Part shown: piece by piece, positions 1 through 53,641 of the stretch | Numbering within the stretch: position 1 is the first letter of the stretch | Layout: every line of letters begins with the position of its first letter | Origin: Candidatus Methylobacter titanis | GTDB lineage: Bacteria; Pseudomonadota; Gammaproteobacteria; Methylococcales; Methylomonadaceae | Length of the DNA: 53,641 nt | Reading direction: 5' to 3' | NCBI GenBank assembly: GCA_029946125.1 | Contig: JAQSDX010000022.1 | Span: 1-53,641, forward strand | Translations under genes and position numbers: made by a program | The notes under the pieces: model-generated | The model's database searches: none | Told to the model about the DNA's origin: nothing | The model's input: only the letters and a program-made list of their open reading frames with translations

Positions 1-88
1 ACCTGAGCAAGAAGCCGCATGAATACTAGGATTGCACTTCGGAGTTGAATCCGCCAAAATATCGAGCTACATAAAACTCCACAAAGTT

Positions 89-319
89 TTAGCCACCGTC
101 TCCGATGTTCTCCCAAGCATTGCTACTGGGCTCCTCAAGTTCTTGTAATTTTTTAGTGGTTTCTTGCTGTTTGGCCCGCAACTCTTCGAGTTCTTGATCA
201 TGGCACAGCTTTACATCTGTTGCTGCTACCCTGCATTTCACTACCAACGCATCAATCTTGGCACTTCGTTCAATAAGTTCAGTCAGCAGCTTTTGTCTGT
301 AATCATCTGTCGTTTTCAT
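89..319 (-). CDS. Small coiled-coil protein of unknown function
   Basis: This 76-residue protein is rich in Lys, Glu and Gln. Its second half (about residues 40-65) has a heptad-like run typical of a coiled coil. I see no signal peptide, membrane segment or catalytic motif. It lies about 190 bases downstream of fdsD on the same strand, so it could be read through from the formate dehydrogenase operon, but the AT-rich gap suggests a separate unit. A weak hairpin (6-bp stem, 73-90) overlaps its stop codon. I do not recognise the family. Small coiled-coil proteins of this kind are often annotated only as hypothetical. Confidence 0.55.
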   Translation of the reverse strand: MKTTDDYRQKLLTELIERSAKIDALVVKCRVAATDVKLCHDQELEELRAKQQETTKKLQELEEPSSNAWENIGDGG

Positions 320-505
320 GAATTAATCCTTCGGGTCGTTTAGTAATATTTAATCCAAAACAATTAGGTTGATTGATGTGGGGACGATTTTAGCTGCCCT
401 CACATTGTGTATCAAAACAGGATTTTCGATTAACTAAAAACATAGCGCAATTGCCCCACTAACAACCCCTTTATTTTACATTTCCAGCAAAAACACAGAT
501 AAACA

Positions 506-721
506 TTAAGCCTGTTCAAGTCTGGACACCGCTGTTCTAACCAGGTCACTTAATGCAGCCCCATCTTGCTGACAATAAGCAATAATCTCACGCCGCATTC
601 TGGGATCCCATGATCTTAATATATGTTTTCTTATGCCTTCCGCTGCGATTTCTTTATCGGTTTCCGAGTTAAAGAAATTGCCTATATCGTTGGCCATTTT
701 GATAAGTGGTTCTATTTTCAT
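506..721 (-). CDS. fdsD: NAD-dependent formate dehydrogenase delta subunit FdsD
   Basis: This is the small (71 aa) delta subunit found only with soluble NAD-dependent molybdenum formate dehydrogenases. The family signature is visible: a start with LIKMANDIGNFF, then AAEGIRKHI, then the WDPRMR block. FdsD has no redox centre. It is thought to help cofactor insertion or stability of the FdsGBA core. It is the last gene of the fdsG-fdsB-fdsA-fdhD-fdsD series, 14 bases after fdhD, which is the usual order. The assignment is firm from motif plus position. Confidence 0.93.
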   Translation of the reverse strand: MKIEPLIKMANDIGNFFNSETDKEIAAEGIRKHILRSWDPRMRREIIAYCQQDGAALSDLVRTAVSRLEQA

Positions 722-735
722 CGTTAATTACACAG

Positions 736-1584
736 TTAATGGTTATGGGTTAAGCGTTGCGGATGGGTATAAACCACATGCTGATCATCACGGGCAAAAC
801 CGATTAAGGTGAGGCCTGCCTCATCAGCCAAGCGTATGGCTAAGCCGGTCGGTGCGGAAATGGCCGCAAGCAGCGTAATGCCGACCCACGCGGTTTTTTG
901 TACCATTTCGTAACTGGCGCGGCTGGTAACGATGATAAAGCCGGCAGATAAATCTTTGCCGGTGCGCAATAAAAAACCAATCAATTTGTCCAGTGCATTA
1001 TGCCGTCCTACATCTTCCCTGATATCTAAAATCCCCTGTCCGGGAACGGCCCAGGCAGCCGCATGAACTGCTCCGGTTAGCTGGTTTAGTTTCTGGTGCT
1101 GTTTGATGTCTGTTAACGCAGAACGCAGTTCGGCAGCAGACAGCGTCAAGCTCCCGCTAACCGGATTGGGTTGGCGGATGGCTTGTTTTAACGTACTTGC
1201 GCCGCATAGACCGCAACCGGTACGACCGGTTAAATTACGACCTTTATCTGCGAGGCCTTGAAAGCGATGCTCAGGAACTTTTAACTGTACTTCGATGCCG
1301 TTTGAGCGGTTATAAATCCGCGCCGATAATAGTTCTTGCGGGTTTTTAATAATGCCTTCGGTAATACTGAAACCCAGTGCAAATTCTTCAAGATTGGTTG
1401 GGGTTGCCAGCATCACGACATGCGGAACCCCATTGTAAATCAGGGAAATAGGCACTTCTTCGGCAATAGTGTCTTGCAACTGTTCATGCTGTCCCCCTCG
1501 CCAGCGATCAACGGTGATTTGTTGATAACTGGGCCAGCCTAATTCTAATGATAACGGCAGCGTAGCGGCACTGCCGTTAGTCAT
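736..1584 (-). CDS. fdhD: Formate dehydrogenase accessory sulfurtransferase FdhD (FdsC)
   Basis: FdhD proteins carry sulfur from a cysteine desulfurase to the molybdenum bis-MGD cofactor of formate dehydrogenase and are needed for its activity. The 282-residue protein has the paired cysteine motif CGLCG (about residues 123-127), the DIREDVGRHNALDK block and the FIIVTSRASYEMVQK block, all typical of the family. The length is normal. It overlaps the end of fdsA by 8 bases, which indicates translational coupling. In soluble FDH operons the homologue is called FdsC. It would act in the cytoplasm on FdsA. Confidence 0.95.
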   Translation of the reverse strand: MTNGSAATLPLSLELGWPSYQQITVDRWRGGQHEQLQDTIAEEVPISLIYNGVPHVVMLATPTNLEEFALGFSITEGIIKNPQELLSARIYNRSNGIEVQLKVPEHRFQGLADKGRNLTGRTGCGLCGASTLKQAIRQPNPVSGSLTLSAAELRSALTDIKQHQKLNQLTGAVHAAAWAVPGQGILDIREDVGRHNALDKLIGFLLRTGKDLSAGFIIVTSRASYEMVQKTAWVGITLLAAISAPTGLAIRLADEAGLTLIGFARDDQHVVYTHPQRLTHNH

Positions 1585-4426
1585 GGCTTATTCCCTGCTC
1601 CAGAAGATCAAGTTGTTTTTCTGAAAATGCGCTGTATTCCTGTTGCCATTCCGAAGTCTGACTGACTTTAGTAATTTGCACGGCCGTCACTTTGTATTCC
1701 GGGCAGTTGGTCGCCCAATCGGAGTTGTCGGTGGTGATCACGTTGGCACCGGACTCAGGAAAATGGAAGGTGGTGTAGACAACGCCAGGCTGTACGCGAT
1801 CGCTGACCAAGGCGCGCAATACGGTCTCGCCGGCACGACTTTTAATGCCTACCCAGTCGCCGGTGTTGACGCCACGATCTTCGGCATCATGCGGATGAAT
1901 TTCCAGGCGATCTTCCGAATGCCAGGCGACATTTTCGGTGCGGCGTGTTTGCGCGCCGACATTGTATTGCGACAAAATACGTCCGGTGGTCAGAATTAAA
2001 GGATATTTGCCGGTTACGCGTTCTGCCGTTTGCACGAATTCGGTCAGCATGAACAAGCCCTTGCCGTTATCGCGCAGGAAATGCTCGGTATGCATAATCG
2101 GTGTGCCTTCCGGCGCTTCATCATTACAAGGCCATTGTATGCTGCCGAGACGGTCAATTTTTTCATAACTGACACCGGCAAAACTAGGCGTAAGCTGTGC
2201 TATCTCATCCATGATTTCTGATGGATGACTGTAATTCATTGGGTAGCCCATCGCATTCGATAGCATTTGCGTAACTTCCCAATCCTGATAGCCGGCTAAT
2301 GGCGACATGACTTTACGCACCGGCGAGATACGGCGTTCGGCGTTGGTAAAGGTGCCGTTCTTTTCCAGGAAAGACGAGCCTGGGAAGAAAACGTGGGCAA
2401 ATTTGGCGGTTTCATTGAGGAATATATCCTGAACAATGACGCATTCCATGGCGCGTAAGGCGGCATGAACGTGTTTAATGTCCGGGTCGGATTGGGCAAT
2501 ATCCTCACCCTCGCAGTACAGTCCCATAAAACTTTTGTCTAGCGCCGCATCAAACATGTTGGGGATACGCAAGCCGGGTTCTGCATTCAATTCGGCATTC
2601 CAGGCTTTTTCAAACAGTTGGTGGGTTTCAGGATCGGATACATGGCGATAACCGGGAAATTCATGCGGAAATGAACCCATGTCGCAAGAGCCTTGTACGT
2701 TATTTTGTCCGCGTAACGGATTCACGCCGGCACCGTCATGACCCAGGTTGCCGGTCGCCATGGCCAGATTGGCAATGCCGATGACCATCGTGGAGCCTTG
2801 GCTGTGTTCGGTTACGCCTAAACCGTAATAAATCGCGCCATTACCTGCGGTAGCATAAAGTCGAGCGGCCGCTCTCAATTCATCGGCGGGGACGCCGGTA
2901 ATGGACTCGGAAGCTTCCGGCGAATTATGTTCCTGCGCAACAAAGGTTTTCCATTTGGTAAAAGAGGCGACATCGCAACGTTCATTGACAAAGGCTTCAT
3001 CTATTAATTTTTCGGTAACAACAACATGCCCGAACGCATTGATTAAGGCGACATTGGTGCTGGGACGCAATTTTAGATGATGACTGGTTTTAACATGCGG
3101 AGCTGTAATCAGATCAATTTCACGCGGATCAACTACGATCAGTTTAGCGCCCTGACGCAGGCGTTTTTTCATTTGCGAGCCGAATACCGGATGGCCGTCG
3201 GTTGGATTGGCGCCGATAATCAAAATTACATCGGCTTTCATGACCGAGTCGAAATCCTGGGTGCCGGATGATTCGCCAAAGGTTTGTTTCAAGCCGTAAC
3301 CGGTAGGCGAATGGCAAACCCGAGCGCAGGTGTCGACATTATTATTACCGAAACCGGCGCGTATCAGTTTTTGCATGATGTAGACTTCTTCGTTGGTGCA
3401 ACGAGAAGAAGTGATGCCGCCGATGGAGTCCTTGCCGTACTTTGCCTGGATGCGTTTTAATTCCGACGCGGCATGGCTGATAGCCTCTTCCCAGCTGACT
3501 TCTTGCCATGCATCTTTAATGCTGGCGCGGATCATCGGCTTGGTGATGCGATCTTTATGCGTGGCATAACCGAACGCAAAACGTCCTTTTACGCAGGAAT
3601 GGCCGTGATTGGCCTTGCCATCTTTGTTGGGGACCATGCGGATGACTTGTTCGCCTTTCATTTCCGCCCGGAATGAACAGCCGACGCCGCAATAAGCGCA
3701 GGTTGTTACGATTGCATGTTCCGGCAGACCGTTATCGATGACCGATTTTTCCATCAAGGTTGCGGTTGGACAGGCTTGTACGCAAGCGCCGCAGGATACG
3801 CATTCGGAATCCATGAAATCCTGATTTTGGCTGGGCGATACTTTGGAATCAAAACCTCGGCCGTCAATGGTTAACGCAAAGGTGCCTTGGGTTTCTTCAC
3901 AGGCCCGTACGCAACGCGAGCAAACGATGCATTTGCTGGGATCGAAGCTGAAATAGGGGTTGCTTTCGTCTTTAACCGCGTTTAGATGGGTTTCAATCGG
4001 GTTGTAACGTACTTCGCGCAAACCTACCGCGCCAGCCATGTCTTGCAGTTCGCAGTCGCCATTGGCCGAACAGGTCAAGCAGTCCAGCGGGTGATCGGAA
4101 ATATACAGTTCCATGATGCCGCGACGCACATCGGCCAGTTTTTTATTCTGGGTGGTGATTTTTAAACCTTCCGCGACCGGCGTCGTACATGAAGCGGGCA
4201 TACCTCGTCCGCCTTCTATTTGCACCACGCAAAGCCGGCAGGAACCAAAGGGTTCAATGCTGTCCGTTGCACATAGCTTAGGGATTTCAATGCCTATGCT
4301 TGCCGCTGCACGCATGACTGAGGTGCCTGCTGGCGCGGTGACTTGAAAACCATCAATTTCCAACGTGACCATCTTTTCGCTGGTGCTGGCTGGTGTGCCA
4401 AAATCTTTTTCTTTATTAATCGACAT
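1577..4426 (-). CDS. fdsA: NAD-dependent formate dehydrogenase alpha (catalytic) subunit FdsA
   Basis: This is the catalytic molybdopterin subunit that oxidises formate to CO2 and passes electrons to FdsB for NAD+ reduction. From the N-terminus it has a [2Fe-2S] domain (FGSCRLCVVQ), a His-Cys [4Fe-4S] site (HPLDCLTCSANGDC), two ferredoxin-type [4Fe-4S] motifs (CIVCSRCVRACE and CVSCGACVQACP), the MopB [4Fe-4S] motif (CAYCGVGC) and the bis-MGD domain with the candidate Mo-ligand region DTCARVCHSPTGYG. The frame is open 15 codons further upstream, but the ATG at 4426 follows an AGAGGAG ribosome site and gives the expected N-terminus of about 949 residues. It starts 22 bases after fdsB. There is a cysteine rather than selenocysteine at the active-site region. 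Confidence 0.96.
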   Translation of the reverse strand: MSINKEKDFGTPASTSEKMVTLEIDGFQVTAPAGTSVMRAAASIGIEIPKLCATDSIEPFGSCRLCVVQIEGGRGMPASCTTPVAEGLKITTQNKKLADVRRGIMELYISDHPLDCLTCSANGDCELQDMAGAVGLREVRYNPIETHLNAVKDESNPYFSFDPSKCIVCSRCVRACEETQGTFALTIDGRGFDSKVSPSQNQDFMDSECVSCGACVQACPTATLMEKSVIDNGLPEHAIVTTCAYCGVGCSFRAEMKGEQVIRMVPNKDGKANHGHSCVKGRFAFGYATHKDRITKPMIRASIKDAWQEVSWEEAISHAASELKRIQAKYGKDSIGGITSSRCTNEEVYIMQKLIRAGFGNNNVDTCARVCHSPTGYGLKQTFGESSGTQDFDSVMKADVILIIGANPTDGHPVFGSQMKKRLRQGAKLIVVDPREIDLITAPHVKTSHHLKLRPSTNVALINAFGHVVVTEKLIDEAFVNERCDVASFTKWKTFVAQEHNSPEASESITGVPADELRAAARLYATAGNGAIYYGLGVTEHSQGSTMVIGIANLAMATGNLGHDGAGVNPLRGQNNVQGSCDMGSFPHEFPGYRHVSDPETHQLFEKAWNAELNAEPGLRIPNMFDAALDKSFMGLYCEGEDIAQSDPDIKHVHAALRAMECVIVQDIFLNETAKFAHVFFPGSSFLEKNGTFTNAERRISPVRKVMSPLAGYQDWEVTQMLSNAMGYPMNYSHPSEIMDEIAQLTPSFAGVSYEKIDRLGSIQWPCNDEAPEGTPIMHTEHFLRDNGKGLFMLTEFVQTAERVTGKYPLILTTGRILSQYNVGAQTRRTENVAWHSEDRLEIHPHDAEDRGVNTGDWVGIKSRAGETVLRALVSDRVQPGVVYTTFHFPESGANVITTDNSDWATNCPEYKVTAVQITKVSQTSEWQQEYSAFSEKQLDLLEQGISHD

Positions 4427-4448
4427 TGTAATCTCCTCTAAATCATTA

Positions 4449-6002
4449 TCAGGCGGCGGTAGCTTTTGCATTTATCCCGAAATCTTCCGGGAAATGATTT
4501 AAAGCGCTCAGTACAGGGTAGGGCGTCATACCGCCTAATGCACAGAGGGAGCCGTTGAGTAAGGTGTCGCAAAGATCACGTAACAAGGGGATGTTTTTAT
4601 CGAGGTTGCGACCGTTAATAATGTCGTCCATGACTTCTACGCCACGTGTGGAACCGATGCGGCAAGGCGTACATTTGCCGCAGGATTCGATTTTGCAAAA
4701 TTCCATGCTATAGCGTGCCATTTCGGCCATATTGACGGTGTCATCAAAAACGACTATACCGCCGTGCCCCACTACCGCCCAGATGGCGGCAAAGGCTTCG
4801 TAATCCAATACAGTGTCAAATTGCGCTTCGGGCAGATAAGCGCCGAGCGGGCCGCCGACCTGAACTGCCTTAATCGGCCTGCCGGAAGCTGAGCCGCCGC
4901 CGAAATCGTACAGTAATTCGCGCAGGGTTAAGCCGAAGCTGAGTTCGACTAAACCGGGGCGCTTGATGTTACCTGCCAGTTGCACCGGTAAAGTGCCGCG
5001 CGAGCGTCCTATGCCAAAATCACGGTAATAGTCGCCGCCTTTATCCAGAATAATCGGCACCGAAGCCAGGGAAATAACGTTGTTAACGACAGTGGGTTGT
5101 CCAAACAAACCGCTGATGGCTGGCAAAGGCGGTTTAAACCGTACCAGGCCGCGTTTGCCCTCAAGGCTTTCCATTAATGACGTTTCTTCGCCGCAGACAT
5201 AAGCGCCTGCGCCCAGTCTGACTTCCAGGTCAAACCTTTTGTCGCTGCCTTGAATATTGTCGCCCAGATAGCCTTCTTTGTAAGCGGTGGCAATGGCGGC
5301 ATTGAGCACTTCGCAAGCGTGAGGGTATTCTATGCGCAGGTAGATATATCCTTGGGTGGCATCGACGGCTAACCCGGCAATGGTCATGCCTTCGATTAAC
5401 ACGAACGGGTCGTCTTCCATGACCATACGGTCGGAAAAGGTGCCGGAATCGCCTTCATCGGCATTGCAGATAATATATTTTTGCGCTGATGCGGTGTTGA
5501 GTACCGTCTTCCATTTTATGCCGGTTGGAAACGCTGCGCCGCCGCGACCGCGTAAACCCGAATCGGTTACCGCCTGGACAATTTGTTCCTGGCTCATGGC
5601 TAGCGCATTTTTCAAGCCGCGATAGCCGTCATTTTCAACATAATCGGTCAAGCTGAGAGGATCTGTTTTGCCGATACGGGCAAAGGTCAGGCGTTGCTGT
5701 TTCTTGAAGTAATCCAGCTCTTCAGTCAGGCCTAAACCTAGGGCGTGCGCGCCGCCTTGGGTAAAGTCGGCATCGAACAAGCCGGACACGTCGCCGGGCT
5801 GAACAGGGCCGTAGGCCACGCGTCCTTTAGCGGTTGCCACTTCAACCAGCGGTTCCAGCCAGAACATGCCTCTTGAACCGTTACGAACCAGTTTAATGTC
5901 GAGACCGCGCGTTGCCGCTTCTTTAGCAATAGCGGTGGCAACGCGATCAGCACCCAATGAAACGGCGCTGGAATCGCATGGCACATAAATAGTGATACTC
6001 AT
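4449..6002 (-). CDS. fdsB: NAD-dependent formate dehydrogenase beta subunit FdsB
   Basis: FdsB is the diaphorase subunit, homologous to NuoF. It binds FMN and NAD and hands electrons from FdsA to NAD+. The N-terminal 100 or so residues form the thioredoxin-like extension that resembles NuoE. The NuoF core follows, with [13 protein letters not shown] and [13 protein letters not shown] (FMN and NAD binding), and [16 protein letters not shown] holds the [4Fe-4S] cysteines. The 517-residue length is normal. Its start overlaps the fdsG stop by 4 bases (ATGA), so the two are probably translationally coupled. Confidence 0.96.
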
Positions 6003-6475
6003 GCTGATGCCTCTGTAGTAGTGATGGTTGCATCAAAGCTGTCCGCTGTCACGCGCCCGTAAATTTCCTTGCCGATTTGCATGGCCGGTGAACAGGCGCA
6101 ATTGCCTAAACAGTACACGGGTTCCAGAGAGAATTTGCCGTCTGGGGTAGTTTCATGAAAACCAATGCCTAGTTTGCTTTTAACATGCTCTTCAAGTTGT
6201 TTTGCGCCCATCGCTTGACAGGATTCTGCCCGGCACAGATGAATAGTTTGTTTGCCCGGCGGCGTGTCTCTGAAATAGTGGTAAAAGCTGATCACGCCGT
6301 GTACTTCGGCGCGAGAAAGGCTTAGCCCTGCGGCGATATCCGGTACGCAGTCGGCCGGGATATAACCCAGTGTATCTTGTATGCCATGCAGAATAGGTAA
6401 AAGTGCGCCGGGCTTGTCTTTAAATGTGGCGATTATTTCTTGCACGGTGGGTTGCGTGGTGCCTGATTCTGTCAT
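5999..6475 (-). CDS. fdsG: NAD-dependent formate dehydrogenase gamma subunit FdsG
   Basis: FdsG is a NuoE-like [2Fe-2S] protein that forms the diaphorase unit with FdsB. The cluster ligands are visible as CRAESC and, about 40 residues later, CLGNCAC. The N-terminal helical bundle includes [17 protein letters not shown], as in the family. I chose the ATG at 6475 because a GAG ribosome site lies 6 bases upstream. An ATG two codons earlier (6481) is possible. It is the first gene of the fdsGBA-fdhD-fdsD operon. Upstream are a candidate promoter and an inverted repeat that could be an operator. Confidence 0.94.
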
Positions 6476-6513
6476 GATCATCTCAAAATAGGGTGAATCC
6501 GTCCGGATTAAAA

Positions 6514-6567
6514 CAACAGTTATTCCTGACTGTTGCGTATTTAAATGTGTCTGCTAGCATAGCACAA
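6514..6567 (-). promoter_or_regulatory. Candidate fds promoter with overlapping inverted repeat
   Basis: Reading the minus strand there is a -35-like TTGTGC (6562-6567), a 17-base spacer and a -10-like TTAAAT (6539-6544). Just downstream of the -10, around the expected start point, lies the inverted repeat CAACAGT-N8-ACTGTTG (6514-6535). Its position would suit an operator controlling fdsG. The -35 is weak, so the promoter part is tentative. The 310 bases between fdsG and the lipoprotein gene hold nothing else that I can name. Confidence 0.4.
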
Positions 6568-6743
6568 GATATTTTGGCTGTAAAAATGCTATGAAATGGA
6601 CAAAAAATGTAGGTGTTTAGCGCTATCGGTTATGTGTTTATTTATAATGAATATTTTTAAATAGGGTGCTTTAAAATCATTTGTCTGTTTTTGGGTAATA
6701 GACTGTTTGTTTATTGGCCTATATTCAATGGTATTTTTTTGCT

Positions 6744-6775
6744 AAAAATCAGTAAGAGTGACCGAAGCCACTCTT
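6744..6775 (-). terminator. Rho-independent terminator after the lipoprotein gene
   Basis: On the minus strand, 15 bases past the lipoprotein stop codon, AAGAGTG (RNA sense) pairs with CACTCTT across an 8-base loop (6754-6775). A run of five T follows a few bases later. The stem is short, so strength is uncertain. It would separate the lipoprotein transcript from the fds operon promoter. Confidence 0.5.
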
Positions 6776-6789
6776 TGATAATTGCTTTT

Positions 6790-7188
6790 TTATTTCACAA
6801 AACAATTTTTTTCGGCATATTGTTCTGCGTCTTTAAGCCGTTTTCTTAAGTCTTTGGATTGAGTCGGATCGCGCATAGCCGCAGCGGCATCGCCGGTCTG
6901 ACCTTTGCTTAAATAAGAGAAGGTTTTCGCGGCTTCGTATTCAGCAAAACTCAGTTTTTCAGCGATTTTGTCGATTTTACAACCGCAGGCATATTGGCTG
7001 ATATAGGTCAGGCCGCCGTGTTGTGCAACGCAATTTAAAACATATTCAACGCGGTCTCGGGTAGGGTAGTCGCTGACAAATGGCACAGGTTCAGCAGATT
7101 CTGTCGGTTTTTCCGGCGCGGTGGCACAACCTGAAATAACGGTGACTAACGTAAGGCTTAATATGAAAGGTGTGTGTTTAATTTTCAT
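6790..7188 (-). CDS. Small cysteine-containing lipoprotein, function unknown
   Basis: The 132-residue product begins with a lipoprotein signal peptide (a hydrophobic run ending VISGC, Cys21), so it should be lipid-anchored. A Pro/Glu-rich tether follows. The mature domain carries four more cysteines (NCV, ACGC, and NC near the C-terminus) and many Lys/Glu residues. The spaced cysteines suggest disulfides or metal binding, but I cannot assign a family. It is transcribed toward the fds operon and seems to have its own terminator. It lies between the formate dehydrogenase genes and mobA, but a functional link is not shown. Confidence 0.6.
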   Translation of the reverse strand: MKIKHTPFILSLTLVTVISGCATAPEKPTESAEPVPFVSDYPTRDRVEYVLNCVAQHGGLTYISQYACGCKIDKIAEKLSFAEYEAAKTFSYLSKGQTGDAAAAMRDPTQSKDLRKRLKDAEQYAEKNCFVK

Positions 7189-7243
7189 GGATGATTTTTT
7201 ATTCCCATAAGTCAGAAAGTGAAAAATAAGTCAGTAATCAAAA

Positions 7244-7282
7244 GCGATAATCGCGGCTAAAGCCGCTCCCACCCTTTATCGC
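7244..7282. repeat. REP-like nested hairpin
   Basis: GCGATAA (7244-7250) pairs with TTATCGC (7276-7282) and encloses a second hairpin GCGGCT-AA-AGCCGC (7253-7266) followed by CCCACC. The core resembles REP elements known from many gammaproteobacteria. It lies between the divergent lipoprotein gene and mobA. Confidence 0.65.
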
Positions 7283-7296
7283 GCAACGGGCAAATA

Positions 7297-7318
7297 ACTT
7301 GTGTAGATAGCTATGCCT
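7297..7318 (+). repeat. Dispersed 22-bp repeat, copy 1
   Basis: This 22-base stretch matches 13278-13299 with two differences (ACTTGT, TAGA and AGCTATGCCT are shared). Both copies sit in intergenic DNA upstream of a plus-strand gene, here about 90 bases before mobA, and both follow a hairpin. They may be the end of a repeat unit or a shared regulatory site. Confidence 0.45.
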
Positions 7319-7407
7319 ATAGGGGTTAACTTATGCGCTGCTTGCATTAAGTAACAAGCTTGCGCGAACAGTCTACCCACAACCCAACCTATTCAAAGCT
7401 TACCATT

Positions 7408-8007
7408 ATGAGCAATCAAACAAAAGTAGCCGGCGTGATTCTTGCCGGTGGTCGTGCCCGGCGCATGAATAATCAGGATAAAGGTCTGATGAAGTTTAAA
7501 GGTCGTCCTATGGTGAGTTATGCGCTAGCCGCGTTAGCTCCCGTTGTCAATTATGTGTTCATCAATGCCAATCGGAATATCGATCAATACCGGCAATTTG
7601 GATGTCCGGTTATTAGCGATCAAACCGACAGTTTTGACGGTCCTTTGGCTGGCGTATTAACGGCTATGATTCATGCTGATGCCGATATTCTGGTGGTCTT
7701 GCCTTGCGACTCGCCGTTAATTAAAACGGAACATCTGCAAAAGTTGTTATCAACCCGCGCCGAGAATAATGCCGATGTTGCGGTCGCCTTTGATGGGGCA
7801 AGGATACACCCGGTTTTTTTTGCGGTAAAAACTGCATTACAAGGCAGTCTGCAAGATTATTTGGCTGGCGACCAACGTAAAGTGGCGGCTTGGCTGGCGC
7901 AGCAGAACTTTGTGAAGGTCGATTTTAGTCGGGAGCCGGAAATATTCAGCAACATTAATACCCTGGCCGAGTTATCGGCGCTGGAGGACATTAATTATCC
8001 CAGTTAG
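7408..8007 (+). CDS. mobA: Molybdenum cofactor guanylyltransferase MobA
   Basis: MobA joins GMP to molybdopterin to make the guanine dinucleotide cofactor (bis-MGD) used by DMSO-reductase-family enzymes, including the FdsA encoded nearby. The nucleotidyltransferase motif LAGGRARRMNNQDKGLM is at about residues 10-26, and LPCDSPL is the metal-binding region. The frame is open back to a TTG at 7360, but the ATG at 7408 gives the standard MobA N-terminus and about 199 residues. The neighbourhood with fdhD and fdsA supports a shared role in formate dehydrogenase maturation. Confidence 0.93.
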   Translation: MSNQTKVAGVILAGGRARRMNNQDKGLMKFKGRPMVSYALAALAPVVNYVFINANRNIDQYRQFGCPVISDQTDSFDGPLAGVLTAMIHADADILVVLPCDSPLIKTEHLQKLLSTRAENNADVAVAFDGARIHPVFFAVKTALQGSLQDYLAGDQRKVAAWLAQQNFVKVDFSREPEIFSNINTLAELSALEDINYPS

Positions 8008-8215
8008 CATCGGGTGCCGTTATTCCACGGAAGCAGATGATAATGAAATTTGAATAATCGTCTTTGAAACCCAATATGAGTCTGGATTTTTTAGGTAAAT
8101 ATTTGCCTTAAATTAGGGTAAATTATCATTGATAAGCAGACCGTTTGCTTAACTTGGTGGTCATCATAAGTCTCGGTATCTGTTCGCGGACATTACTTTC
8201 AGCACGATACGTTAC

Positions 8216-8244
8216 TGTCGAAAACATCTATTTTCCGGTATAAT
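8216..8244 (+). promoter_or_regulatory. Candidate argG promoter
   Basis: A consensus -10 TATAAT lies at 8239-8244, 32 bases before the argG start. The best -35 at a 17-base spacing is only TGTCGA (8216-8221). The -10 is convincing and the -35 is weak. No ARG box was evident to me. Confidence 0.4.
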
Positions 8245-8276
8245 TTGCAGCATTTTTAACTCAGGGTATAGGCGTT

Positions 8277-9491
8277 ATGTCAGAAATCAATAAAGTTGTC
8301 TTGGCTTATTCTGGAGGTTTGGATACTTCCGTTATTCTTAAGTGGTTACAGGATGTGTATGCTTGTGAGGTTGTTACCTTTACCGCCGATTTGGGTCAGG
8401 GCGAAGAAGTAGAACCAGCGCGAGCCAAAGCCCAAGCGATGGGTATTAAAGATATTTACATCGAAGATTTGCGTGAAGATTTTGCGCGTGATTATGTTTT
8501 TCCGATGTTCCGTGCCAATACGGTTTACGAAGGTGAATATTTGCTGGGCACCTCGATTGCGCGTCCTTTGATCGCCAAACGGCTGATTGAAATTGCCAAT
8601 GAAACCGGTGCCAATGCTATTTCACACGGCGCAACCGGTAAGGGTAACGACCAAGTGCGTTTTGAGCTAGGCGCTTACGCATTGCGCCCCGACATCCATG
8701 TTATTGCCCCTTGGCGGGAATGGGATTTAACCTCCCGTCAAACATTGCTGGCTTATGCGGAAAAACATAATATTCCGGTAGAAATGAAAAAAGGTAAAAC
8801 CTCGCCTTATTCTATGGATGCCAATTTACTGCATATTTCTTATGAAGGCCGGGTTCTGGAAGATCCTTGGGCGGAGCCTGAAGAGGACATGTGGCGCTGG
8901 ACGACTTCACCCGAAGCCGCTCCCGATCAAGCGACTTACATTGAGCTGACTTACCGTCAAGGCGATATTGTCGCCATTGATGACGTGGCTTGCACGCCTG
9001 CGACCGTTCTGGAACAATTAAACAAAGTTGGCGGCACTAATGGTATCGGCCGCTTGGACATTGTGGAAAATCGCTATGTCGGCATGAAATCGCGCGGCTG
9101 TTATGAAACCCCGGCCGGTACCATAATGCTCAAGGCGCATCGTGCGATTGAATCATTAACATTGGATAGGGAAGTGGCGCATTTAAAGGATGAACTGATG
9201 CCGCGCTATGCTTCTTTAATCTATAACGGTTATTGGTGGAGTCCTGAGCGAGAAATGATGCAAACGATGATCAATGCGTCTCAGGCGAACGTTAACGGCA
9301 AGGTCAGGCTTAAGCTTTATAAGGGTAATGTTGTTGTAGTCGGTCGTGCTTCCGATACCGATAGTCTGTTTGACGAAAGTATTGCAACCTTTGAAGACGA
9401 TGGCGGCGCCTATAATCAAAAGGATGCTGAGGGCTTTATTAAATTGAATGCGCTGAGAATGAGAATAGCCGCTGCGAAGCGCTTAAGTTAA
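8277..9491 (+). CDS. argG: Argininosuccinate synthase
   Basis: ArgG condenses citrulline and aspartate with ATP to argininosuccinate, the penultimate step of arginine synthesis. The P-loop-like ATP-binding motif [13 protein letters not shown] is at the N-terminus, [15 protein letters not shown] binds citrulline and aspartate, and the [14 protein letters not shown] block is typical. At 404 residues it is the normal length of the class I enzyme. It stands alone, with a consensus -10 box upstream and a palindromic repeat just after the stop. Confidence 0.97.
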
Positions 9492-9519
9492 TGTTGTAGG
9501 TAGGGTCATTACTATATAG

Positions 9520-9578
9520 TGTGGGCGCGAATTTATTCGCGCTTTTTAATCTACCGCGCGAATAAATTCGCATCCACA
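9520..9578. repeat. Palindromic repeat with GCGAATTTATTCGC core
   Basis: The arms at 9520-9542 and 9556-9578 are inverted copies with two mismatches, and each arm is itself a hairpin (GCGCGAAT-TT-ATTCGCGC). The core matches the in-gene palindrome at 23286-23334, where the second pair of the arm hairpin is G-C instead of C-G. It sits in the gap after argG and could also act in 3' end formation. Confidence 0.75.
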
Positions 9579-9722
9579 GCGTTTAAATAAAATGCAGGAT
9601 TTGGGCAGTAAACTTGTATAATCCCGAGTCAGGTAGTGAGACAAGCTATATACTTTGTTGTGAATAATAATTGTTCGATCAGGTTGGTTACCATAGGTTC
9701 CTGGTGCGAGGGGAAGTAGTTA

Positions 9723-10334
9723 ATGAGCGATATAGATAAGATAAATTCAGACGTAGAGACCTTGCACGGCAATGCCTCTAGGATTCTGCAACGTATACCT
9801 TCGCATCATGCATTAATGAAAGTTAACCGGCTGTTGCTGACTATAGTCTGTTCCTTGATGATTGTTGTTTTGATAGCGGGCTTTTTATTGGTCCCAACCG
9901 ATAGCTTTATAAATCGTTATAAAAATGCTACGGCTACCGAGACCTATGCGGCCGAGATGAATCCCGTATTGTCAGCAGAAGTTAACGCCCTGAAAGGTCA
10001 GTTGGTCGGATTGGTCAGCGGTTCAATTGAAAGTAAATTAAACGCGTTGGAACAGAGTATTCGGATAGGTTCTGTGTCCAGTTCTATAAGCACCATAGAA
10101 GATTTGAAAAGTGACCTTAAAGCTCTGCGTTCTTATACAGAACCTGCCAAGAAAGGAAAGGTTGTCATTTCTAATGAGCAGCTAATACAGGAAATGTCCC
10201 AATTAAAACAGCTGATCTATTTGACTATTGCTTCTTGCGGATTGATGCTGGCGGCAGTTGCGGGTATCTGGATTAAAAATCATAATCGCTTGCCTTACAA
10301 AGAAACAAAAACAAGTTATTTGGGTAAGGATTAA
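9723..10334 (+). CDS. Membrane protein with two helices flanking a coiled coil, unknown function
   Basis: The 203-residue product has one hydrophobic helix at about residues 37-57 (LLTIVCSLMIVVLIAGFLLV) and a second near the C-terminus (YLTIASCGLMLAAVAGIWI). Between them lie about 110 residues with heptad-like Leu/Ile spacing, consistent with a coiled coil. There is no signal peptidase site and no enzymatic motif. The topology resembles small inner-membrane scaffold proteins, but I recognise no family. A GGGGAAG ribosome site precedes the ATG. It ends at a strong bidirectional terminator shared with the convergent cytochrome gene. Confidence 0.6.
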   Translation: MSDIDKINSDVETLHGNASRILQRIPSHHALMKVNRLLLTIVCSLMIVVLIAGFLLVPTDSFINRYKNATATETYAAEMNPVLSAEVNALKGQLVGLVSGSIESKLNALEQSIRIGSVSSSISTIEDLKSDLKALRSYTEPAKKGKVVISNEQLIQEMSQLKQLIYLTIASCGLMLAAVAGIWIKNHNRLPYKETKTSYLGKD

Positions 10335-10362
10335 TTTTCGGTTATCGGTTTTTTGGGCACAC

Positions 10363-10402
10363 AAAAAAGCCGCCCCAATATATAATTGGGGCGGCTTTTT
10401 TT
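10363..10402. terminator. Strong bidirectional terminator
   Basis: GCCGCCCCAAT pairs perfectly with ATTGGGGCGGC across a 5-base loop. The stem is flanked by A6 on the left and a T7 run on the right, so it can end transcription from both sides. It lies between the convergent genes ending at 10334 (plus) and 10421 (minus). Confidence 0.92.
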
Positions 10403-10420
10403 GTGCTTGTCGATCCGGGA

Positions 10421-10759
10421 TTAATTGCCGCCCAGATATTTGTACAAAGCATCAACAGCTTGATCTTCGCCGTATCCGGCTTTAACAACGGCTGGATTTT
10501 TCATGATCTCAGCGATAGCTTTTGGCATGCCGCCTTTGCCTTCTTTAAGAACGGTTTCAAATTGTGCTCTGTCCAGTGAGCCGGCTTTAATTAAAGCCGA
10601 TAACTGTGGGTTTGAAGCAATATCGTGGCAAGTACCGCAACCGCGACCGAAAGCGCGATCATAAATTTTCTTACCGATATCAGTGGCTTCGTCGGCAAAT
10701 ACTTGTCCACTTAACGTGATTAAAGCAATACCGGCTAATGTAGCTAATGTTTTTTTCAT
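10421..10759 (-). CDS. Small periplasmic c-type cytochrome
   Basis: This is a 112-residue monoheme cytochrome c. It has a Sec signal peptide (residues 1-22, ending VFA), the heme motif CGTCH (Cys41, Cys44, His45) and a likely axial Met in GKGGMP (Met78). The size and the early heme motif fit class I cytochromes of the c5/c8 kind. It would carry electrons in the periplasm, perhaps to the cytochrome oxidase encoded in this window, but the partner is not shown. A purine-rich AGAGAGG ribosome site precedes the start. It is a single gene ending at a strong terminator. The 260 bases between it and cysG are AT-rich and hold no gene. Confidence 0.88.
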   Translation of the reverse strand: MKKTLATLAGIALITLSGQVFADEATDIGKKIYDRAFGRGCGTCHDIASNPQLSALIKAGSLDRAQFETVLKEGKGGMPKAIAEIMKNPAVVKAGYGEDQAVDALYKYLGGN

Positions 10760-11020
10760 ATTGACCTCTCTTGGTGGTAGAAAAAGAACTGCGGTTTCTT
10801 CTGGAAGAAAAACAGTTCGATTAAAAAGTTAAACCCGGAAAGCATAGGGAATTTGCCGGGAAAATTCAATTTTTTATTTATTTTTGTTAAATAATATTAT
10901 TAATTAACGGGTATGAATGATAACTGAATACGGAGATCAATGGGCTGAACTCCTCCTCTTGATCTACATTAATGTGCCAGCCTGATAGGCTTAACCTAGC
11001 GGTCAAATTAGCGTAGGCGT

Positions 11021-12418
11021 CTATTCCATTGGCCTACTGGTTTGAAACCAGCTCAGCTTATGATGCAGTGTTACTACTGTGCCGATAATAATCAGGGTAG
11101 GCGGCTTGATGTCTTGGTCGGCGACTTTGCCCGGTAATGTTGCCAGCGTGCCGGTAATCACCCGCTGGTTGGAGGTGGTGCCTTGTTGCACAATAGCGAT
11201 AGGTAAATCTTTAGAGCTGCCGTGCGCAATTAAAGACTGGCAGATTTTTTCCAGGCCGACCAGTCCCATATAGATAACGATAGTTTGATTAGGTGCGGCA
11301 AGTTGGGTCCAGTTTAAATTGACGGAATTATCTTTTAGGTGTCCGGTGACGAAGGTGCAGGATTGTGCATGATCCCGATGGGTCAACGGGATGCCGGCGT
11401 AGGTTGCACAACCTGAAGCCGCAGTAATGCCCGGAACTACCTGAAAATTAATGCCTTGTTGCATTAATGTTTCAATTTCTTCACCGCCCCGGCCGAATAT
11501 GAACGGGTCACCGCCTTTTAAGCGTACCACCCGCTTTCCTGCTTTAGCCAAATCAGCCAGCAAGGTATTGATGGATTCTTGTGGTAGCGCATGATTTTGC
11601 CGCTGTTTGCCGACATAAATTTTTTCTGCATCCCGGCGTGCCAAATCGAGAATCTCAGGTGAAACCAGCCGGTCGTAAACGACCACATCGGCCTGTTGCA
11701 TTAACCTCAGTGCCCGAAAAGTTAACAAATCCGGTGCGCCGGGGCCTGCACCAACCAGATAAACTTCGCCCAGGTTAGCGTCTTGTTCTTGATTGAGCAG
11801 GGTTTGCTCGAGTTGCCGTTCAGCGTCCTGTTCTTTGCCGGAAAAGACCAATTCCGCGACAGGACCTTGGAATATGTTTTCCCAGAAAATCCGGCGTTGT
11901 GCAGGTTGTTTAATGTGTTGCTTGACCTTATCCCTGAACTGATTAGCCAGATCAGCGAGGCGTCCGTAGCTTGGCGGAATCACGCTTTCTATTTTAGCCC
12001 TCAGTAATCGAGCTAATACCGGTGCAGCGCCACCCGAGGATACCGCGGCAATAATCGGTGAACGGTCGATAATAGCTGGAAAAATAAAGCTGCAAAGCTC
12101 AGGGTTATCCACCACATTAACCGGGATGTTTTGTTCGTCAGCCGTTTTGGCAACCAACTGATTGGTTTCTGGATTATCAGTCGCCGATACCACTAGCTTG
12201 AATTTGCCCAGGTCAGCAGGGACGAACGATTTTTGCAGTAGCGTTAAATGATGTATCGTCTGCAGGTTCAAAACTGTGGGACTAATCTCGCGGGCGATTA
12301 CCGTGATTTTTGCACCGGCTCGCGCCAACAATTCAATTTTCCGTGCGGCGATTTCGCCCGCACCGATAACCAGACAAGCCTGGTCTGTAAGCTTTAAAAA
12401 TACAGGGAAATAATCCAT
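11021..12418 (-). CDS. cysG: Siroheme synthase CysG (trifunctional)
   Basis: CysG converts uroporphyrinogen III to siroheme, the cofactor of sulfite and nitrite reductases. The N-terminal domain (about residues 1-200) is the NAD-dependent precorrin-2 dehydrogenase/ferrochelatase, with the Rossmann motif GAGEIAARK and the SSGGAAPVLARLLR block. The C-terminal domain (about 215-460) is uroporphyrinogen-III methyltransferase, with VYLVGAGPGAPDLLT, VVYDRLV, LKGGDPFIFGRGGEE and VVPGITAASG. The 465-residue length matches the fused enzyme. It is divergent from a TusA-like gene, which fits a sulfur-assimilation context. Confidence 0.96.
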   Translation of the reverse strand: MDYFPVFLKLTDQACLVIGAGEIAARKIELLARAGAKITVIAREISPTVLNLQTIHHLTLLQKSFVPADLGKFKLVVSATDNPETNQLVAKTADEQNIPVNVVDNPELCSFIFPAIIDRSPIIAAVSSGGAAPVLARLLRAKIESVIPPSYGRLADLANQFRDKVKQHIKQPAQRRIFWENIFQGPVAELVFSGKEQDAERQLEQTLLNQEQDANLGEVYLVGAGPGAPDLLTFRALRLMQQADVVVYDRLVSPEILDLARRDAEKIYVGKQRQNHALPQESINTLLADLAKAGKRVVRLKGGDPFIFGRGGEEIETLMQQGINFQVVPGITAASGCATYAGIPLTHRDHAQSCTFVTGHLKDNSVNLNWTQLAAPNQTIVIYMGLVGLEKICQSLIAHGSSKDLPIAIVQQGTTSNQRVITGTLATLPGKVADQDIKPPTLIIIGTVVTLHHKLSWFQTSRPME

Positions 12419-12434
12419 TTAATTATGATGATTC

Positions 12435-12463
12435 TTGGATTTAAAAGAGAATGGTATTATAAG
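12435..12463 (+). promoter_or_regulatory. Candidate promoter for the TusA-like gene
   Basis: TTGGAT (12435-12440), a 17-base spacer and TATAAG (12458-12463) form a plausible sigma-70 promoter in the 82-base gap between cysG and the divergent TusA-like gene. The start point would lie about 30 bases before the ATG. Confidence 0.45.
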
Positions 12464-12500
12464 CGCACCAAACTTAGTTGAGAAAATTTAAAATACAGCG

Positions 12501-12731
12501 ATGATCGAATTTAATCTGGAAGTTGATGCTAGCGGCTTACATTGCCCCTTACCCTTATTGCGTCTGAAAAAAGCCCTAATGGCGATGTCCAGCGGCGATG
12601 TTGTTAAGGTAATCGCAACCGATCCTGCCGCCCATTTGGATTTTGGCGTTTATTCCGATCAGACCGGGCATCAAATCGTTCAGTTGATAAAAGAAGCCGA
12701 CAAGCAGGTTTTTTATTTCAAAAAGAAATAA
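12501..12731 (+). CDS. TusA-family sulfurtransferase
   Basis: The 76-residue protein has the TusA hallmark: a beta strand followed by GLHCPLPLLRLKKAL, where the Cys carries sulfur as a persulfide and the next Pro is invariant. Length and fold pattern are normal. Family members shuttle sulfur for tRNA thiolation, molybdenum cofactor or general sulfur trafficking. Which role applies here cannot be told from sequence, so I do not name it tusA. It is divergent from cysG. Remains of an IS110 transposase begin about a dozen bases after its stop codon. Confidence 0.88.
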   Translation: MIEFNLEVDASGLHCPLPLLRLKKALMAMSSGDVVKVIATDPAAHLDFGVYSDQTGHQIVQLIKEADKQVFYFKKK

Positions 12732-12744
12732 CAGGGATACGTAG

Positions 12745-12985
12745 TCTGTGTTGGCGATTACGGCAACCCCTTGGCCTTGAAGAAAGTGCGCTAAAGATTT
12801 TTCATAGCTGTCTGCTGCCTTCATGACTACGCGGGTTTGGGACTTTTTTTATTTCTTGTCACAACAGTTTGAACCTTAACCACGTTGTTTTCAAAAAAAG
12901 CAACTCTTTGATCGCTAAAAGAAACATCGAATTTTTGTGTTGCTATATCAACGCCTATGTTGAAGTGATAAGTTTTATTTTTCAT
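12745..12985 (-). pseudogene. Decayed N-terminal fragment of an IS110-family transposase
   Basis: Reading the minus strand from the ATG at 12985, the product starts MKNKTYHFNIGVDIATQKFD, which is the DEDD-type N-terminus of IS110-family transposases. A stop at 12827-12829 breaks this frame. One base shifted, the homology resumes with VVMKAADSYEKSLAHFLQ and then GQGVAVIAN, the next conserved IS110 block. Similarity ends there, next to the TusA-like gene. So the gene is frameshifted, probably internally shortened, and lacks most of its catalytic and C-terminal domains. The rest of the IS is missing. No coding function is expected. Confidence 0.75.
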
Positions 12986-13246
12986 AATCAAATACCTGGG
13001 TTTCTCTGCCTTGTAGATGCGGAATCGTAATGTTCCCGGCAACTGTTCGAGTTAATTAAAGTTGATGTGGCGATCTGCGCTCTCCAACGGCGGCTCAAGA
13101 ACCAAAGGGTTATCGGTCTACTGCATCATTTTTAGTAGAAATTCTATTCTCATGAAACTCGGTTTCACTGCCGCGGTTAAATATACAAGATCTGGTGACA
13201 TAATAATAAAAACAATTACTTATATTCACTTTGTCCGCATTATCCC

Positions 13247-13272
13247 AGCCTTCTCCGTTAACGGAGAAGGCT
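13247..13272. repeat. Perfect 26-bp palindrome upstream of the TonB receptor gene
   Basis: AGCCTTCTCCGTT is followed directly by its exact reverse complement, with no loop. It ends 69 bases before the receptor start and is followed at once by the second copy of the 22-bp dispersed repeat. It could be a transcriptional operator, an attenuator hairpin or part of a repeat unit. The roughly 350 bases from the IS110 remnant to 13341 hold no convincing gene. Confidence 0.7.
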
Positions 13273-13277
13273 CGGGT

Positions 13278-13299
13278 ACTTGTATAGACAGCTATGCCT
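13278..13299 (+). repeat. Dispersed 22-bp repeat, copy 2
   Basis: This copy matches 7297-7318 with two differences. It follows a palindrome and precedes a plus-strand gene by 42 bases. Confidence 0.45.
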
Positions 13300-13341
13300 T
13301 TGAATAGACATCTGATTTTCTGAGAAAAGAGTTAACCGGTT

Positions 13342-15357
13342 ATGAAATTAGTAAAATATGTCAATTGTGCCTGGGCGCTACTGGCTTTTACAGATATTGC
13401 CCAAGCTGCAATGGAATTTACGTCCATTCCCCTGGAAGAGTTGATGGAGATCAGTGTTAGCTCCATTACTAAAATGGAAATACCGCTAAAAAAATCACCT
13501 GTTACTGCGTTTGTTATCACACAAGATGAGATTAGCCGTAAGGGTTATCGGCATTTGACCGATATTTTAAAAAACACCCCCGGTATTCATACCGCAAATT
13601 TGTCCAGCACCGAAAAAGCGATTACCGAAGTTTATGTCCGCGGGGTTTTTGCCAATAACAAACTGACTGTGTTGGTTGACGGCATCAAGATCAAACCGCC
13701 CACGGGCGAACCGGTTACCTTCCTTAACAGTATCCCGTTGCTTGGTGTCAAGCAGGTTGAAATCAGTTTTGGTTCATCATCCTCTATTTACGGAGCTGAT
13801 GCGATGCTGGCGACTATTAATATAGTAACGCAAGGGGGCGGTGCAATTGATGGCGTTCATGTTAAAGCAACAGCCGGCAATTTCGACACAGGGGAAGTCC
13901 AGGTTGCGGCGGGTTCCAAGCTGACCGAGGACTTGACTGTCTCGCTTAGCGGCAGCTTTCACCGTTCCGGCACCGAAGACTTGGCCGACAATTATCCGTC
14001 TGAATATGCTGGGATTGGGCCGGTTGATTTAAAAGAGCAAAACCATAATGTGCATTTCAAGCTTAATTATAAAGGTTTGGCTTTGAGTTATTACCGGCTG
14101 TTTAATAAAAACAACAGTAGCATCAGCTATAACCCGAGAGCGCCGTCATTTTATGATTATTCCGGCGCGGCGTTTTGGGAAACTTTAAACCAGACTGTTA
14201 ACGCCACTTATGCCTGGGACATCAATCAATTTTGGCAGGCTAAATCCAGTCTCAGCTATGAAAGCAACGAGTTGCTGCCACAATCGAATTATCGCGGTTT
14301 TGGGCGGGTAGCTAATGCGGCGTGGCTAAGCGAAGCGATGCGTTTTACTCAAAATGTCAGTTATCAGCGCGATAAAATAAGTTGGTTGAATGGTATCGAA
14401 TTGAGTTTCATGGATGCTACGCCCAAATATGTAGTCAACACCCCATTCCCGGATAAAGTCGAGACCAGCTATCAAAATTATGCGGTGTTTAGTCAATTGG
14501 ATTATGCCTGGACTGACGATTTAACCTTGAGCGGTTCGTTACGTATGGACAGCGATTCGCGCTATGAGCCTCAGTTTAACCCGCGCGTGGGTTTTTCCTG
14601 GCAGGCGATAGCGCCTTTGCGCTTGTTTGGTGCCTGGGGTACTTCCTTTCTGGCTCCCTCCCCGTATTTGATTTATGAAACCTGGGGAAATGAGCAGGAT
14701 TTTGTTTATCATCGTCCTAGTCCTCAAATGGATCCAGAAAAATTAAGCACTTACGAGTTGGGTCTGGATGTTTCACCGGCTAAAAATAGCAGCGTGAAGT
14801 TGGTTGGTTTCTATACCGAGGCAACAGATATCGTCCGTATCATTGATAATTCGGGCACTGGAATGCCCAATTACAATGGCAATATTGCCAGTTCCAAAAT
14901 CTACGGTATGCAGGCGATCGCTAGGCAGAAATTTGACAATGGCTTGGATTTAAATCTGGATTACACCCTGACCTTGGGCACTCAAAATGCCGAAAAAATC
15001 ACCGATGGTCTGGTTACACTGACCAATGTGCCGGAACAAATGATCAAGGGCAATGCCGCCTATACCATCGATCAATTGACCTTGCGCCTTACCGGACGCT
15101 GGTTTGATAAGGTGGGCACGCATCAAAGCAATCTGCTGTATTCGGGGCAAAGTGCGAATGGCGCTTTAATATTTGACAGTAACATCCATTATGGCGGTCA
15201 ATTGAAAGCCGCTAAATGGTCGGCAGACCTAGGCATCGATAATTTATTTGACAGGAAATATTACACCATTCCACAAAACGACAATTTTGGCTCTGTACTG
15301 CCTCAGCAGCCGCAAGAAACACGAAAATTGTATTTGACCTTAGGTTTATCGTATTAA
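13342..15357 (+). CDS. TonB-dependent outer-membrane receptor
   Basis: The 671-residue protein has a Sec signal peptide (about residues 1-22, ending AQA), a plug domain with SPVTAFVITQDEISRKGYR, the GVKQVEISFGSSSSIYGADA motif and INIVTQGG, and then a beta-barrel ending in an aromatic residue (LTLGLSY), as needed for outer-membrane assembly. The mature start LEELMEISVSS resembles TonB boxes of the vitamin B12/siderophore type. The ligand cannot be told. It is the first gene of a cluster with a YfiR-like protein 10 bases downstream, a hybrid kinase and a diguanylate cyclase. That suggests a sensory or nutrient-responsive receptor rather than only a transporter. Confidence 0.92.
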   Translation: MKLVKYVNCAWALLAFTDIAQAAMEFTSIPLEELMEISVSSITKMEIPLKKSPVTAFVITQDEISRKGYRHLTDILKNTPGIHTANLSSTEKAITEVYVRGVFANNKLTVLVDGIKIKPPTGEPVTFLNSIPLLGVKQVEISFGSSSSIYGADAMLATINIVTQGGGAIDGVHVKATAGNFDTGEVQVAAGSKLTEDLTVSLSGSFHRSGTEDLADNYPSEYAGIGPVDLKEQNHNVHFKLNYKGLALSYYRLFNKNNSSISYNPRAPSFYDYSGAAFWETLNQTVNATYAWDINQFWQAKSSLSYESNELLPQSNYRGFGRVANAAWLSEAMRFTQNVSYQRDKISWLNGIELSFMDATPKYVVNTPFPDKVETSYQNYAVFSQLDYAWTDDLTLSGSLRMDSDSRYEPQFNPRVGFSWQAIAPLRLFGAWGTSFLAPSPYLIYETWGNEQDFVYHRPSPQMDPEKLSTYELGLDVSPAKNSSVKLVGFYTEATDIVRIIDNSGTGMPNYNGNIASSKIYGMQAIARQKFDNGLDLNLDYTLTLGTQNAEKITDGLVTLTNVPEQMIKGNAAYTIDQLTLRLTGRWFDKVGTHQSNLLYSGQSANGALIFDSNIHYGGQLKAAKWSADLGIDNLFDRKYYTIPQNDNFGSVLPQQPQETRKLYLTLGLSY

Positions 15358-15367
15358 TTAAGCACTC

Positions 15368-15958
15368 ATGCATTCAAGGAGAATGGCTATATTGTTCAGC
15401 CTTATTCATTATCCGCACGAAAATTGTCAGCCGCTGATTAAGCCTATGTTGGCGGTGGCATGGCGGCATTTTATTTTGGGTGCAGTCGTATTGTGTACGT
15501 GGAATACGTGCTATGCGGAGCCATCAGAGCGGGAATTGCAAATAAAGGCAGCCTATTTATACCATTTTATTAAGTTCACTACATGGCCGGATACGCCTCC
15601 GGTTTTTCATTATTGTGTTTATCAGGATGCCGGTTTTGCCAATTTACTCCGCAAAATGTATAGCGATAAAACGGTCGGCGAGGCCAGTATCGACGTGACC
15701 AATATCAATGAACAAATAAAACCAGATGATTGTCATCTCATCTATTTTTCGCAAACTGTATCGGTTGATTTCTTGCAAAAAATAAGTCAATACGCCATCT
15801 TGTCGGTTGGTACAGACAACAGATTTACAGAATCAGGCGGGATTATTTACCTGTTTGAACAAGATCAAAAGCTGCGTTTTTATATTAACAATGCCGCGGC
15901 AACCGACGCGGGACTGAAAATCAGCTCTCAATTGCTTAAGCTGTCCATAGAACCGTAA
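15368..15958 (+). CDS. YfiR-like periplasmic protein (DUF4154)
   Basis: The mature part begins SERELQIKAAYLYHFIKFTTWP, the signature of the YfiR/DUF4154 family. In Pseudomonas, YfiR is a periplasmic protein that holds down the CHASE8 diguanylate cyclase YfiN. Several starts are possible. The ATG at 15446 gives the cleanest signal peptide (hydrophobic, ending CYA), while the ATG at 15368 gives the longest frame of 196 residues. The stop codon shares one base with the start of the CHASE8 kinase gene, so the two are translationally coupled. By analogy with YfiR/YfiN, this protein probably binds the periplasmic CHASE8 domain of that kinase. Confidence 0.85.
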   Translation: MHSRRMAILFSLIHYPHENCQPLIKPMLAVAWRHFILGAVVLCTWNTCYAEPSERELQIKAAYLYHFIKFTTWPDTPPVFHYCVYQDAGFANLLRKMYSDKTVGEASIDVTNINEQIKPDDCHLIYFSQTVSVDFLQKISQYAILSVGTDNRFTESGGIIYLFEQDQKLRFYINNAAATDAGLKISSQLLKLSIEP

Positions 15959-18957
15959 TGCAGATCAATCAATCAATTAAATTTAAGTTGGTGTTTATTA
16001 CCGTGTTCAGTAGCAGTCTTGCACTACTGGCGTTCAGCGGTATTTTATTTTTTTACGAGATAACATTATCTGAGAAAAATTTGATCAGCAACCTGCAAAC
16101 TCAAGTCGATATTATTACTGAAAATACGCAAGCAGGGTTGGCATTTATGGATAGATCCTCTACTGAAAAAACCCTGAGCGCATTAAATCATAATACTGAC
16201 ATCCTTTATGCCGGCTTGTATGATAAATCACAAACTCTATTGGCGAGTTATCATAAATCTTCGTATGAAATACCGATTTCTTTGCCCCCTGAGGCGTTGA
16301 CTGATGTCCGGCAATTAATAAAGAATAAAAGTTTTGTGCAAATAATCCAGCCGGTGTACCTGGACAAGGAATTGCTGGGCTATCTACTGTTACGCGGCAG
16401 CTTTGAATCGTTTTATACAAAACTGCATAATTATGTGTACACTCTCCTACTGGCATTCAGTATTGCTTTACTGATCGCCTTATCATTATCGCTACGATTA
16501 CAACGTATTGTTTCTAAGCCTATTATTCGGATTGCCAAATTTATTAATCGAGTCACTGAAGCAAAAACTTATACGGAGCGGGCAACAAAGGAAACTCATG
16601 ATGAATTAGGCATTTTAGTTGATGCGTTTAACCGAATGCTTGAACAACTTGATTTTAGCCTGCAAAAGCGCGATGAAGCCGAGCAGGCATTGGCGCATCA
16701 TTTGGAACACTTGCAAGAAACTATCGACGAGCAAACCCAAGATTTACAACAAGCCGTCACCACTGCTGAAGCGGCAAACCGTTCTAAATCAGATTTTCTC
16801 GCCAACATGAGCCACGAAATCCGTACCCCGATGAACGCCATCATCGGCATGACGCATTTGGCTCAGGGCGCTGAGCCCAACTCTAATCAGCAGGGCTATC
16901 TGGGTAAAATTGACAGTGCGGCGCAATCGCTACTGAACATCATTAACGACATTCTGGACTTTTCCAAGATTGAAGCAGGACGCTTGGATTTGGAGTATTC
17001 GTCTTTTTATTTGGATGATCTTTTGGGTGGGTTGTCCGATTTAGTGGGTTTTAACGCCGAAGAAAAGTGCTTGGAAATCATCTTCTCGGTCGCACCGGAT
17101 GTGCCGCGTTATCTAATGGGCGATGCCTTGCGTTTGGGACAGATTTTGTTAAACCTGACCAATAATGCGGTCAAGTTTACCGAGCACGGAGAAATCCTTA
17201 TTTCAGTGTCTGTCGAGTCGCAGGATAACGTCCAGTGCCGATTGGCTTTTACCATTCGTGACAGCGGCATAGGCATGACGCAGAATCAAATTCACGGGCT
17301 GTTTAAAGCGTTCTCCCAAGCAGACAGTTCGATTACTCGGCGATATGGCGGCACCGGTCTGGGTCTGGCCATTTGTCGACAGTTAGTCGGCATGATGGAC
17401 GGGGATATAACGGTCGAAAGCGTGCCAAGACAGGGTAGTACTTTCCGCTTTAGCGTCTGCCTGGGAATAGCGCCGTCATTTATGGCAAGGGCTGAGCCGC
17501 CGCCGATTGACTGTAGTGGAAAAACTACCCTGGTGGTCGATGACAACGCTATTGCTCGGGAGATACTTTCAACTCTGTTGAGTTCCTTGGGCTTTGTCGT
17601 GGAAACTGTCGCTTCCGGTATTGAGGCATTGGAATGTATTCGTATCCGACAGGAAGCCGGTCAATCATTTGATTTGGTCTTGATGGACTGGAGGATGCCG
17701 GGAATGGACGGTATAGAGGCTGCCGCCAGAATCAAATCGGATACCCACTTGGCCAAAATTCCGGCTATTTTGATGATTACCGCGTTTGGTCACAATGACC
17801 TGGCACAACGGGCGCATCAGCTTGGTGTGGATGGTTTTTTGCTGAAACCGATTATGTTACCTGCGTTGGTTAATGCTATCGGTCTGTTGCTGGGGTTGGC
17901 AACACCCGAACCTGCTCCGCTGAAACCGCAATCGGCAGAGGCATTGTCGTTCCAGGGTCGGCGGGTGCTGCTGGTGGAAGACAACGCCTTCAATAGGGAT
18001 GTTGCGATTGAGATGTTGCTGGCGCTGGGTTTCAAAGTCGATTATGTGGTCAACGGCCAAGAGAGCATCGATGCACTGAACGGCGATATTACTTACGATC
18101 TAGTACTGATGGATATTCAGATGCCGGTTATGGATGGACTTAAAGCGACCCGTTTGATTCGGACCAATCCGCGTTTTGCACAACTGCCTGTCATCGCCAT
18201 GACCGCGCATGCTATGGTAGAAGACCGTGAAAAAAGCCTGGCTGCGGGTATGAATGATCACATTACCAAGCCGATTAATCCACGCAATCTTGCTGCCACA
18301 CTCCAGCGCTGGCTGGGTACGGAGGTAAATAGTGCGACTTATTCAATGGAGCCAGCCGATACCGACACCAACGTCGAACTACTCGACCTTAACAAGGCAC
18401 TACAATTTGCCGACCATGACGAGGATAAAATGTACAGTAGGTTGATTAATTTTTATTCCTGTTATCAGGCCGTACCGGAAGAGTTGGACGGCATGATGCT
18501 CAACAATGATCACGAGGGCTTAAGACGGATGGCGCATACGCTCAAGTCGGCTTCCGGTTATATCGGTGCCTTGCGTTTGCAGTTGGCCGCAGCACAATTA
18601 TGGAGCAACAATGCACCCATTGAACAACATGCACCAACACTCCGGCAAGAGCTGCAAGCCGTTCTCGCCGCAGTTTTACCTTACAAACCGGCACAGGCTG
18701 CCAATAATTTATCGGGTGAAGTGCCTTCAGCCTTTGCCAGTACCCTGGAGCAGCTGGAAAACCTGATTCGCACAGGTGACGCCCGCGCCTCAGTGAGATT
18801 GTCTGAACTGGGAGCCAGCATGGCTGGTCATTCATTGTCCGTCGAGCTTATCGCTATCCGTGATGCTTTTGACGAGCTTGATATTGCCCTTGCCTTAAGT
18901 AAACTGGGGTCCTTGCGTGACAGCCACGCTATAACAGAGAAGCTTCGCCATGACTAA
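15958..18957 (+). CDS. CHASE8-HAMP hybrid histidine kinase with two receivers and an Hpt domain
   Basis: This is a 999-residue membrane sensor kinase. In order it has TM1 (about 10-33), a periplasmic CHASE8-like domain (about 40-155, pattern [29 protein letters not shown]), TM2 (about 158-180), HAMP, a coiled coil and HisKA with SHEIRTPMN (phospho-acceptor His286). An ATPase domain follows ([25 protein letters not shown]), then receiver 1 (Asp577 in LMDWRMPG), receiver 2 (Asp719 in LMDIQMP) and Hpt (His860 in [10 protein letters not shown]). All key residues are present, so a full phosphorelay is likely. The upstream partner is the YfiR-like protein. The downstream gene, overlapping by 8 bases, is a receiver-GGDEF protein that is the obvious target of the Hpt domain. 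Confidence 0.95.
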
Positions 18958-19867
18958 CAAACAGCGAGTTTTGATTGTCGATGATGAAAAGTTTAACCGT
19001 CAGATATTAAGCGAGTTACTGCTTCCGGATTACGATGTGTTCCTCGCTAAAGATGGCGAGCAGGCCATCGCTCTGGCCGGAACCGAGCCGCAGCCGGATC
19101 TGATCTTGCTGGATGTGATCATGCCGGGTATGGATGGCTACGAAGTGCTGCGTCGGCTGCGCGCCGACGAGCGCACCTGCGCTATATCGGTCATGTTTGT
19201 CACCGGCATGAGCGAAGAAGGTGACGAGACTAAAGGCCTGAACATGGGGGCGGTCGATTATATTCTAAAGCCGTTTCGGTCTGCGGTGGTTCGCGCCCGT
19301 GTGCGTAACCACATGAACTATATCTGGCAACGCAAACAGCTTGAATCGGATGCCCTTATTGATAGCTTGACCGGTATTGCCAACCGCCGTCAATTCGATC
19401 ATACCGTTGACGATGAATGGCGGCGTGCAAATCGTCATGGATCTACACTTTCTCTGGCTATGATAGATGTCGATTATTTTAAGCTGTATAACGATACTTA
19501 CGGTCATGGCGAGGGAGACCAGGCACTACGTCAGATTGCCAAGGCCATGTCGCAGGCGCTCAATCGCTCCAGTGACCTGGTTGCCCGTTATGGCGGTGAA
19601 GAGTTTGTATTACTGTTGCCGGAAATAGAATCGGACGAAGCCGTCCGTATTGCCGAACAGATTCGTCTGGCCGTCGAGGCGCTTGGACTTTGTCACCAAA
19701 AATCCAGCGTCGCCGCTTGTGTAACGATTAGCATAGGCGGCGTTTCCCTAGTGCCTTCCTCTAACGTCTCAATTGCCGAAATGCTTGTCTTGGCGGATAA
19801 CCAGCTTTATCTGGCAAAAGACGCAGGACGGAACGCGGTAAGCTGGGGGGCAGTTGAATCGGCATAA
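18950..19867 (+). CDS. Receiver-GGDEF diguanylate cyclase
   Basis: The 305-residue soluble protein has an N-terminal receiver (Asp55 in LLDVIMPGMDG, Lys in LKPF) and a C-terminal GGDEF domain with an intact active site GGEEF (residues 215-219). The product-inhibition site RxxD (RSSD, residues 206-209) is five residues ahead, at the canonical spacing. It should make cyclic di-GMP when phosphorylated and be restrained by its product. Its start overlaps the end of the hybrid kinase gene by 8 bases, so the kinase Hpt domain is the likely phosphodonor. The 240 bases after it hold no gene. Confidence 0.94.
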   Translation: MTNKQRVLIVDDEKFNRQILSELLLPDYDVFLAKDGEQAIALAGTEPQPDLILLDVIMPGMDGYEVLRRLRADERTCAISVMFVTGMSEEGDETKGLNMGAVDYILKPFRSAVVRARVRNHMNYIWQRKQLESDALIDSLTGIANRRQFDHTVDDEWRRANRHGSTLSLAMIDVDYFKLYNDTYGHGEGDQALRQIAKAMSQALNRSSDLVARYGGEEFVLLLPEIESDEAVRIAEQIRLAVEALGLCHQKSSVAACVTISIGGVSLVPSSNVSIAEMLVLADNQLYLAKDAGRNAVSWGAVESA

Positions 19868-20108
19868 CGATGTGCCCAATTAGCTAGGCGTAAGAATTCC
19901 TTTATAGCGCGCGTGAAGTCGTATAAGTAATGGTTTATTTGAGTCATCATGACTAAACCTGTCATTCCTCCGGCAGTAGTAGCCTAAGACCGTCAGAAAA
20001 TGAATGTCCTAAACGGTAAAAAGCTCCTGTGAAGATATACTTATTCGAGCGTGGTCGACCGTGTATTCCATACCCTGAGAAACCGACTTGGCACGCGCAA
20101 AGAGTAGC

Positions 20109-21317
20109 TCAGCCCCAATTGCCATCATCATTGACGATAGTCCGTATTGCAGTGAGTTTGAGCACTCCGGCACCAAAGCTTCCTCCGATAGGGTTAAATA
20201 TGTCCAGATAAAAACTTTCATCAGGTTCGGAAAAAGTATCGCCAATAATCTCGACCGGAATCACGGCTTGATTTTCGTTTGGATAGAGCGCCAACGTGCC
20301 TTTGGCGGCAAGGTAATCCTCACCCGCCCTGGCAGTATCGTCGCGGGTGGCATAGTCCACACTCAAAATCTGAGTTGTGTCGCTACGCATGCCGGTGAAC
20401 TGCAACAGAAAATAGGCGTAGCTGGTTCCACTGTTGCCTTCCGTCACTGTTTTTTGCACCTGATCCGCTTGGGTCGGTGCATTCGGATATTGCGCCCGCA
20501 AGCTCTGGTCTATCCATTGCTGATAATGGCTAATGCGCTGCCAAGCGCCGATTTCACCAAAGCTGCTATTGTTCACCCCGTCGACATCAGGATGGACGCT
20601 ACCTTGACTGATGCTGGTGTTATAGGTGGCAATACCAGCAACCTGTCCACGGATAAAGGCCGGTCCGCCGCTGTCTCCTTGGGCGATCATTCCTTCATTC
20701 TGGCCCAATCCTGTTCCTGGACTATTGATCAGCCTGCCTAGGGCATCTTGAGCAGTAATGCCGTTATCATAATCGGCCAGCAACTGGGTGCCGGCGGTTG
20801 GTGTCCAGCTTATCGACGAACCCAGCCAGCTTTTAAGCATGGCAGCATCGGCATCGAACTGATTATTGGCTTTCATGCGTAACGCGCCGCCACTGTAAGT
20901 CGCTAGTGTTCCGGCGTCACCGCTACCGACCAGGCCGTATCCCACCATCGTTAGTGACTGGCCGATTTCGTCGCTATCGCGGTAAAGGCCATAGCGCTCT
21001 GCTCCCACCGGCGCAGCGCTGGTCAACCAGACTAAGGCTAGGTCGTTATTGGCGTTAACCGAATCATAGTCCGGCATGACTTCAATGCGGGATGAGGTAA
21101 TTTTCTGCTGCCCGGATGCCGTTTCAAAGTGAATGTCTGCACTGCTGGATGATGCGCTGGCAAACAAGTGCGCAGCCGTCAGGATAGCCCGTCCATCATA
21201 AAGCAAAACGCCAGTACCGAAATATCCACCAGAGGAAATACGAACGACACCGTCGTATCCTTCTCCTGGGTTGGCGCGGTTACGAGAATCGGTATAAGAG
21301 GTGACAGTGGTAACCAT
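20109..21317 (-). CDS. Trypsin-like serine protease with C-terminal Calx-beta domain
   Basis: The N-terminal 270 residues are a chymotrypsin-fold protease with the full triad: His in LTAAHL, Asp in NNDLALVWL and Ser in GDSGGPAF. The last 110 residues (EGNSGTSYAYFLLQFTG, later EDYLAAKGTLALYPNE, ending TIVNDD) form a Calx-beta repeat, common in adhesins and type I secreted proteins. There is no Sec signal peptide. The protein stops directly after the NDD of the first Calx-beta unit, where relatives usually go on, so it may be 3'-truncated or lack its secretion signal. No clear ribosome site precedes the ATG. Repeats and an IS30 remnant lie upstream, marking an accessory region. Confidence 0.83.
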   Translation of the reverse strand: MVTTVTSYTDSRNRANPGEGYDGVVRISSGGYFGTGVLLYDGRAILTAAHLFASASSSSADIHFETASGQQKITSSRIEVMPDYDSVNANNDLALVWLTSAAPVGAERYGLYRDSDEIGQSLTMVGYGLVGSGDAGTLATYSGGALRMKANNQFDADAAMLKSWLGSSISWTPTAGTQLLADYDNGITAQDALGRLINSPGTGLGQNEGMIAQGDSGGPAFIRGQVAGIATYNTSISQGSVHPDVDGVNNSSFGEIGAWQRISHYQQWIDQSLRAQYPNAPTQADQVQKTVTEGNSGTSYAYFLLQFTGMRSDTTQILSVDYATRDDTARAGEDYLAAKGTLALYPNENQAVIPVEIIGDTFSEPDESFYLDIFNPIGGSFGAGVLKLTAIRTIVNDDGNWG

Positions 21318-21359
21318 AAATGTAAGGGACTTTAAAATTTAAACGACAGTTGAAAAACC

Positions 21360-21389
21360 TTGAATTCACTTGAATTCACTTGAATTCAT
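21360..21389. repeat. Three tandem 10-bp repeats (TTGAATTCAC)
   Basis: TTGAATTCAC occurs at 21360-21369 and 21370-21379, and as TTGAATTCAT at 21380-21389. Each contains an EcoRI-type palindrome, GAATTC. The array lies 43 bases upstream of the protease start codon, in a position to affect its expression or length-variable regulation. Confidence 0.8.
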
Positions 21390-21467
21390 ATAATGAATGC
21401 AGCACCTCTTAAAAAGGTTAGAGGGCATAGTTTCCGTCTACCAAAACAAAAACTAAAGAGGTATCCA

Positions 21468-21527
21468 ATGAGAACATTCAACCATCTAACCCACGAAGAA
21501 AGATACCTTATCTACATAAGGCGTTAA
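21468..21527 (+). pseudogene. N-terminal remnant of an IS30-family transposase
   Basis: From the ATG at 21468 the frame reads MRTFNHLTHEERYLIYIRR and stops. This is the characteristic first helix of IS30-family transposases (consensus with LT-EER-I). A good AAAGAGG ribosome site remains upstream, but the rest of the transposase is gone. It marks an old insertion between the protease and the aminopropyltransferase-like gene. Confidence 0.65.
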
Positions 21528-21528
21528 T

Positions 21529-21642
21529 GGCGACGATGTGCTCAATTTATTACTGAATACCAACCTGCCTGGCTCAGTCAGCGGCTGTATCGCTGAAATT
21601 GCCGGTTGCATTAACGATGCCTTGCCGGAAGAGCTGGTTTAA
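21529..21642 (+). pseudogene. Orphan C-terminal coding fragment, unknown
   Basis: Directly after the IS30 remnant, in another frame, 37 codons read through without a stop to TAA at 21640: GDDVLNLLLNTNLPGSVSG and then CIAEIAGCINDALPEELV. Composition and codon use look coding. There is no start codon or ribosome site, so this may be the tail of a gene cut by the IS event. I do not recognise the family. Chance is possible at this length. Confidence 0.3.
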
Positions 21643-21692
21643 ACAAGGCATTGCGAAATAAATCAGTTAAGCCGATCATGGTTCAGCGATCC

Positions 21693-23963
21693 TTATTTCC
21701 AGATGCTGACAATATTGGTGAAGTCATCGGTCCATGGCTTCATGTCGAAATATAAGGGCATTTTCTGCCATTTTCCGAGACGGCTTAGGCGTAGCGGTTC
21801 CAGTGTTTCGGCATGCTTTGCCATGACTACCCAGTCGGTCGCAACCACCAGGGGGATGTCCTGTTGCGGTTGGAATTCCTGAATCAAGGATGCCAAGTGC
21901 AAGGCTTCCGCATTAATCGACAATACTTTTTTCAGCGACAAATGGCGGTTGGTCATATGAAACGCCAGGATGCCAGTAGGTTTGAGTTTTTTGAAATAGA
22001 GCGCCAGCGCTTCCTTGGTCAGCAGATGGGTCGGTACCGAATCGGAACTGAACGCATCCATGACTAATAAATCAAAGTGCTGATCCGGCTCTTTTTCCAG
22101 CGATAAACGGGCGTCGCCGATACGCATCGCGGCGTTGGGAGCGCATTGGCTCAGGTAGCTGAAATAGGCGGGATTGCCGGCAATGTCTACCACCAGCGGA
22201 TCGATTTCGTACAGTGTCCAGTTTTGCTGGTCTTTGGCGTAACAGGCTAACGCGCCTGCGCCCAGTCCGACCACGCCGATATTCCAGGCTTGATCGTTAC
22301 CGTCATATTCTTTAAACAGTTGCCCCATAGGCCCGGGACGACTGTAATAGGTTAGCGGTATTTTACTTAAGTGTGCAGCAAGACGTTGCGCCCCGTGTTT
22401 GGTGGTGCCGTGAAATAACTCATGATAGCTTTCAGGCTGGCCTTGTTCATCGGTTAACACGGCTTCACGTACGGCCAGCACGCCAAAAAAACTGCGTTGC
22501 TGATAAAGCGTATGCGATGACAGCCCATGCAAGCCGAGAGCAAGGAAGATAATGGCTCCGGTCATTAACGCAAAGCCGACTGGACGGGCTCTGAGGAGGT
22601 AAGTCAACAAGGTTAAGCCCATCAGGCCGATGACAATAATGTCGAAATACTGGAGTAAATTGTCGACAGTGGCATGAGCAATAATCCCGATAATAACCAG
22701 CAGAGCAGGGACTATTATTTGCAACAGTAACCCGCTATTTAAGGTGAGTTTCAGACCGGGTCGCAGCAGCAAAGCCGCAATAATCATGATCGGGTATTCA
22801 TAGACGGCATTGAATACAAACGGCGCAACAAAGGTGTTGAACATGCCACCCAACATGCCCGCAAAGGACATAATCAGGTAGAAGGTGGTTAAATGCCGGG
22901 TATGCGGCCTTAGTTTAGCCAGTTCGCCATGACACACCATGACGGCAAAGAAGAATGCCAGCAGGTGCAAAATCAAATAGGCCCAATAAGGTAAGTCCGC
23001 CGGATTAATGAACGCGTAGGCGATAAACGGCAACAGGAAAAGCGGTTGCAGTTTGACCATTAACGGATGTATTTTGTCGTTCCATTTGGAAAAAACGATC
23101 ACAAAAGACAATAAGTACAGCGTTAACGGGATAATCCATAATAACGGCACCGAGGCAATGTCGGTGCTGATGAAGTTGGTCAGGCCCAGCAACAGGCTGG
23201 ACGGTACCAAGGCCAGCGCCAGCCAGTGCAATTGGGTGGCAAGGCTGAGATTATTTTCATCTGTAGCCGTAACGGCTTCCGCATCTTGTAGGGGCGAATT
23301 TATTCGCCCAGGGCGAATAAATTCGCCCCTACAATTTTTCCACAGCACAAACGCGCAGCCTGCAATCAGCAGACACAGCAGCAGATAGCCGGCACTCCAG
23401 TAACTTTTCTGGTTAGCCAGTCCGATATTGGGTTCAAGCAGGAACGGGTAGCTCAGCAATGCAATCAGGCTGCCGGTGTTGCTGGCGGCATAAAGATAAT
23501 AAGGGTCGTGACTGGTATGGTGACCGACATTGGCGAACCATTTTTGGATCAGCGGTGCGGTGGTGGAAACCACGAAAAAAGGCAGGCCGATAGCCAGAAA
23601 TAAAGTCCAGAGCAACCAGAAGGTTGGATTGCTGTCTGTCGGCGGGACGGTGTTTTCCGGCAAGGCTAACGGCAGCGCCAAAAAACTGATCAGTATGAGC
23701 GCGGTGTGGATTTGGATTTGGCGGTGCTGTGCGTGCCGGGTAGAAAGATAATGTGCATAAAGATAACCCAGAAATAAGATGCTTTGGTAAAACACCATGC
23801 AGGTGTTCCAGACTGCCGGTGAGCCGCCGAGTAAAGGTAATAAGATCTTCCCAAACAGAGGCTGCAGCACAAACATCAGCGATGCACTGGTAAACAAAGT
23901 TGCGGCAAATAAGAAAATTAAGGGTAAATTGCGATCGGCTGTGGCTTCTGGACGGTGGCTCAT
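21693..23963 (-). CDS. Membrane-fused spermidine synthase-like protein
   Basis: The 756-residue protein has an N-terminal half of about 12 hydrophobic helices and a C-terminal domain (about 500-745) with the aminopropyltransferase/methyltransferase Rossmann motifs VVGLGAGALACYA, YEIDPLVVDIA and DLLVMDAFSSDSVPTHLLT. Such fused spermidine synthase-like proteins are widespread in bacteria. Their substrate is mostly unknown and they need not make spermidine. The gene carries an in-frame palindromic repeat at residues about 210-226 (RGEFIRPGRINSPLQ), in the loop after a membrane helix, which looks like an insertion. It is a single gene in an accessory stretch. Confidence 0.85.
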   Translation of the reverse strand: MSHRPEATADRNLPLIFLFAATLFTSASLMFVLQPLFGKILLPLLGGSPAVWNTCMVFYQSILFLGYLYAHYLSTRHAQHRQIQIHTALILISFLALPLALPENTVPPTDSNPTFWLLWTLFLAIGLPFFVVSTTAPLIQKWFANVGHHTSHDPYYLYAASNTGSLIALLSYPFLLEPNIGLANQKSYWSAGYLLLCLLIAGCAFVLWKNCRGEFIRPGRINSPLQDAEAVTATDENNLSLATQLHWLALALVPSSLLLGLTNFISTDIASVPLLWIIPLTLYLLSFVIVFSKWNDKIHPLMVKLQPLFLLPFIAYAFINPADLPYWAYLILHLLAFFFAVMVCHGELAKLRPHTRHLTTFYLIMSFAGMLGGMFNTFVAPFVFNAVYEYPIMIIAALLLRPGLKLTLNSGLLLQIIVPALLVIIGIIAHATVDNLLQYFDIIVIGLMGLTLLTYLLRARPVGFALMTGAIIFLALGLHGLSSHTLYQQRSFFGVLAVREAVLTDEQGQPESYHELFHGTTKHGAQRLAAHLSKIPLTYYSRPGPMGQLFKEYDGNDQAWNIGVVGLGAGALACYAKDQQNWTLYEIDPLVVDIAGNPAYFSYLSQCAPNAAMRIGDARLSLEKEPDQHFDLLVMDAFSSDSVPTHLLTKEALALYFKKLKPTGILAFHMTNRHLSLKKVLSINAEALHLASLIQEFQPQQDIPLVVATDWVVMAKHAETLEPLRLSRLGKWQKMPLYFDMKPWTDDFTNIVSIWK
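23286..23334. repeat. Perfect 49-bp palindromic repeat inside a coding region
   Basis: Two 24-base arms (23286-23309 and 23311-23334) are exact reverse complements around a single A. Each arm is itself a hairpin (GGGCGAAT-TT-ATTCGCCC). Because of the symmetry, both strands can encode RGEFIRPGRINSPLQ. The core is shared with the intergenic element at 9520-9578. Confidence 0.9.
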
Positions 23964-24072
23964 TATTTTTATAGGTAGCCCTAATGGCTTTTAATTTTTA
24001 ATGGGCTAATGATAATGCATTTGTTGGTATAGGGGGCAGTTGAAAATAATGCAGATTTAAAAAGATCTTTAA

Positions 24073-24248
24073 TAGACATCTTTCCTAAATACAGCTACGT
24101 AGGCATGTAGGCAGGAATAAGCCGGTTCAAGCGATAGCGAGAACCGGTGTTTCCTGCGCTCCGGAATTTACCGGAAACGCTATCACGCGCTACGCTTGCT
24201 TGGGTAGTCTTATTCCTGCCTACACAAACTATTTAGGAAAGATGTCTA
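24073..24248. mobile_element. MITE-like structured element with 19-bp terminal inverted repeats
   Basis: Perfect 19-base terminal inverted repeats lie at 24073-24091 and 24230-24248 (TAGACATCTTTCCTAAATA and its complement). A second perfect 15-base inverted repeat lies at 24107-24121 and 24209-24223 (GTAGGCAGGAATAAG), and more hairpins are inside (CCGGTTC with GAACCGG, and TTCCTG/CCGG stems). There is no coding frame. The 176-base size and nested symmetry fit a miniature inverted-repeat element or a folded RNA. Together with flanking DNA it fills the 470-base gap before def. The rest of that gap shows nothing clear. Confidence 0.7.
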
Positions 24249-24436
24249 ATGTAAATATTTTGCGGCTGCTTGCAGAATTTATCGATACACCTTAAAGCCG
24301 GTGTGCTGGGTTTGTCGGGCTGCAATGAATGCAGCGGAAAAGCGTTGAAATCAGCAGGCTTCAATAGCGGTGGAGTTTCCAGATGGTTTCAAATCATATA
24401 GAATTTCAGTATTCAATTATTATAATGGAGAGTTTG

Positions 24437-24943
24437 TTGAGTATTCTATCTATTCTCGAGTTTCCGGATGATCGGTTGCGTAAGAAGGCTGCAATCGTAA
24501 AAACGGTCGATGATAAAATTAAAAAGTTGGTCGATGATATGCTTGAAACCATGTATGAATCGCATGGTGTAGGCTTGGCCGCAACTCAGGTTAATGTGCA
24601 TCAGCGGGTCGTGGTCATCGATGTCAGTGAGGAAAAGGATGCCCCATTATGTTTAATCAATCCTGAAATCATCGAAAAAGACGGGGTTAAAGAGTCTGAA
24701 GAAGGTTGTCTTTCGGTGCCCGGTTTTTTTGAAAAAGTGACCAGGGCTGAGCATATTATAGTCAGGGCGCTGGACAGGGAAGGGAGGTCTTTTGAATTTA
24801 GCGCCAGAGATTTACTGGCTGTTTGCGTTCAGCACGAGCTGGATCATTTGAGCGGAAAACTGTTTGTCGATTATATTTCACCGTTAAAACGGCAGCGGAT
24901 TAAGAAGAAATTGGAAAAAATGCATAAAATGGAAACGAGTTAA
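24437..24943 (+). CDS. def: Peptide deformylase
   Basis: Def removes the formyl group from nascent proteins. All three metal and active-site motifs are present: [16 protein letters not shown] and QHELDHLSG (the usual Met of HEMDH is Leu here). Start choice: the TTG at 24437 has GGAGAG 4 bases upstream and gives the family N-terminus [15 protein letters not shown]. ATGs at 24425 and 24383 are in frame too, and the last also has a GGTGGAG site. It shares one base with the fmt start, the usual def-fmt pairing. Confidence 0.95.
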
Positions 24944-25872
24944 TGAAGATAATTTTTGCCGGAACCCCTGATTTTGCCGTCCCTTGCTTGCAGATGTTGT
25001 TGGATTCAGGGCATGAGGTTTGTGCCGTCTATACTCAGCCAGATCGTCCGGCAGGCAGAGGGCGTAAGTTGCAACCTAGTCCGGTCAAAGCATTGGCCTT
25101 GATTGCCGGGATTCCTGTTTTTCAACCACTGACGATGAAGACCGATGAGGACTTGCAACAGATCAGCGCATTGAATGCCGATTTGATGGTGGTGGTTGCT
25201 TACGGCATGATTTTAACCCAAGCCGTTCTGGACGTGCCTAAACTGGGCTGTATCAATGTCCATGCTTCATTATTGCCGCGTTGGCGCGGAGCGGCGCCTA
25301 TTCAACGAGCATTAATAGCGGGCGATGAAAAAACCGGCGTGACCATTATGCAGATAGTGCGCAAACTGGATGCCGGCGATATGCTGCACAAGGAAGAATG
25401 CACCATAGATCCTATCGATACCGCTGTCGATTTGCATGACAAATTAGCCGTGTTGGGCGCAATAGGCCTGAGCAAAGTGCTGGCGCAACTGGAAGCGGGA
25501 GCTATTCATCCCGAACCGCAGGATGAGACGCTGGTGACCTATGCCGAAAAACTGGAAAAAAGCGAAGCCGATATCGATTGGACGCAACCGGCAGCGGATC
25601 TGGCTAGAAAGGTAAGAGGCTTAAATGCCTGGCCGGTCGCGCAAACGCTTTATCAAGGTAATGCGTTGCGCATTTGGCGGGCGGTAGCGGTGCAGGATGA
25701 TTCGTCTTTACAAATGGAACCGGGCACAGTGCACCGTGTCGATAAACATATCGATGTGGCGACCGGCTTAGGTTTTTTACGGCTGCTGGAAGTGCAGTTG
25801 CCGGGCGGAAAGCGCTTGCCTGTTCAGGCTTTCCTCAGTGCTCACGACCTTAATGGGGTAAAACTCGGTTGA
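24943..25872 (+). CDS. fmt: Methionyl-tRNA formyltransferase
   Basis: Fmt formylates initiator Met-tRNA using 10-formyltetrahydrofolate. Visible are the N-terminal GTPDFAVPCLQ, the folate-site loop NVHASLLPRWRGAAPIQRA with the catalytic Asn/His, and the C-terminal OB domain (KVRGLNAWPVAQT). The length of 309 residues is normal. Its ATG overlaps the def stop by one base and its stop overlaps the rsmB start by four, so def-fmt-rsmB are probably one coupled transcript. Confidence 0.97.
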   Translation: MKIIFAGTPDFAVPCLQMLLDSGHEVCAVYTQPDRPAGRGRKLQPSPVKALALIAGIPVFQPLTMKTDEDLQQISALNADLMVVVAYGMILTQAVLDVPKLGCINVHASLLPRWRGAAPIQRALIAGDEKTGVTIMQIVRKLDAGDMLHKEECTIDPIDTAVDLHDKLAVLGAIGLSKVLAQLEAGAIHPEPQDETLVTYAEKLEKSEADIDWTQPAADLARKVRGLNAWPVAQTLYQGNALRIWRAVAVQDDSSLQMEPGTVHRVDKHIDVATGLGFLRLLEVQLPGGKRLPVQAFLSAHDLNGVKLG

Positions 25873-27155
25873 ATACACGATTAGTCGCGGCCCGGGTATT
25901 GTCCCGGGTTTTGCAAGACGGGCAGTCTTTAACCGCCGCTCTGGATAATGCATTTCTGAGCATAGAGTCGGGTAAAGACCGGGCTTTCATTCAAGCGCTA
26001 TGTTACGGCGTTTGCAGGCAATTTCATCGGCTGGATTTTATTTTAAGCCAATTACTGGATAAACCGCTAAAGGATGCCGACGTTAAATCCTTGGCTTTGG
26101 TGGGCTTGTACCAGCTTAAATTTATGCGAGTAAAACCTCATGCCGCCGTGTCCGAAACGGTATTGGCCGCACGTAAAAAACCGTGGGCCAAGTCGCTGAT
26201 CAATGCGGTGCTTAGAACCTATCTGCGAGAGCAGGAAGAACTTGAACACAAAGCCGATAAATTTCAGGTCGCAGCCCTGAGTCATCCCGACTGGCTGATT
26301 AAACAAATTGAACAGGACTGGCCCCAGCAGGCGTTAACTATTTTTCTGGAAAACAACCAGCAACCGCCTATGGTGTTGCGGGCCAATCTGGCGAAAACCA
26401 GCAGGGAACATTACCTGCAACTATTAACCGAACAAGGCATAGAGGCTGAAGCTGTCGGTTTTTGCCGGTCGGCGATCAGGCTGGATAAACCGGTGCCGGT
26501 CGATTTGCTGCCCGGCTTTGCCGAGGGGATGGTATCCGTTCAGGATGCCGCCGCGCAATTGGCGGCCGGATTGCTGGATGTGCAGCCGGGACATCGAGTG
26601 CTGGATGTCTGTGCCGCACCGGGCGGTAAAACTGCGCATATTCTTGAGACTCAAGCGCAGCTAAAAAAGCTGGTCGCCGTCGATATAGACGCGTCCAGAA
26701 TGCTGCGGGTCAGTGAAAATTGTCAGCGCCTGGGTCTGCAAGCTACGCTGGTGGTAGGCGATGCGGCAAATCCTGAGGGTTGGTGGGATGGGCAGCCGTT
26801 TGACCGGATTTTGCTGGACGCACCCTGTTCAGCCTTGGGCGTTATTCGCCGCCATCCGGATATTAAATTATTGCGCAGAGCCGAAGATATTGGGCAGTTA
26901 CAGGCTATGCAAAAAACCATCCTGCAAGCCGTCTGGCCGTTGCTAGCGCCTGGCGGATTATTGGTTTATGCAACCTGTTCCATTTTAAAGCAGGAAAATG
27001 AGCAGCAGGTTCAAGCGTTTTTAGCTGAGCATAACGATGCGGCCGAGTTGCCTATAGAGGCAGGCTGGGGAATTTCCGGAATCTGTGGGCGCCAGATTAT
27101 TACCGGTGAATCGGCAATGGATGGGTTTTATTATGCACGCATCAGTAAGCAATAA
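25869..27155 (+). CDS. rsmB: 16S rRNA m5C967 methyltransferase RsmB (Sun)
   Basis: RsmB methylates C967 of 16S rRNA. The N-terminal NusB-like domain (about 1-140, ARVLSRVLQDGQSL and ALCYGVCRQF) precedes the SAM-dependent Rossmann domain with VLDVCAAPGGKTAHILE, the DAPCSALGVIRRHPDIK active-site loop and YATCSILKQENE with the second catalytic Cys. The length of 428 residues is normal. It starts with TTG overlapping the fmt stop. It is followed by DUF4390 and ntrYX, as in many gammaproteobacteria. Confidence 0.96.
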   Translation: MNTRLVAARVLSRVLQDGQSLTAALDNAFLSIESGKDRAFIQALCYGVCRQFHRLDFILSQLLDKPLKDADVKSLALVGLYQLKFMRVKPHAAVSETVLAARKKPWAKSLINAVLRTYLREQEELEHKADKFQVAALSHPDWLIKQIEQDWPQQALTIFLENNQQPPMVLRANLAKTSREHYLQLLTEQGIEAEAVGFCRSAIRLDKPVPVDLLPGFAEGMVSVQDAAAQLAAGLLDVQPGHRVLDVCAAPGGKTAHILETQAQLKKLVAVDIDASRMLRVSENCQRLGLQATLVVGDAANPEGWWDGQPFDRILLDAPCSALGVIRRHPDIKLLRRAEDIGQLQAMQKTILQAVWPLLAPGGLLVYATCSILKQENEQQVQAFLAEHNDAAELPIEAGWGISGICGRQIITGESAMDGFYYARISKQ

Positions 27156-27726
27156 AACATTGCTATGTTGTTTTTTGATAGGCTTGTTGCCCACCATCAG
27201 TCATGCTGATACGTCTGTCTCGAAGTCTGTCGAAGGCTTTGGTGTTGTGGTCAAAAATGCCGAGTTTACCTTGCAAGGTGATAGCTATGTGTTGTCTGCG
27301 GATATAGATTATCGGCTCAGTACGCGGGCAAAGGAGGCGCTGAAAAGCGGAGTGCCTTTGTATTGGGATATACATATCAAGACCCTGCAACAGCGGGATT
27401 ATTTCTGGAATAAAACATTGGTTAATACCGGCATCCGTTACCGCATTCAGTATCATGCCTTACTGAATATGTATCGTGTCAGAAATGAAGGTGCAGGTGA
27501 TGTGACTAACTTTTCTAAGCTATCAGCGGCGCTCGATTCGATGTCAACTATCCGTGCTTTTCGGGTAATGGATACGGCGACTTATGCCTCTGGAGAACGC
27601 TACGCCGCCAGCATAAAAGTAACGCTTGATCGAGATGCCCTGCCGTTACCGTTACGGCCGATTGCTTATGTTAATCCTCAGTGGTATTTATCCAGTGACT
27701 GGACATTATGGCCTTTGACAAAATAA
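27133..27726 (+). CDS. DUF4390 exported protein
   Basis: The product from the ATG at 27133 has a signal peptide ending ISHA (about 26 residues), followed by a beta-rich domain ending WYLSSDWTLWPL, the typical end of DUF4390. The family is almost always found between rsmB and the ntrYX-type two-component genes. Its role is unknown, but the position suggests a periplasmic partner of the sensor kinase. The frame is open back to 27085, but that start would lack a signal peptide. It overlaps rsmB by 23 bases and the kinase gene by 19. Confidence 0.85.
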   Translation: MHASVSNKTLLCCFLIGLLPTISHADTSVSKSVEGFGVVVKNAEFTLQGDSYVLSADIDYRLSTRAKEALKSGVPLYWDIHIKTLQQRDYFWNKTLVNTGIRYRIQYHALLNMYRVRNEGAGDVTNFSKLSAALDSMSTIRAFRVMDTATYASGERYAASIKVTLDRDALPLPLRPIAYVNPQWYLSSDWTLWPLTK

Positions 27727-29906
27727 AACCCCCTGTCAGCTTGTCCATATTGGTTTTGTTTGGCTTGATTTTGCTGTTGTTACAGCTGATGAGTTCGGCA
27801 ACTCAGGAATCTTCAGAGTTGAGCGCGATGTATTCATGGCTGCTGTTGGTCAATGCGCTGGGGTCGGTGGTGTTGCTGGGCTTGGTCGGCGCTAATATTT
27901 ATTCGCTGGCGCGGCAGTTAAAAAAACGCGAAGCGGGTTCGAGATTAACGACGCGCATGGTGTCGCTGTTTGTGGTTTTGGCTCTGGCTCCTGCTGTTAT
28001 TGTGTTTTATTTTTCCATGCAGTTTCTGCATCAGGGTATCGATAGCTGGTTTAACGTGGAAATAGACCGGGCAATGGAAGATGCTTTGGAGCTGAGTCAG
28101 GCCTCATTAGACCAGCGGATGCGCTGGCATTTGCGCCAAACGCAGCAATTGACTGCGAGGCTGGTGGATGCGCCGGAAACGCTGGTGACTCTGGAAATGG
28201 AAAATTTGCGTCAACTTTCTGGAGCCTCCGAGATGACGCTATTTTCTCGGCAGGGCAGGATTATGGCTTCAAGCAGCATCAATCCCAGTGATATTTTGCC
28301 GAGTTTGCCGGATGAGCATGTTTGGTTGCAGTTGCGACGGAATACCGAGTTTGTCGCTTTGGCGCCGGTGCGCGAAGATGAGCTGATGATCCGCGTTATC
28401 GTTACCGTTAAAACCAGGGAGCCGCAATATTTACAGGCTTTATATCCGGTGCCGATACGAATTGCGGATTTGGCCGACTCGGTGGAATTTGCTTTTGTAC
28501 GTTATCAGGAGATGAATTTTTTAAGGGACTCCTTAAAGTTGAGTTTCTCTTTGACGTTGTCACTGGTTTTGTTGATGAGTTTGCTGGCGGCTATTTGGGT
28601 GGCTTTTATCAGTATCCGTAATATTATCGCCCCGGTAAAGGCGCTGGTTAAGGGCACGCAGGCGGTAGCTTCCGGGCATTATGATCGGGATCTGCCGGTT
28701 ACTGCTCAGGATGACCTGGGTTTTCTGGTGGAGTCTTTTAATGAGATGACTCATCGTATTGCCAGGGCCAGCGCTGCAACCCGGATGGCCGGTATTGAGG
28801 TGGAAAATCAACGCGCCTATCTGGAAACGATATTGGCGAACTTAACGGCCGGAGTGATTAGTTTTGATACGGTGTATAAGATCCGTACGGCGAATCAGGC
28901 GGCTTACCGGATTTTTCATGTTCATGTGAATCAGTTTGTCGGACGGACTTTATTGGAGCTGGTGCAGAGTTATGCCGAGCTGACTGAGCCTTTAAAATCC
29001 ATTCAGCGCTTATTGGAGCAAGCTGATGACATATGGCAGCAGCGAATTGCTTTTTTAGGCCCCAACGGTCGGCAGGAATTACTGTGCAGAGGCACGCCGC
29101 TGTTTTCTCAGGAAGGCCATCGAGTCGGGGCTGTGGTGGTTTTTGATGATGTGACCGATTTGATTCAGGCGCAGAAAAATGCGGCGTGGGGGGAGGTGGC
29201 CAGGCGTCTGGCGCATGAAATCAAGAATCCGTTAACGCCCATCCAGCTATCGGCAGAACGCTTGCAGCATAAGTTGGCCGACAAGTTGAACGACATTGAT
29301 GCGGGTATATTGCAGCGCTCAACCACAACTATTGTGCAGCAAGTTGAGGCGATGAAAGAAATGGTGGATGATTTCTCGGAATATGCCAAACCCTCCAAAA
29401 AGCAGACGGTGGATATTGATCTGCCCCGTTTGGTTCAGGAAGTGTTAGCGCTTTATGTGTTAAAGTCGGGGGTCAAGTTTAAAGCTGATTACGATACCGG
29501 TTTGTTGATGGTCAAAGGCGACCCGGTTAGTATCAGGCAGGTGCTGCATAATCTGATCAAAAATGCGCTGGAAGCGATAGATGGTAAAGGATTGATCGAG
29601 ATAAGCCTGCATCGGGTGCAAAAAAATAATACCGATTTTATCGAAATAGCGATTTATGATGATGGGCCGGGCATTAAGGACGAGCAAATCGAGCAAATCT
29701 TTGAGCCTTATGTGACTACTAAAGCTAGAGGTACCGGTTTGGGCCTGGCGATAGTCAAAAAAATAATTGAAGAACATGGCGGTGCGATTTGGGTCGACAC
29801 CAGCCGTCGACTGCCAGGGACGGCGGAAGTGTCGCCATCGGTAGGGAACCGATGCGACAAAGTGGGGGCTGGATTTATTATTCAGCTTCCGGCGTGTAAT
29901 TTTTGA
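27708..29906 (+). CDS. ntrY: NtrY-like membrane histidine kinase
   Basis: This is a 732-residue sensor kinase of the NtrY type. Two N-terminal helices and a further one precede a periplasmic region (about 100-275). Then come a helix, HAMP (about 315-365), PAS (about 375-480), HisKA with RRLAHEIKNPLTPIQ (His503), and the ATPase domain with NLIKNALEAID, DDGPGIK and [11 protein letters not shown]. The C-terminal ATPase strand is split by about 20 extra residues (SRRLPGTAEVSPSVGNRCD), coded by a palindromic repeat, before the usual GAGFIIQLP. NtrY kinases respond to nitrogen or redox cues. Its regulator follows 15 bases downstream. Confidence 0.92.
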   Translation: MAFDKIKPPVSLSILVLFGLILLLLQLMSSATQESSELSAMYSWLLLVNALGSVVLLGLVGANIYSLARQLKKREAGSRLTTRMVSLFVVLALAPAVIVFYFSMQFLHQGIDSWFNVEIDRAMEDALELSQASLDQRMRWHLRQTQQLTARLVDAPETLVTLEMENLRQLSGASEMTLFSRQGRIMASSSINPSDILPSLPDEHVWLQLRRNTEFVALAPVREDELMIRVIVTVKTREPQYLQALYPVPIRIADLADSVEFAFVRYQEMNFLRDSLKLSFSLTLSLVLLMSLLAAIWVAFISIRNIIAPVKALVKGTQAVASGHYDRDLPVTAQDDLGFLVESFNEMTHRIARASAATRMAGIEVENQRAYLETILANLTAGVISFDTVYKIRTANQAAYRIFHVHVNQFVGRTLLELVQSYAELTEPLKSIQRLLEQADDIWQQRIAFLGPNGRQELLCRGTPLFSQEGHRVGAVVVFDDVTDLIQAQKNAAWGEVARRLAHEIKNPLTPIQLSAERLQHKLADKLNDIDAGILQRSTTTIVQQVEAMKEMVDDFSEYAKPSKKQTVDIDLPRLVQEVLALYVLKSGVKFKADYDTGLLMVKGDPVSIRQVLHNLIKNALEAIDGKGLIEISLHRVQKNNTDFIEIAIYDDGPGIKDEQIEQIFEPYVTTKARGTGLGLAIVKKIIEEHGGAIWVDTSRRLPGTAEVSPSVGNRCDKVGAGFIIQLPACNF
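29803..29859. repeat. Double-hairpin repeat inserted in frame in ntrY
   Basis: GCCGTC (29803-29808) pairs with GACGGC (29819-29824). Then TGTCGC-C-ATCGGT (29830-29842) pairs with ACCGAT-GCGACA (29848-29859) with one bulged C. The segment codes for residues about 699-718 of the kinase, which have no counterpart in the normal domain pattern. Confidence 0.75.
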
Positions 29907-29921
29907 GATGTCGTAAAACAT

Positions 29922-31283
29922 ATGAATGCACACATACCGCAGATATTAGTTGTAGATGATGAGCCGGACATTCGCCGACTGGTCTGTGAAATTCTTGAGG
30001 ATGAAGGTTATCAGGTTGCTACGGCTGAAAATGCCAGTACCGCCAGGGAGTTAAAAAGGTCTACAGCCCCTGATTTGATCCTGCTTGATATTTGGATGCC
30101 GGATACCGATGGTATAACCTTATTGAAAGAATGGGTTGCTGAAGAAGCCATGCTTTGTCCTGTGGTTATGATGTCAGGACACGGCTCCGTTGAAGCTGCT
30201 GTTGAGGCAACTCGGCTGGGGGCTTATGATTTTCTTGAGAAGCCGTTGTCTATGGCGAAATTATTATTGATTGTAGAAAGGGCTTTGGAAGCCAGTAGTC
30301 TACAAATAGAAAACGCGGGACTCAAGCAGCAGTTAGTTGCTGATATTGAACCAGTTGGCAAGAGTGCTGCGGTTGCGAGAATGAAGGATCAATTAAAGCG
30401 CTTGGCTCAGCATGATGCCAGGGTGTTGTTTGTCGGTGAGGCGGGTGTTGGTAAGGAGATGTATGCGCGTTACCTGCATAATAACAGCCTCCATCGAGAC
30501 GGCCCTTTTGTGGATGTGGCGGTAGGCAGTATATCGCCAGAAAATTCGGCCGTGGAGTTTTTCGGCAAAGAGGATGCGGGTAAGATTTATCCTGGTCTGT
30601 TGGAGCGGGCGCATAAAGGGACGCTATTTTTAGGTGAAATCGGCGGCATGGATAAGGAAACGCAACTAAGGTTGCTCGGTGCACTGGAGTCAAGTTCATT
30701 CCTGCGAGTAGGGGGAGGCGAAGCGGTTCGTGTTGAAGTTCGGGTGGTGGCATCAACCCGCATTGCCTTGGATGAGGAGGTTAAGGCAGGTCGTTTTCGG
30801 CAAGATTTATACTATTTGCTTAATGAGGTCTCGCTCGACGTTGAATCACTCCGGGAACATAGTGAGGATGTGCCTGCATTACTGAGTTTTTATGTGGATT
30901 ATTTTGTCAGCCAGGATAGATTGCCTTTTCGAAAGTTTTCGATGGCAGCGCAAAACTATTTGCGTAATTACAGTTGGCGCGGCAACATAAGGGAATTAAA
31001 AAACCTGGTGCAGCGCTTGATGATACTGGGTGTAGGAGAAGATATAGAATTGGATGAGGTGAAGACCGCGTTGGGTTCAGTGATTGGTGATGCGGTTACC
31101 GCGCATTCGGTGCCTGAGTTCTTTAATTTGCCGTTAAAAGACGCCAGAGATCATTTTGAGAAAGCCTATCTGGAGTACCATTTTGAGCGTACTGGCGGTA
31201 GTGTTGCAAAATTGTCAGCCGCAGTGGGTATGGAGAGAACGCATCTTTATCGTAAGTTGCACTCATTAAATATAAAATTGTAA
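29922..31283 (+). CDS. ntrX: NtrX-like response regulator with degenerate AAA+ domain
   Basis: The 453-residue protein has a receiver (Asp56 in LLDIWMPDTDG), a sigma-54-activator-type AAA+ domain and a Fis-type C-terminal helix-turn-helix (SVAKLSAAVGMERTHLYRKL). Walker A is intact (GEAGVGKE, residues 172-179). The GAFTGA loop that contacts sigma-54 is absent: the segment at 213-230 reads FFGKEDAGKIYPGLLERA. The Walker B Asp is replaced by Gly238 (FLGEIGG). NtrX proteins lacking GAFTGA are known, so this probably acts as a sigma-70-type DNA-binding regulator rather than a sigma-54 activator. It pairs with the upstream kinase. Confidence 0.9.
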   Translation: MNAHIPQILVVDDEPDIRRLVCEILEDEGYQVATAENASTARELKRSTAPDLILLDIWMPDTDGITLLKEWVAEEAMLCPVVMMSGHGSVEAAVEATRLGAYDFLEKPLSMAKLLLIVERALEASSLQIENAGLKQQLVADIEPVGKSAAVARMKDQLKRLAQHDARVLFVGEAGVGKEMYARYLHNNSLHRDGPFVDVAVGSISPENSAVEFFGKEDAGKIYPGLLERAHKGTLFLGEIGGMDKETQLRLLGALESSSFLRVGGGEAVRVEVRVVASTRIALDEEVKAGRFRQDLYYLLNEVSLDVESLREHSEDVPALLSFYVDYFVSQDRLPFRKFSMAAQNYLRNYSWRGNIRELKNLVQRLMILGVGEDIELDEVKTALGSVIGDAVTAHSVPEFFNLPLKDARDHFEKAYLEYHFERTGGSVAKLSAAVGMERTHLYRKLHSLNIKL

Positions 31284-31317
31284 AAGTAGGTGCCTTGAAC
31301 CCGAATCGCAAATAAAC

Positions 31318-31346
31318 TTGAAAGTTTTGGTAATTCTTAGTAGAAT
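31318..31346 (+). promoter_or_regulatory. Promoter of rplM-rpsI
   Basis: TTGAAA (31318-31323), an exact 17-base spacer and TAGAAT (31341-31346) form a near-consensus sigma-70 promoter 45 bases before the rplM start. It fits a highly expressed ribosomal protein operon. Confidence 0.7.
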
Positions 31347-31390
31347 CTCGTTCTTTATATTCAAGCCTTTAACAGTAAGCCTAAGCAACG

Positions 31391-31819
31391 ATGAAAACAT
31401 TTAGTGCAAAGCCAGCAGAAGTTAAGCGTGATTGGTTCGTGGTCGATGCAGAAGGAAAGACACTTGGTCGTCTTGCTTCTGAAATTGCGCTTCGCCTTCG
31501 CGGTAAACATAAACCAGAATACACACCGCATGTTGATACCGGTGATTACATTATTGTAGTAAATGCAGAGAAGATAGGCGTTACCGGCAATAAAGAAAAG
31601 AATAAATTGTATCAGCATCATACAGGTTATATCGGTAATCTTAAGACTGTTACCTTGGGTAAATTGAGAAAAACTTTCCCTGATCGTATTCTTACTACAG
31701 CAGTTAAAGGAATGTTACCTAACAATCCACTGGGTCGTGCAATGTTCAAGAAATTGAAGGTTTATGCAGGTCCTGAACACGATCATCAGGCTCAACAGCC
31801 ACAAGTATTAGAATTATAA
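31391..31819 (+). CDS. rplM: 50S ribosomal protein L13
   Basis: L13 is an early-assembly protein of the large subunit. The 142-residue sequence has the usual [20 protein letters not shown] start, the [20 protein letters not shown] block and [19 protein letters not shown]. It is the first gene of the standard rplM-rpsI pair, 11 bases from rpsI, with a near-consensus promoter upstream. Confidence 0.98.
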
Positions 31820-31830
31820 GCGGGTAGATC

Positions 31831-32226
31831 ATGGCAGCAGCAGCTCAGTATTACGGAACAGGTCGTCGTAAATGTGCAATAGCACGTGTTTACGCAACGT
31901 CAGGTACCGGAAAAATCACTATTAACAAAAAAACTCTCGAAGAATATTTCGGTCGTAAAACTGACCAAATGGTTTCTCGTCAACCATTGGGTTGTGTTGA
32001 TATGGAAGGCAAGTTCGATATTAATGTCATCGTTAAAGGCGGCGGTCCATCTGGACAGGCTGGTGCTATTCGTCACGGTTTGACTCGTGCGTTGATGGTA
32101 TATGATGAAACCTTGCGTCCAGCGCTTAGAAAAGCCGGTTTTGTTACCCGCGATTCACGTATTGTTGAACGTAAAAAAGTGGGTTTGCATAAAGCCAGAA
32201 AACGTCCACAGTACTCGAAACGTTAA
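31831..32226 (+). CDS. rpsI: 30S ribosomal protein S9
   Basis: S9 is a small-subunit protein whose basic tail reaches the decoding region. The 131-residue sequence shows [34 protein letters not shown] and the invariant tail [18 protein letters not shown]. It is followed by a terminator. Confidence 0.98.
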
Positions 32227-32270
32227 TCGATTACTTCCATGCAGTAACTCCGGTTATGCATGTGGAAACA

Positions 32271-32305
32271 AAAAAGGCTGCATTCGTAAGAATGCGGCCT
32301 TTTTT
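32271..32305 (+). terminator. Rho-independent terminator after rpsI
   Basis: GGCTGCATTC pairs with GAATGCGGCC around a GTAA loop (one G-T pair), with A5 before and T6 after. It lies 45 bases past the rpsI stop codon. Confidence 0.88.
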
Positions 32306-32411
32306 ATGGTTATTTAAAAGAGGATGGGCGGTGAAAATTTCGGTTGTTGTGCCTGTTTATTCTTGATGGCTTAAGTTTGGCCGTTAACAAATAGCCACAG
32401 ATTGATGCGAA

Positions 32412-33245
32412 TCAAGCCCTGGCACACACCCAGACATCTACTCGGCTAGCGCCTGCTTTTTTCAATGCATAAGCCAGTTCATGGGCGGTGGAGCCGGTGG
32501 TCATTACGTCGTCAAGTATTGCGATGTGTTGGGCATGGATGGGCTTGACGATTGAAAATGCATTTTTCAGGTTTTTTCGGCGTTTTTTAGCGGGTAATTG
32601 GGTTTGATGGAGCGTGTCGCGATTGCGCTTGCAGCTGGTAAGATCTAATGGAATCTGTAATTCCTGACCTACAATTCTGGCAATTTCTATGGCCTGGTTG
32701 AAGCCTCGCTGGCGATAGCGGGCTTTATGCAGCGGAACCGGTAAAATCAAGTCGGGCCGGTCGGCGGTTTGTTGCATGTCGGTCTTTCCTGCCCGACACC
32801 CTTCGGGTAGATGCAAATCTGTTCCAGACAGATTTGTCAGGTGGTCGGCTAATAACATACCGAGTAAGCGCGCATTCTTGTAATTGGCGCCGAATTTTAA
32901 GGTGCTGATTAAATGCCGGATGGCACCTTGATGGATGAACGGCGCGACAGTCTCATCAAAGGCGGGCTGGCGGCTCAGGCAGCGACCGCACAAAACCGCC
33001 GGGAGCGGTTTTGCACGCGAAGCGCCCGAAGGGTGCTGGGCAGGGATTGTCCAGCATGATTGTGCCGGGTCTGCTGTGGATATTTCCAGTATTTCTGCGC
33101 ATTGATAACAGCAGTGATTATTTCGAGGCAGTTGCGTATAGCACGAATGGCAAATGTCGCGGGAATCGTGTCCTGGGTTTCCGCACAAGATGCAAGTAGG
33201 CGGAAGCAGGTAATCCTGTATAATATTGATCCAGTTGTATACCAT
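32412..33245 (-). CDS. comF: ComF-family phosphoribosyltransferase-like protein with two repeat insertions
   Basis: ComF proteins have an N-terminal zinc-ribbon ([20 protein letters not shown]) and a type I phosphoribosyltransferase domain ([25 protein letters not shown], then [17 protein letters not shown] with the PRPP loop). They are linked to DNA uptake and double-strand DNA processing. The core is normal, but the protein has 277 residues instead of about 235. The excess lies in two segments coded by structured repeats: about residues 64-85 ([20 protein letters not shown]) and about 137-156 ([20 protein letters not shown]). Both interrupt conserved stretches yet keep the frame. It is divergent from bioB. 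Confidence 0.88.
32777..32835 (+). repeat. Structured repeat, copy 1, in frame in comF
   Basis: Stem 1 is TGTCGG (32777-32782) with CCGACA (32793-32798). A CCCTTCGGG mini-hairpin follows, and stem 2 is CAAATCTGT with ACAGATTTG around TCCAG. About 85 percent of positions match the intergenic copy at 51326-51384, and differences in stem 1 are compensatory. Confidence 0.88.
32991..33056 (-). repeat. Structured repeat, copy 2 (inverted, diverged), in frame in comF
   Basis: Read on the minus strand: stem 1 TGCTGG with CCAGCA, then CCCTTCGGG, then TGCAAA leading into stem 2 CAAAACCGC with GCGGTTTTG around TCCCG. The layout and core words match copy 1, but nearly all stem bases are changed in pairs. 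It lies in the opposite orientation to copy 1. Confidence 0.75.
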
Positions 33246-33332
33246 TTTTATATGAACAGGTTGACAAGTTTATCGTCGTTCGCGATCGATGGGCTTCACA
33301 TCTTAGTCCATCCTATACTGGAGCTTAACAGA

Positions 33333-34301
33333 ATGTCTGCAAACCCTGCAATTCGCCATGATTGGCAGTTGGACGAAGTGCAAGCGCTTTATGCGTTGCC
33401 TTTTAATGACCTGATTTTTAAGGCGCAAACCGTACACCGAGAGAATTTCGATCCCAATGAAGTTCAGATTAGCAGTCTGCTGAGTATTAAAACCGGCTCC
33501 TGTTCGGAAGACTGCGGCTATTGCCCGCAAAGCGCCCGCTATGATTCCGATTTGACGCCCGAGGCATTAATGCCGGTGGATGCGGTTTTGAAGGCGGCGC
33601 AACTGGCTAAAGATCAAGGCGCGTCGCGTTTTTGTATGGGCGCGGCCTGGCGTCAGCCTAAAGACAGGGATGTGGAACGGGTGGTGGAAATGGTTCAGGG
33701 TGTTAAGGCCTTAGGTCTGGAAACCTGCGTAACCTTGGGCATGTTGACCGATGCCCAAACGGCCCGCTTAAAAGAGGGCGGTCTGGATTATTACAACCAC
33801 AATCTGGATACATCCGAAGACTATTATTCCGAAGTCATCACCACGCGGACTTATCAGGATCGTCTGGATACGCTGGCGCGGGTCAGGGATGCCGGGATTA
33901 ATGTATGTTGCGGCGGCATTATCGGTATGGGCGAGAGCGCTGTTGATCGCGCCAAGCTGTTAATCGAATTGGCAAATTTGCCCAAGCATCCTGAAAGCGT
34001 GCCGGTCAATATGCTGGTGCAGGTCGAAGGCACACCGTTAATGGGAACTGAAGCTTTAGATCCCATTATCTTTATCAGAACCATTGCGGTTGCCAGAATC
34101 ATGATGCCAAAATCACGGGTGCGGTTGTCCGCAGGTCGTAAGAGCATGAGCGATGAAATGCAGGCGCTGTGTTTTCTGGGCGGTGCCAATTCGATTTTTT
34201 ATGGCGATAAGTTGTTGACCACCGATAATCCGATGACTAACCATGATTTGGCTTTGTTTGAGCGGCTAGGTGTGTATTCAGGCGGCTCAAGTTACGCTTG
34301 A
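33333..34301 (+). CDS. bioB: Biotin synthase
   Basis: BioB is the radical-SAM enzyme that inserts sulfur into dethiobiotin. The CxxxCxxC motif for the radical [4Fe-4S] cluster is CSEDCGYC, and [18 protein letters not shown] and the RLSAGRK block with the [2Fe-2S] Arg ligand are present. The frame is open far upstream, but the ATG at 33333 has GGAG 8 bases before it and gives the family N-terminus and 322 residues. It begins a bioB-bioF-bioH-bioC-bioD operon. A TTGACA at 33261-33266 could be a -35, but I find no matching -10. Confidence 0.97.
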
Positions 34302-34372
34302 TCCTGGAGAAATAAAGCAGTCCGCGAAAAGTACGAAAATAGTCAAAGTAATTTATTTCATGCCTTTCGTGG

Positions 34373-35560
34373 ATGCAAACCTTAAATCCAATGACGACCC
34401 CATTCTCAAAATTAACCGCCAACCTGGACGATATTGCCCAACAAGGCTTGTATCGTTCGCGGCGGATCATCGCATCCCCTCAAGGCATTAACCTGGAAAT
34501 TGACGGCAGGAACATCGTCAATTTTAGCAGCAATGATTACCTGGGGCTGGCTAATCATCCCGATGTGGTCAGCGCGTTTAAATCCGGGGTGGATCAATAC
34601 GGGGTTGGCAGTGGTTCTGCGCATTTGATTTGCGGACATAGCATGGCTCATCATGCTCTGGAAGAAGAGCTCGCCGCTTTCACTGGACGCGACCGGGTAT
34701 TATTGTTTTCTACCGGATACATGGCAAATATCGGCGTAATTTCGGCTTTATTGGGGCGCGGCGATGCGGTATTTGAAGACCGGTTAAATCATGCGTCCTT
34801 ATTGGATGGCGGCCTGTTGTCCGGGGCCCGATTTAAGCGTTATGCTCATGCCGATCTGGCTGACCTTGGTGTAAAGCTGGAAAAAGCCGCAGGCAACAAG
34901 TTGATCGTTACCGATGGCGTATTCAGCATGGATGGCGATTTTGCACCGCTGGATGAATTGGCTGCTGCCGCAAAAAATCATGATGCCTGGCTGATGGTTG
35001 ACGATGCGCATGGGCTGGGTGTAATCGGCGAACATGGCGGCGGGATTTTGGAGCATTACGGTCTTGGTCAGGATGATGTGCCGGTGCTGATGGGAACCTT
35101 GGGTAAAGGTTTTGGCACTTTTGGAGCGTTTGTCGCGGGTTCCGAGGTGTTGATTGAAACCCTGATCCAGAAAGCCCGTACCTATATGTATACCACCGCG
35201 TTACCGGCAGCGGTTGCTGAAGCGACTCGGGCAAGTTTAAAAATTGTCATCGAAGAAAGCTGGCGGCGGGACAAGCTGAGGGCGCTGTCGGAAAGATTCA
35301 GGTTGGGCGCAGAGCAGCTCGGATTGCAGGTGATGGCATCAGCGTCGGCCGTACAGCCGATTTTAATCGGCGACAGTCAAAAAGCCGTAGACATCAGTAA
35401 TGCTTTGTTGAATGCCGGTTTTTTAGTCAGCGCTATCCGTCCGCCGACCGTGCCTCAAGGTAGCGCAAGATTGCGGGTGACTTTTTCAGCGTTGCACGAG
35501 CAGTCGCATGTCGATCAGTTGCTGGACGCGCTAGCCAAAATTATCGTAGGCCGCAAGTGA
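34373..35560 (+). CDS. bioF: 8-amino-7-oxononanoate synthase
   Basis: BioF is a PLP enzyme that condenses pimeloyl-ACP with alanine. It shows the NFSSNDYLGLANHP block, GVGSGSAHLICGH, DDAHGLGVIGEHGGG (PLP Asp/His) and the Lys loop GTLGKGFGTFGAF. Two starts fit, ATG 34373 (395 aa) or ATG 34391 (389 aa). Neither has a strong ribosome site. Its stop overlaps the GTG start of bioH. Confidence 0.96.
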   Translation: MQTLNPMTTPFSKLTANLDDIAQQGLYRSRRIIASPQGINLEIDGRNIVNFSSNDYLGLANHPDVVSAFKSGVDQYGVGSGSAHLICGHSMAHHALEEELAAFTGRDRVLLFSTGYMANIGVISALLGRGDAVFEDRLNHASLLDGGLLSGARFKRYAHADLADLGVKLEKAAGNKLIVTDGVFSMDGDFAPLDELAAAAKNHDAWLMVDDAHGLGVIGEHGGGILEHYGLGQDDVPVLMGTLGKGFGTFGAFVAGSEVLIETLIQKARTYMYTTALPAAVAEATRASLKIVIEESWRRDKLRALSERFRLGAEQLGLQVMASASAVQPILIGDSQKAVDISNALLNAGFLVSAIRPPTVPQGSARLRVTFSALHEQSHVDQLLDALAKIIVGRK

Positions 35561-36342
35561 CAACAATTCACCTGGAAACCTTCGGCAAAGGCAAGCCCAT
35601 AGTGCTGGTGCATGGTTGGGCGATGCATACCGGCATCTGGCGGGAGTTTGCCCGGCAATTGGCGCTCAACTATCAGGTCACCTGTATCGATTTGCCGGGA
35701 CACGGGCATAGCGAAAAAATCGATCCGTTTGCGCTGGAACGGATTAGCGCCGAGTTGGTTAATGCGATCCCCGAGCAGAGCTGTTGGCTGGGTTGGTCTT
35801 TTGGCGCTACGGTGGTGCTTGATATAGCCAGTCGTTATCCTGATCGGGTATCTTCACTGGTTTTACTGGCGGGCAATCCCTGTTTTACCCGTTCCGGCCT
35901 GGGAACACATGACTGGCCCGGCATGGATATCCGGTTGCTCGATGATTTTGCCGATCAGTTGAATGAAAGCTGTCAGGCGACTTTACTGCGCTTTTTATCC
36001 TTGCAGGTAAACGGCTTGCCCGAGCAAAAGGCTCTATTGAAGGTACTTAGAGCAGCCATATACGAATGCGATCCGCCTGATGGGCATACCTTGCAAGGCG
36101 GTTTGGCGATACTGAAACAGGCAGACATGAGGCCAGCTTTAGCCGAATTAAAAGCGCCTGTGTCGGTCATATTGGGCAGCCTGGATACCCTGGTTCCTGT
36201 CGCCGCAGCTCAAAAAATGCAGCAGTTATTGCCGAGTCTGGAATTAAATATCATCGGCAGTGCAGGGCATGTGCCGTTTTTGTCACATGGACGGGAAACA
36301 TTGGCGATTATTTCCCAATTTATGGATGAGCAATGCCTTTAG
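35557..36342 (+). CDS. bioH: Pimeloyl-ACP methyl ester carboxylesterase
   Basis: BioH hydrolyses the methyl ester to release pimeloyl-ACP. The alpha/beta-hydrolase triad is visible: Ser in the elbow LGWSFGATV, Asp in LGSLDTLVP and His in GSAGHVPFLSH. The oxyanion-hole HGWAMHTGIW follows the first strand. The length of 261 residues is normal. It starts with GTG overlapping the bioF stop and overlaps bioC by 10 bases, so it is tightly coupled. Confidence 0.94.
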   Translation: MTTIHLETFGKGKPIVLVHGWAMHTGIWREFARQLALNYQVTCIDLPGHGHSEKIDPFALERISAELVNAIPEQSCWLGWSFGATVVLDIASRYPDRVSSLVLLAGNPCFTRSGLGTHDWPGMDIRLLDDFADQLNESCQATLLRFLSLQVNGLPEQKALLKVLRAAIYECDPPDGHTLQGGLAILKQADMRPALAELKAPVSVILGSLDTLVPVAAAQKMQQLLPSLELNIIGSAGHVPFLSHGRETLAIISQFMDEQCL

Positions 36343-37106
36343 ATAAAGCCAAAATCAAACAGTCATTTGCGGCGGCCGCAGTAACTTATGATGGCGTTGC
36401 CGCATTGCAGCGCACTGTCGGTAGGGCGCTGCTGAGTACTATTGACACTGAAAAGCTGGCAGGAACTTTACTGGACCTGGGTTGCGGCACCGGTTTTTTA
36501 ACCTCCGAACTGTTGGAGTTTGCTCAGCCCATTGTCGCCCTGGATATTGCCTTACCGATGTTGCAGCTAACGCGAACGAAGCTGGCAGACACACCTAATG
36601 TCAGCTATTTATGTGCCGATGCTGAACAGCTGCCGCTAGCCGGACAAGTCGTCGATGGCGTTTTCTCCAATCTCGCTTTGCAATGGTGTATCAACCTTGA
36701 GGCCGTTTTTACCGATATTAAGCGGGTAATGAAACCGGACAGCAGACTGGTTTTCTCGACATTCGGCCCGCAAACGTTACAGGAGTTAAAAACCGCATGG
36801 GCAAAAGTTGATGACTACAGCCACGTTAACGACTTTTATAGTGAGCAACAGCTGACCCGATTTCTTCAGCTAGCGGGTTATACCGAGATAGCGGTTGAAA
36901 CCCAACTTTATGTATCGAGCTACGGTTCGGTTTTGGCGTTGATGAAGGAACTAAAGCATATCGGCGCACATAATGTGATTGCCGGGCGCAACAAAAGCAT
37001 CACGACTAAAACTGTGATGCAGCGCATGATTGGGGAATATGAGCGGCATCGGGCCAACAATTTGATCCCTGCAACCTTTGAAGTCATGATGGTTACGGCA
37101 AGCTAA
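36333..37106 (+). CDS. bioC: Malonyl-ACP O-methyltransferase
   Basis: BioC methylates malonyl-ACP to start pimelate synthesis on the fatty acid machinery. The start KIKQSFAAAAVTYDGVAALQ is the BioC signature, followed by the SAM motif LLDLGCGTGFLTSEL and VFSNLALQWCINL. The length of 257 residues is normal. It lies between bioH and bioD, sharing one base with the bioD start. Confidence 0.95.
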   Translation: MPLDKAKIKQSFAAAAVTYDGVAALQRTVGRALLSTIDTEKLAGTLLDLGCGTGFLTSELLEFAQPIVALDIALPMLQLTRTKLADTPNVSYLCADAEQLPLAGQVVDGVFSNLALQWCINLEAVFTDIKRVMKPDSRLVFSTFGPQTLQELKTAWAKVDDYSHVNDFYSEQQLTRFLQLAGYTEIAVETQLYVSSYGSVLALMKELKHIGAHNVIAGRNKSITTKTVMQRMIGEYERHRANNLIPATFEVMMVTAS

Positions 37107-37765
37107 TGGAAAAAGGTTACTTTATAACCGGCACCGATACCAATGTCGGCAAGACCTGGGCAACGATTGCGCTGATGCGTTACTTGAAAAATCAGGGGAA
37201 ATCAGTTGCAGGCATGAAGCCTGTCGCTTCAGGTTGCTTGATGCAGGATGGGCAGCTGAAAAATGAAGATGCGTTGCTGATACAGGAAAATGCGTCATTG
37301 CCGATTGATTACGACTTAATCAATCCCTATGCCTACGAACCACCGGTTTCACCGCATATTGCGGGCATAAACAACCCAGTCAAACTGAATCAGCTGGTTG
37401 CTAAATTTGAGCGGTTAAAAAATCTAGCTGACATTGTTGTTGTTGAAGGCGCCGGAGGTTGGTACAGTCCTTTAAATGAACGGGAAACGAATAGCGACTT
37501 GGCCATAGCACTGTCTCTGCCGGTGATTTTGGTTGTCGCCATCAGACTGGGTTGCATCAATCATGCACGATTGACTTATCAGGCGATCGCGCAGTCGGGC
37601 GTAAACTGTGCCGGTTGGATTGCAGTCTGTACAGATTCGGAATTGCTAAACAGGGACGAGAATATACTCAGCATAAAAGCCGCTGTGGCTGTGCCTTTGC
37701 TGGGTGTGTTGCCTTATACGGAAGTCGCGGATTTCGATTTTCTCTCGGGGCAACTGAAGCTATAA
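37106..37765 (+). CDS. bioD: Dethiobiotin synthetase
   Basis: BioD closes the ureido ring of dethiobiotin with ATP and CO2. The P-loop GTDTNVGKTW, the substrate motif KPVASGC and VVEGAGGWYSPL are all present. The length of 219 residues is normal. It ends the bioBFHCD operon. No terminator was clear in the 130 bases after it. Confidence 0.95.
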   Translation: MEKGYFITGTDTNVGKTWATIALMRYLKNQGKSVAGMKPVASGCLMQDGQLKNEDALLIQENASLPIDYDLINPYAYEPPVSPHIAGINNPVKLNQLVAKFERLKNLADIVVVEGAGGWYSPLNERETNSDLAIALSLPVILVVAIRLGCINHARLTYQAIAQSGVNCAGWIAVCTDSELLNRDENILSIKAAVAVPLLGVLPYTEVADFDFLSGQLKL

Positions 37766-37897
37766 TTCACCCATTGCTAATGCCTTTACCGGCAGGGTGG
37801 AAAAAATAAAACATGACAAAGTCTCTCTGAAAGCCCTATTATTTTCATTTTTTTCTCAGCTTGATTATCCGTTTAACTGACGGCACAAGGTTAATGC

Positions 37898-39757
37898 ATG
37901 ACGATTCGCCATAACTTATCTATAAAGTTCTCATCAGTAAAATTTATTTTAGTTGTCGGTACGTTGTTGTCCGGATGTGCCTCGACCCGGCAAATTGTGC
38001 TTGATCATCCGTCGACTCAGGTCAGCCAGTTCCAGCCTTTACAAGGCTTCCAGGTCATTGATGGCGATGACTATTATGTACGGTTAATTTCGGAGTTCGA
38101 TTTTAAAGGCGAAAATGTTTTAAAAAACGGCTGTACCAATATGGCACCGTCTTACGAAAAGGGCGATTTATCGGCGGCGCTTATTTACAGTGTGCGTAAT
38201 GAGGCGCTTAAATTTAGCCGTGAAGCTACCGGTTTTTTGTATCAGGCAACGACAGGCAAGTGCAACTTTACTTTCGATGCTAAAAAGCTTTACCTGACCC
38301 CGTGGATACGGCTGGATTCGGGCAAGGAAACCCTGGTCGATTATAATTTTTACACCAATGCGAACAGCGACGTGGATGTGTCGGGTCTGGTCGGCAATGT
38401 GAATGCGGCCAGCAATTTGCTGGCGCTAACCGGTGTCGGCATGGGGGTTGCGATTATGGGGCAGGTTGCCGGGCAATGGGTAAAGAGCAATCAGCAAGCG
38501 GCTACGGCGGCAGCAGCACCGGTGCCTCATCAGTCGGTCAAACATAGTTCGGAGTCGCATTCACTACCGGCAGCCACGGCTTTTTTGGGTAAAATCGGAA
38601 CGCTGAATCAGACAATATTTAAGGTTTATGATGTGGCGGAAGGCGGGTTTAATCTGCTGGGTTCGGATACTAAGCAATTGGGTGAGCTAAAGATTTATCC
38701 GGAAATTCTGCCTTCTTTATTATTAAAGACGACCGCTGACGGCATTCCCGATGCACGTGATTTATCCTTTGAAGAAATAGGCTATTCGCCGATAAAATCT
38801 GCGGCCGGGGACATCAATCTTCAGCAATTGATCGAGCAGTCGAAGCATCCTGCAAAGCCGAATTTAAAACCTAACTGGAATAATTACCAGGAAGTGGAGG
38901 GTAATTGCCGAAAATTGAAGTTGGTGATGAAGGATTTAGGCTTCAATAAGTTTGATCGCAATGCGGTAATTTACTATTTTCTGGCTAAAAATGGCGATTG
39001 GAATAACTACAACATCAGTCGACAAAAGACGCAGGGTGAAGAAATGCGGCCCAAGGTCATAGAAGCTTATCGCAGTAAAAACTTTGCTAACTGTCTGGCA
39101 ACTGACGATTATGCGGTTATGAAAGCGATGGGTTTGCCGGTCAATACACCGTCTGACTGGGATCAGATGGGTGAGGCGAGTCATAAAAAAGAGCAATTGT
39201 TTACGCCGCTTAAGTCGATAGAACGGCAGTTGGTTGCGGTGTTGAAAAATTCAAACAAAACGGAAATGGAGCAGCAGTTGTTTCCTTTGCTCAGTACCGC
39301 AAAAAATGGCGACGGCAGTGTGTTGCTGCAAAATCATTTAGGTGATTTCGGCTTGGGATTGTTGCTGAATCCTCCGGTAGTGTCAGCAGTCCCTGCCCCT
39401 GAGGAAGTATCGGTCGATCCGGTTGCATCTGCTGTTGCGCCTATTCCTGGCGAGGGCGTTATTGTTAGTGCTCGTCAATTGGCGCAAGTCTTTTCAGGAT
39501 TGTCATTAAACGAACTGAGTTGTGCGCGGCCGGTTCCTGATAGTTTAGGCAAATCTGCGGGTATTTTATTATTTACCACTAAAGAAGGTAGTGTGCGTAT
39601 TAAAGGCGGTGCGATGGAATTTGAATTTTCCGGCGGAAAGATTACGCGCATTGCATTTCAGTTATCCACTTACCGGGATTTCGAACAGGATCTGTTGGAT
39701 CGGCCCGAAATTGGCGGCTGTCGAATTGACCCGGCTTTTTTGACCAAGTTGCACTAA
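37898..39757 (+). CDS. Large lipoprotein of unknown function
   Basis: The 619-residue product starts with a lipoprotein signal peptide (hydrophobic stretch ending LLSGC, Cys at about 27), so it should be membrane-anchored. The body has no recognised motif. An Ala-rich stretch (about 200-215) and a Val/Pro/Ala-rich linker (about 500-530) separate three regions, and a final beta-rich segment (about 550-615) ends with two cysteines in CARP and GGCRID that could pair. It is a single gene between the biotin operon and the hemerythrin. I cannot name the family. Confidence 0.65.
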   Translation: MTIRHNLSIKFSSVKFILVVGTLLSGCASTRQIVLDHPSTQVSQFQPLQGFQVIDGDDYYVRLISEFDFKGENVLKNGCTNMAPSYEKGDLSAALIYSVRNEALKFSREATGFLYQATTGKCNFTFDAKKLYLTPWIRLDSGKETLVDYNFYTNANSDVDVSGLVGNVNAASNLLALTGVGMGVAIMGQVAGQWVKSNQQAATAAAAPVPHQSVKHSSESHSLPAATAFLGKIGTLNQTIFKVYDVAEGGFNLLGSDTKQLGELKIYPEILPSLLLKTTADGIPDARDLSFEEIGYSPIKSAAGDINLQQLIEQSKHPAKPNLKPNWNNYQEVEGNCRKLKLVMKDLGFNKFDRNAVIYYFLAKNGDWNNYNISRQKTQGEEMRPKVIEAYRSKNFANCLATDDYAVMKAMGLPVNTPSDWDQMGEASHKKEQLFTPLKSIERQLVAVLKNSNKTEMEQQLFPLLSTAKNGDGSVLLQNHLGDFGLGLLLNPPVVSAVPAPEEVSVDPVASAVAPIPGEGVIVSARQLAQVFSGLSLNELSCARPVPDSLGKSAGILLFTTKEGSVRIKGGAMEFEFSGGKITRIAFQLSTYRDFEQDLLDRPEIGGCRIDPAFLTKLH

Positions 39758-39935
39758 CGATAATATTGTTCCGATACGGCTGTTGTTCCCGCCATGAAAA
39801 TTAACAAGTTTTTTAGGTAGCGGGAAAGCAAGTTGACATATACCATAAATTAAGCATGGATTTTGGCCTGAATATAACCCATAATATTTGTGCGGTAAAT
39901 AATCAATAATAATAAAGAATATCAGGAGAAATATT

Positions 39936-40334
39936 ATGGCGTTAATTACTTGGACAGCTGGTCAATTCGGCACAAATGTCGGCTTTGCAGATGATGAACA
40001 TAAGATCTTGTTCGATAAGCTTAATAAGCTGTACGATCTGACAACAAGTGGATCACAGCGCTCTGCAATAGGTGCGCAATTAGATGATTTGATTGCTTAT
40101 GTCGTCGATCATTTTGCTCATGAAGAAAAAGAAATGCAGGTAAAAGGTTATGCGGGTTATGAATACCATAAAGCAGAACATGATGCTTTGGTAGGTATTT
40201 GCGCCGGTCTGCAAGCAAAATTTCATGCAGGTGAGGCAGAAGTTGACGAAGGTGTTGGTCAATTGGTTAAGGGCTGGTTGGATAATCACATTCCTAGCTT
40301 TGATAGGGCTTATGCGGATGCGTTAAACAGTTGA
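39936..40334 (+). CDS. Bacteriohemerythrin
   Basis: This 132-residue single-domain hemerythrin binds O2 at a non-heme di-iron site. The ligand pattern is visible: His in DDEHKILFDKL, HFAHEEKEM (His and Glu), HKAEHD (two His) and DNHIPSFDRAYAD (His and Asp). An AGGAG ribosome site sits 7 bases before the ATG. It has its own terminator. In methanotrophs, bacteriohemerythrin has been linked to oxygen delivery to methane monooxygenase. Here the neighbour is a terminal oxidase locus, so an oxygen-supply or storage role is plausible but inferred. Confidence 0.93.
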   Translation: MALITWTAGQFGTNVGFADDEHKILFDKLNKLYDLTTSGSQRSAIGAQLDDLIAYVVDHFAHEEKEMQVKGYAGYEYHKAEHDALVGICAGLQAKFHAGEAEVDEGVGQLVKGWLDNHIPSFDRAYADALNS

Positions 40335-40355
40335 TCCGGTTTTAATGTAAAAAAC

Positions 40356-40392
40356 AAAAGGCTTGTGAGTTGTCTTGATTCACAAGCTTTTT
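40356..40392 (+). terminator. Rho-independent terminator after bacteriohemerythrin
   Basis: GCTTGTGA (40361-40368) pairs with TCACAAGC (40380-40387), with A's before and a T6 run directly after. It separates the hemerythrin from the cox locus. The remaining 180 bases before coxB hold no clear signal. Confidence 0.82.
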
Positions 40393-40576
40393 TATTGGGC
40401 TAAATAATATCAAGGAAAGGACAGCTGGTATAGAGTGCCTTCATGGGTTAAAATCAAAAAGATTATTTGTGATAATTATTACGTAAATGGAATCGGGTCG
40501 ACCTTGGCATGTCCTGAAATTACGAAACGATATAACGCATACAAGAGTTTATAACTACTAACGAGGGGGCTGCTCC

Positions 40577-41698
40577 GTGAAGAAAACAAAGCAACTGTCC
40601 GCAGGTCTGACCTTAATGGCTTTTGGCCTAGGGACAGCGCAGGCGGAATACACGCTCAATTTGATGAAAGGGGTTACAAAGGTCAGTAATGACATTTATG
40701 ACCTGCATATGTTGATTTTATGGATTTGCGTATTCATAGGTATCGGCGTGTTCGGAACTATGTTCTATTCAATTTATCATCATCGTAAATCAAGAGGTCA
40801 TAAAGCGGCGCAGTTTCATGAAAATACCACAGTTGAAATTATGTGGACGATTATCCCGACCTTGATTTTGATTGGCATGGCTATTCCAGCTACAAAAGCT
40901 ATGATAGAGCTGGATGATGTTCAAGAATCGGACATGACCATTCAAATTACTGGCAAGCAATGGTATTGGGATTATAAATATCTGGGTAATGATATTCAAT
41001 TTGAAAGCCATTTGGATGAAGCGAGTGAAAAAGTTCATCGCACAGCAGGTGCTAATCCGCATTCCGTTCCCCATTACCTGCTAAATGTTGATAAGCCCTT
41101 AGTTATCCCGGTCAATAAAAAAATTCGTTTCGTATTGACTTCAGCGGACGTAATCCATTCCTGGTGGGTTCCTGATTTAGGCTGGAAAAAAGACGCAAAT
41201 CCTGGTTTTATTAACGAAGCATGGACTTCTGTTGATAAAGCGGGGACTTATCGCGGCCAGTGTACCGAGTTGTGCGGCAGGGACCACGGGTTTATGCCTA
41301 TCGTTGTCATTGCGATGGAGCAACCCGAGTATGATGCGTGGGTAGAAAAGACTTTGGCGCAACAAAAACAAAAACCAGATTTGAGTGACCAAAGTTCTGG
41401 GGATCTCATGGCCCATGGTGAGTCGGTCTATTTAAAAAATTGTGTCGCTTGTCACCAAATTGATGGTGCAGGTATTCCGGGTTTAGTTCCCGCTTTAACG
41501 GGTAGCGCTATAGCTACAGGAAAATGGGAGTCTTTAGATGGCTTCTTACGCGCAGGCACCGCTAAAATGCCATCATTTGCTAAATTGAATGCTAAAGAGT
41601 TTGCAGAGCTGATGACTTATGTGCGTAACAATTTAGGTAATAAAGTAGGCGACACATTACAGCCTAAGCAAACTGCGTTACCCGATGATGATGATTAA
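40577..41698 (+). CDS. coxB: Cytochrome c oxidase subunit II with fused cytochrome c domain
   Basis: Subunit II accepts electrons from cytochrome c at the CuA centre. From a GTG start there is a signal peptide (ending AQA), two transmembrane helices (about 45-65 and 90-110), the cupredoxin domain with the CuA ligands CTELCGRDHGFM and the upstream His of VIHSWWVP, and a C-terminal cytochrome c domain with CVACH and an axial Met in AKMPSF. The fused heme makes this a caa3-type subunit. It starts the coxB-coxA-small protein-ctaG-coxC operon. Confidence 0.96.
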   Translation: MKKTKQLSAGLTLMAFGLGTAQAEYTLNLMKGVTKVSNDIYDLHMLILWICVFIGIGVFGTMFYSIYHHRKSRGHKAAQFHENTTVEIMWTIIPTLILIGMAIPATKAMIELDDVQESDMTIQITGKQWYWDYKYLGNDIQFESHLDEASEKVHRTAGANPHSVPHYLLNVDKPLVIPVNKKIRFVLTSADVIHSWWVPDLGWKKDANPGFINEAWTSVDKAGTYRGQCTELCGRDHGFMPIVVIAMEQPEYDAWVEKTLAQQKQKPDLSDQSSGDLMAHGESVYLKNCVACHQIDGAGIPGLVPALTGSAIATGKWESLDGFLRAGTAKMPSFAKLNAKEFAELMTYVRNNLGNKVGDTLQPKQTALPDDDD

Positions 41699-41752
41699 GC
41701 CTCTGATTCTCTTATCGCCCCACTCTTTTTTAACTATTCCGAGGTATAAAGT

Positions 41753-43357
41753 ATGTCTGCTGTCGTAGCTGAACATGATCACCACGATCACGGCCCTGCT
41801 AAGGGGCTGTTAAGATGGATTATTACCACTAATCATAAAGATATCGGCACATTATATTTGCTGTTTGCATTGGCGATGTTTTTTGTTGGCGGTGCCATGG
41901 CTATGGTTATTCGTGCTGAATTATTTGAACCGGGCTTGCAATTTGTGGACCCTGCGTTTTTTAATTCGATGACTACCATGCACGCCTTGGTTATGGTATT
42001 TGGCGCAGTGATGCCGGCATTCGTCGGCTTAGCCAACTGGATGATTCCAATGATGATCGGCGCTCCGGATATGGCGTTGCCGCGTATGAATAATATGAGT
42101 TTCTGGTTGCTGGTCGCCGGTGTTTTATTGCTGGCCAGCACCTTATTGATGGAAGGTGGCGCGCCTGCTAGTGGCTGGACTTTGTATCCGCCATTAGTAT
42201 TACAAACCGGTAAAGCATTGCCTTTCGCGATTTTCTCGGTGCATTTACTGGGTATTTCGTCAATCATGGGTGCCATTAATATCATTGCAACTATTTTCAA
42301 CATGCGCGCCCCTGCCATGACCTTAATGAAAATGCCGATGTTTGTTTGGACCTGGTTGATTACTGCGTTCTTGTTAATCGCTATCATGCCGGTTTTTGCC
42401 GGCGCAGTGACCATGCTGTTAACAGACAAATTTTTCCAAACCAGCTTTTTTGATGCGGCGGGTGGTGGTGATCCGGTTCTTTATCAACATATATTTTGGT
42501 TCTTTGGTCATCCCGAAGTTTATGTGATGATTCTGCCGACTTTCGGCGTAGCGTCTACCATTATTCCTGTCTTTGCGCGTAAGCCTTTGTTTGGCTACAG
42601 CTCAATGGTTTATGCGACAGCTGCAATTGCATTTTTATCATTTATCGTTTGGGCTCACCATATGTTTACCGTGGGCATGCCGATAGCAGGTGAGTTGTAC
42701 TTTATGTATGCAACCATGTTAATTGCAATTCCAACCGGAGTTAAAGTCTTTAACTGGACTGCGACCATGTGGAAAGGTTCGATGACTTTCGAAACACCTA
42801 TGCTGTTTAGTATTGCCTTCGTCGTTTTGTTTACGATGGGTGGATTCACCGGCTTGATGATGGCTATTGCGCCTGTTGATTTCCAGTACCACGATACTTA
42901 TTTTATTGTCGCGCATTTCCATTACACACTGGTTCCCGCTTCGATCTTTATATTGATGGCGGCCGGTTATTTTTGGCTGCCTAAATGGACCGGTCACATG
43001 TACAACGAAAAAATTGGTCAACTGCATTTTTGGTTGTCTGCAATTTCGGTGAATATCCTGTTCTTCCCTCAGCATTTCTTAGGCTTAGCAGGCATGCCAC
43101 GCAGGATACCCGATTATGCTATTCAATTTGCTGATTGGAATATGATTTCCAGTATTGGTGGTTTTATATTCGGTGCCAGTCAACTGTTATTCTTGTATAT
43201 CGTCGTTGATACTATCAGAGGCGGAACTGGTGAGAAAGTAACAGCTGAAGTCTGGGAAGATGCATCTAAGCATAGCTTGGAGTGGACTTTATCGTCGCCA
43301 CCACCGTATCATTCATTTACTACACCACCAACCTCTATACCTACTGAACATATCTAG
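41753..43357 (+). CDS. coxA: Cytochrome c oxidase subunit I
   Basis: Subunit I holds heme a and the heme a3-CuB site and pumps protons. Twelve helices are predicted. Key residues are the heme a His in TTMHALVMVFG, GHPEVYVMILP with the D-channel Glu and CuB His, HHMFTVGMP (CuB His pair) and YFIVAHFHYTL (heme a3 and heme a His). The XGHPEV motif points to the A1 type. The length of 534 residues is normal. It lies 54 bases after coxB. Confidence 0.97.
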   Translation: MSAVVAEHDHHDHGPAKGLLRWIITTNHKDIGTLYLLFALAMFFVGGAMAMVIRAELFEPGLQFVDPAFFNSMTTMHALVMVFGAVMPAFVGLANWMIPMMIGAPDMALPRMNNMSFWLLVAGVLLLASTLLMEGGAPASGWTLYPPLVLQTGKALPFAIFSVHLLGISSIMGAINIIATIFNMRAPAMTLMKMPMFVWTWLITAFLLIAIMPVFAGAVTMLLTDKFFQTSFFDAAGGGDPVLYQHIFWFFGHPEVYVMILPTFGVASTIIPVFARKPLFGYSSMVYATAAIAFLSFIVWAHHMFTVGMPIAGELYFMYATMLIAIPTGVKVFNWTATMWKGSMTFETPMLFSIAFVVLFTMGGFTGLMMAIAPVDFQYHDTYFIVAHFHYTLVPASIFILMAAGYFWLPKWTGHMYNEKIGQLHFWLSAISVNILFFPQHFLGLAGMPRRIPDYAIQFADWNMISSIGGFIFGASQLLFLYIVVDTIRGGTGEKVTAEVWEDASKHSLEWTLSSPPPYHSFTTPPTSIPTEHI

Positions 43358-43415
43358 GGTGTTGCAATTCAGGTTGCTTGTAAAAGCAACCTGCTTAGAT
43401 TACGTATCAGGTGAA

Positions 43416-43517
43416 ATGATGACTACTAAAAAGAAAAATATTCTGACGGCATTGGTTTTGGTGACGATTGCAGTCATTATTTATGTTTTTGCGGTGATAA
43501 GAGCGCTTTCTCAATGA
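43416..43517 (+). CDS. Small single-helix cytochrome oxidase assembly protein
   Basis: A 33-residue product with a Lys-rich start and one transmembrane helix (LTALVLVTIAVIIYVFAVI). GGTGA just before the ATG acts as ribosome site, and its stop overlaps the ctaG start by 4 bases. Tiny proteins of this pattern are common between coxA and ctaG and are annotated as oxidase small assembly proteins. Function is inferred from position. Confidence 0.75.
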   Translation: MMTTKKKNILTALVLVTIAVIIYVFAVIRALSQ

Positions 43518-44065
43518 GTAAAGATGTTGCTAATAAAAATATTAAGTTAGCAAGAACTTTACTGTTAGTTGCTGTGGCCATGTTTGGTTTTGGTTATGCA
43601 CTGGTTCCACTTTACGATGTTTTGTGTGAATGGAAATGGATAGAACGGGACAGGCCCGATGATATTAAAAAAGTTCCAGAGGTTGCTTACCAAATCGATA
43701 GGAACAGGGAAGTTACAGTAGAATTCATGACTACATTAAATGAATCTACGCCTATGAAATTTCGTGCAGAAAAAAAACAGCTAAAAGTTCATCCGGGCGA
43801 ATATTATACCGTTAATTTTTATGCTGAAAATAAAACTGATAATGCCATGGTCGCCAGAGCGATTCCCAGTTTTTCGCCTGCAGTAATCAGTAGCTATTTT
43901 GAAAAAATTGAGTGTTTTTGTTTTTCAGAACAAACGTTCAAAGCAAAAGAAGCGAAAATTATGCCGATGCGATTTGTGATTAATCCAGCGCTACCTGAGC
44001 AATACAAAACTATTACACTGTCATACACATTCTTTGATAATACTGAAAAATCAGTAAAAAAATAA
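43514..44065 (+). CDS. ctaG: Cytochrome c oxidase copper chaperone CtaG (Cox11)
   Basis: CtaG/Cox11 delivers copper to the CuB site of subunit I. It has one N-terminal helix (TLLLVAVAMFGFGYALVPLYD, followed by a conserved Cys in VLCEW) and a periplasmic domain with the copper-binding CFCF motif (IECFCFSEQ) and the MPMRFVINPALP block. The length of 183 residues is normal. It is coupled to the small upstream protein by ATGA. Confidence 0.95.
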   Translation: MSKDVANKNIKLARTLLLVAVAMFGFGYALVPLYDVLCEWKWIERDRPDDIKKVPEVAYQIDRNREVTVEFMTTLNESTPMKFRAEKKQLKVHPGEYYTVNFYAENKTDNAMVARAIPSFSPAVISSYFEKIECFCFSEQTFKAKEAKIMPMRFVINPALPEQYKTITLSYTFFDNTEKSVKK

Positions 44066-44077
44066 TAGGGGAAAATT

Positions 44078-44941
44078 ATGTCTACAAGTGACACTTATTA
44101 CATTCCGCATAAAGCTACGTGGCCAATCATTGGTACAGTCGGATTGGTGATTATGCTGGCTGGATTTGCAAATTATTTAAATGGTTCCTCAATCGGTCCA
44201 ACCATGATGGTGCTAGGACTGCTTGTATTTATTGTCATGTTAACCGGGTGGTTCACATTGCAGTCAGGGGAAAGTGAATCAGGCATGTACAGCACACAGG
44301 TAGGTATTTCCTATCGTATGGGCATGATGTGGTTTATCTTTTCAGAAATTATGTTTTTTGCTGTTTTTTTCGGCACACTTTGGTATACGCGTAATTTATC
44401 GGTGCCATGGTTGGGTGGCGAAGGTACTCGAGCTGTGACTAAGGAACTATTGTGGCCTGCTTTTGAAGCTGCCTGGCCTACTAATGGTCCCGGTAAAGTC
44501 GGGGGCGAATTTGAATCGATGGGGGCTTGGGGTTTGCCTTTTCTGAATACCTTAATTCTGCTAACCAGCGGCGTATCTTGTACCTGGGCGCATCATGGCT
44601 TGCTGGCAAAAAACCGTGATCAGTTAATTAAAGGTTTGATTGCCACTGTAGGATTGGGGCTGTTGTTCGTCACTTTTCAGGCAATCGAGTATCATGAAGC
44701 TTATACCGAAATGGGATTAACTTTAGGGTCGGGTATTTACGGATCTACTTTTTTCATGTTGACCGGCTTTCACGGTTTTCATGTTTGTGTCGGTGCTATT
44801 ATTCTGGGCGTTGTTTTATTTCGTAGTTGGAAAGGTCATTTTCAACCGGAAAATCACTTTGCTTTTGAAGCCGCAGCTTGGTATTGGCATTTTGTTGACG
44901 TGGTATGGTTAGGCTTGTTTGTATTTGTTTATGTAATTTAA
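44078..44941 (+). CDS. coxC: Cytochrome c oxidase subunit III
   Basis: Subunit III is a seven-helix protein that stabilises the oxidase and its proton uptake. MWFIFSEIMFFAVFFGTLWYTR, the FQAIEYHEAY loop and GFHGFHVCVG with WYWHFVDVVWLGLF at the C-terminus are classical. The length of 287 residues is normal. It follows ctaG by 12 bases and ends at a strong terminator. Confidence 0.96.
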   Translation: MSTSDTYYIPHKATWPIIGTVGLVIMLAGFANYLNGSSIGPTMMVLGLLVFIVMLTGWFTLQSGESESGMYSTQVGISYRMGMMWFIFSEIMFFAVFFGTLWYTRNLSVPWLGGEGTRAVTKELLWPAFEAAWPTNGPGKVGGEFESMGAWGLPFLNTLILLTSGVSCTWAHHGLLAKNRDQLIKGLIATVGLGLLFVTFQAIEYHEAYTEMGLTLGSGIYGSTFFMLTGFHGFHVCVGAIILGVVLFRSWKGHFQPENHFAFEAAAWYWHFVDVVWLGLFVFVYVI

Positions 44942-44960
44942 GTTAAACAGCCATACCCAT

Positions 44961-44995
44961 AAAAGCGCTGTCTTACAGACAGCGCTTTTTTTTTG
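44961..44995 (+). terminator. Strong terminator after coxC
   Basis: AAAAGCGCTGTC pairs with GACAGCGCTTTT around a 5-base loop, followed by more T's. Read the other way it could also serve the convergent DUF2909 gene. Confidence 0.92.
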
Positions 44996-45014
44996 TCGGA
45001 ATGGTTGATGATTT

Positions 45015-45263
45015 TTATTTAATAGCGGTATTCGGTGTTTGCTGCATTCGAGCACCCAGTCCGTGAGGTGTGATCATGCCGGTTGCCAAGGCTATAAAAA
45101 TAAAAATGAATAAGACAATTGAAAGGGTAATGCGAAAAGTCAGGGCTTTGACTGTTTTTTCGGATTGTTCCGGAGTCCTGTGTTTAACCAGATGAAATAG
45201 CGCTGAGCCTAAGCTGATAATTATCAGGATAAAGGCGATAATAACGATACTTTTTATAATCAT
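45015..45263 (-). CDS. DUF2909 twin transmembrane protein
   Basis: An 82-residue protein with two helices (IVIIAFILIIISLGSALFHLV and LSIVLFIFIFIALATGMI) joined by a short charged loop containing LVKHR, the DUF2909 pattern. The family sits at this spot in many cox loci, on the opposite strand between coxC and SURF1. Its job in oxidase assembly is unproven. It is convergent with coxC. Confidence 0.83.
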   Translation of the reverse strand: MIIKSIVIIAFILIIISLGSALFHLVKHRTPEQSEKTVKALTFRITLSIVLFIFIFIALATGMITPHGLGARMQQTPNTAIK

Positions 45264-45342
45264 GAGTGCAGTTAAGTGGGTGGTTAAAGTTTTTGTATTC
45301 TCGGTTATTTAGGTGCTTGTGCCAATAGGTAAAGAAAAATGC

Positions 45343-46086
45343 ATGATTTCTCGGATAGACTCAATGAAGTTTAAAATTATTCCAACGTTAGTTTATTTGT
45401 GCCTATTGCCGGTGTTGCTCGCGTTGGGACTGTGGCAATTAGACCGTTCAGAACAGAAGCGGGCGTTGCTTAATTTGCAAGAACAAGCGGTGGCAACTGA
45501 AACATTGCATTTGTCTGAGGTTATGGAAAACAGTACAGAGACACTGAGATACAAGCAGGTCGAGGTTACAGGGCGATACGATATGGCGCACCAGTTTTTG
45601 ATAGATAATCAAATCAGTGGCGGCAAGGCGGGCTATTTTGTATTGACACCATTGATATTGACCGGTGAAACCAAGGCTGTTTTGGTAAACAGGGGTTGGA
45701 TTCCTTTAAATTCGGATCGATCTATTCTTCCTGACTTGCAGATTAACCAGGTGCAAGCAACTATTACTGGACGGATTAATGACTTCCCCAGTGTTGGTAT
45801 AAAATTAGCCGGAGCGGAAATTCCAACCTCAAGTTGGCCATCGGTAGTGCAGGTGGTCGATAGTCAGGTATTGGCTAAAAAATTAGGCTATTCATTATTT
45901 CAATTCCAGGTTGAGCTTGCTAAAGAATTACCCGATGGGTTTAAACGGGAATGGCATACAACAACCATTATGTTGCCCGAACAACATACGGCCTATGCAA
46001 TTCAGTGGTTTGCATTGGCATTAACACTAACGATATTATTTATTTGGTACGGTTTTAAAAACAACGATGCAAAATCAGAAGGCTAA
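45343..46086 (+). CDS. SURF1-family heme a insertion factor
   Basis: SURF1 helps place heme a in subunit I. It has an N-terminal helix (IPTLVYLCLLPVLLALGLWQLDRSEQKR pattern), the periplasmic domain with YKQVEVTGRYD, VLVNRGWIP and a C-terminal helix (HTAYAIQWFALALTLTILFIWYG). The start is uncertain: GTG 45313, ATG 45343 and ATG 45364 are in frame. I use 45343. The stop overlaps the next gene by 20 bases. Confidence 0.9.
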   Translation: MISRIDSMKFKIIPTLVYLCLLPVLLALGLWQLDRSEQKRALLNLQEQAVATETLHLSEVMENSTETLRYKQVEVTGRYDMAHQFLIDNQISGGKAGYFVLTPLILTGETKAVLVNRGWIPLNSDRSILPDLQINQVQATITGRINDFPSVGIKLAGAEIPTSSWPSVVQVVDSQVLAKKLGYSLFQFQVELAKELPDGFKREWHTTTIMLPEQHTAYAIQWFALALTLTILFIWYGFKNNDAKSEG

Positions 46087-46663
46087 AAATCATCTATTAA
46101 TAATAGTTCTATTTGGGATGACGGTCATTCCATTCTTGATCGCGTGGGGATTAAAAGAACATCCGCAACTATTAAATGGGCAAACCAATCATGGGCAGTT
46201 AATCACGCCGCCACAAACAACCGAACGCGGCGATTTAACCGGTTTTGATCAGTTTTCAATCGACAATATAGCAGAGCTTAACGGACACTGGTTGCTGGTC
46301 AATGTCATCCCCAACGGTGATTGTAATGAGGTGTGTCTTGAATCCATTCATAAAACCAAACAGTTAAGGCTGATGTTAAATAAGGAATTGACCCGTACGC
46401 GTCGAATGGTCATCGTCCTAAAAGAGGTTACGCCGGAAGTTGCGAGCCAATGGTGGAAAAATGACCCGACCTTATTACGAGTCAAAGCCAATGATGCAGT
46501 TACCCAGAAAATTACTGCAATCAGGCAAGGTAATATTCCTGATGGGATGCTGCTGTTAATGGATCCATTGGGTAATTTGATGATGCAGTATGAGCCGGGT
46601 TTTGATCCTTACAACGTAAAAAGTGATCTTATGCATCTTTTGCGAATTTCACAAATTGGATAG
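46067..46663 (+). CDS. Sco-like thioredoxin-fold membrane protein in the cox locus
   Basis: The 198-residue protein has one N-terminal helix (HLLIIVLFGMTVIPFLIAWG) and a periplasmic domain with GHWLLVNV, a CxxxC motif (DCNEVCLESIHKTKQLR) and a C-terminal DPLGNLMMQYEPGFDP block. This is the layout of Sco/SenC copper chaperones, though I do not see the distal copper His, so copper binding is uncertain. Homologues are common between SURF1 and heme A synthase genes. Its stop touches the start region of the next gene. Confidence 0.72.
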   Translation: MQNQKAKNHLLIIVLFGMTVIPFLIAWGLKEHPQLLNGQTNHGQLITPPQTTERGDLTGFDQFSIDNIAELNGHWLLVNVIPNGDCNEVCLESIHKTKQLRLMLNKELTRTRRMVIVLKEVTPEVASQWWKNDPTLLRVKANDAVTQKITAIRQGNIPDGMLLLMDPLGNLMMQYEPGFDPYNVKSDLMHLLRISQIG

Positions 46664-46674
46664 TGGAAAATAAC

Positions 46675-48657
46675 ATGTTTAGAAAAATAACTCTCTTTAG
46701 CATTGTTTTAGCTTTAATAGTTATCGTAGCGGGTTCATACGTTCGCTTATCCGGGGCAGGGTTAGGCTGCCCAGATTGGCCGGGATGTTATGGGCAAGCC
46801 GTTGTCAGCTATCATACCGATTTTATAGCACAGGCGGCTAAGGCTTTCCCGGTACAGACTCCTGATATAGCAAAAGCCTGGAAAGAAATGGGACATCGTT
46901 ATCTGGCCGCTATCTTAGGCATGGCTGTGTTGTTGCTGGCGATGCTTTCGTGGCGCGTACCACAAGCTCGCGGGGCGGTTATCTCAGCGATATTAGGTCT
47001 GATAATTTTAGTCGGATTACAGGCGGCTTTAGGCATGTGGGCCGTAAAATTGTACGCTATGCCAATTGTTGTCACCGGTCATTTATTGCTCGGCATGATG
47101 ACTTTCTGGCTATTGTTCTGGCTGTATTTACGGGTTAATCCAAAGATTTCACCATTAACTGTGCGTAGCAAGGGTTTGCTTGCATTTACCCGATTTGCAA
47201 TGGGAGTGTTATTTGTAGAAATTGTTTTGGGCGCTTGGGTTAGTACTAATTATGCCGCTTTAGCCTGTTCGGGTTTCCCAGCGTGCAATGGTTCTTGGTG
47301 GCCTAAAGCCGATTATCAAACGGCGCTGAATTTATTTAGCGGCTTAAGCACAGGTTATACCGGCGTCATCGCATTTGATGCGCAGGTTGCCGCAAATTGG
47401 TTGCATAGGGTTGGTGCGCTGGTTAGTTTTATTGTGCTCACTCTGGTGATGTTGACCGCAACATCTGCTCATCATTCAACACCGATCAGAAGAGCGGGTT
47501 TATGGCTGAGTGTGTTACTGTTGTTACAGATCGGTTCAGGCATTGTCGGCATTAAACTCGGTGCGCCTTTATGGGCGGGGTTGGCTCATAATGCGTTTAC
47601 CGCATTGTTGATGTTGCCGTTGATCGCTATCAGTTTTTATAGTCGATATGTTTATGTTGAAGAGCTAAAGCCTGCCGTAGAAGTTGAGCCGCAAGTTGTT
47701 TTGGTCGCAGAAGAAGCTTATTTTGAGCCGGAACCCGAATCACTATACTTACGGCTGAAATCACAGTTAACGCGAACCCGTTCCGGACTTAGCGGGGTAT
47801 TGGCTCATATTCCTTTAGGTCGACAAGAAATTGATGAGGATTTGCTGGAAGACATTGAAGCCAGTTTGTTAATGGCCGATATAGGCGTGGATGCGACTAC
47901 TGAAATCATCAAACGCTTGACTGAGCGTGTTGAACGGCATCAGCTCAATGATGGTGCGGCTTTATCAGCGGCCTTAAAGCAGGAACTGCTGAGCATGCTG
48001 CAACCGTGCAGCCAAAAGCTGCATATTCCCAAACAGGACAAACCTTTCGTTATTCTGGTCGTCGGTGTTAATGGCGCGGGTAAAACCACAACAATCGGTA
48101 AATTGGCTAAGCGTTTACAGGCGCAAGGCCATAGCGTGATGTTAGCCGCCGGAGATACCTTTAGAGCGGCGGCTGTCGAGCAATTGCAAACCTGGGGGGA
48201 GCGTAATAACATTCATGTGGTAGCTCAGCATACCGGGGCTGATTCGGCATCGGTCATTTATGATGGCGTACAATCCGCACAGGCAAAAGGCATTGATGTG
48301 TTGATTGCCGATACCGCCGGACGCTTGCATACCAAATCCAATCTGATGGATGAATTGAAAAAAATTAAACGTATTATCGGTAAGCTGGATGAAACCGCGC
48401 CTCATGAAGTGCTGCTGGTATTGGATGCCGGTACCGGGCAAAATGCCTTATCGCAAACCAAACTGTTTAATGAGACGGTTGCCTTGACCGGCCTGGTTCT
48501 GACCAAGCTCGATGGCACCGCAAAAGGCGGTATTATTTTCGCATTAGCCAAACAGTTCAATATCCCTATCCGTTTTATAGGAATAGGCGAAGGTATTGAT
48601 GATCTGCAGGATTTTGATGCAGATGCTTTTGTCAATGCATTGTTTGTTAAAGACTAA
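46675..48657 (+). CDS. Heme A synthase (Cox15/CtaA) fused to SRP receptor FtsY
   Basis: One uninterrupted frame encodes two normally separate proteins. Residues about 1-325 are a complete heme A synthase with eight helices and its His ligands (GHRYLAAILGM, VTGHLLLGMM, NWLHRVGALV, LAHNAFTALL), which oxidises heme O to heme A. Residues about 326-355 are an acidic Glu/Pro/Val linker like the start of FtsY. About 360-660 are the FtsY N and G domains with GVNGAGKTTTIGKLAKR, DTFRAAAVEQL, DTAGRLHTKSNLMDEL and TKLDGTAKGG. No in-frame ATG or GTG with a ribosome site lies at the junction, so FtsY would be made only as the fusion. ATG 46675 is used. A GTG at 46663 is possible. ftsE follows after 7 bases. 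Confidence 0.88.
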   Translation: MFRKITLFSIVLALIVIVAGSYVRLSGAGLGCPDWPGCYGQAVVSYHTDFIAQAAKAFPVQTPDIAKAWKEMGHRYLAAILGMAVLLLAMLSWRVPQARGAVISAILGLIILVGLQAALGMWAVKLYAMPIVVTGHLLLGMMTFWLLFWLYLRVNPKISPLTVRSKGLLAFTRFAMGVLFVEIVLGAWVSTNYAALACSGFPACNGSWWPKADYQTALNLFSGLSTGYTGVIAFDAQVAANWLHRVGALVSFIVLTLVMLTATSAHHSTPIRRAGLWLSVLLLLQIGSGIVGIKLGAPLWAGLAHNAFTALLMLPLIAISFYSRYVYVEELKPAVEVEPQVVLVAEEAYFEPEPESLYLRLKSQLTRTRSGLSGVLAHIPLGRQEIDEDLLEDIEASLLMADIGVDATTEIIKRLTERVERHQLNDGAALSAALKQELLSMLQPCSQKLHIPKQDKPFVILVVGVNGAGKTTTIGKLAKRLQAQGHSVMLAAGDTFRAAAVEQLQTWGERNNIHVVAQHTGADSASVIYDGVQSAQAKGIDVLIADTAGRLHTKSNLMDELKKIKRIIGKLDETAPHEVLLVLDAGTGQNALSQTKLFNETVALTGLVLTKLDGTAKGGIIFALAKQFNIPIRFIGIGEGIDDLQDFDADAFVNALFVKD

Positions 48658-48664
48658 AAAATCT

Positions 48665-49321
48665 ATGTTACAGTTCGATAATGTCAGTATGAGGTACCCC
48701 GGAGCAGGCGATGTCTTGCGTAATGTCAGTTTTCATCTGGAGCGTGGTGAAATGGCTTTTCTGACAGGGCATTCAGGGGCCGGAAAAAGTACATTATTGA
48801 AATTGATTGCGCTGATCGAGCGCAGCAGTCGGGGGCAGGTTTTATTGGATGATCAAAATCTCAACCAAGCTAAGGATAGACATATTCCTTTCATACGCAG
48901 GAAAGTGGGTTTGATCTTTCAGGATTATAAGTTGTTACAGGACAGAACCGTTTTTGATAATGTGGCCTTGCCATTAATCATAGCGGGTTACGGACACCAC
49001 GAAGTTTCCCGGCGGGTACGAGCAGCATTGGACAAAGTCGGCCTATTAGGCAAAGAGAAAAAATATCCTGCTGTGTTATCCGGTGGAGAGCAGCAGCGGG
49101 TCGGGATTGCCCGGGCGGTGGTTAACAAGCCGCCGATGATTTTGGCCGATGAGCCAACCGGGAATCTTGATCCGGAGCTGTCCGCTGAAATCATGCATTT
49201 ATTCGAGCAATTTCAACAGGTTGGGAGTACGGTGTTGATTGCCTCGCATGATGTTTTATTGATCGCCCAAATGAATTATCGTGTGTTAAAACTGGATCAC
49301 GGACAACTGGTTGAAAGTTAA
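48665..49321 (+). CDS. ftsE: Cell division ATP-binding protein FtsE
   Basis: FtsE is the ABC ATPase that with FtsX controls peptidoglycan hydrolases at the septum. Walker [14 protein letters not shown]-loop FQDYKLL, signature [14 protein letters not shown] and Walker [13 protein letters not shown] are intact. The ATG at 48665 gives [13 protein letters not shown] and 218 residues, the normal FtsE. The longer open frame upstream overlaps FtsY and is not used. It lies between FtsY and FtsX, the standard order. Confidence 0.97.
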
Positions 49322-49324
49322 ACT

Positions 49325-50317
49325 ATGAGGCACGTTACTAAAAAGCCAATTAAACAGGAACGTTGGCAGACTAAAATTTCCGGCGGTAATTTTGTCGATA
49401 AATTGTATGCTTACCGGAACCTTCATGCGCATGCGTTGTTTTCAAGTCTTGGGCGCTTAGTCGCGTCACGGTTCTCTTCAGCAATGACCATCGTTGTCTT
49501 GGCGATCGCCATCTCACTTGCCAGTGGATTTTATATCCTGGTGGCGAACCTCCAGCAGTTGGCAGGCAATTTGGAAGCCAGCAATCAAATCTCATTATTT
49601 ATTAAAGATGAGATTTCAGAAGTTCGAGCCAATAAATTTGCCGATAGTATCAGGAAAAATCCCGACATTCAGGCAGTAAAATTAATTACCAAGGAGCAGG
49701 CGTTAGCCGAATTTCAGTTATACAGCGGATTTGGTGACGCAGTAAAAGCCTTGGAAAAAAATCCGCTACCGGTAGTCATTCAGGTGTTGCCCAAAAATTC
49801 ATTGGAAAATGAACAGGCGCTTGCGGTTTTGCTTGATGATTTTGAGCGGGCCGCAGAAGTTGATTTTGCCCAGATGGATATGCAATGGGTAAAGCGCGTA
49901 CAATCCATAATGGAAGTGGCACGGCGTGGCGTTATCTTATTAAGCTTGTTGCTGGGGACTGGAGTGCTGTTTATTACCGCTAACACCATACGCCTGGAGT
50001 TATATAAACGTCGTGATGAGGTCGTGATCGCTAAGTTAGTGGGAGCGACCAATGGTTTCATTCATAGGCCATTTCTGTATAGCGGTTTTTGGATAGGCTT
50101 TTTTTCCGGTGTGACGGCATGGTTTATTGTTACAACGATCATGCTGATTTTAAAACGGCCTGTCGAAACGCTTTCCAGGCTTTATGACGATGGCTTTCAT
50201 ATAGTGTTTTTGGGCTTTACCGAAACATTGGCATTGCTACTTATTTCATCGGTGCTGGGTGTGGTGGGTTCATGGATAGTGCTTCATTTTCAACTTCGGC
50301 AATTAAAACCCGAGTAG
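49325..50317 (+). CDS. ftsX: Cell division protein FtsX
   Basis: FtsX is the membrane partner of FtsE. It has a basic cytoplasmic N-terminus of about 50 residues, TM1 (MTIVVLAIAISLASGFYIL), a periplasmic domain of about 120 residues (NLEASNQISLFIKDEIS) and three C-terminal helices with the LVGATNGFIHRPFLYSGFW motif. The length of 330 residues is normal. It starts 3 bases after ftsE. Confidence 0.95.
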   Translation: MRHVTKKPIKQERWQTKISGGNFVDKLYAYRNLHAHALFSSLGRLVASRFSSAMTIVVLAIAISLASGFYILVANLQQLAGNLEASNQISLFIKDEISEVRANKFADSIRKNPDIQAVKLITKEQALAEFQLYSGFGDAVKALEKNPLPVVIQVLPKNSLENEQALAVLLDDFERAAEVDFAQMDMQWVKRVQSIMEVARRGVILLSLLLGTGVLFITANTIRLELYKRRDEVVIAKLVGATNGFIHRPFLYSGFWIGFFSGVTAWFIVTTIMLILKRPVETLSRLYDDGFHIVFLGFTETLALLLISSVLGVVGSWIVLHFQLRQLKPE

Positions 50318-50324
50318 GAAATTA

Positions 50325-50351
50325 TTAGCACTCAATGATTAAGAGTGCTAG
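50325..50351. promoter_or_regulatory. CIRCE operator (HrcA site) upstream of rpoH
   Basis: TTAGCACTC, nine bases, then GAGTGCTAG matches the CIRCE consensus TTAGCACTC-N9-GAGTGCTAA at 17 of 18 positions with exact spacing. It lies 32 bases before the rpoH ATG. CIRCE is the binding site of the heat-shock repressor HrcA. Confidence 0.88.
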
Positions 50352-50383
50352 AATTCGAAAAAGTTTTTTATCTGGAGATCTCA

Positions 50384-51241
50384 ATGAGTAACGCATTAGC
50401 ATTACCTGTTAATTTATCGGTAGGAACGTTTGATGCCTACTTAAATGTCGTCAGGCAAATGCCTAAATTGACAGTAGAACAAGAACGCGAATTAGCCTTA
50501 AAATTTAGAGATGACGGCGATTTGGAAGCCGCACGTCAATTGGTTATGACCAATTTGCGCTTTGTGATTCACGTTGCTCGAGGCTACAGTGGATATGGCT
50601 TGTCTATGCCGGATATTATTCAAGAAGGCAATATCGGCTTGATGAAAGCGGTTAAGCGCTTTGATCCTGATGTTGGTGTGCGTTTGGTTTCATTCGCCGT
50701 ACACTGGATTAAAGCCGAGATTCATGAATATGTGATCAAAAACTGGGGTATTGTAAAAGTTGCCACCACCAAAGCGCAACGTAAACTGTTTTTTAACTTG
50801 CGTAAATCCAAGCAGGATATAGGCTGGTTATCCAATGACGAAGCGGTGGCGATCGCCAAAGATCTTGATGTCGATGTCAGTATCGTTTACGAAATGGAAA
50901 AACGTCTAGGCAGCAGAGATATGTCATTTGACATGCCTGTCGATGAATCAGCCGAAGAAAGCTATGTGGCCCCAGCCAGCTATCTTCATCAGCATGGCAC
51001 TGATCCTGCGGTACTGCTAGAAAATTCAGATTGGGAAGGCCATGAGCAGGATTTATTGTCGGGAGCATTGTCCCAGTTGGACGAACGCAGTCTGGATATT
51101 CTGTCGAGCCGTTGGTTGACGGACAAAAAAGCGACCTTGCATGAACTTGCCGATCGTTACAATGTTTCAGCGGAAAGAATCAGGCAGTTAGAACAAAATG
51201 CGATGAAAAAAGTAAGAGCAGCCGTTGAACTAGCCGCTTGA
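50384..51241 (+). CDS. rpoH: RNA polymerase sigma factor RpoH (sigma-32)
   Basis: This is the heat-shock sigma factor. The RpoH box QRKLFFNLRKSK, diagnostic for sigma-32, follows region 2 (DIIQEGNIGLMKAVKRFDP and FAVHWIKAEIHEYVIKNW), and region 4 ends with LHELADRYNVSAERIRQLEQNAMKKVR. The ATG at 50384, with GGAG upstream, gives MSNALALPVN and 285 residues, as in other RpoH. The open frame runs back to 50345 but overlaps the CIRCE element. It has its own terminator and likely its own HrcA-controlled promoter. Confidence 0.97.
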   Translation: MSNALALPVNLSVGTFDAYLNVVRQMPKLTVEQERELALKFRDDGDLEAARQLVMTNLRFVIHVARGYSGYGLSMPDIIQEGNIGLMKAVKRFDPDVGVRLVSFAVHWIKAEIHEYVIKNWGIVKVATTKAQRKLFFNLRKSKQDIGWLSNDEAVAIAKDLDVDVSIVYEMEKRLGSRDMSFDMPVDESAEESYVAPASYLHQHGTDPAVLLENSDWEGHEQDLLSGALSQLDERSLDILSSRWLTDKKATLHELADRYNVSAERIRQLEQNAMKKVRAAVELAA

Positions 51242-51271
51242 TTCATCGAGACCTTAGTGCCATTAAAAGCT

Positions 51272-51308
51272 AAAAAAGGCTTAGCGATTTGATCGTTAAG
51301 CCTTTTTT
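51272..51308 (+). terminator. Rho-independent terminator after rpoH
   Basis: GGCTTAGCGAT pairs with ATCGTTAAGCC (with G-T pairing) around TTG, flanked by A6 and T6. It lies about 30 bases past the rpoH stop. Confidence 0.88.
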
Positions 51309-51325
51309 ATTGACTTACGGTGTCA

Positions 51326-51384
51326 CGTCAGGCTTTCCTGCCTGACGTCCTTCAGGTAAATGCAAATCTGTTCCAGACAGATTG
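51326..51384 (+). repeat. Structured repeat, copy 3 (intergenic)
   Basis: This is the intergenic copy of the repeat found twice in comF. Stem 1 is CGTCAGGC with GCCTGACG (51326-51347), then CCTTCAGG, and stem 2 is AATCTGT with ACAGATT around TCCAG. It lies between the rpoH terminator and the convergent TIGR02647 gene. Confidence 0.85.
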
Positions 51385-51422
51385 GTGATGCAACCGTAAC
51401 AACATTTTTGTTTCAACTGACG

Positions 51423-51659
51423 TTAAAGCGGTCTTAGTATATCCAGAACTGCTTGAGCCTTTACTGCAGTTTCAAGGCCGAGATTAGTTAGATAGCCTCC
51501 ATCTTCCTGCGATACCAAGCCTTTTTCGAACAGCCTATGGGTAGCAGCAATTGTTTCAGGTGTAGCCGTTTTATGAACCTTGATGCCTTCCAGAGTAGTC
51601 GTCAGGTCATAGCGAACTAGAATGTTCAGTTCATCTACAATATCTTGGGTATAGGGCAT
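51423..51659 (-). CDS. TIGR02647-family conserved protein
   Basis: A 78-residue cytoplasmic protein with the pattern DELNILVRYDLTTTLEGIKVH, then AATHRLFEKGL and DGGYLTNLG, which I recognise as the TIGR02647 family of gammaproteobacteria. The ATI-AATHRLFEKGLVSQEDGG part resembles a winged-helix-like recognition unit, but no function is established. It is a single gene facing rpoH. Confidence 0.8.
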   Translation of the reverse strand: MPYTQDIVDELNILVRYDLTTTLEGIKVHKTATPETIAATHRLFEKGLVSQEDGGYLTNLGLETAVKAQAVLDILRPL

Positions 51660-51731
51660 AGTAAATCCTCGTGAATTATTGATTAAGACGGTAGCATAAT
51701 GCTATTCATAAAGAAGGAGTACCTTTTTTTG

Positions 51732-52421
51732 TCAAGCGGTCTTCTTTCTCGCGACGATAACGCCATCACGGGTTGGGTTGATAAAACTGTCAAACTCGGG
51801 ATCATTAAAGATTAATTCATTGTGTTCAATAATGGCCTCAGTCCAGCCGGGAAAGATATCGCTAGGGTTTTCAACCGCGACCCGGCCGCGCCACAGCACA
51901 TTATCGGCAATATATAGCCCGCCGGGTCGAATCCTGTCTTTAGCCATGCGCCATATCGCCGGATAATCGCCCTTGTCGACATCGTTATAGCAGATGTCAA
52001 ATACCCCTTCGGTTTTGCAAAAAATATCTTGCGCCATCCCTGCCTGAAAATCAATTCGATCCCACAAACCGGCTGCACTAAGATAGTGCTCGGCTTTCTG
52101 CTGATTGAGAAAATCGGCGTCGGTGCAAATCACTTGGCCTTTAGAGCCTACTGCTTTGGCAAACCAATAAGCCGAATAACCATAACCGCTGCCAAATTCG
52201 AATACCCGTTCAGCATTGATCATTTTGGCCTGTGATTCAATAAAAACGCCTACCAAACGGCCGATGATAGGGAAATTATTTTTTCGTGCCAGTGCTTCCA
52301 TCTCGGTTAATACCGGATGATCAGTATGTCGTAGTAAACCGTTCATGTAATTTTCAATGGCCGGATTGACAGGAATTAACACGCCGGGATTTGAAACGGA
52401 AGGGGATTTTATATCGGCCAT
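51732..52421 (-). CDS. SAM-dependent O-methyltransferase (family 3 type)
   Basis: The 229-residue protein follows the catechol/caffeoyl-CoA O-methyltransferase fold. The SAM motif is VFEFGSGYGYSAYWFAKAV, the acidic motif QVICTDAD and the metal-ligand region FDICYNDVDKGDYP, and GGLYIADNVLWRGRV is the second metal site with conserved Asp-Asn. A metal-dependent methyl transfer is likely. The substrate is unknown. It is a single gene, with no clear link to the neighbouring GGDEF gene upstream. Confidence 0.86.
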   Translation of the reverse strand: MADIKSPSVSNPGVLIPVNPAIENYMNGLLRHTDHPVLTEMEALARKNNFPIIGRLVGVFIESQAKMINAERVFEFGSGYGYSAYWFAKAVGSKGQVICTDADFLNQQKAEHYLSAAGLWDRIDFQAGMAQDIFCKTEGVFDICYNDVDKGDYPAIWRMAKDRIRPGGLYIADNVLWRGRVAVENPSDIFPGWTEAIIEHNELIFNDPEFDSFINPTRDGVIVARKKTA

Positions 52422-52497
52422 TAGCAGGTTCTCATGGATGATGGTGGTGTGTATGTTCGGTAGGTATGACCCATGTTGTTTAGCAGGTGCGAGTTAT

Positions 52498-53514
52498 TTA
52501 AAATAACTCAATTTCACCGGAGTCGTTATCCTCGACAAGCACATCCATGTCTTCATACAAAACTACCCTGTTTCTGCCGCTGTCTTTGGCGTGATAAAGT
52601 GCTTTATCGGCGTTATCCAGTTGTGTGCTGGGCATAGATATACCGTTGACATGCGTTAAGCCGATACTGACAGTGACTTGGCCGACAGTCGGGAAATGGT
52701 AATTGGCAATTTCTTCTCTGAAACGGTTAAAGGCAGCTAGAGCAGTCGCTTGACTGGCTAAATTCAGGATAACAACAAATTCTTCGCCACCGAAGCGGAA
52801 TAGAAAATCATTGTAGCGGAAGCATTTCCCCATCAGTTGACTAAATGTCAGCAGCACTTCGTCGCCATACAAATGACCAAAATTGTCATTAACCCGTTTG
52901 AAATGGTCAATATCCAATATGGCAATCCACGAACTTTTCTCTGCTTGCTTATCAATAGTTTGATAGTCACTATAATGTCCGCAAACCTGTAATAAGCGGG
53001 CATCTAAAGATTGTCGATTAGGCAGTTTGGTTAACACGTCCCGTTCTTTGGTATCATGCAATATGACCAGGTTTCGATAGATTTCTCGTAGATTGCCTAG
53101 TAACTCAAGCATCTCCTGTCTAAATGCACCTTTTAGATGAATTGCACGCTGAGGGCCGCCGCCTCCTTTTATGGAAAAAATAGCCCAGGCATATAGGCCG
53201 GATTCATCTGGAACACTGAGATTCAAATCAGCTGAATGATCAAGTCCATCAAATAGATTATTATGATATTGTTCATCATTTCTGGTGAAATCCAACGGGA
53301 ATCGTCTGATTAACAGCTCGCGAACAGTTCCGGTTTCTCCCGGGTTTTTTCTTTCGTGATGATAAATTTCATACGCAGTCGCGCTATCAATCCAAGGAAT
53401 CTTAGTAAGAATATCTAAAAAATTATGCGTTAATGCCTGGTAATCCTGCTGAGCAGATAACTGTATAGTCCAAGAAAAAATTTGCCGTACTGTATGATTA
53501 AAGTTCATCTGCAT
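52498..53514 (-). CDS. GGDEF-domain diguanylate cyclase with N-terminal sensor region
   Basis: The 338-residue protein has an N-terminal half (about 1-165) with a GAF-like pattern (dense hydrophobic pattern, SGLYAWAIFSIKG) and a C-terminal GGDEF domain. The active site is GGEEF in FRFGGEEFVVIL, and the inhibition site RxxD (RYND) sits five residues before it. DIDHFKRVNDNFGH holds the metal Asp residues. It should make cyclic di-GMP in the cytoplasm. No membrane segment is visible. It is the second diguanylate cyclase in the window. Confidence 0.9.
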   Translation of the reverse strand: MQMNFNHTVRQIFSWTIQLSAQQDYQALTHNFLDILTKIPWIDSATAYEIYHHERKNPGETGTVRELLIRRFPLDFTRNDEQYHNNLFDGLDHSADLNLSVPDESGLYAWAIFSIKGGGGPQRAIHLKGAFRQEMLELLGNLREIYRNLVILHDTKERDVLTKLPNRQSLDARLLQVCGHYSDYQTIDKQAEKSSWIAILDIDHFKRVNDNFGHLYGDEVLLTFSQLMGKCFRYNDFLFRFGGEEFVVILNLASQATALAAFNRFREEIANYHFPTVGQVTVSIGLTHVNGISMPSTQLDNADKALYHAKDSGRNRVVLYEDMDVLVEDNDSGEIELF

Positions 53515-53530
53515 TTGGTTGCAATGTGAA

Positions 53531-53641
53531 TTACCCCGACCTAAAGGACGGGGCTTCTAACGTCAACGGCACGAGCAAGAACAGCGGATTTACGTCCCCT
53601 GACTTGGCTAACAGTGCCTCAGTTAGCAGTACCGGCGATTC
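53531..53641 (-). CDS. Possible C-terminal end of an IS200/IS605-type TnpB, cut by the window edge
   Basis: On the minus strand a frame open at the window end runs 36 codons to TAA at 53531, ending with VPLTLEAPSFRSG. The last codons form a hairpin CCCCG-A-CC-TAAA-GG-A-CGGGG (53534-53553). A GC-rich stem of this kind at the end of the coding frame resembles the right end of IS200/IS605 elements carrying tnpB. The catalytic parts lie outside the window, so this is tentative. Confidence 0.3.
   Translation of the reverse strand, partial: ESPVLLTEALLAKSGDVNPLFLLVPLTLEAPSFRSG

Follow-up and report, generated by a model that had tools for sequence, protein, structure and literature searches.

An old, inherited fusion of heme A synthase (Cox15/CtaA) to FtsY in the Methylococcales, in which the enzyme domain probably anchors the SRP receptor in the membrane

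The stretch of DNA that we analyzed (the window; 53,641 nucleotides, contig JAQSDX010000022.1 of Candidatus Methylobacter titanis, from a draft assembly of 146 contigs) contains a cox operon, a gene that joins cox15 to ftsY, and the genes ftsE, ftsX and rpoH. The features considered here are as follows.

41753..46663, plus strand: upstream cox operon, encoding CtaD, Cox11, CoxIII, SURF1 and a PA0111-like protein (NCBIfam, Pfam)
within 41753..46663, minus strand: twin-helix DUF2909 (NCBIfam, Pfam)
46675..48657, plus strand: cox15::ftsY fusion gene, 660 amino acids (domain profiles, model, relatives)
46675..47139, plus strand: Cox15 N-bundle, TM1-4, substrate/catalytic half (Pfam, alignment, model helices)
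47158..47649, plus strand: Cox15 C-bundle, TM5-8, heme-b cofactor half (alignment, model)
47650..47742, plus strand: acidic low-confidence linker in place of the FtsY A domain (pLDDT <50 at residues 335-384)
47743..47802, plus strand: helix before the N domain (AlphaFold2 model helix 357-376)
47803..48654, plus strand: FtsY N and G domains, SRP receptor GTPase (TIGR00064; closest solved chains are FtsY)
48665..51241, plus strand: ftsE, ftsX and rpoH (TIGR02673, TIGR00439 and TIGR02392, all over their cut-offs)

The fusion gene is a single uninterrupted frame on the plus strand, running from ATG 46675 to the TAA at 48655-48657, with Cox15/CtaA first and FtsY second. The same frame opens mechanically at GTG 46663, four codons before this ATG, and the protein begins with MFR at ATG 46675 in all 10 relatives aligned; residues are numbered from that ATG throughout. 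Pfam COX15-CtaA matches the protein with 216.6 bits (cut-off 29.9), Pfam SRP54_N (54.4 bits) and the SRP54 GTPase (259.6 bits) match the same protein, and the NCBIfam ftsY model TIGR00064 scores 373.3 bits (cut-off 260.7); NF045570, the alphaproteobacterial NCBIfam model of heme A synthase, gives 34 bits, below its cut-off of 550. The Cox15 motifs are kept (CPDWPGC, C32, C38, E71/H74/R75, H136, C198/C204, H244/R245 and H305), as are the SRP-type GTPase motifs and the N domain of the FtsY half, judged by the sequence, by columns invariant in 17 fused proteins and by Pfam. The hydrophilic N-terminal A domain of proteobacterial FtsY is absent, and the eight-helix Cox15 domain is found instead. 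An AlphaFold2 model (30 rows; mean pLDDT 80.8, pTM 0.56, with the placement of the halves relative to each other unreliable) has eight long helices in its first half, those of the N-bundle spanning residues 2-25, 65-94, 96-125 and 130-153, followed by a low-confidence region (335-384) that includes a helix at 357-376, and then by the NG fold. This helix, in which R360, L361, T368 and R369 are invariant in 17 fused proteins, presumably occupies the place of the FtsY membrane-targeting helix. The linker carries a median of 4 net acidic residues among 112 fused proteins (range -1 to 13). Foldseek matches the second half of the model to FtsY structures, and its best solved sequence relatives are FtsY as well; profile searches with the first half retrieved the solved proteins 8aw5 (named heme O oxygenase) and 6a2j (named heme A synthase). 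An earlier note on this DNA had described a complete eight-helix Cox15/CtaA domain running in frame into FtsY, with the key motifs of both halves retained, and this description stands: the open frame, the profiles and the model agree, and the Cox15 residues and GTPase motifs are all present.

On sequence evidence, the fusion is real, old and inherited. It is present in 21 of 23 genomes of the same genus at 77-100% identity, among them an assembly of 3 contigs (G021); in 3 of the 21 the long match begins at residue 77, with the Cox15 match found over the rest, and the two genomes lacking a fusion match are 80% and 72% complete. The Cox15 part was found in 207 of 237 family genomes at 1e-40, the listed open frames being mostly 630-700 amino acids long, and the FtsY part in 298 of 311 genomes of the order at 1e-70. 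We surveyed frame lengths in 80 order genomes, 78 of which had an FtsY match. FtsY lay within open frames of 634-675 amino acids in 25 of 26 matched genomes of family f1 (the exception, G165, has a frameshift) and of 656-878 amino acids in 41 of 43 matched genomes of f3-f7 (of the exceptions, G289 is truncated by the end of a contig and G291 is broken), whereas all seven f2 genomes had FtsY frames of 331-367 amino acids, separate from Cox15, and f8 had a frame of 350 amino acids in G309 and a contig-edge piece in G310. Family f1 includes Methylomonas koyamae and Ca. Methylobacter oryzae, and f4 includes Methylococcus sp. UBA6136. Fetched loci from all of f1 and f3-f7 confirmed Cox15 in the same frame as FtsY, except at L119 and L120, where Cox15 is too decayed; for nine f4 genomes with long FtsY frames, the frame length is the evidence. 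All 36 fused FtsYs sampled grouped in one clade (support 99/92) in an NG-domain tree of 42 rows, with f8, then f2, outside it. The earlier note had proposed looking for Cox15-FtsY fusions in other genomes, and had counted relatives with separate genes against a genuine fusion. Fusions occur throughout the genus and in f1 and f3-f7, where nearly all of the genomes surveyed have it, and separate genes are found in f2 and f8.

The genomes surveyed were mostly drafts, and the 13 order genomes without an FtsY match at 1e-70 look like assembly gaps: three (G032, G071 and G248) hold contig-edge or partial pieces, and the other ten have only weaker matches, such as Ffh-, FlhF- or CtaA-like ones. One genome rated 100% complete (G043, in f1 and g9) has no ftsY, only Ffh- and FlhF-like matches and a separate CtaA; this is probably an assembly gap too. 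A search at 1e-8 of 20 genomes, the 13 unmatched and seven with short frames, found no intact separate FtsY; in six of those seven (G029, G053, G069, G073, G175 and G289) the gene runs off the end of a contig, and in G291 there is a break between the halves. Three draft genomes carry broken fusions: that of G040 (L134) is intact but for an in-frame TGA within the last Cox15 helix, that of G165 (L085) has a frameshift just before the N domain, and that of G291 (L337) is broken both between and within the halves.

Beyond the order, 247 of 274 class genomes matched at 1e-75, and among the matches listed only three Methylococcales span both halves. The best 80 of at least 588 Cox15 loci included 76 unfused and 4 fused ones, the latter from Ca. 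Methylobacter oryzae, two Methylomonas and Methylococcus sp. UBA6136. Very long FtsY frames in G575 and G397 were rejected as GC-rich chance extensions, with long overlapping frames on both strands. In an Azonexaceae locus (L234, ORF from 2980) Cox15 lies in a 689-amino-acid open frame with no FtsY match, which reflects either another partner or a chance upstream extension. AMO-family matches of at least 380 bits were confined to the fused families; 8 of 10 f2 and f8 genomes hold weaker ones (up to 367.5 bits), and 16 of 70 fused-family genomes, all drafts of at least 60 contigs, have none, so that the link of pmoA to the fusion is loose. A search of the open-access literature found no paper on a Cox15-FtsY or CtaA-FtsY fusion.

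The surrounding gene order is shared as well. In 23 annotated fused loci it reads coxI, cox11, coxIII, SURF1, PA0111-like, cox15::ftsY, ftsE, ftsX, as far as each stretch reaches and with single genes unrecognised in a few, and rpoH follows ftsX in some of those whose stretch extends; this order suggests that cox and fts genes may share a transcript. The PA0111-like redox protein that precedes the fusion in the window (46067-46663) scores 55.9 bits against a family cut-off of 230, and its position is conserved. Families f2 and f8, as well as two further proteobacterial contigs (L160 and L176), have cox genes near ftsY-ftsE-ftsX-rpoH in convergent orientation, tail to tail, an arrangement from which the junction could have arisen by inversion. 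We infer that in the ancestor of f1 and f3-f7 the ftsY-ftsE-ftsX-rpoH block was inverted beside the cox operon, which would have placed ftsY in frame behind cox15. In one f3 locus (L108, genome G255) rpoH (645-1559) is upstream of SURF1, on the strand opposite to 2374-7445, and not behind ftsX; the inversion breakpoints in f3 may therefore differ from those in the other fused families.

CtaA is described as carrying its apparent catalytic site in the N-terminal bundle and heme b, on two histidines, in the C-terminal bundle (PMC8239418, PMC7327177). To compare the two bundles we used 112 fused ORFs, a non-random set drawn from the genus, the best family matches and hand-picked odd cases; 121 distinct ORFs had been aligned, of which 4 unfused and 5 truncated or broken ones (L085, L133, L134, L136 and L154) were dropped. 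L023, L064 and L122 were kept, each starting at a contig or locus edge, and for that reason L122 lacks part of the N-bundle. The four N-bundle catalytic residues were all kept in 36 of 112 fused proteins versus 47 of 50 unfused controls (singly, E71 in 41, H74 in 79, R75 in 73 and H136 in 80), and two to four of them were changed in 57. Both heme-b histidines were kept in 108 of 112 versus 50 of 50 controls, and both cysteines of the second pair also in 108. The four proteins that lost a heme-b histidine (L071, L079, L119 and L130) indicate that the heme is not indispensable. On a FastTree tree we counted at least 25 losses for any N-bundle change and 3 for a heme-b histidine, numbers that hold for that tree and on the assumption that lost residues are never regained.

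The controls just cited are the second of two sets. The first comprised 76 unfused Cox15 proteins, all 76 intact, and is biased because it was picked by N-bundle peptide patterns. The second came from a Pfam profile search of other families in the class, with matches in 52 of 80 genomes, and consists of 50 loci from 57 Pfam match rows; the seven rows dropped were four partial ones (G462, G474), two tandem second copies and G350. One ORF was scored per locus, and at L286 and L287 this was the altered tandem second copy and not the main copy; since two of the three altered controls are tandem second copies, 47 of 50 is if anything low. L286, L287 and L325, all outside the order, combine an altered N-bundle with intact heme-b ligands, so degenerate CtaA occurs without fusion too.

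Sequence divergence follows the same division between the bundles. Mean pairwise identity of the N- and C-bundle was 0.316 and 0.427 in fused proteins, 0.417 and 0.377 in the Pfam-found controls, and 0.725 and 0.606 in second CtaA copies, an N/C ratio of 0.74 in the fused set versus 1.10-1.20 in the unfused sets. Among close pairs, which are not independent of one another and for which dS of the Cox15 parts was uncapped, N-bundle dN exceeded C-bundle dN in 104 of 107 with a changed N-bundle versus 70 of 138 with an intact one. In the intact lineages, the window's included, the two halves are conserved to much the same degree (median dN/dS 0.131 for the N half and 0.121 for the C half), so enzyme function may dominate there. 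The N-bundle is shortened in g26, and of three g25 genomes examined two have lost the Pfam Cox15 match. All 112 fused proteins have 5-9 hydrophobic segments before the linker when these are counted simply by hydropathy, with exactly eight in 97. Six were counted in g26 (L116-L118) and in L119, an even number, as a cytoplasmic FtsY would need, and this crude count gave odd numbers in 10 (seven in 8, five in 1 and nine in 1). In many relatives it thus looks as if the fused Cox15 half has lost its catalytic half and persists as a built-in anchor, and the changed copies have presumably lost enzyme activity.

A second heme A synthase accompanies most of these fusions. In the window's own genome three proteins match the FtsY profile, of which one, the fusion, exceeds the ftsY cut-off; from their scores and frame lengths we take the other two to be Ffh and FlhF. 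A second copy of either gene elsewhere in this genome had been named in the earlier note as worth a search: the profile search of the contigs found no second ftsY over the cut-off, and did find a separate CtaA on contig C93 (L236:1392-2417). Profile searches of 80 and 44 genomes gave a further CtaA match, partial in a few, in 107 of 112 tabulated genomes; the fused half is changed in 74 of these 107 and intact in 33, which means that 74 of 76 genomes with a changed fused half have a second match. The five without comprise three whose fused half is intact (G308, 94% complete; G187, 99%; G011, 89%) and two with a changed N-bundle (G019, 70%; G307, 85%), which are incomplete, so the second copy may simply be missing from their assemblies. 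G184-G186, which like G187 belong to g21, also lack a second CtaA match and have an intact fused half; the fifth g21 genome, G188 (65% complete), has no FtsY match and stands outside this copy test. All 34 second copies read, that on C93 included, keep the E, R and H as well as the heme-b pair, and all 34 have the motif TWT-E-(Y/F)-x-NR, with Asn for the usual first N-bundle His; the second cysteine pair is absent from the standalone second copies read. Taken together, these sequences look as if a paralogue had relieved the fused half of its task; the converse rests on two lineages.

These data bear on whether the fused half might instead work as a heme A synthase everywhere, with FtsY hitch-hiking and the residue changes tolerated. 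All catalytic residues are indeed present in this genome, as in 36 of the 112 fused proteins, and the fairly complete genomes G184-G187 and G308 have an intact fused copy and no second CtaA that we could find; we nevertheless consider such a bifunctional enzyme unlikely, given that two to four N-bundle residues are changed in 57 proteins, that the N-bundle is cut down in g26 and Cox15 escapes Pfam in two of three g25 genomes, and that it is the second CtaA that keeps E, R, H and the heme-b histidines in 34 of 34. Quite improbable, in our view, is that the gene yields two proteins, with an internal start, an internal promoter or proteolysis releasing FtsY and the fusion being a quirk of expression. 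A linker ATG is present in 20 of 112 fused genes and absent from 92, and a single gene combines it with a ribosome-site-like motif. When GTG and TTG are admitted, 29 of 112 have a start with such a motif, as the two-protein reading would have it, but at scattered places, and no conserved internal start in the linker was found among the 112. Between 46600 and 48000 we found 3 promoter-like sites versus 2.5 expected, which is chance level, although one of them, on the plus strand at 47614-47643, lies inside the fusion gene. The linker has low confidence in the AlphaFold2 model, and proteolysis could free FtsY from the predicted 72 kDa fusion protein; a 2008 study reportedly, by its title, concerns a cleavable membrane anchor of E. 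coli FtsY. Against release stands a frame that is open across six families, the exceptions seen being the three drafts G040, G165 and G291. An assembly join or a recent deletion, both left open in the earlier note, or a sequencing error at the junction has a negligible chance of explaining the locus: nothing beyond the draft state of the 146-contig assembly speaks for it, and it is ruled out by the relatives, since 21 of 23 genus genomes and six family-level groups, assemblies of 1-5 contigs included, share this junction and their fused FtsYs form one clade.

The Cox15 half, then, is probably a permanent, polytopic (eight-pass) membrane anchor of the SRP receptor; anchoring, topology and any role of the retained heme are what we infer from the sequences. 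The anchor would replace the soluble, reversibly binding A domain, and SRP-ribosome complexes would be received by an NG domain that never leaves the membrane. CtaA crosses the membrane an even number of times, which should place its C-terminus, and thereby FtsY, in the cytoplasm. With a second CtaA in most of these genomes, the fused half would no longer be needed for heme A synthesis, and its N-bundle would have decayed repeatedly, with the heme-b C-bundle mostly kept and a multi-pass hydrophobic region always kept. In the window organism every catalytic residue is kept, which makes a double function possible, and the fused half may still make heme A. The earlier note's suggestion of a permanent tether of FtsY, at the border of the cox and ftsE-ftsX-rpoH genes, gains support from the fusion being a genuine in-frame one. 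Its further suggestion, that protein targeting is coupled to oxidase assembly, may hold here, but fits the relatives poorly, in which the N-bundle is changed, FtsY is still fused and a second CtaA is usual.

FtsY held by a transmembrane domain is described as working in vivo (PMC2780400, citing Zelazny 1997), and the same paper describes E. coli FtsY as located mostly at the membrane; the fused receptor would be a naturally occurring example of such a tether. Indiscriminate targeting is reported for an FtsY that was engineered to adopt its stable membrane mode in advance (PMC5533587). A permanent tether may therefore be costly if the NG domain can no longer switch. Candidate reasons for retention of the heme-b bundle are anchor stability, a trimer core as in Aquifex CtaA, and heme or redox sensing. 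In the Aquifex enzyme, helices 5 and 6 of this bundle are described as the central trimer interface (PMC7327177). That interface, together with a heme-b bundle kept where catalysis seems gone, leads us to a more tentative reading, possible and no more probable than that: the decaying synthase could be a heme-b-binding, perhaps trimeric anchor that holds FtsY in a fixed cluster, with targeting gated or reported by heme or redox state.

If the anchor reading is true, a decaying heme A synthase is the membrane part of the SRP receptor in most families of a methanotroph-rich order. Arguments over whether the bacterial SRP receptor needs a soluble phase have drawn on engineered E. coli proteins; as far as sequences can tell, six family-level groups would have lived without such a phase since their common ancestor. 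The catalytic half of an enzyme appears to be lost here while the membrane scaffold and the fused partner are maintained, so that constraints on catalysis, cofactor binding and anchoring would be separable within one protein. Gene annotation by the name of one half alone would miss the other.

E. coli FtsY has a soluble acidic A domain. The fusion protein shares its NG GTPase, with 59% identity to crystal structure 6cqp when aligned by Foldseek, and differs in having an eight-pass Cox15 domain and a short linker where the A domain would be. FtsY proteins with an N-terminal transmembrane or strongly hydrophobic segment are described from Gram-positives, archaea and Streptomyces lividans (PMC2780400, PMC5533587); like them, the fusion would attach the SRP receptor by its own N-terminus, without a second subunit, but it is anchored by an entire polytopic enzyme fold that retains heme-b ligands. 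The eukaryotic SRP receptor alpha/beta is likewise described as holding its GTPase permanently at the membrane (PMC2780400), through a separate integral-membrane GTPase subunit and not a covalent heme-enzyme anchor. With CtaA/Cox15 (6a2j, 8aw5) the first half shares the family profile, eight helices in two bundles, the catalytic residues and the heme-b ligands, and it departs from them in carrying FtsY at its C-terminus and, in many relatives, a changed catalytic half. CtaA is already known fused, to CtaB, and with E57, H60 or H123 changed (PMC8239418, PMC9145763); the partner in those fusions is heme O synthase, and neither of these two papers mentions FtsY. Closest in design is the laboratory construct that places FtsY-NG on an unrelated membrane polypeptide (Zelazny 1997, via PMC2780400), also a permanent tether and reported to be functional, whereas the tether described here is natural and ancient, and its anchor is a heme enzyme.
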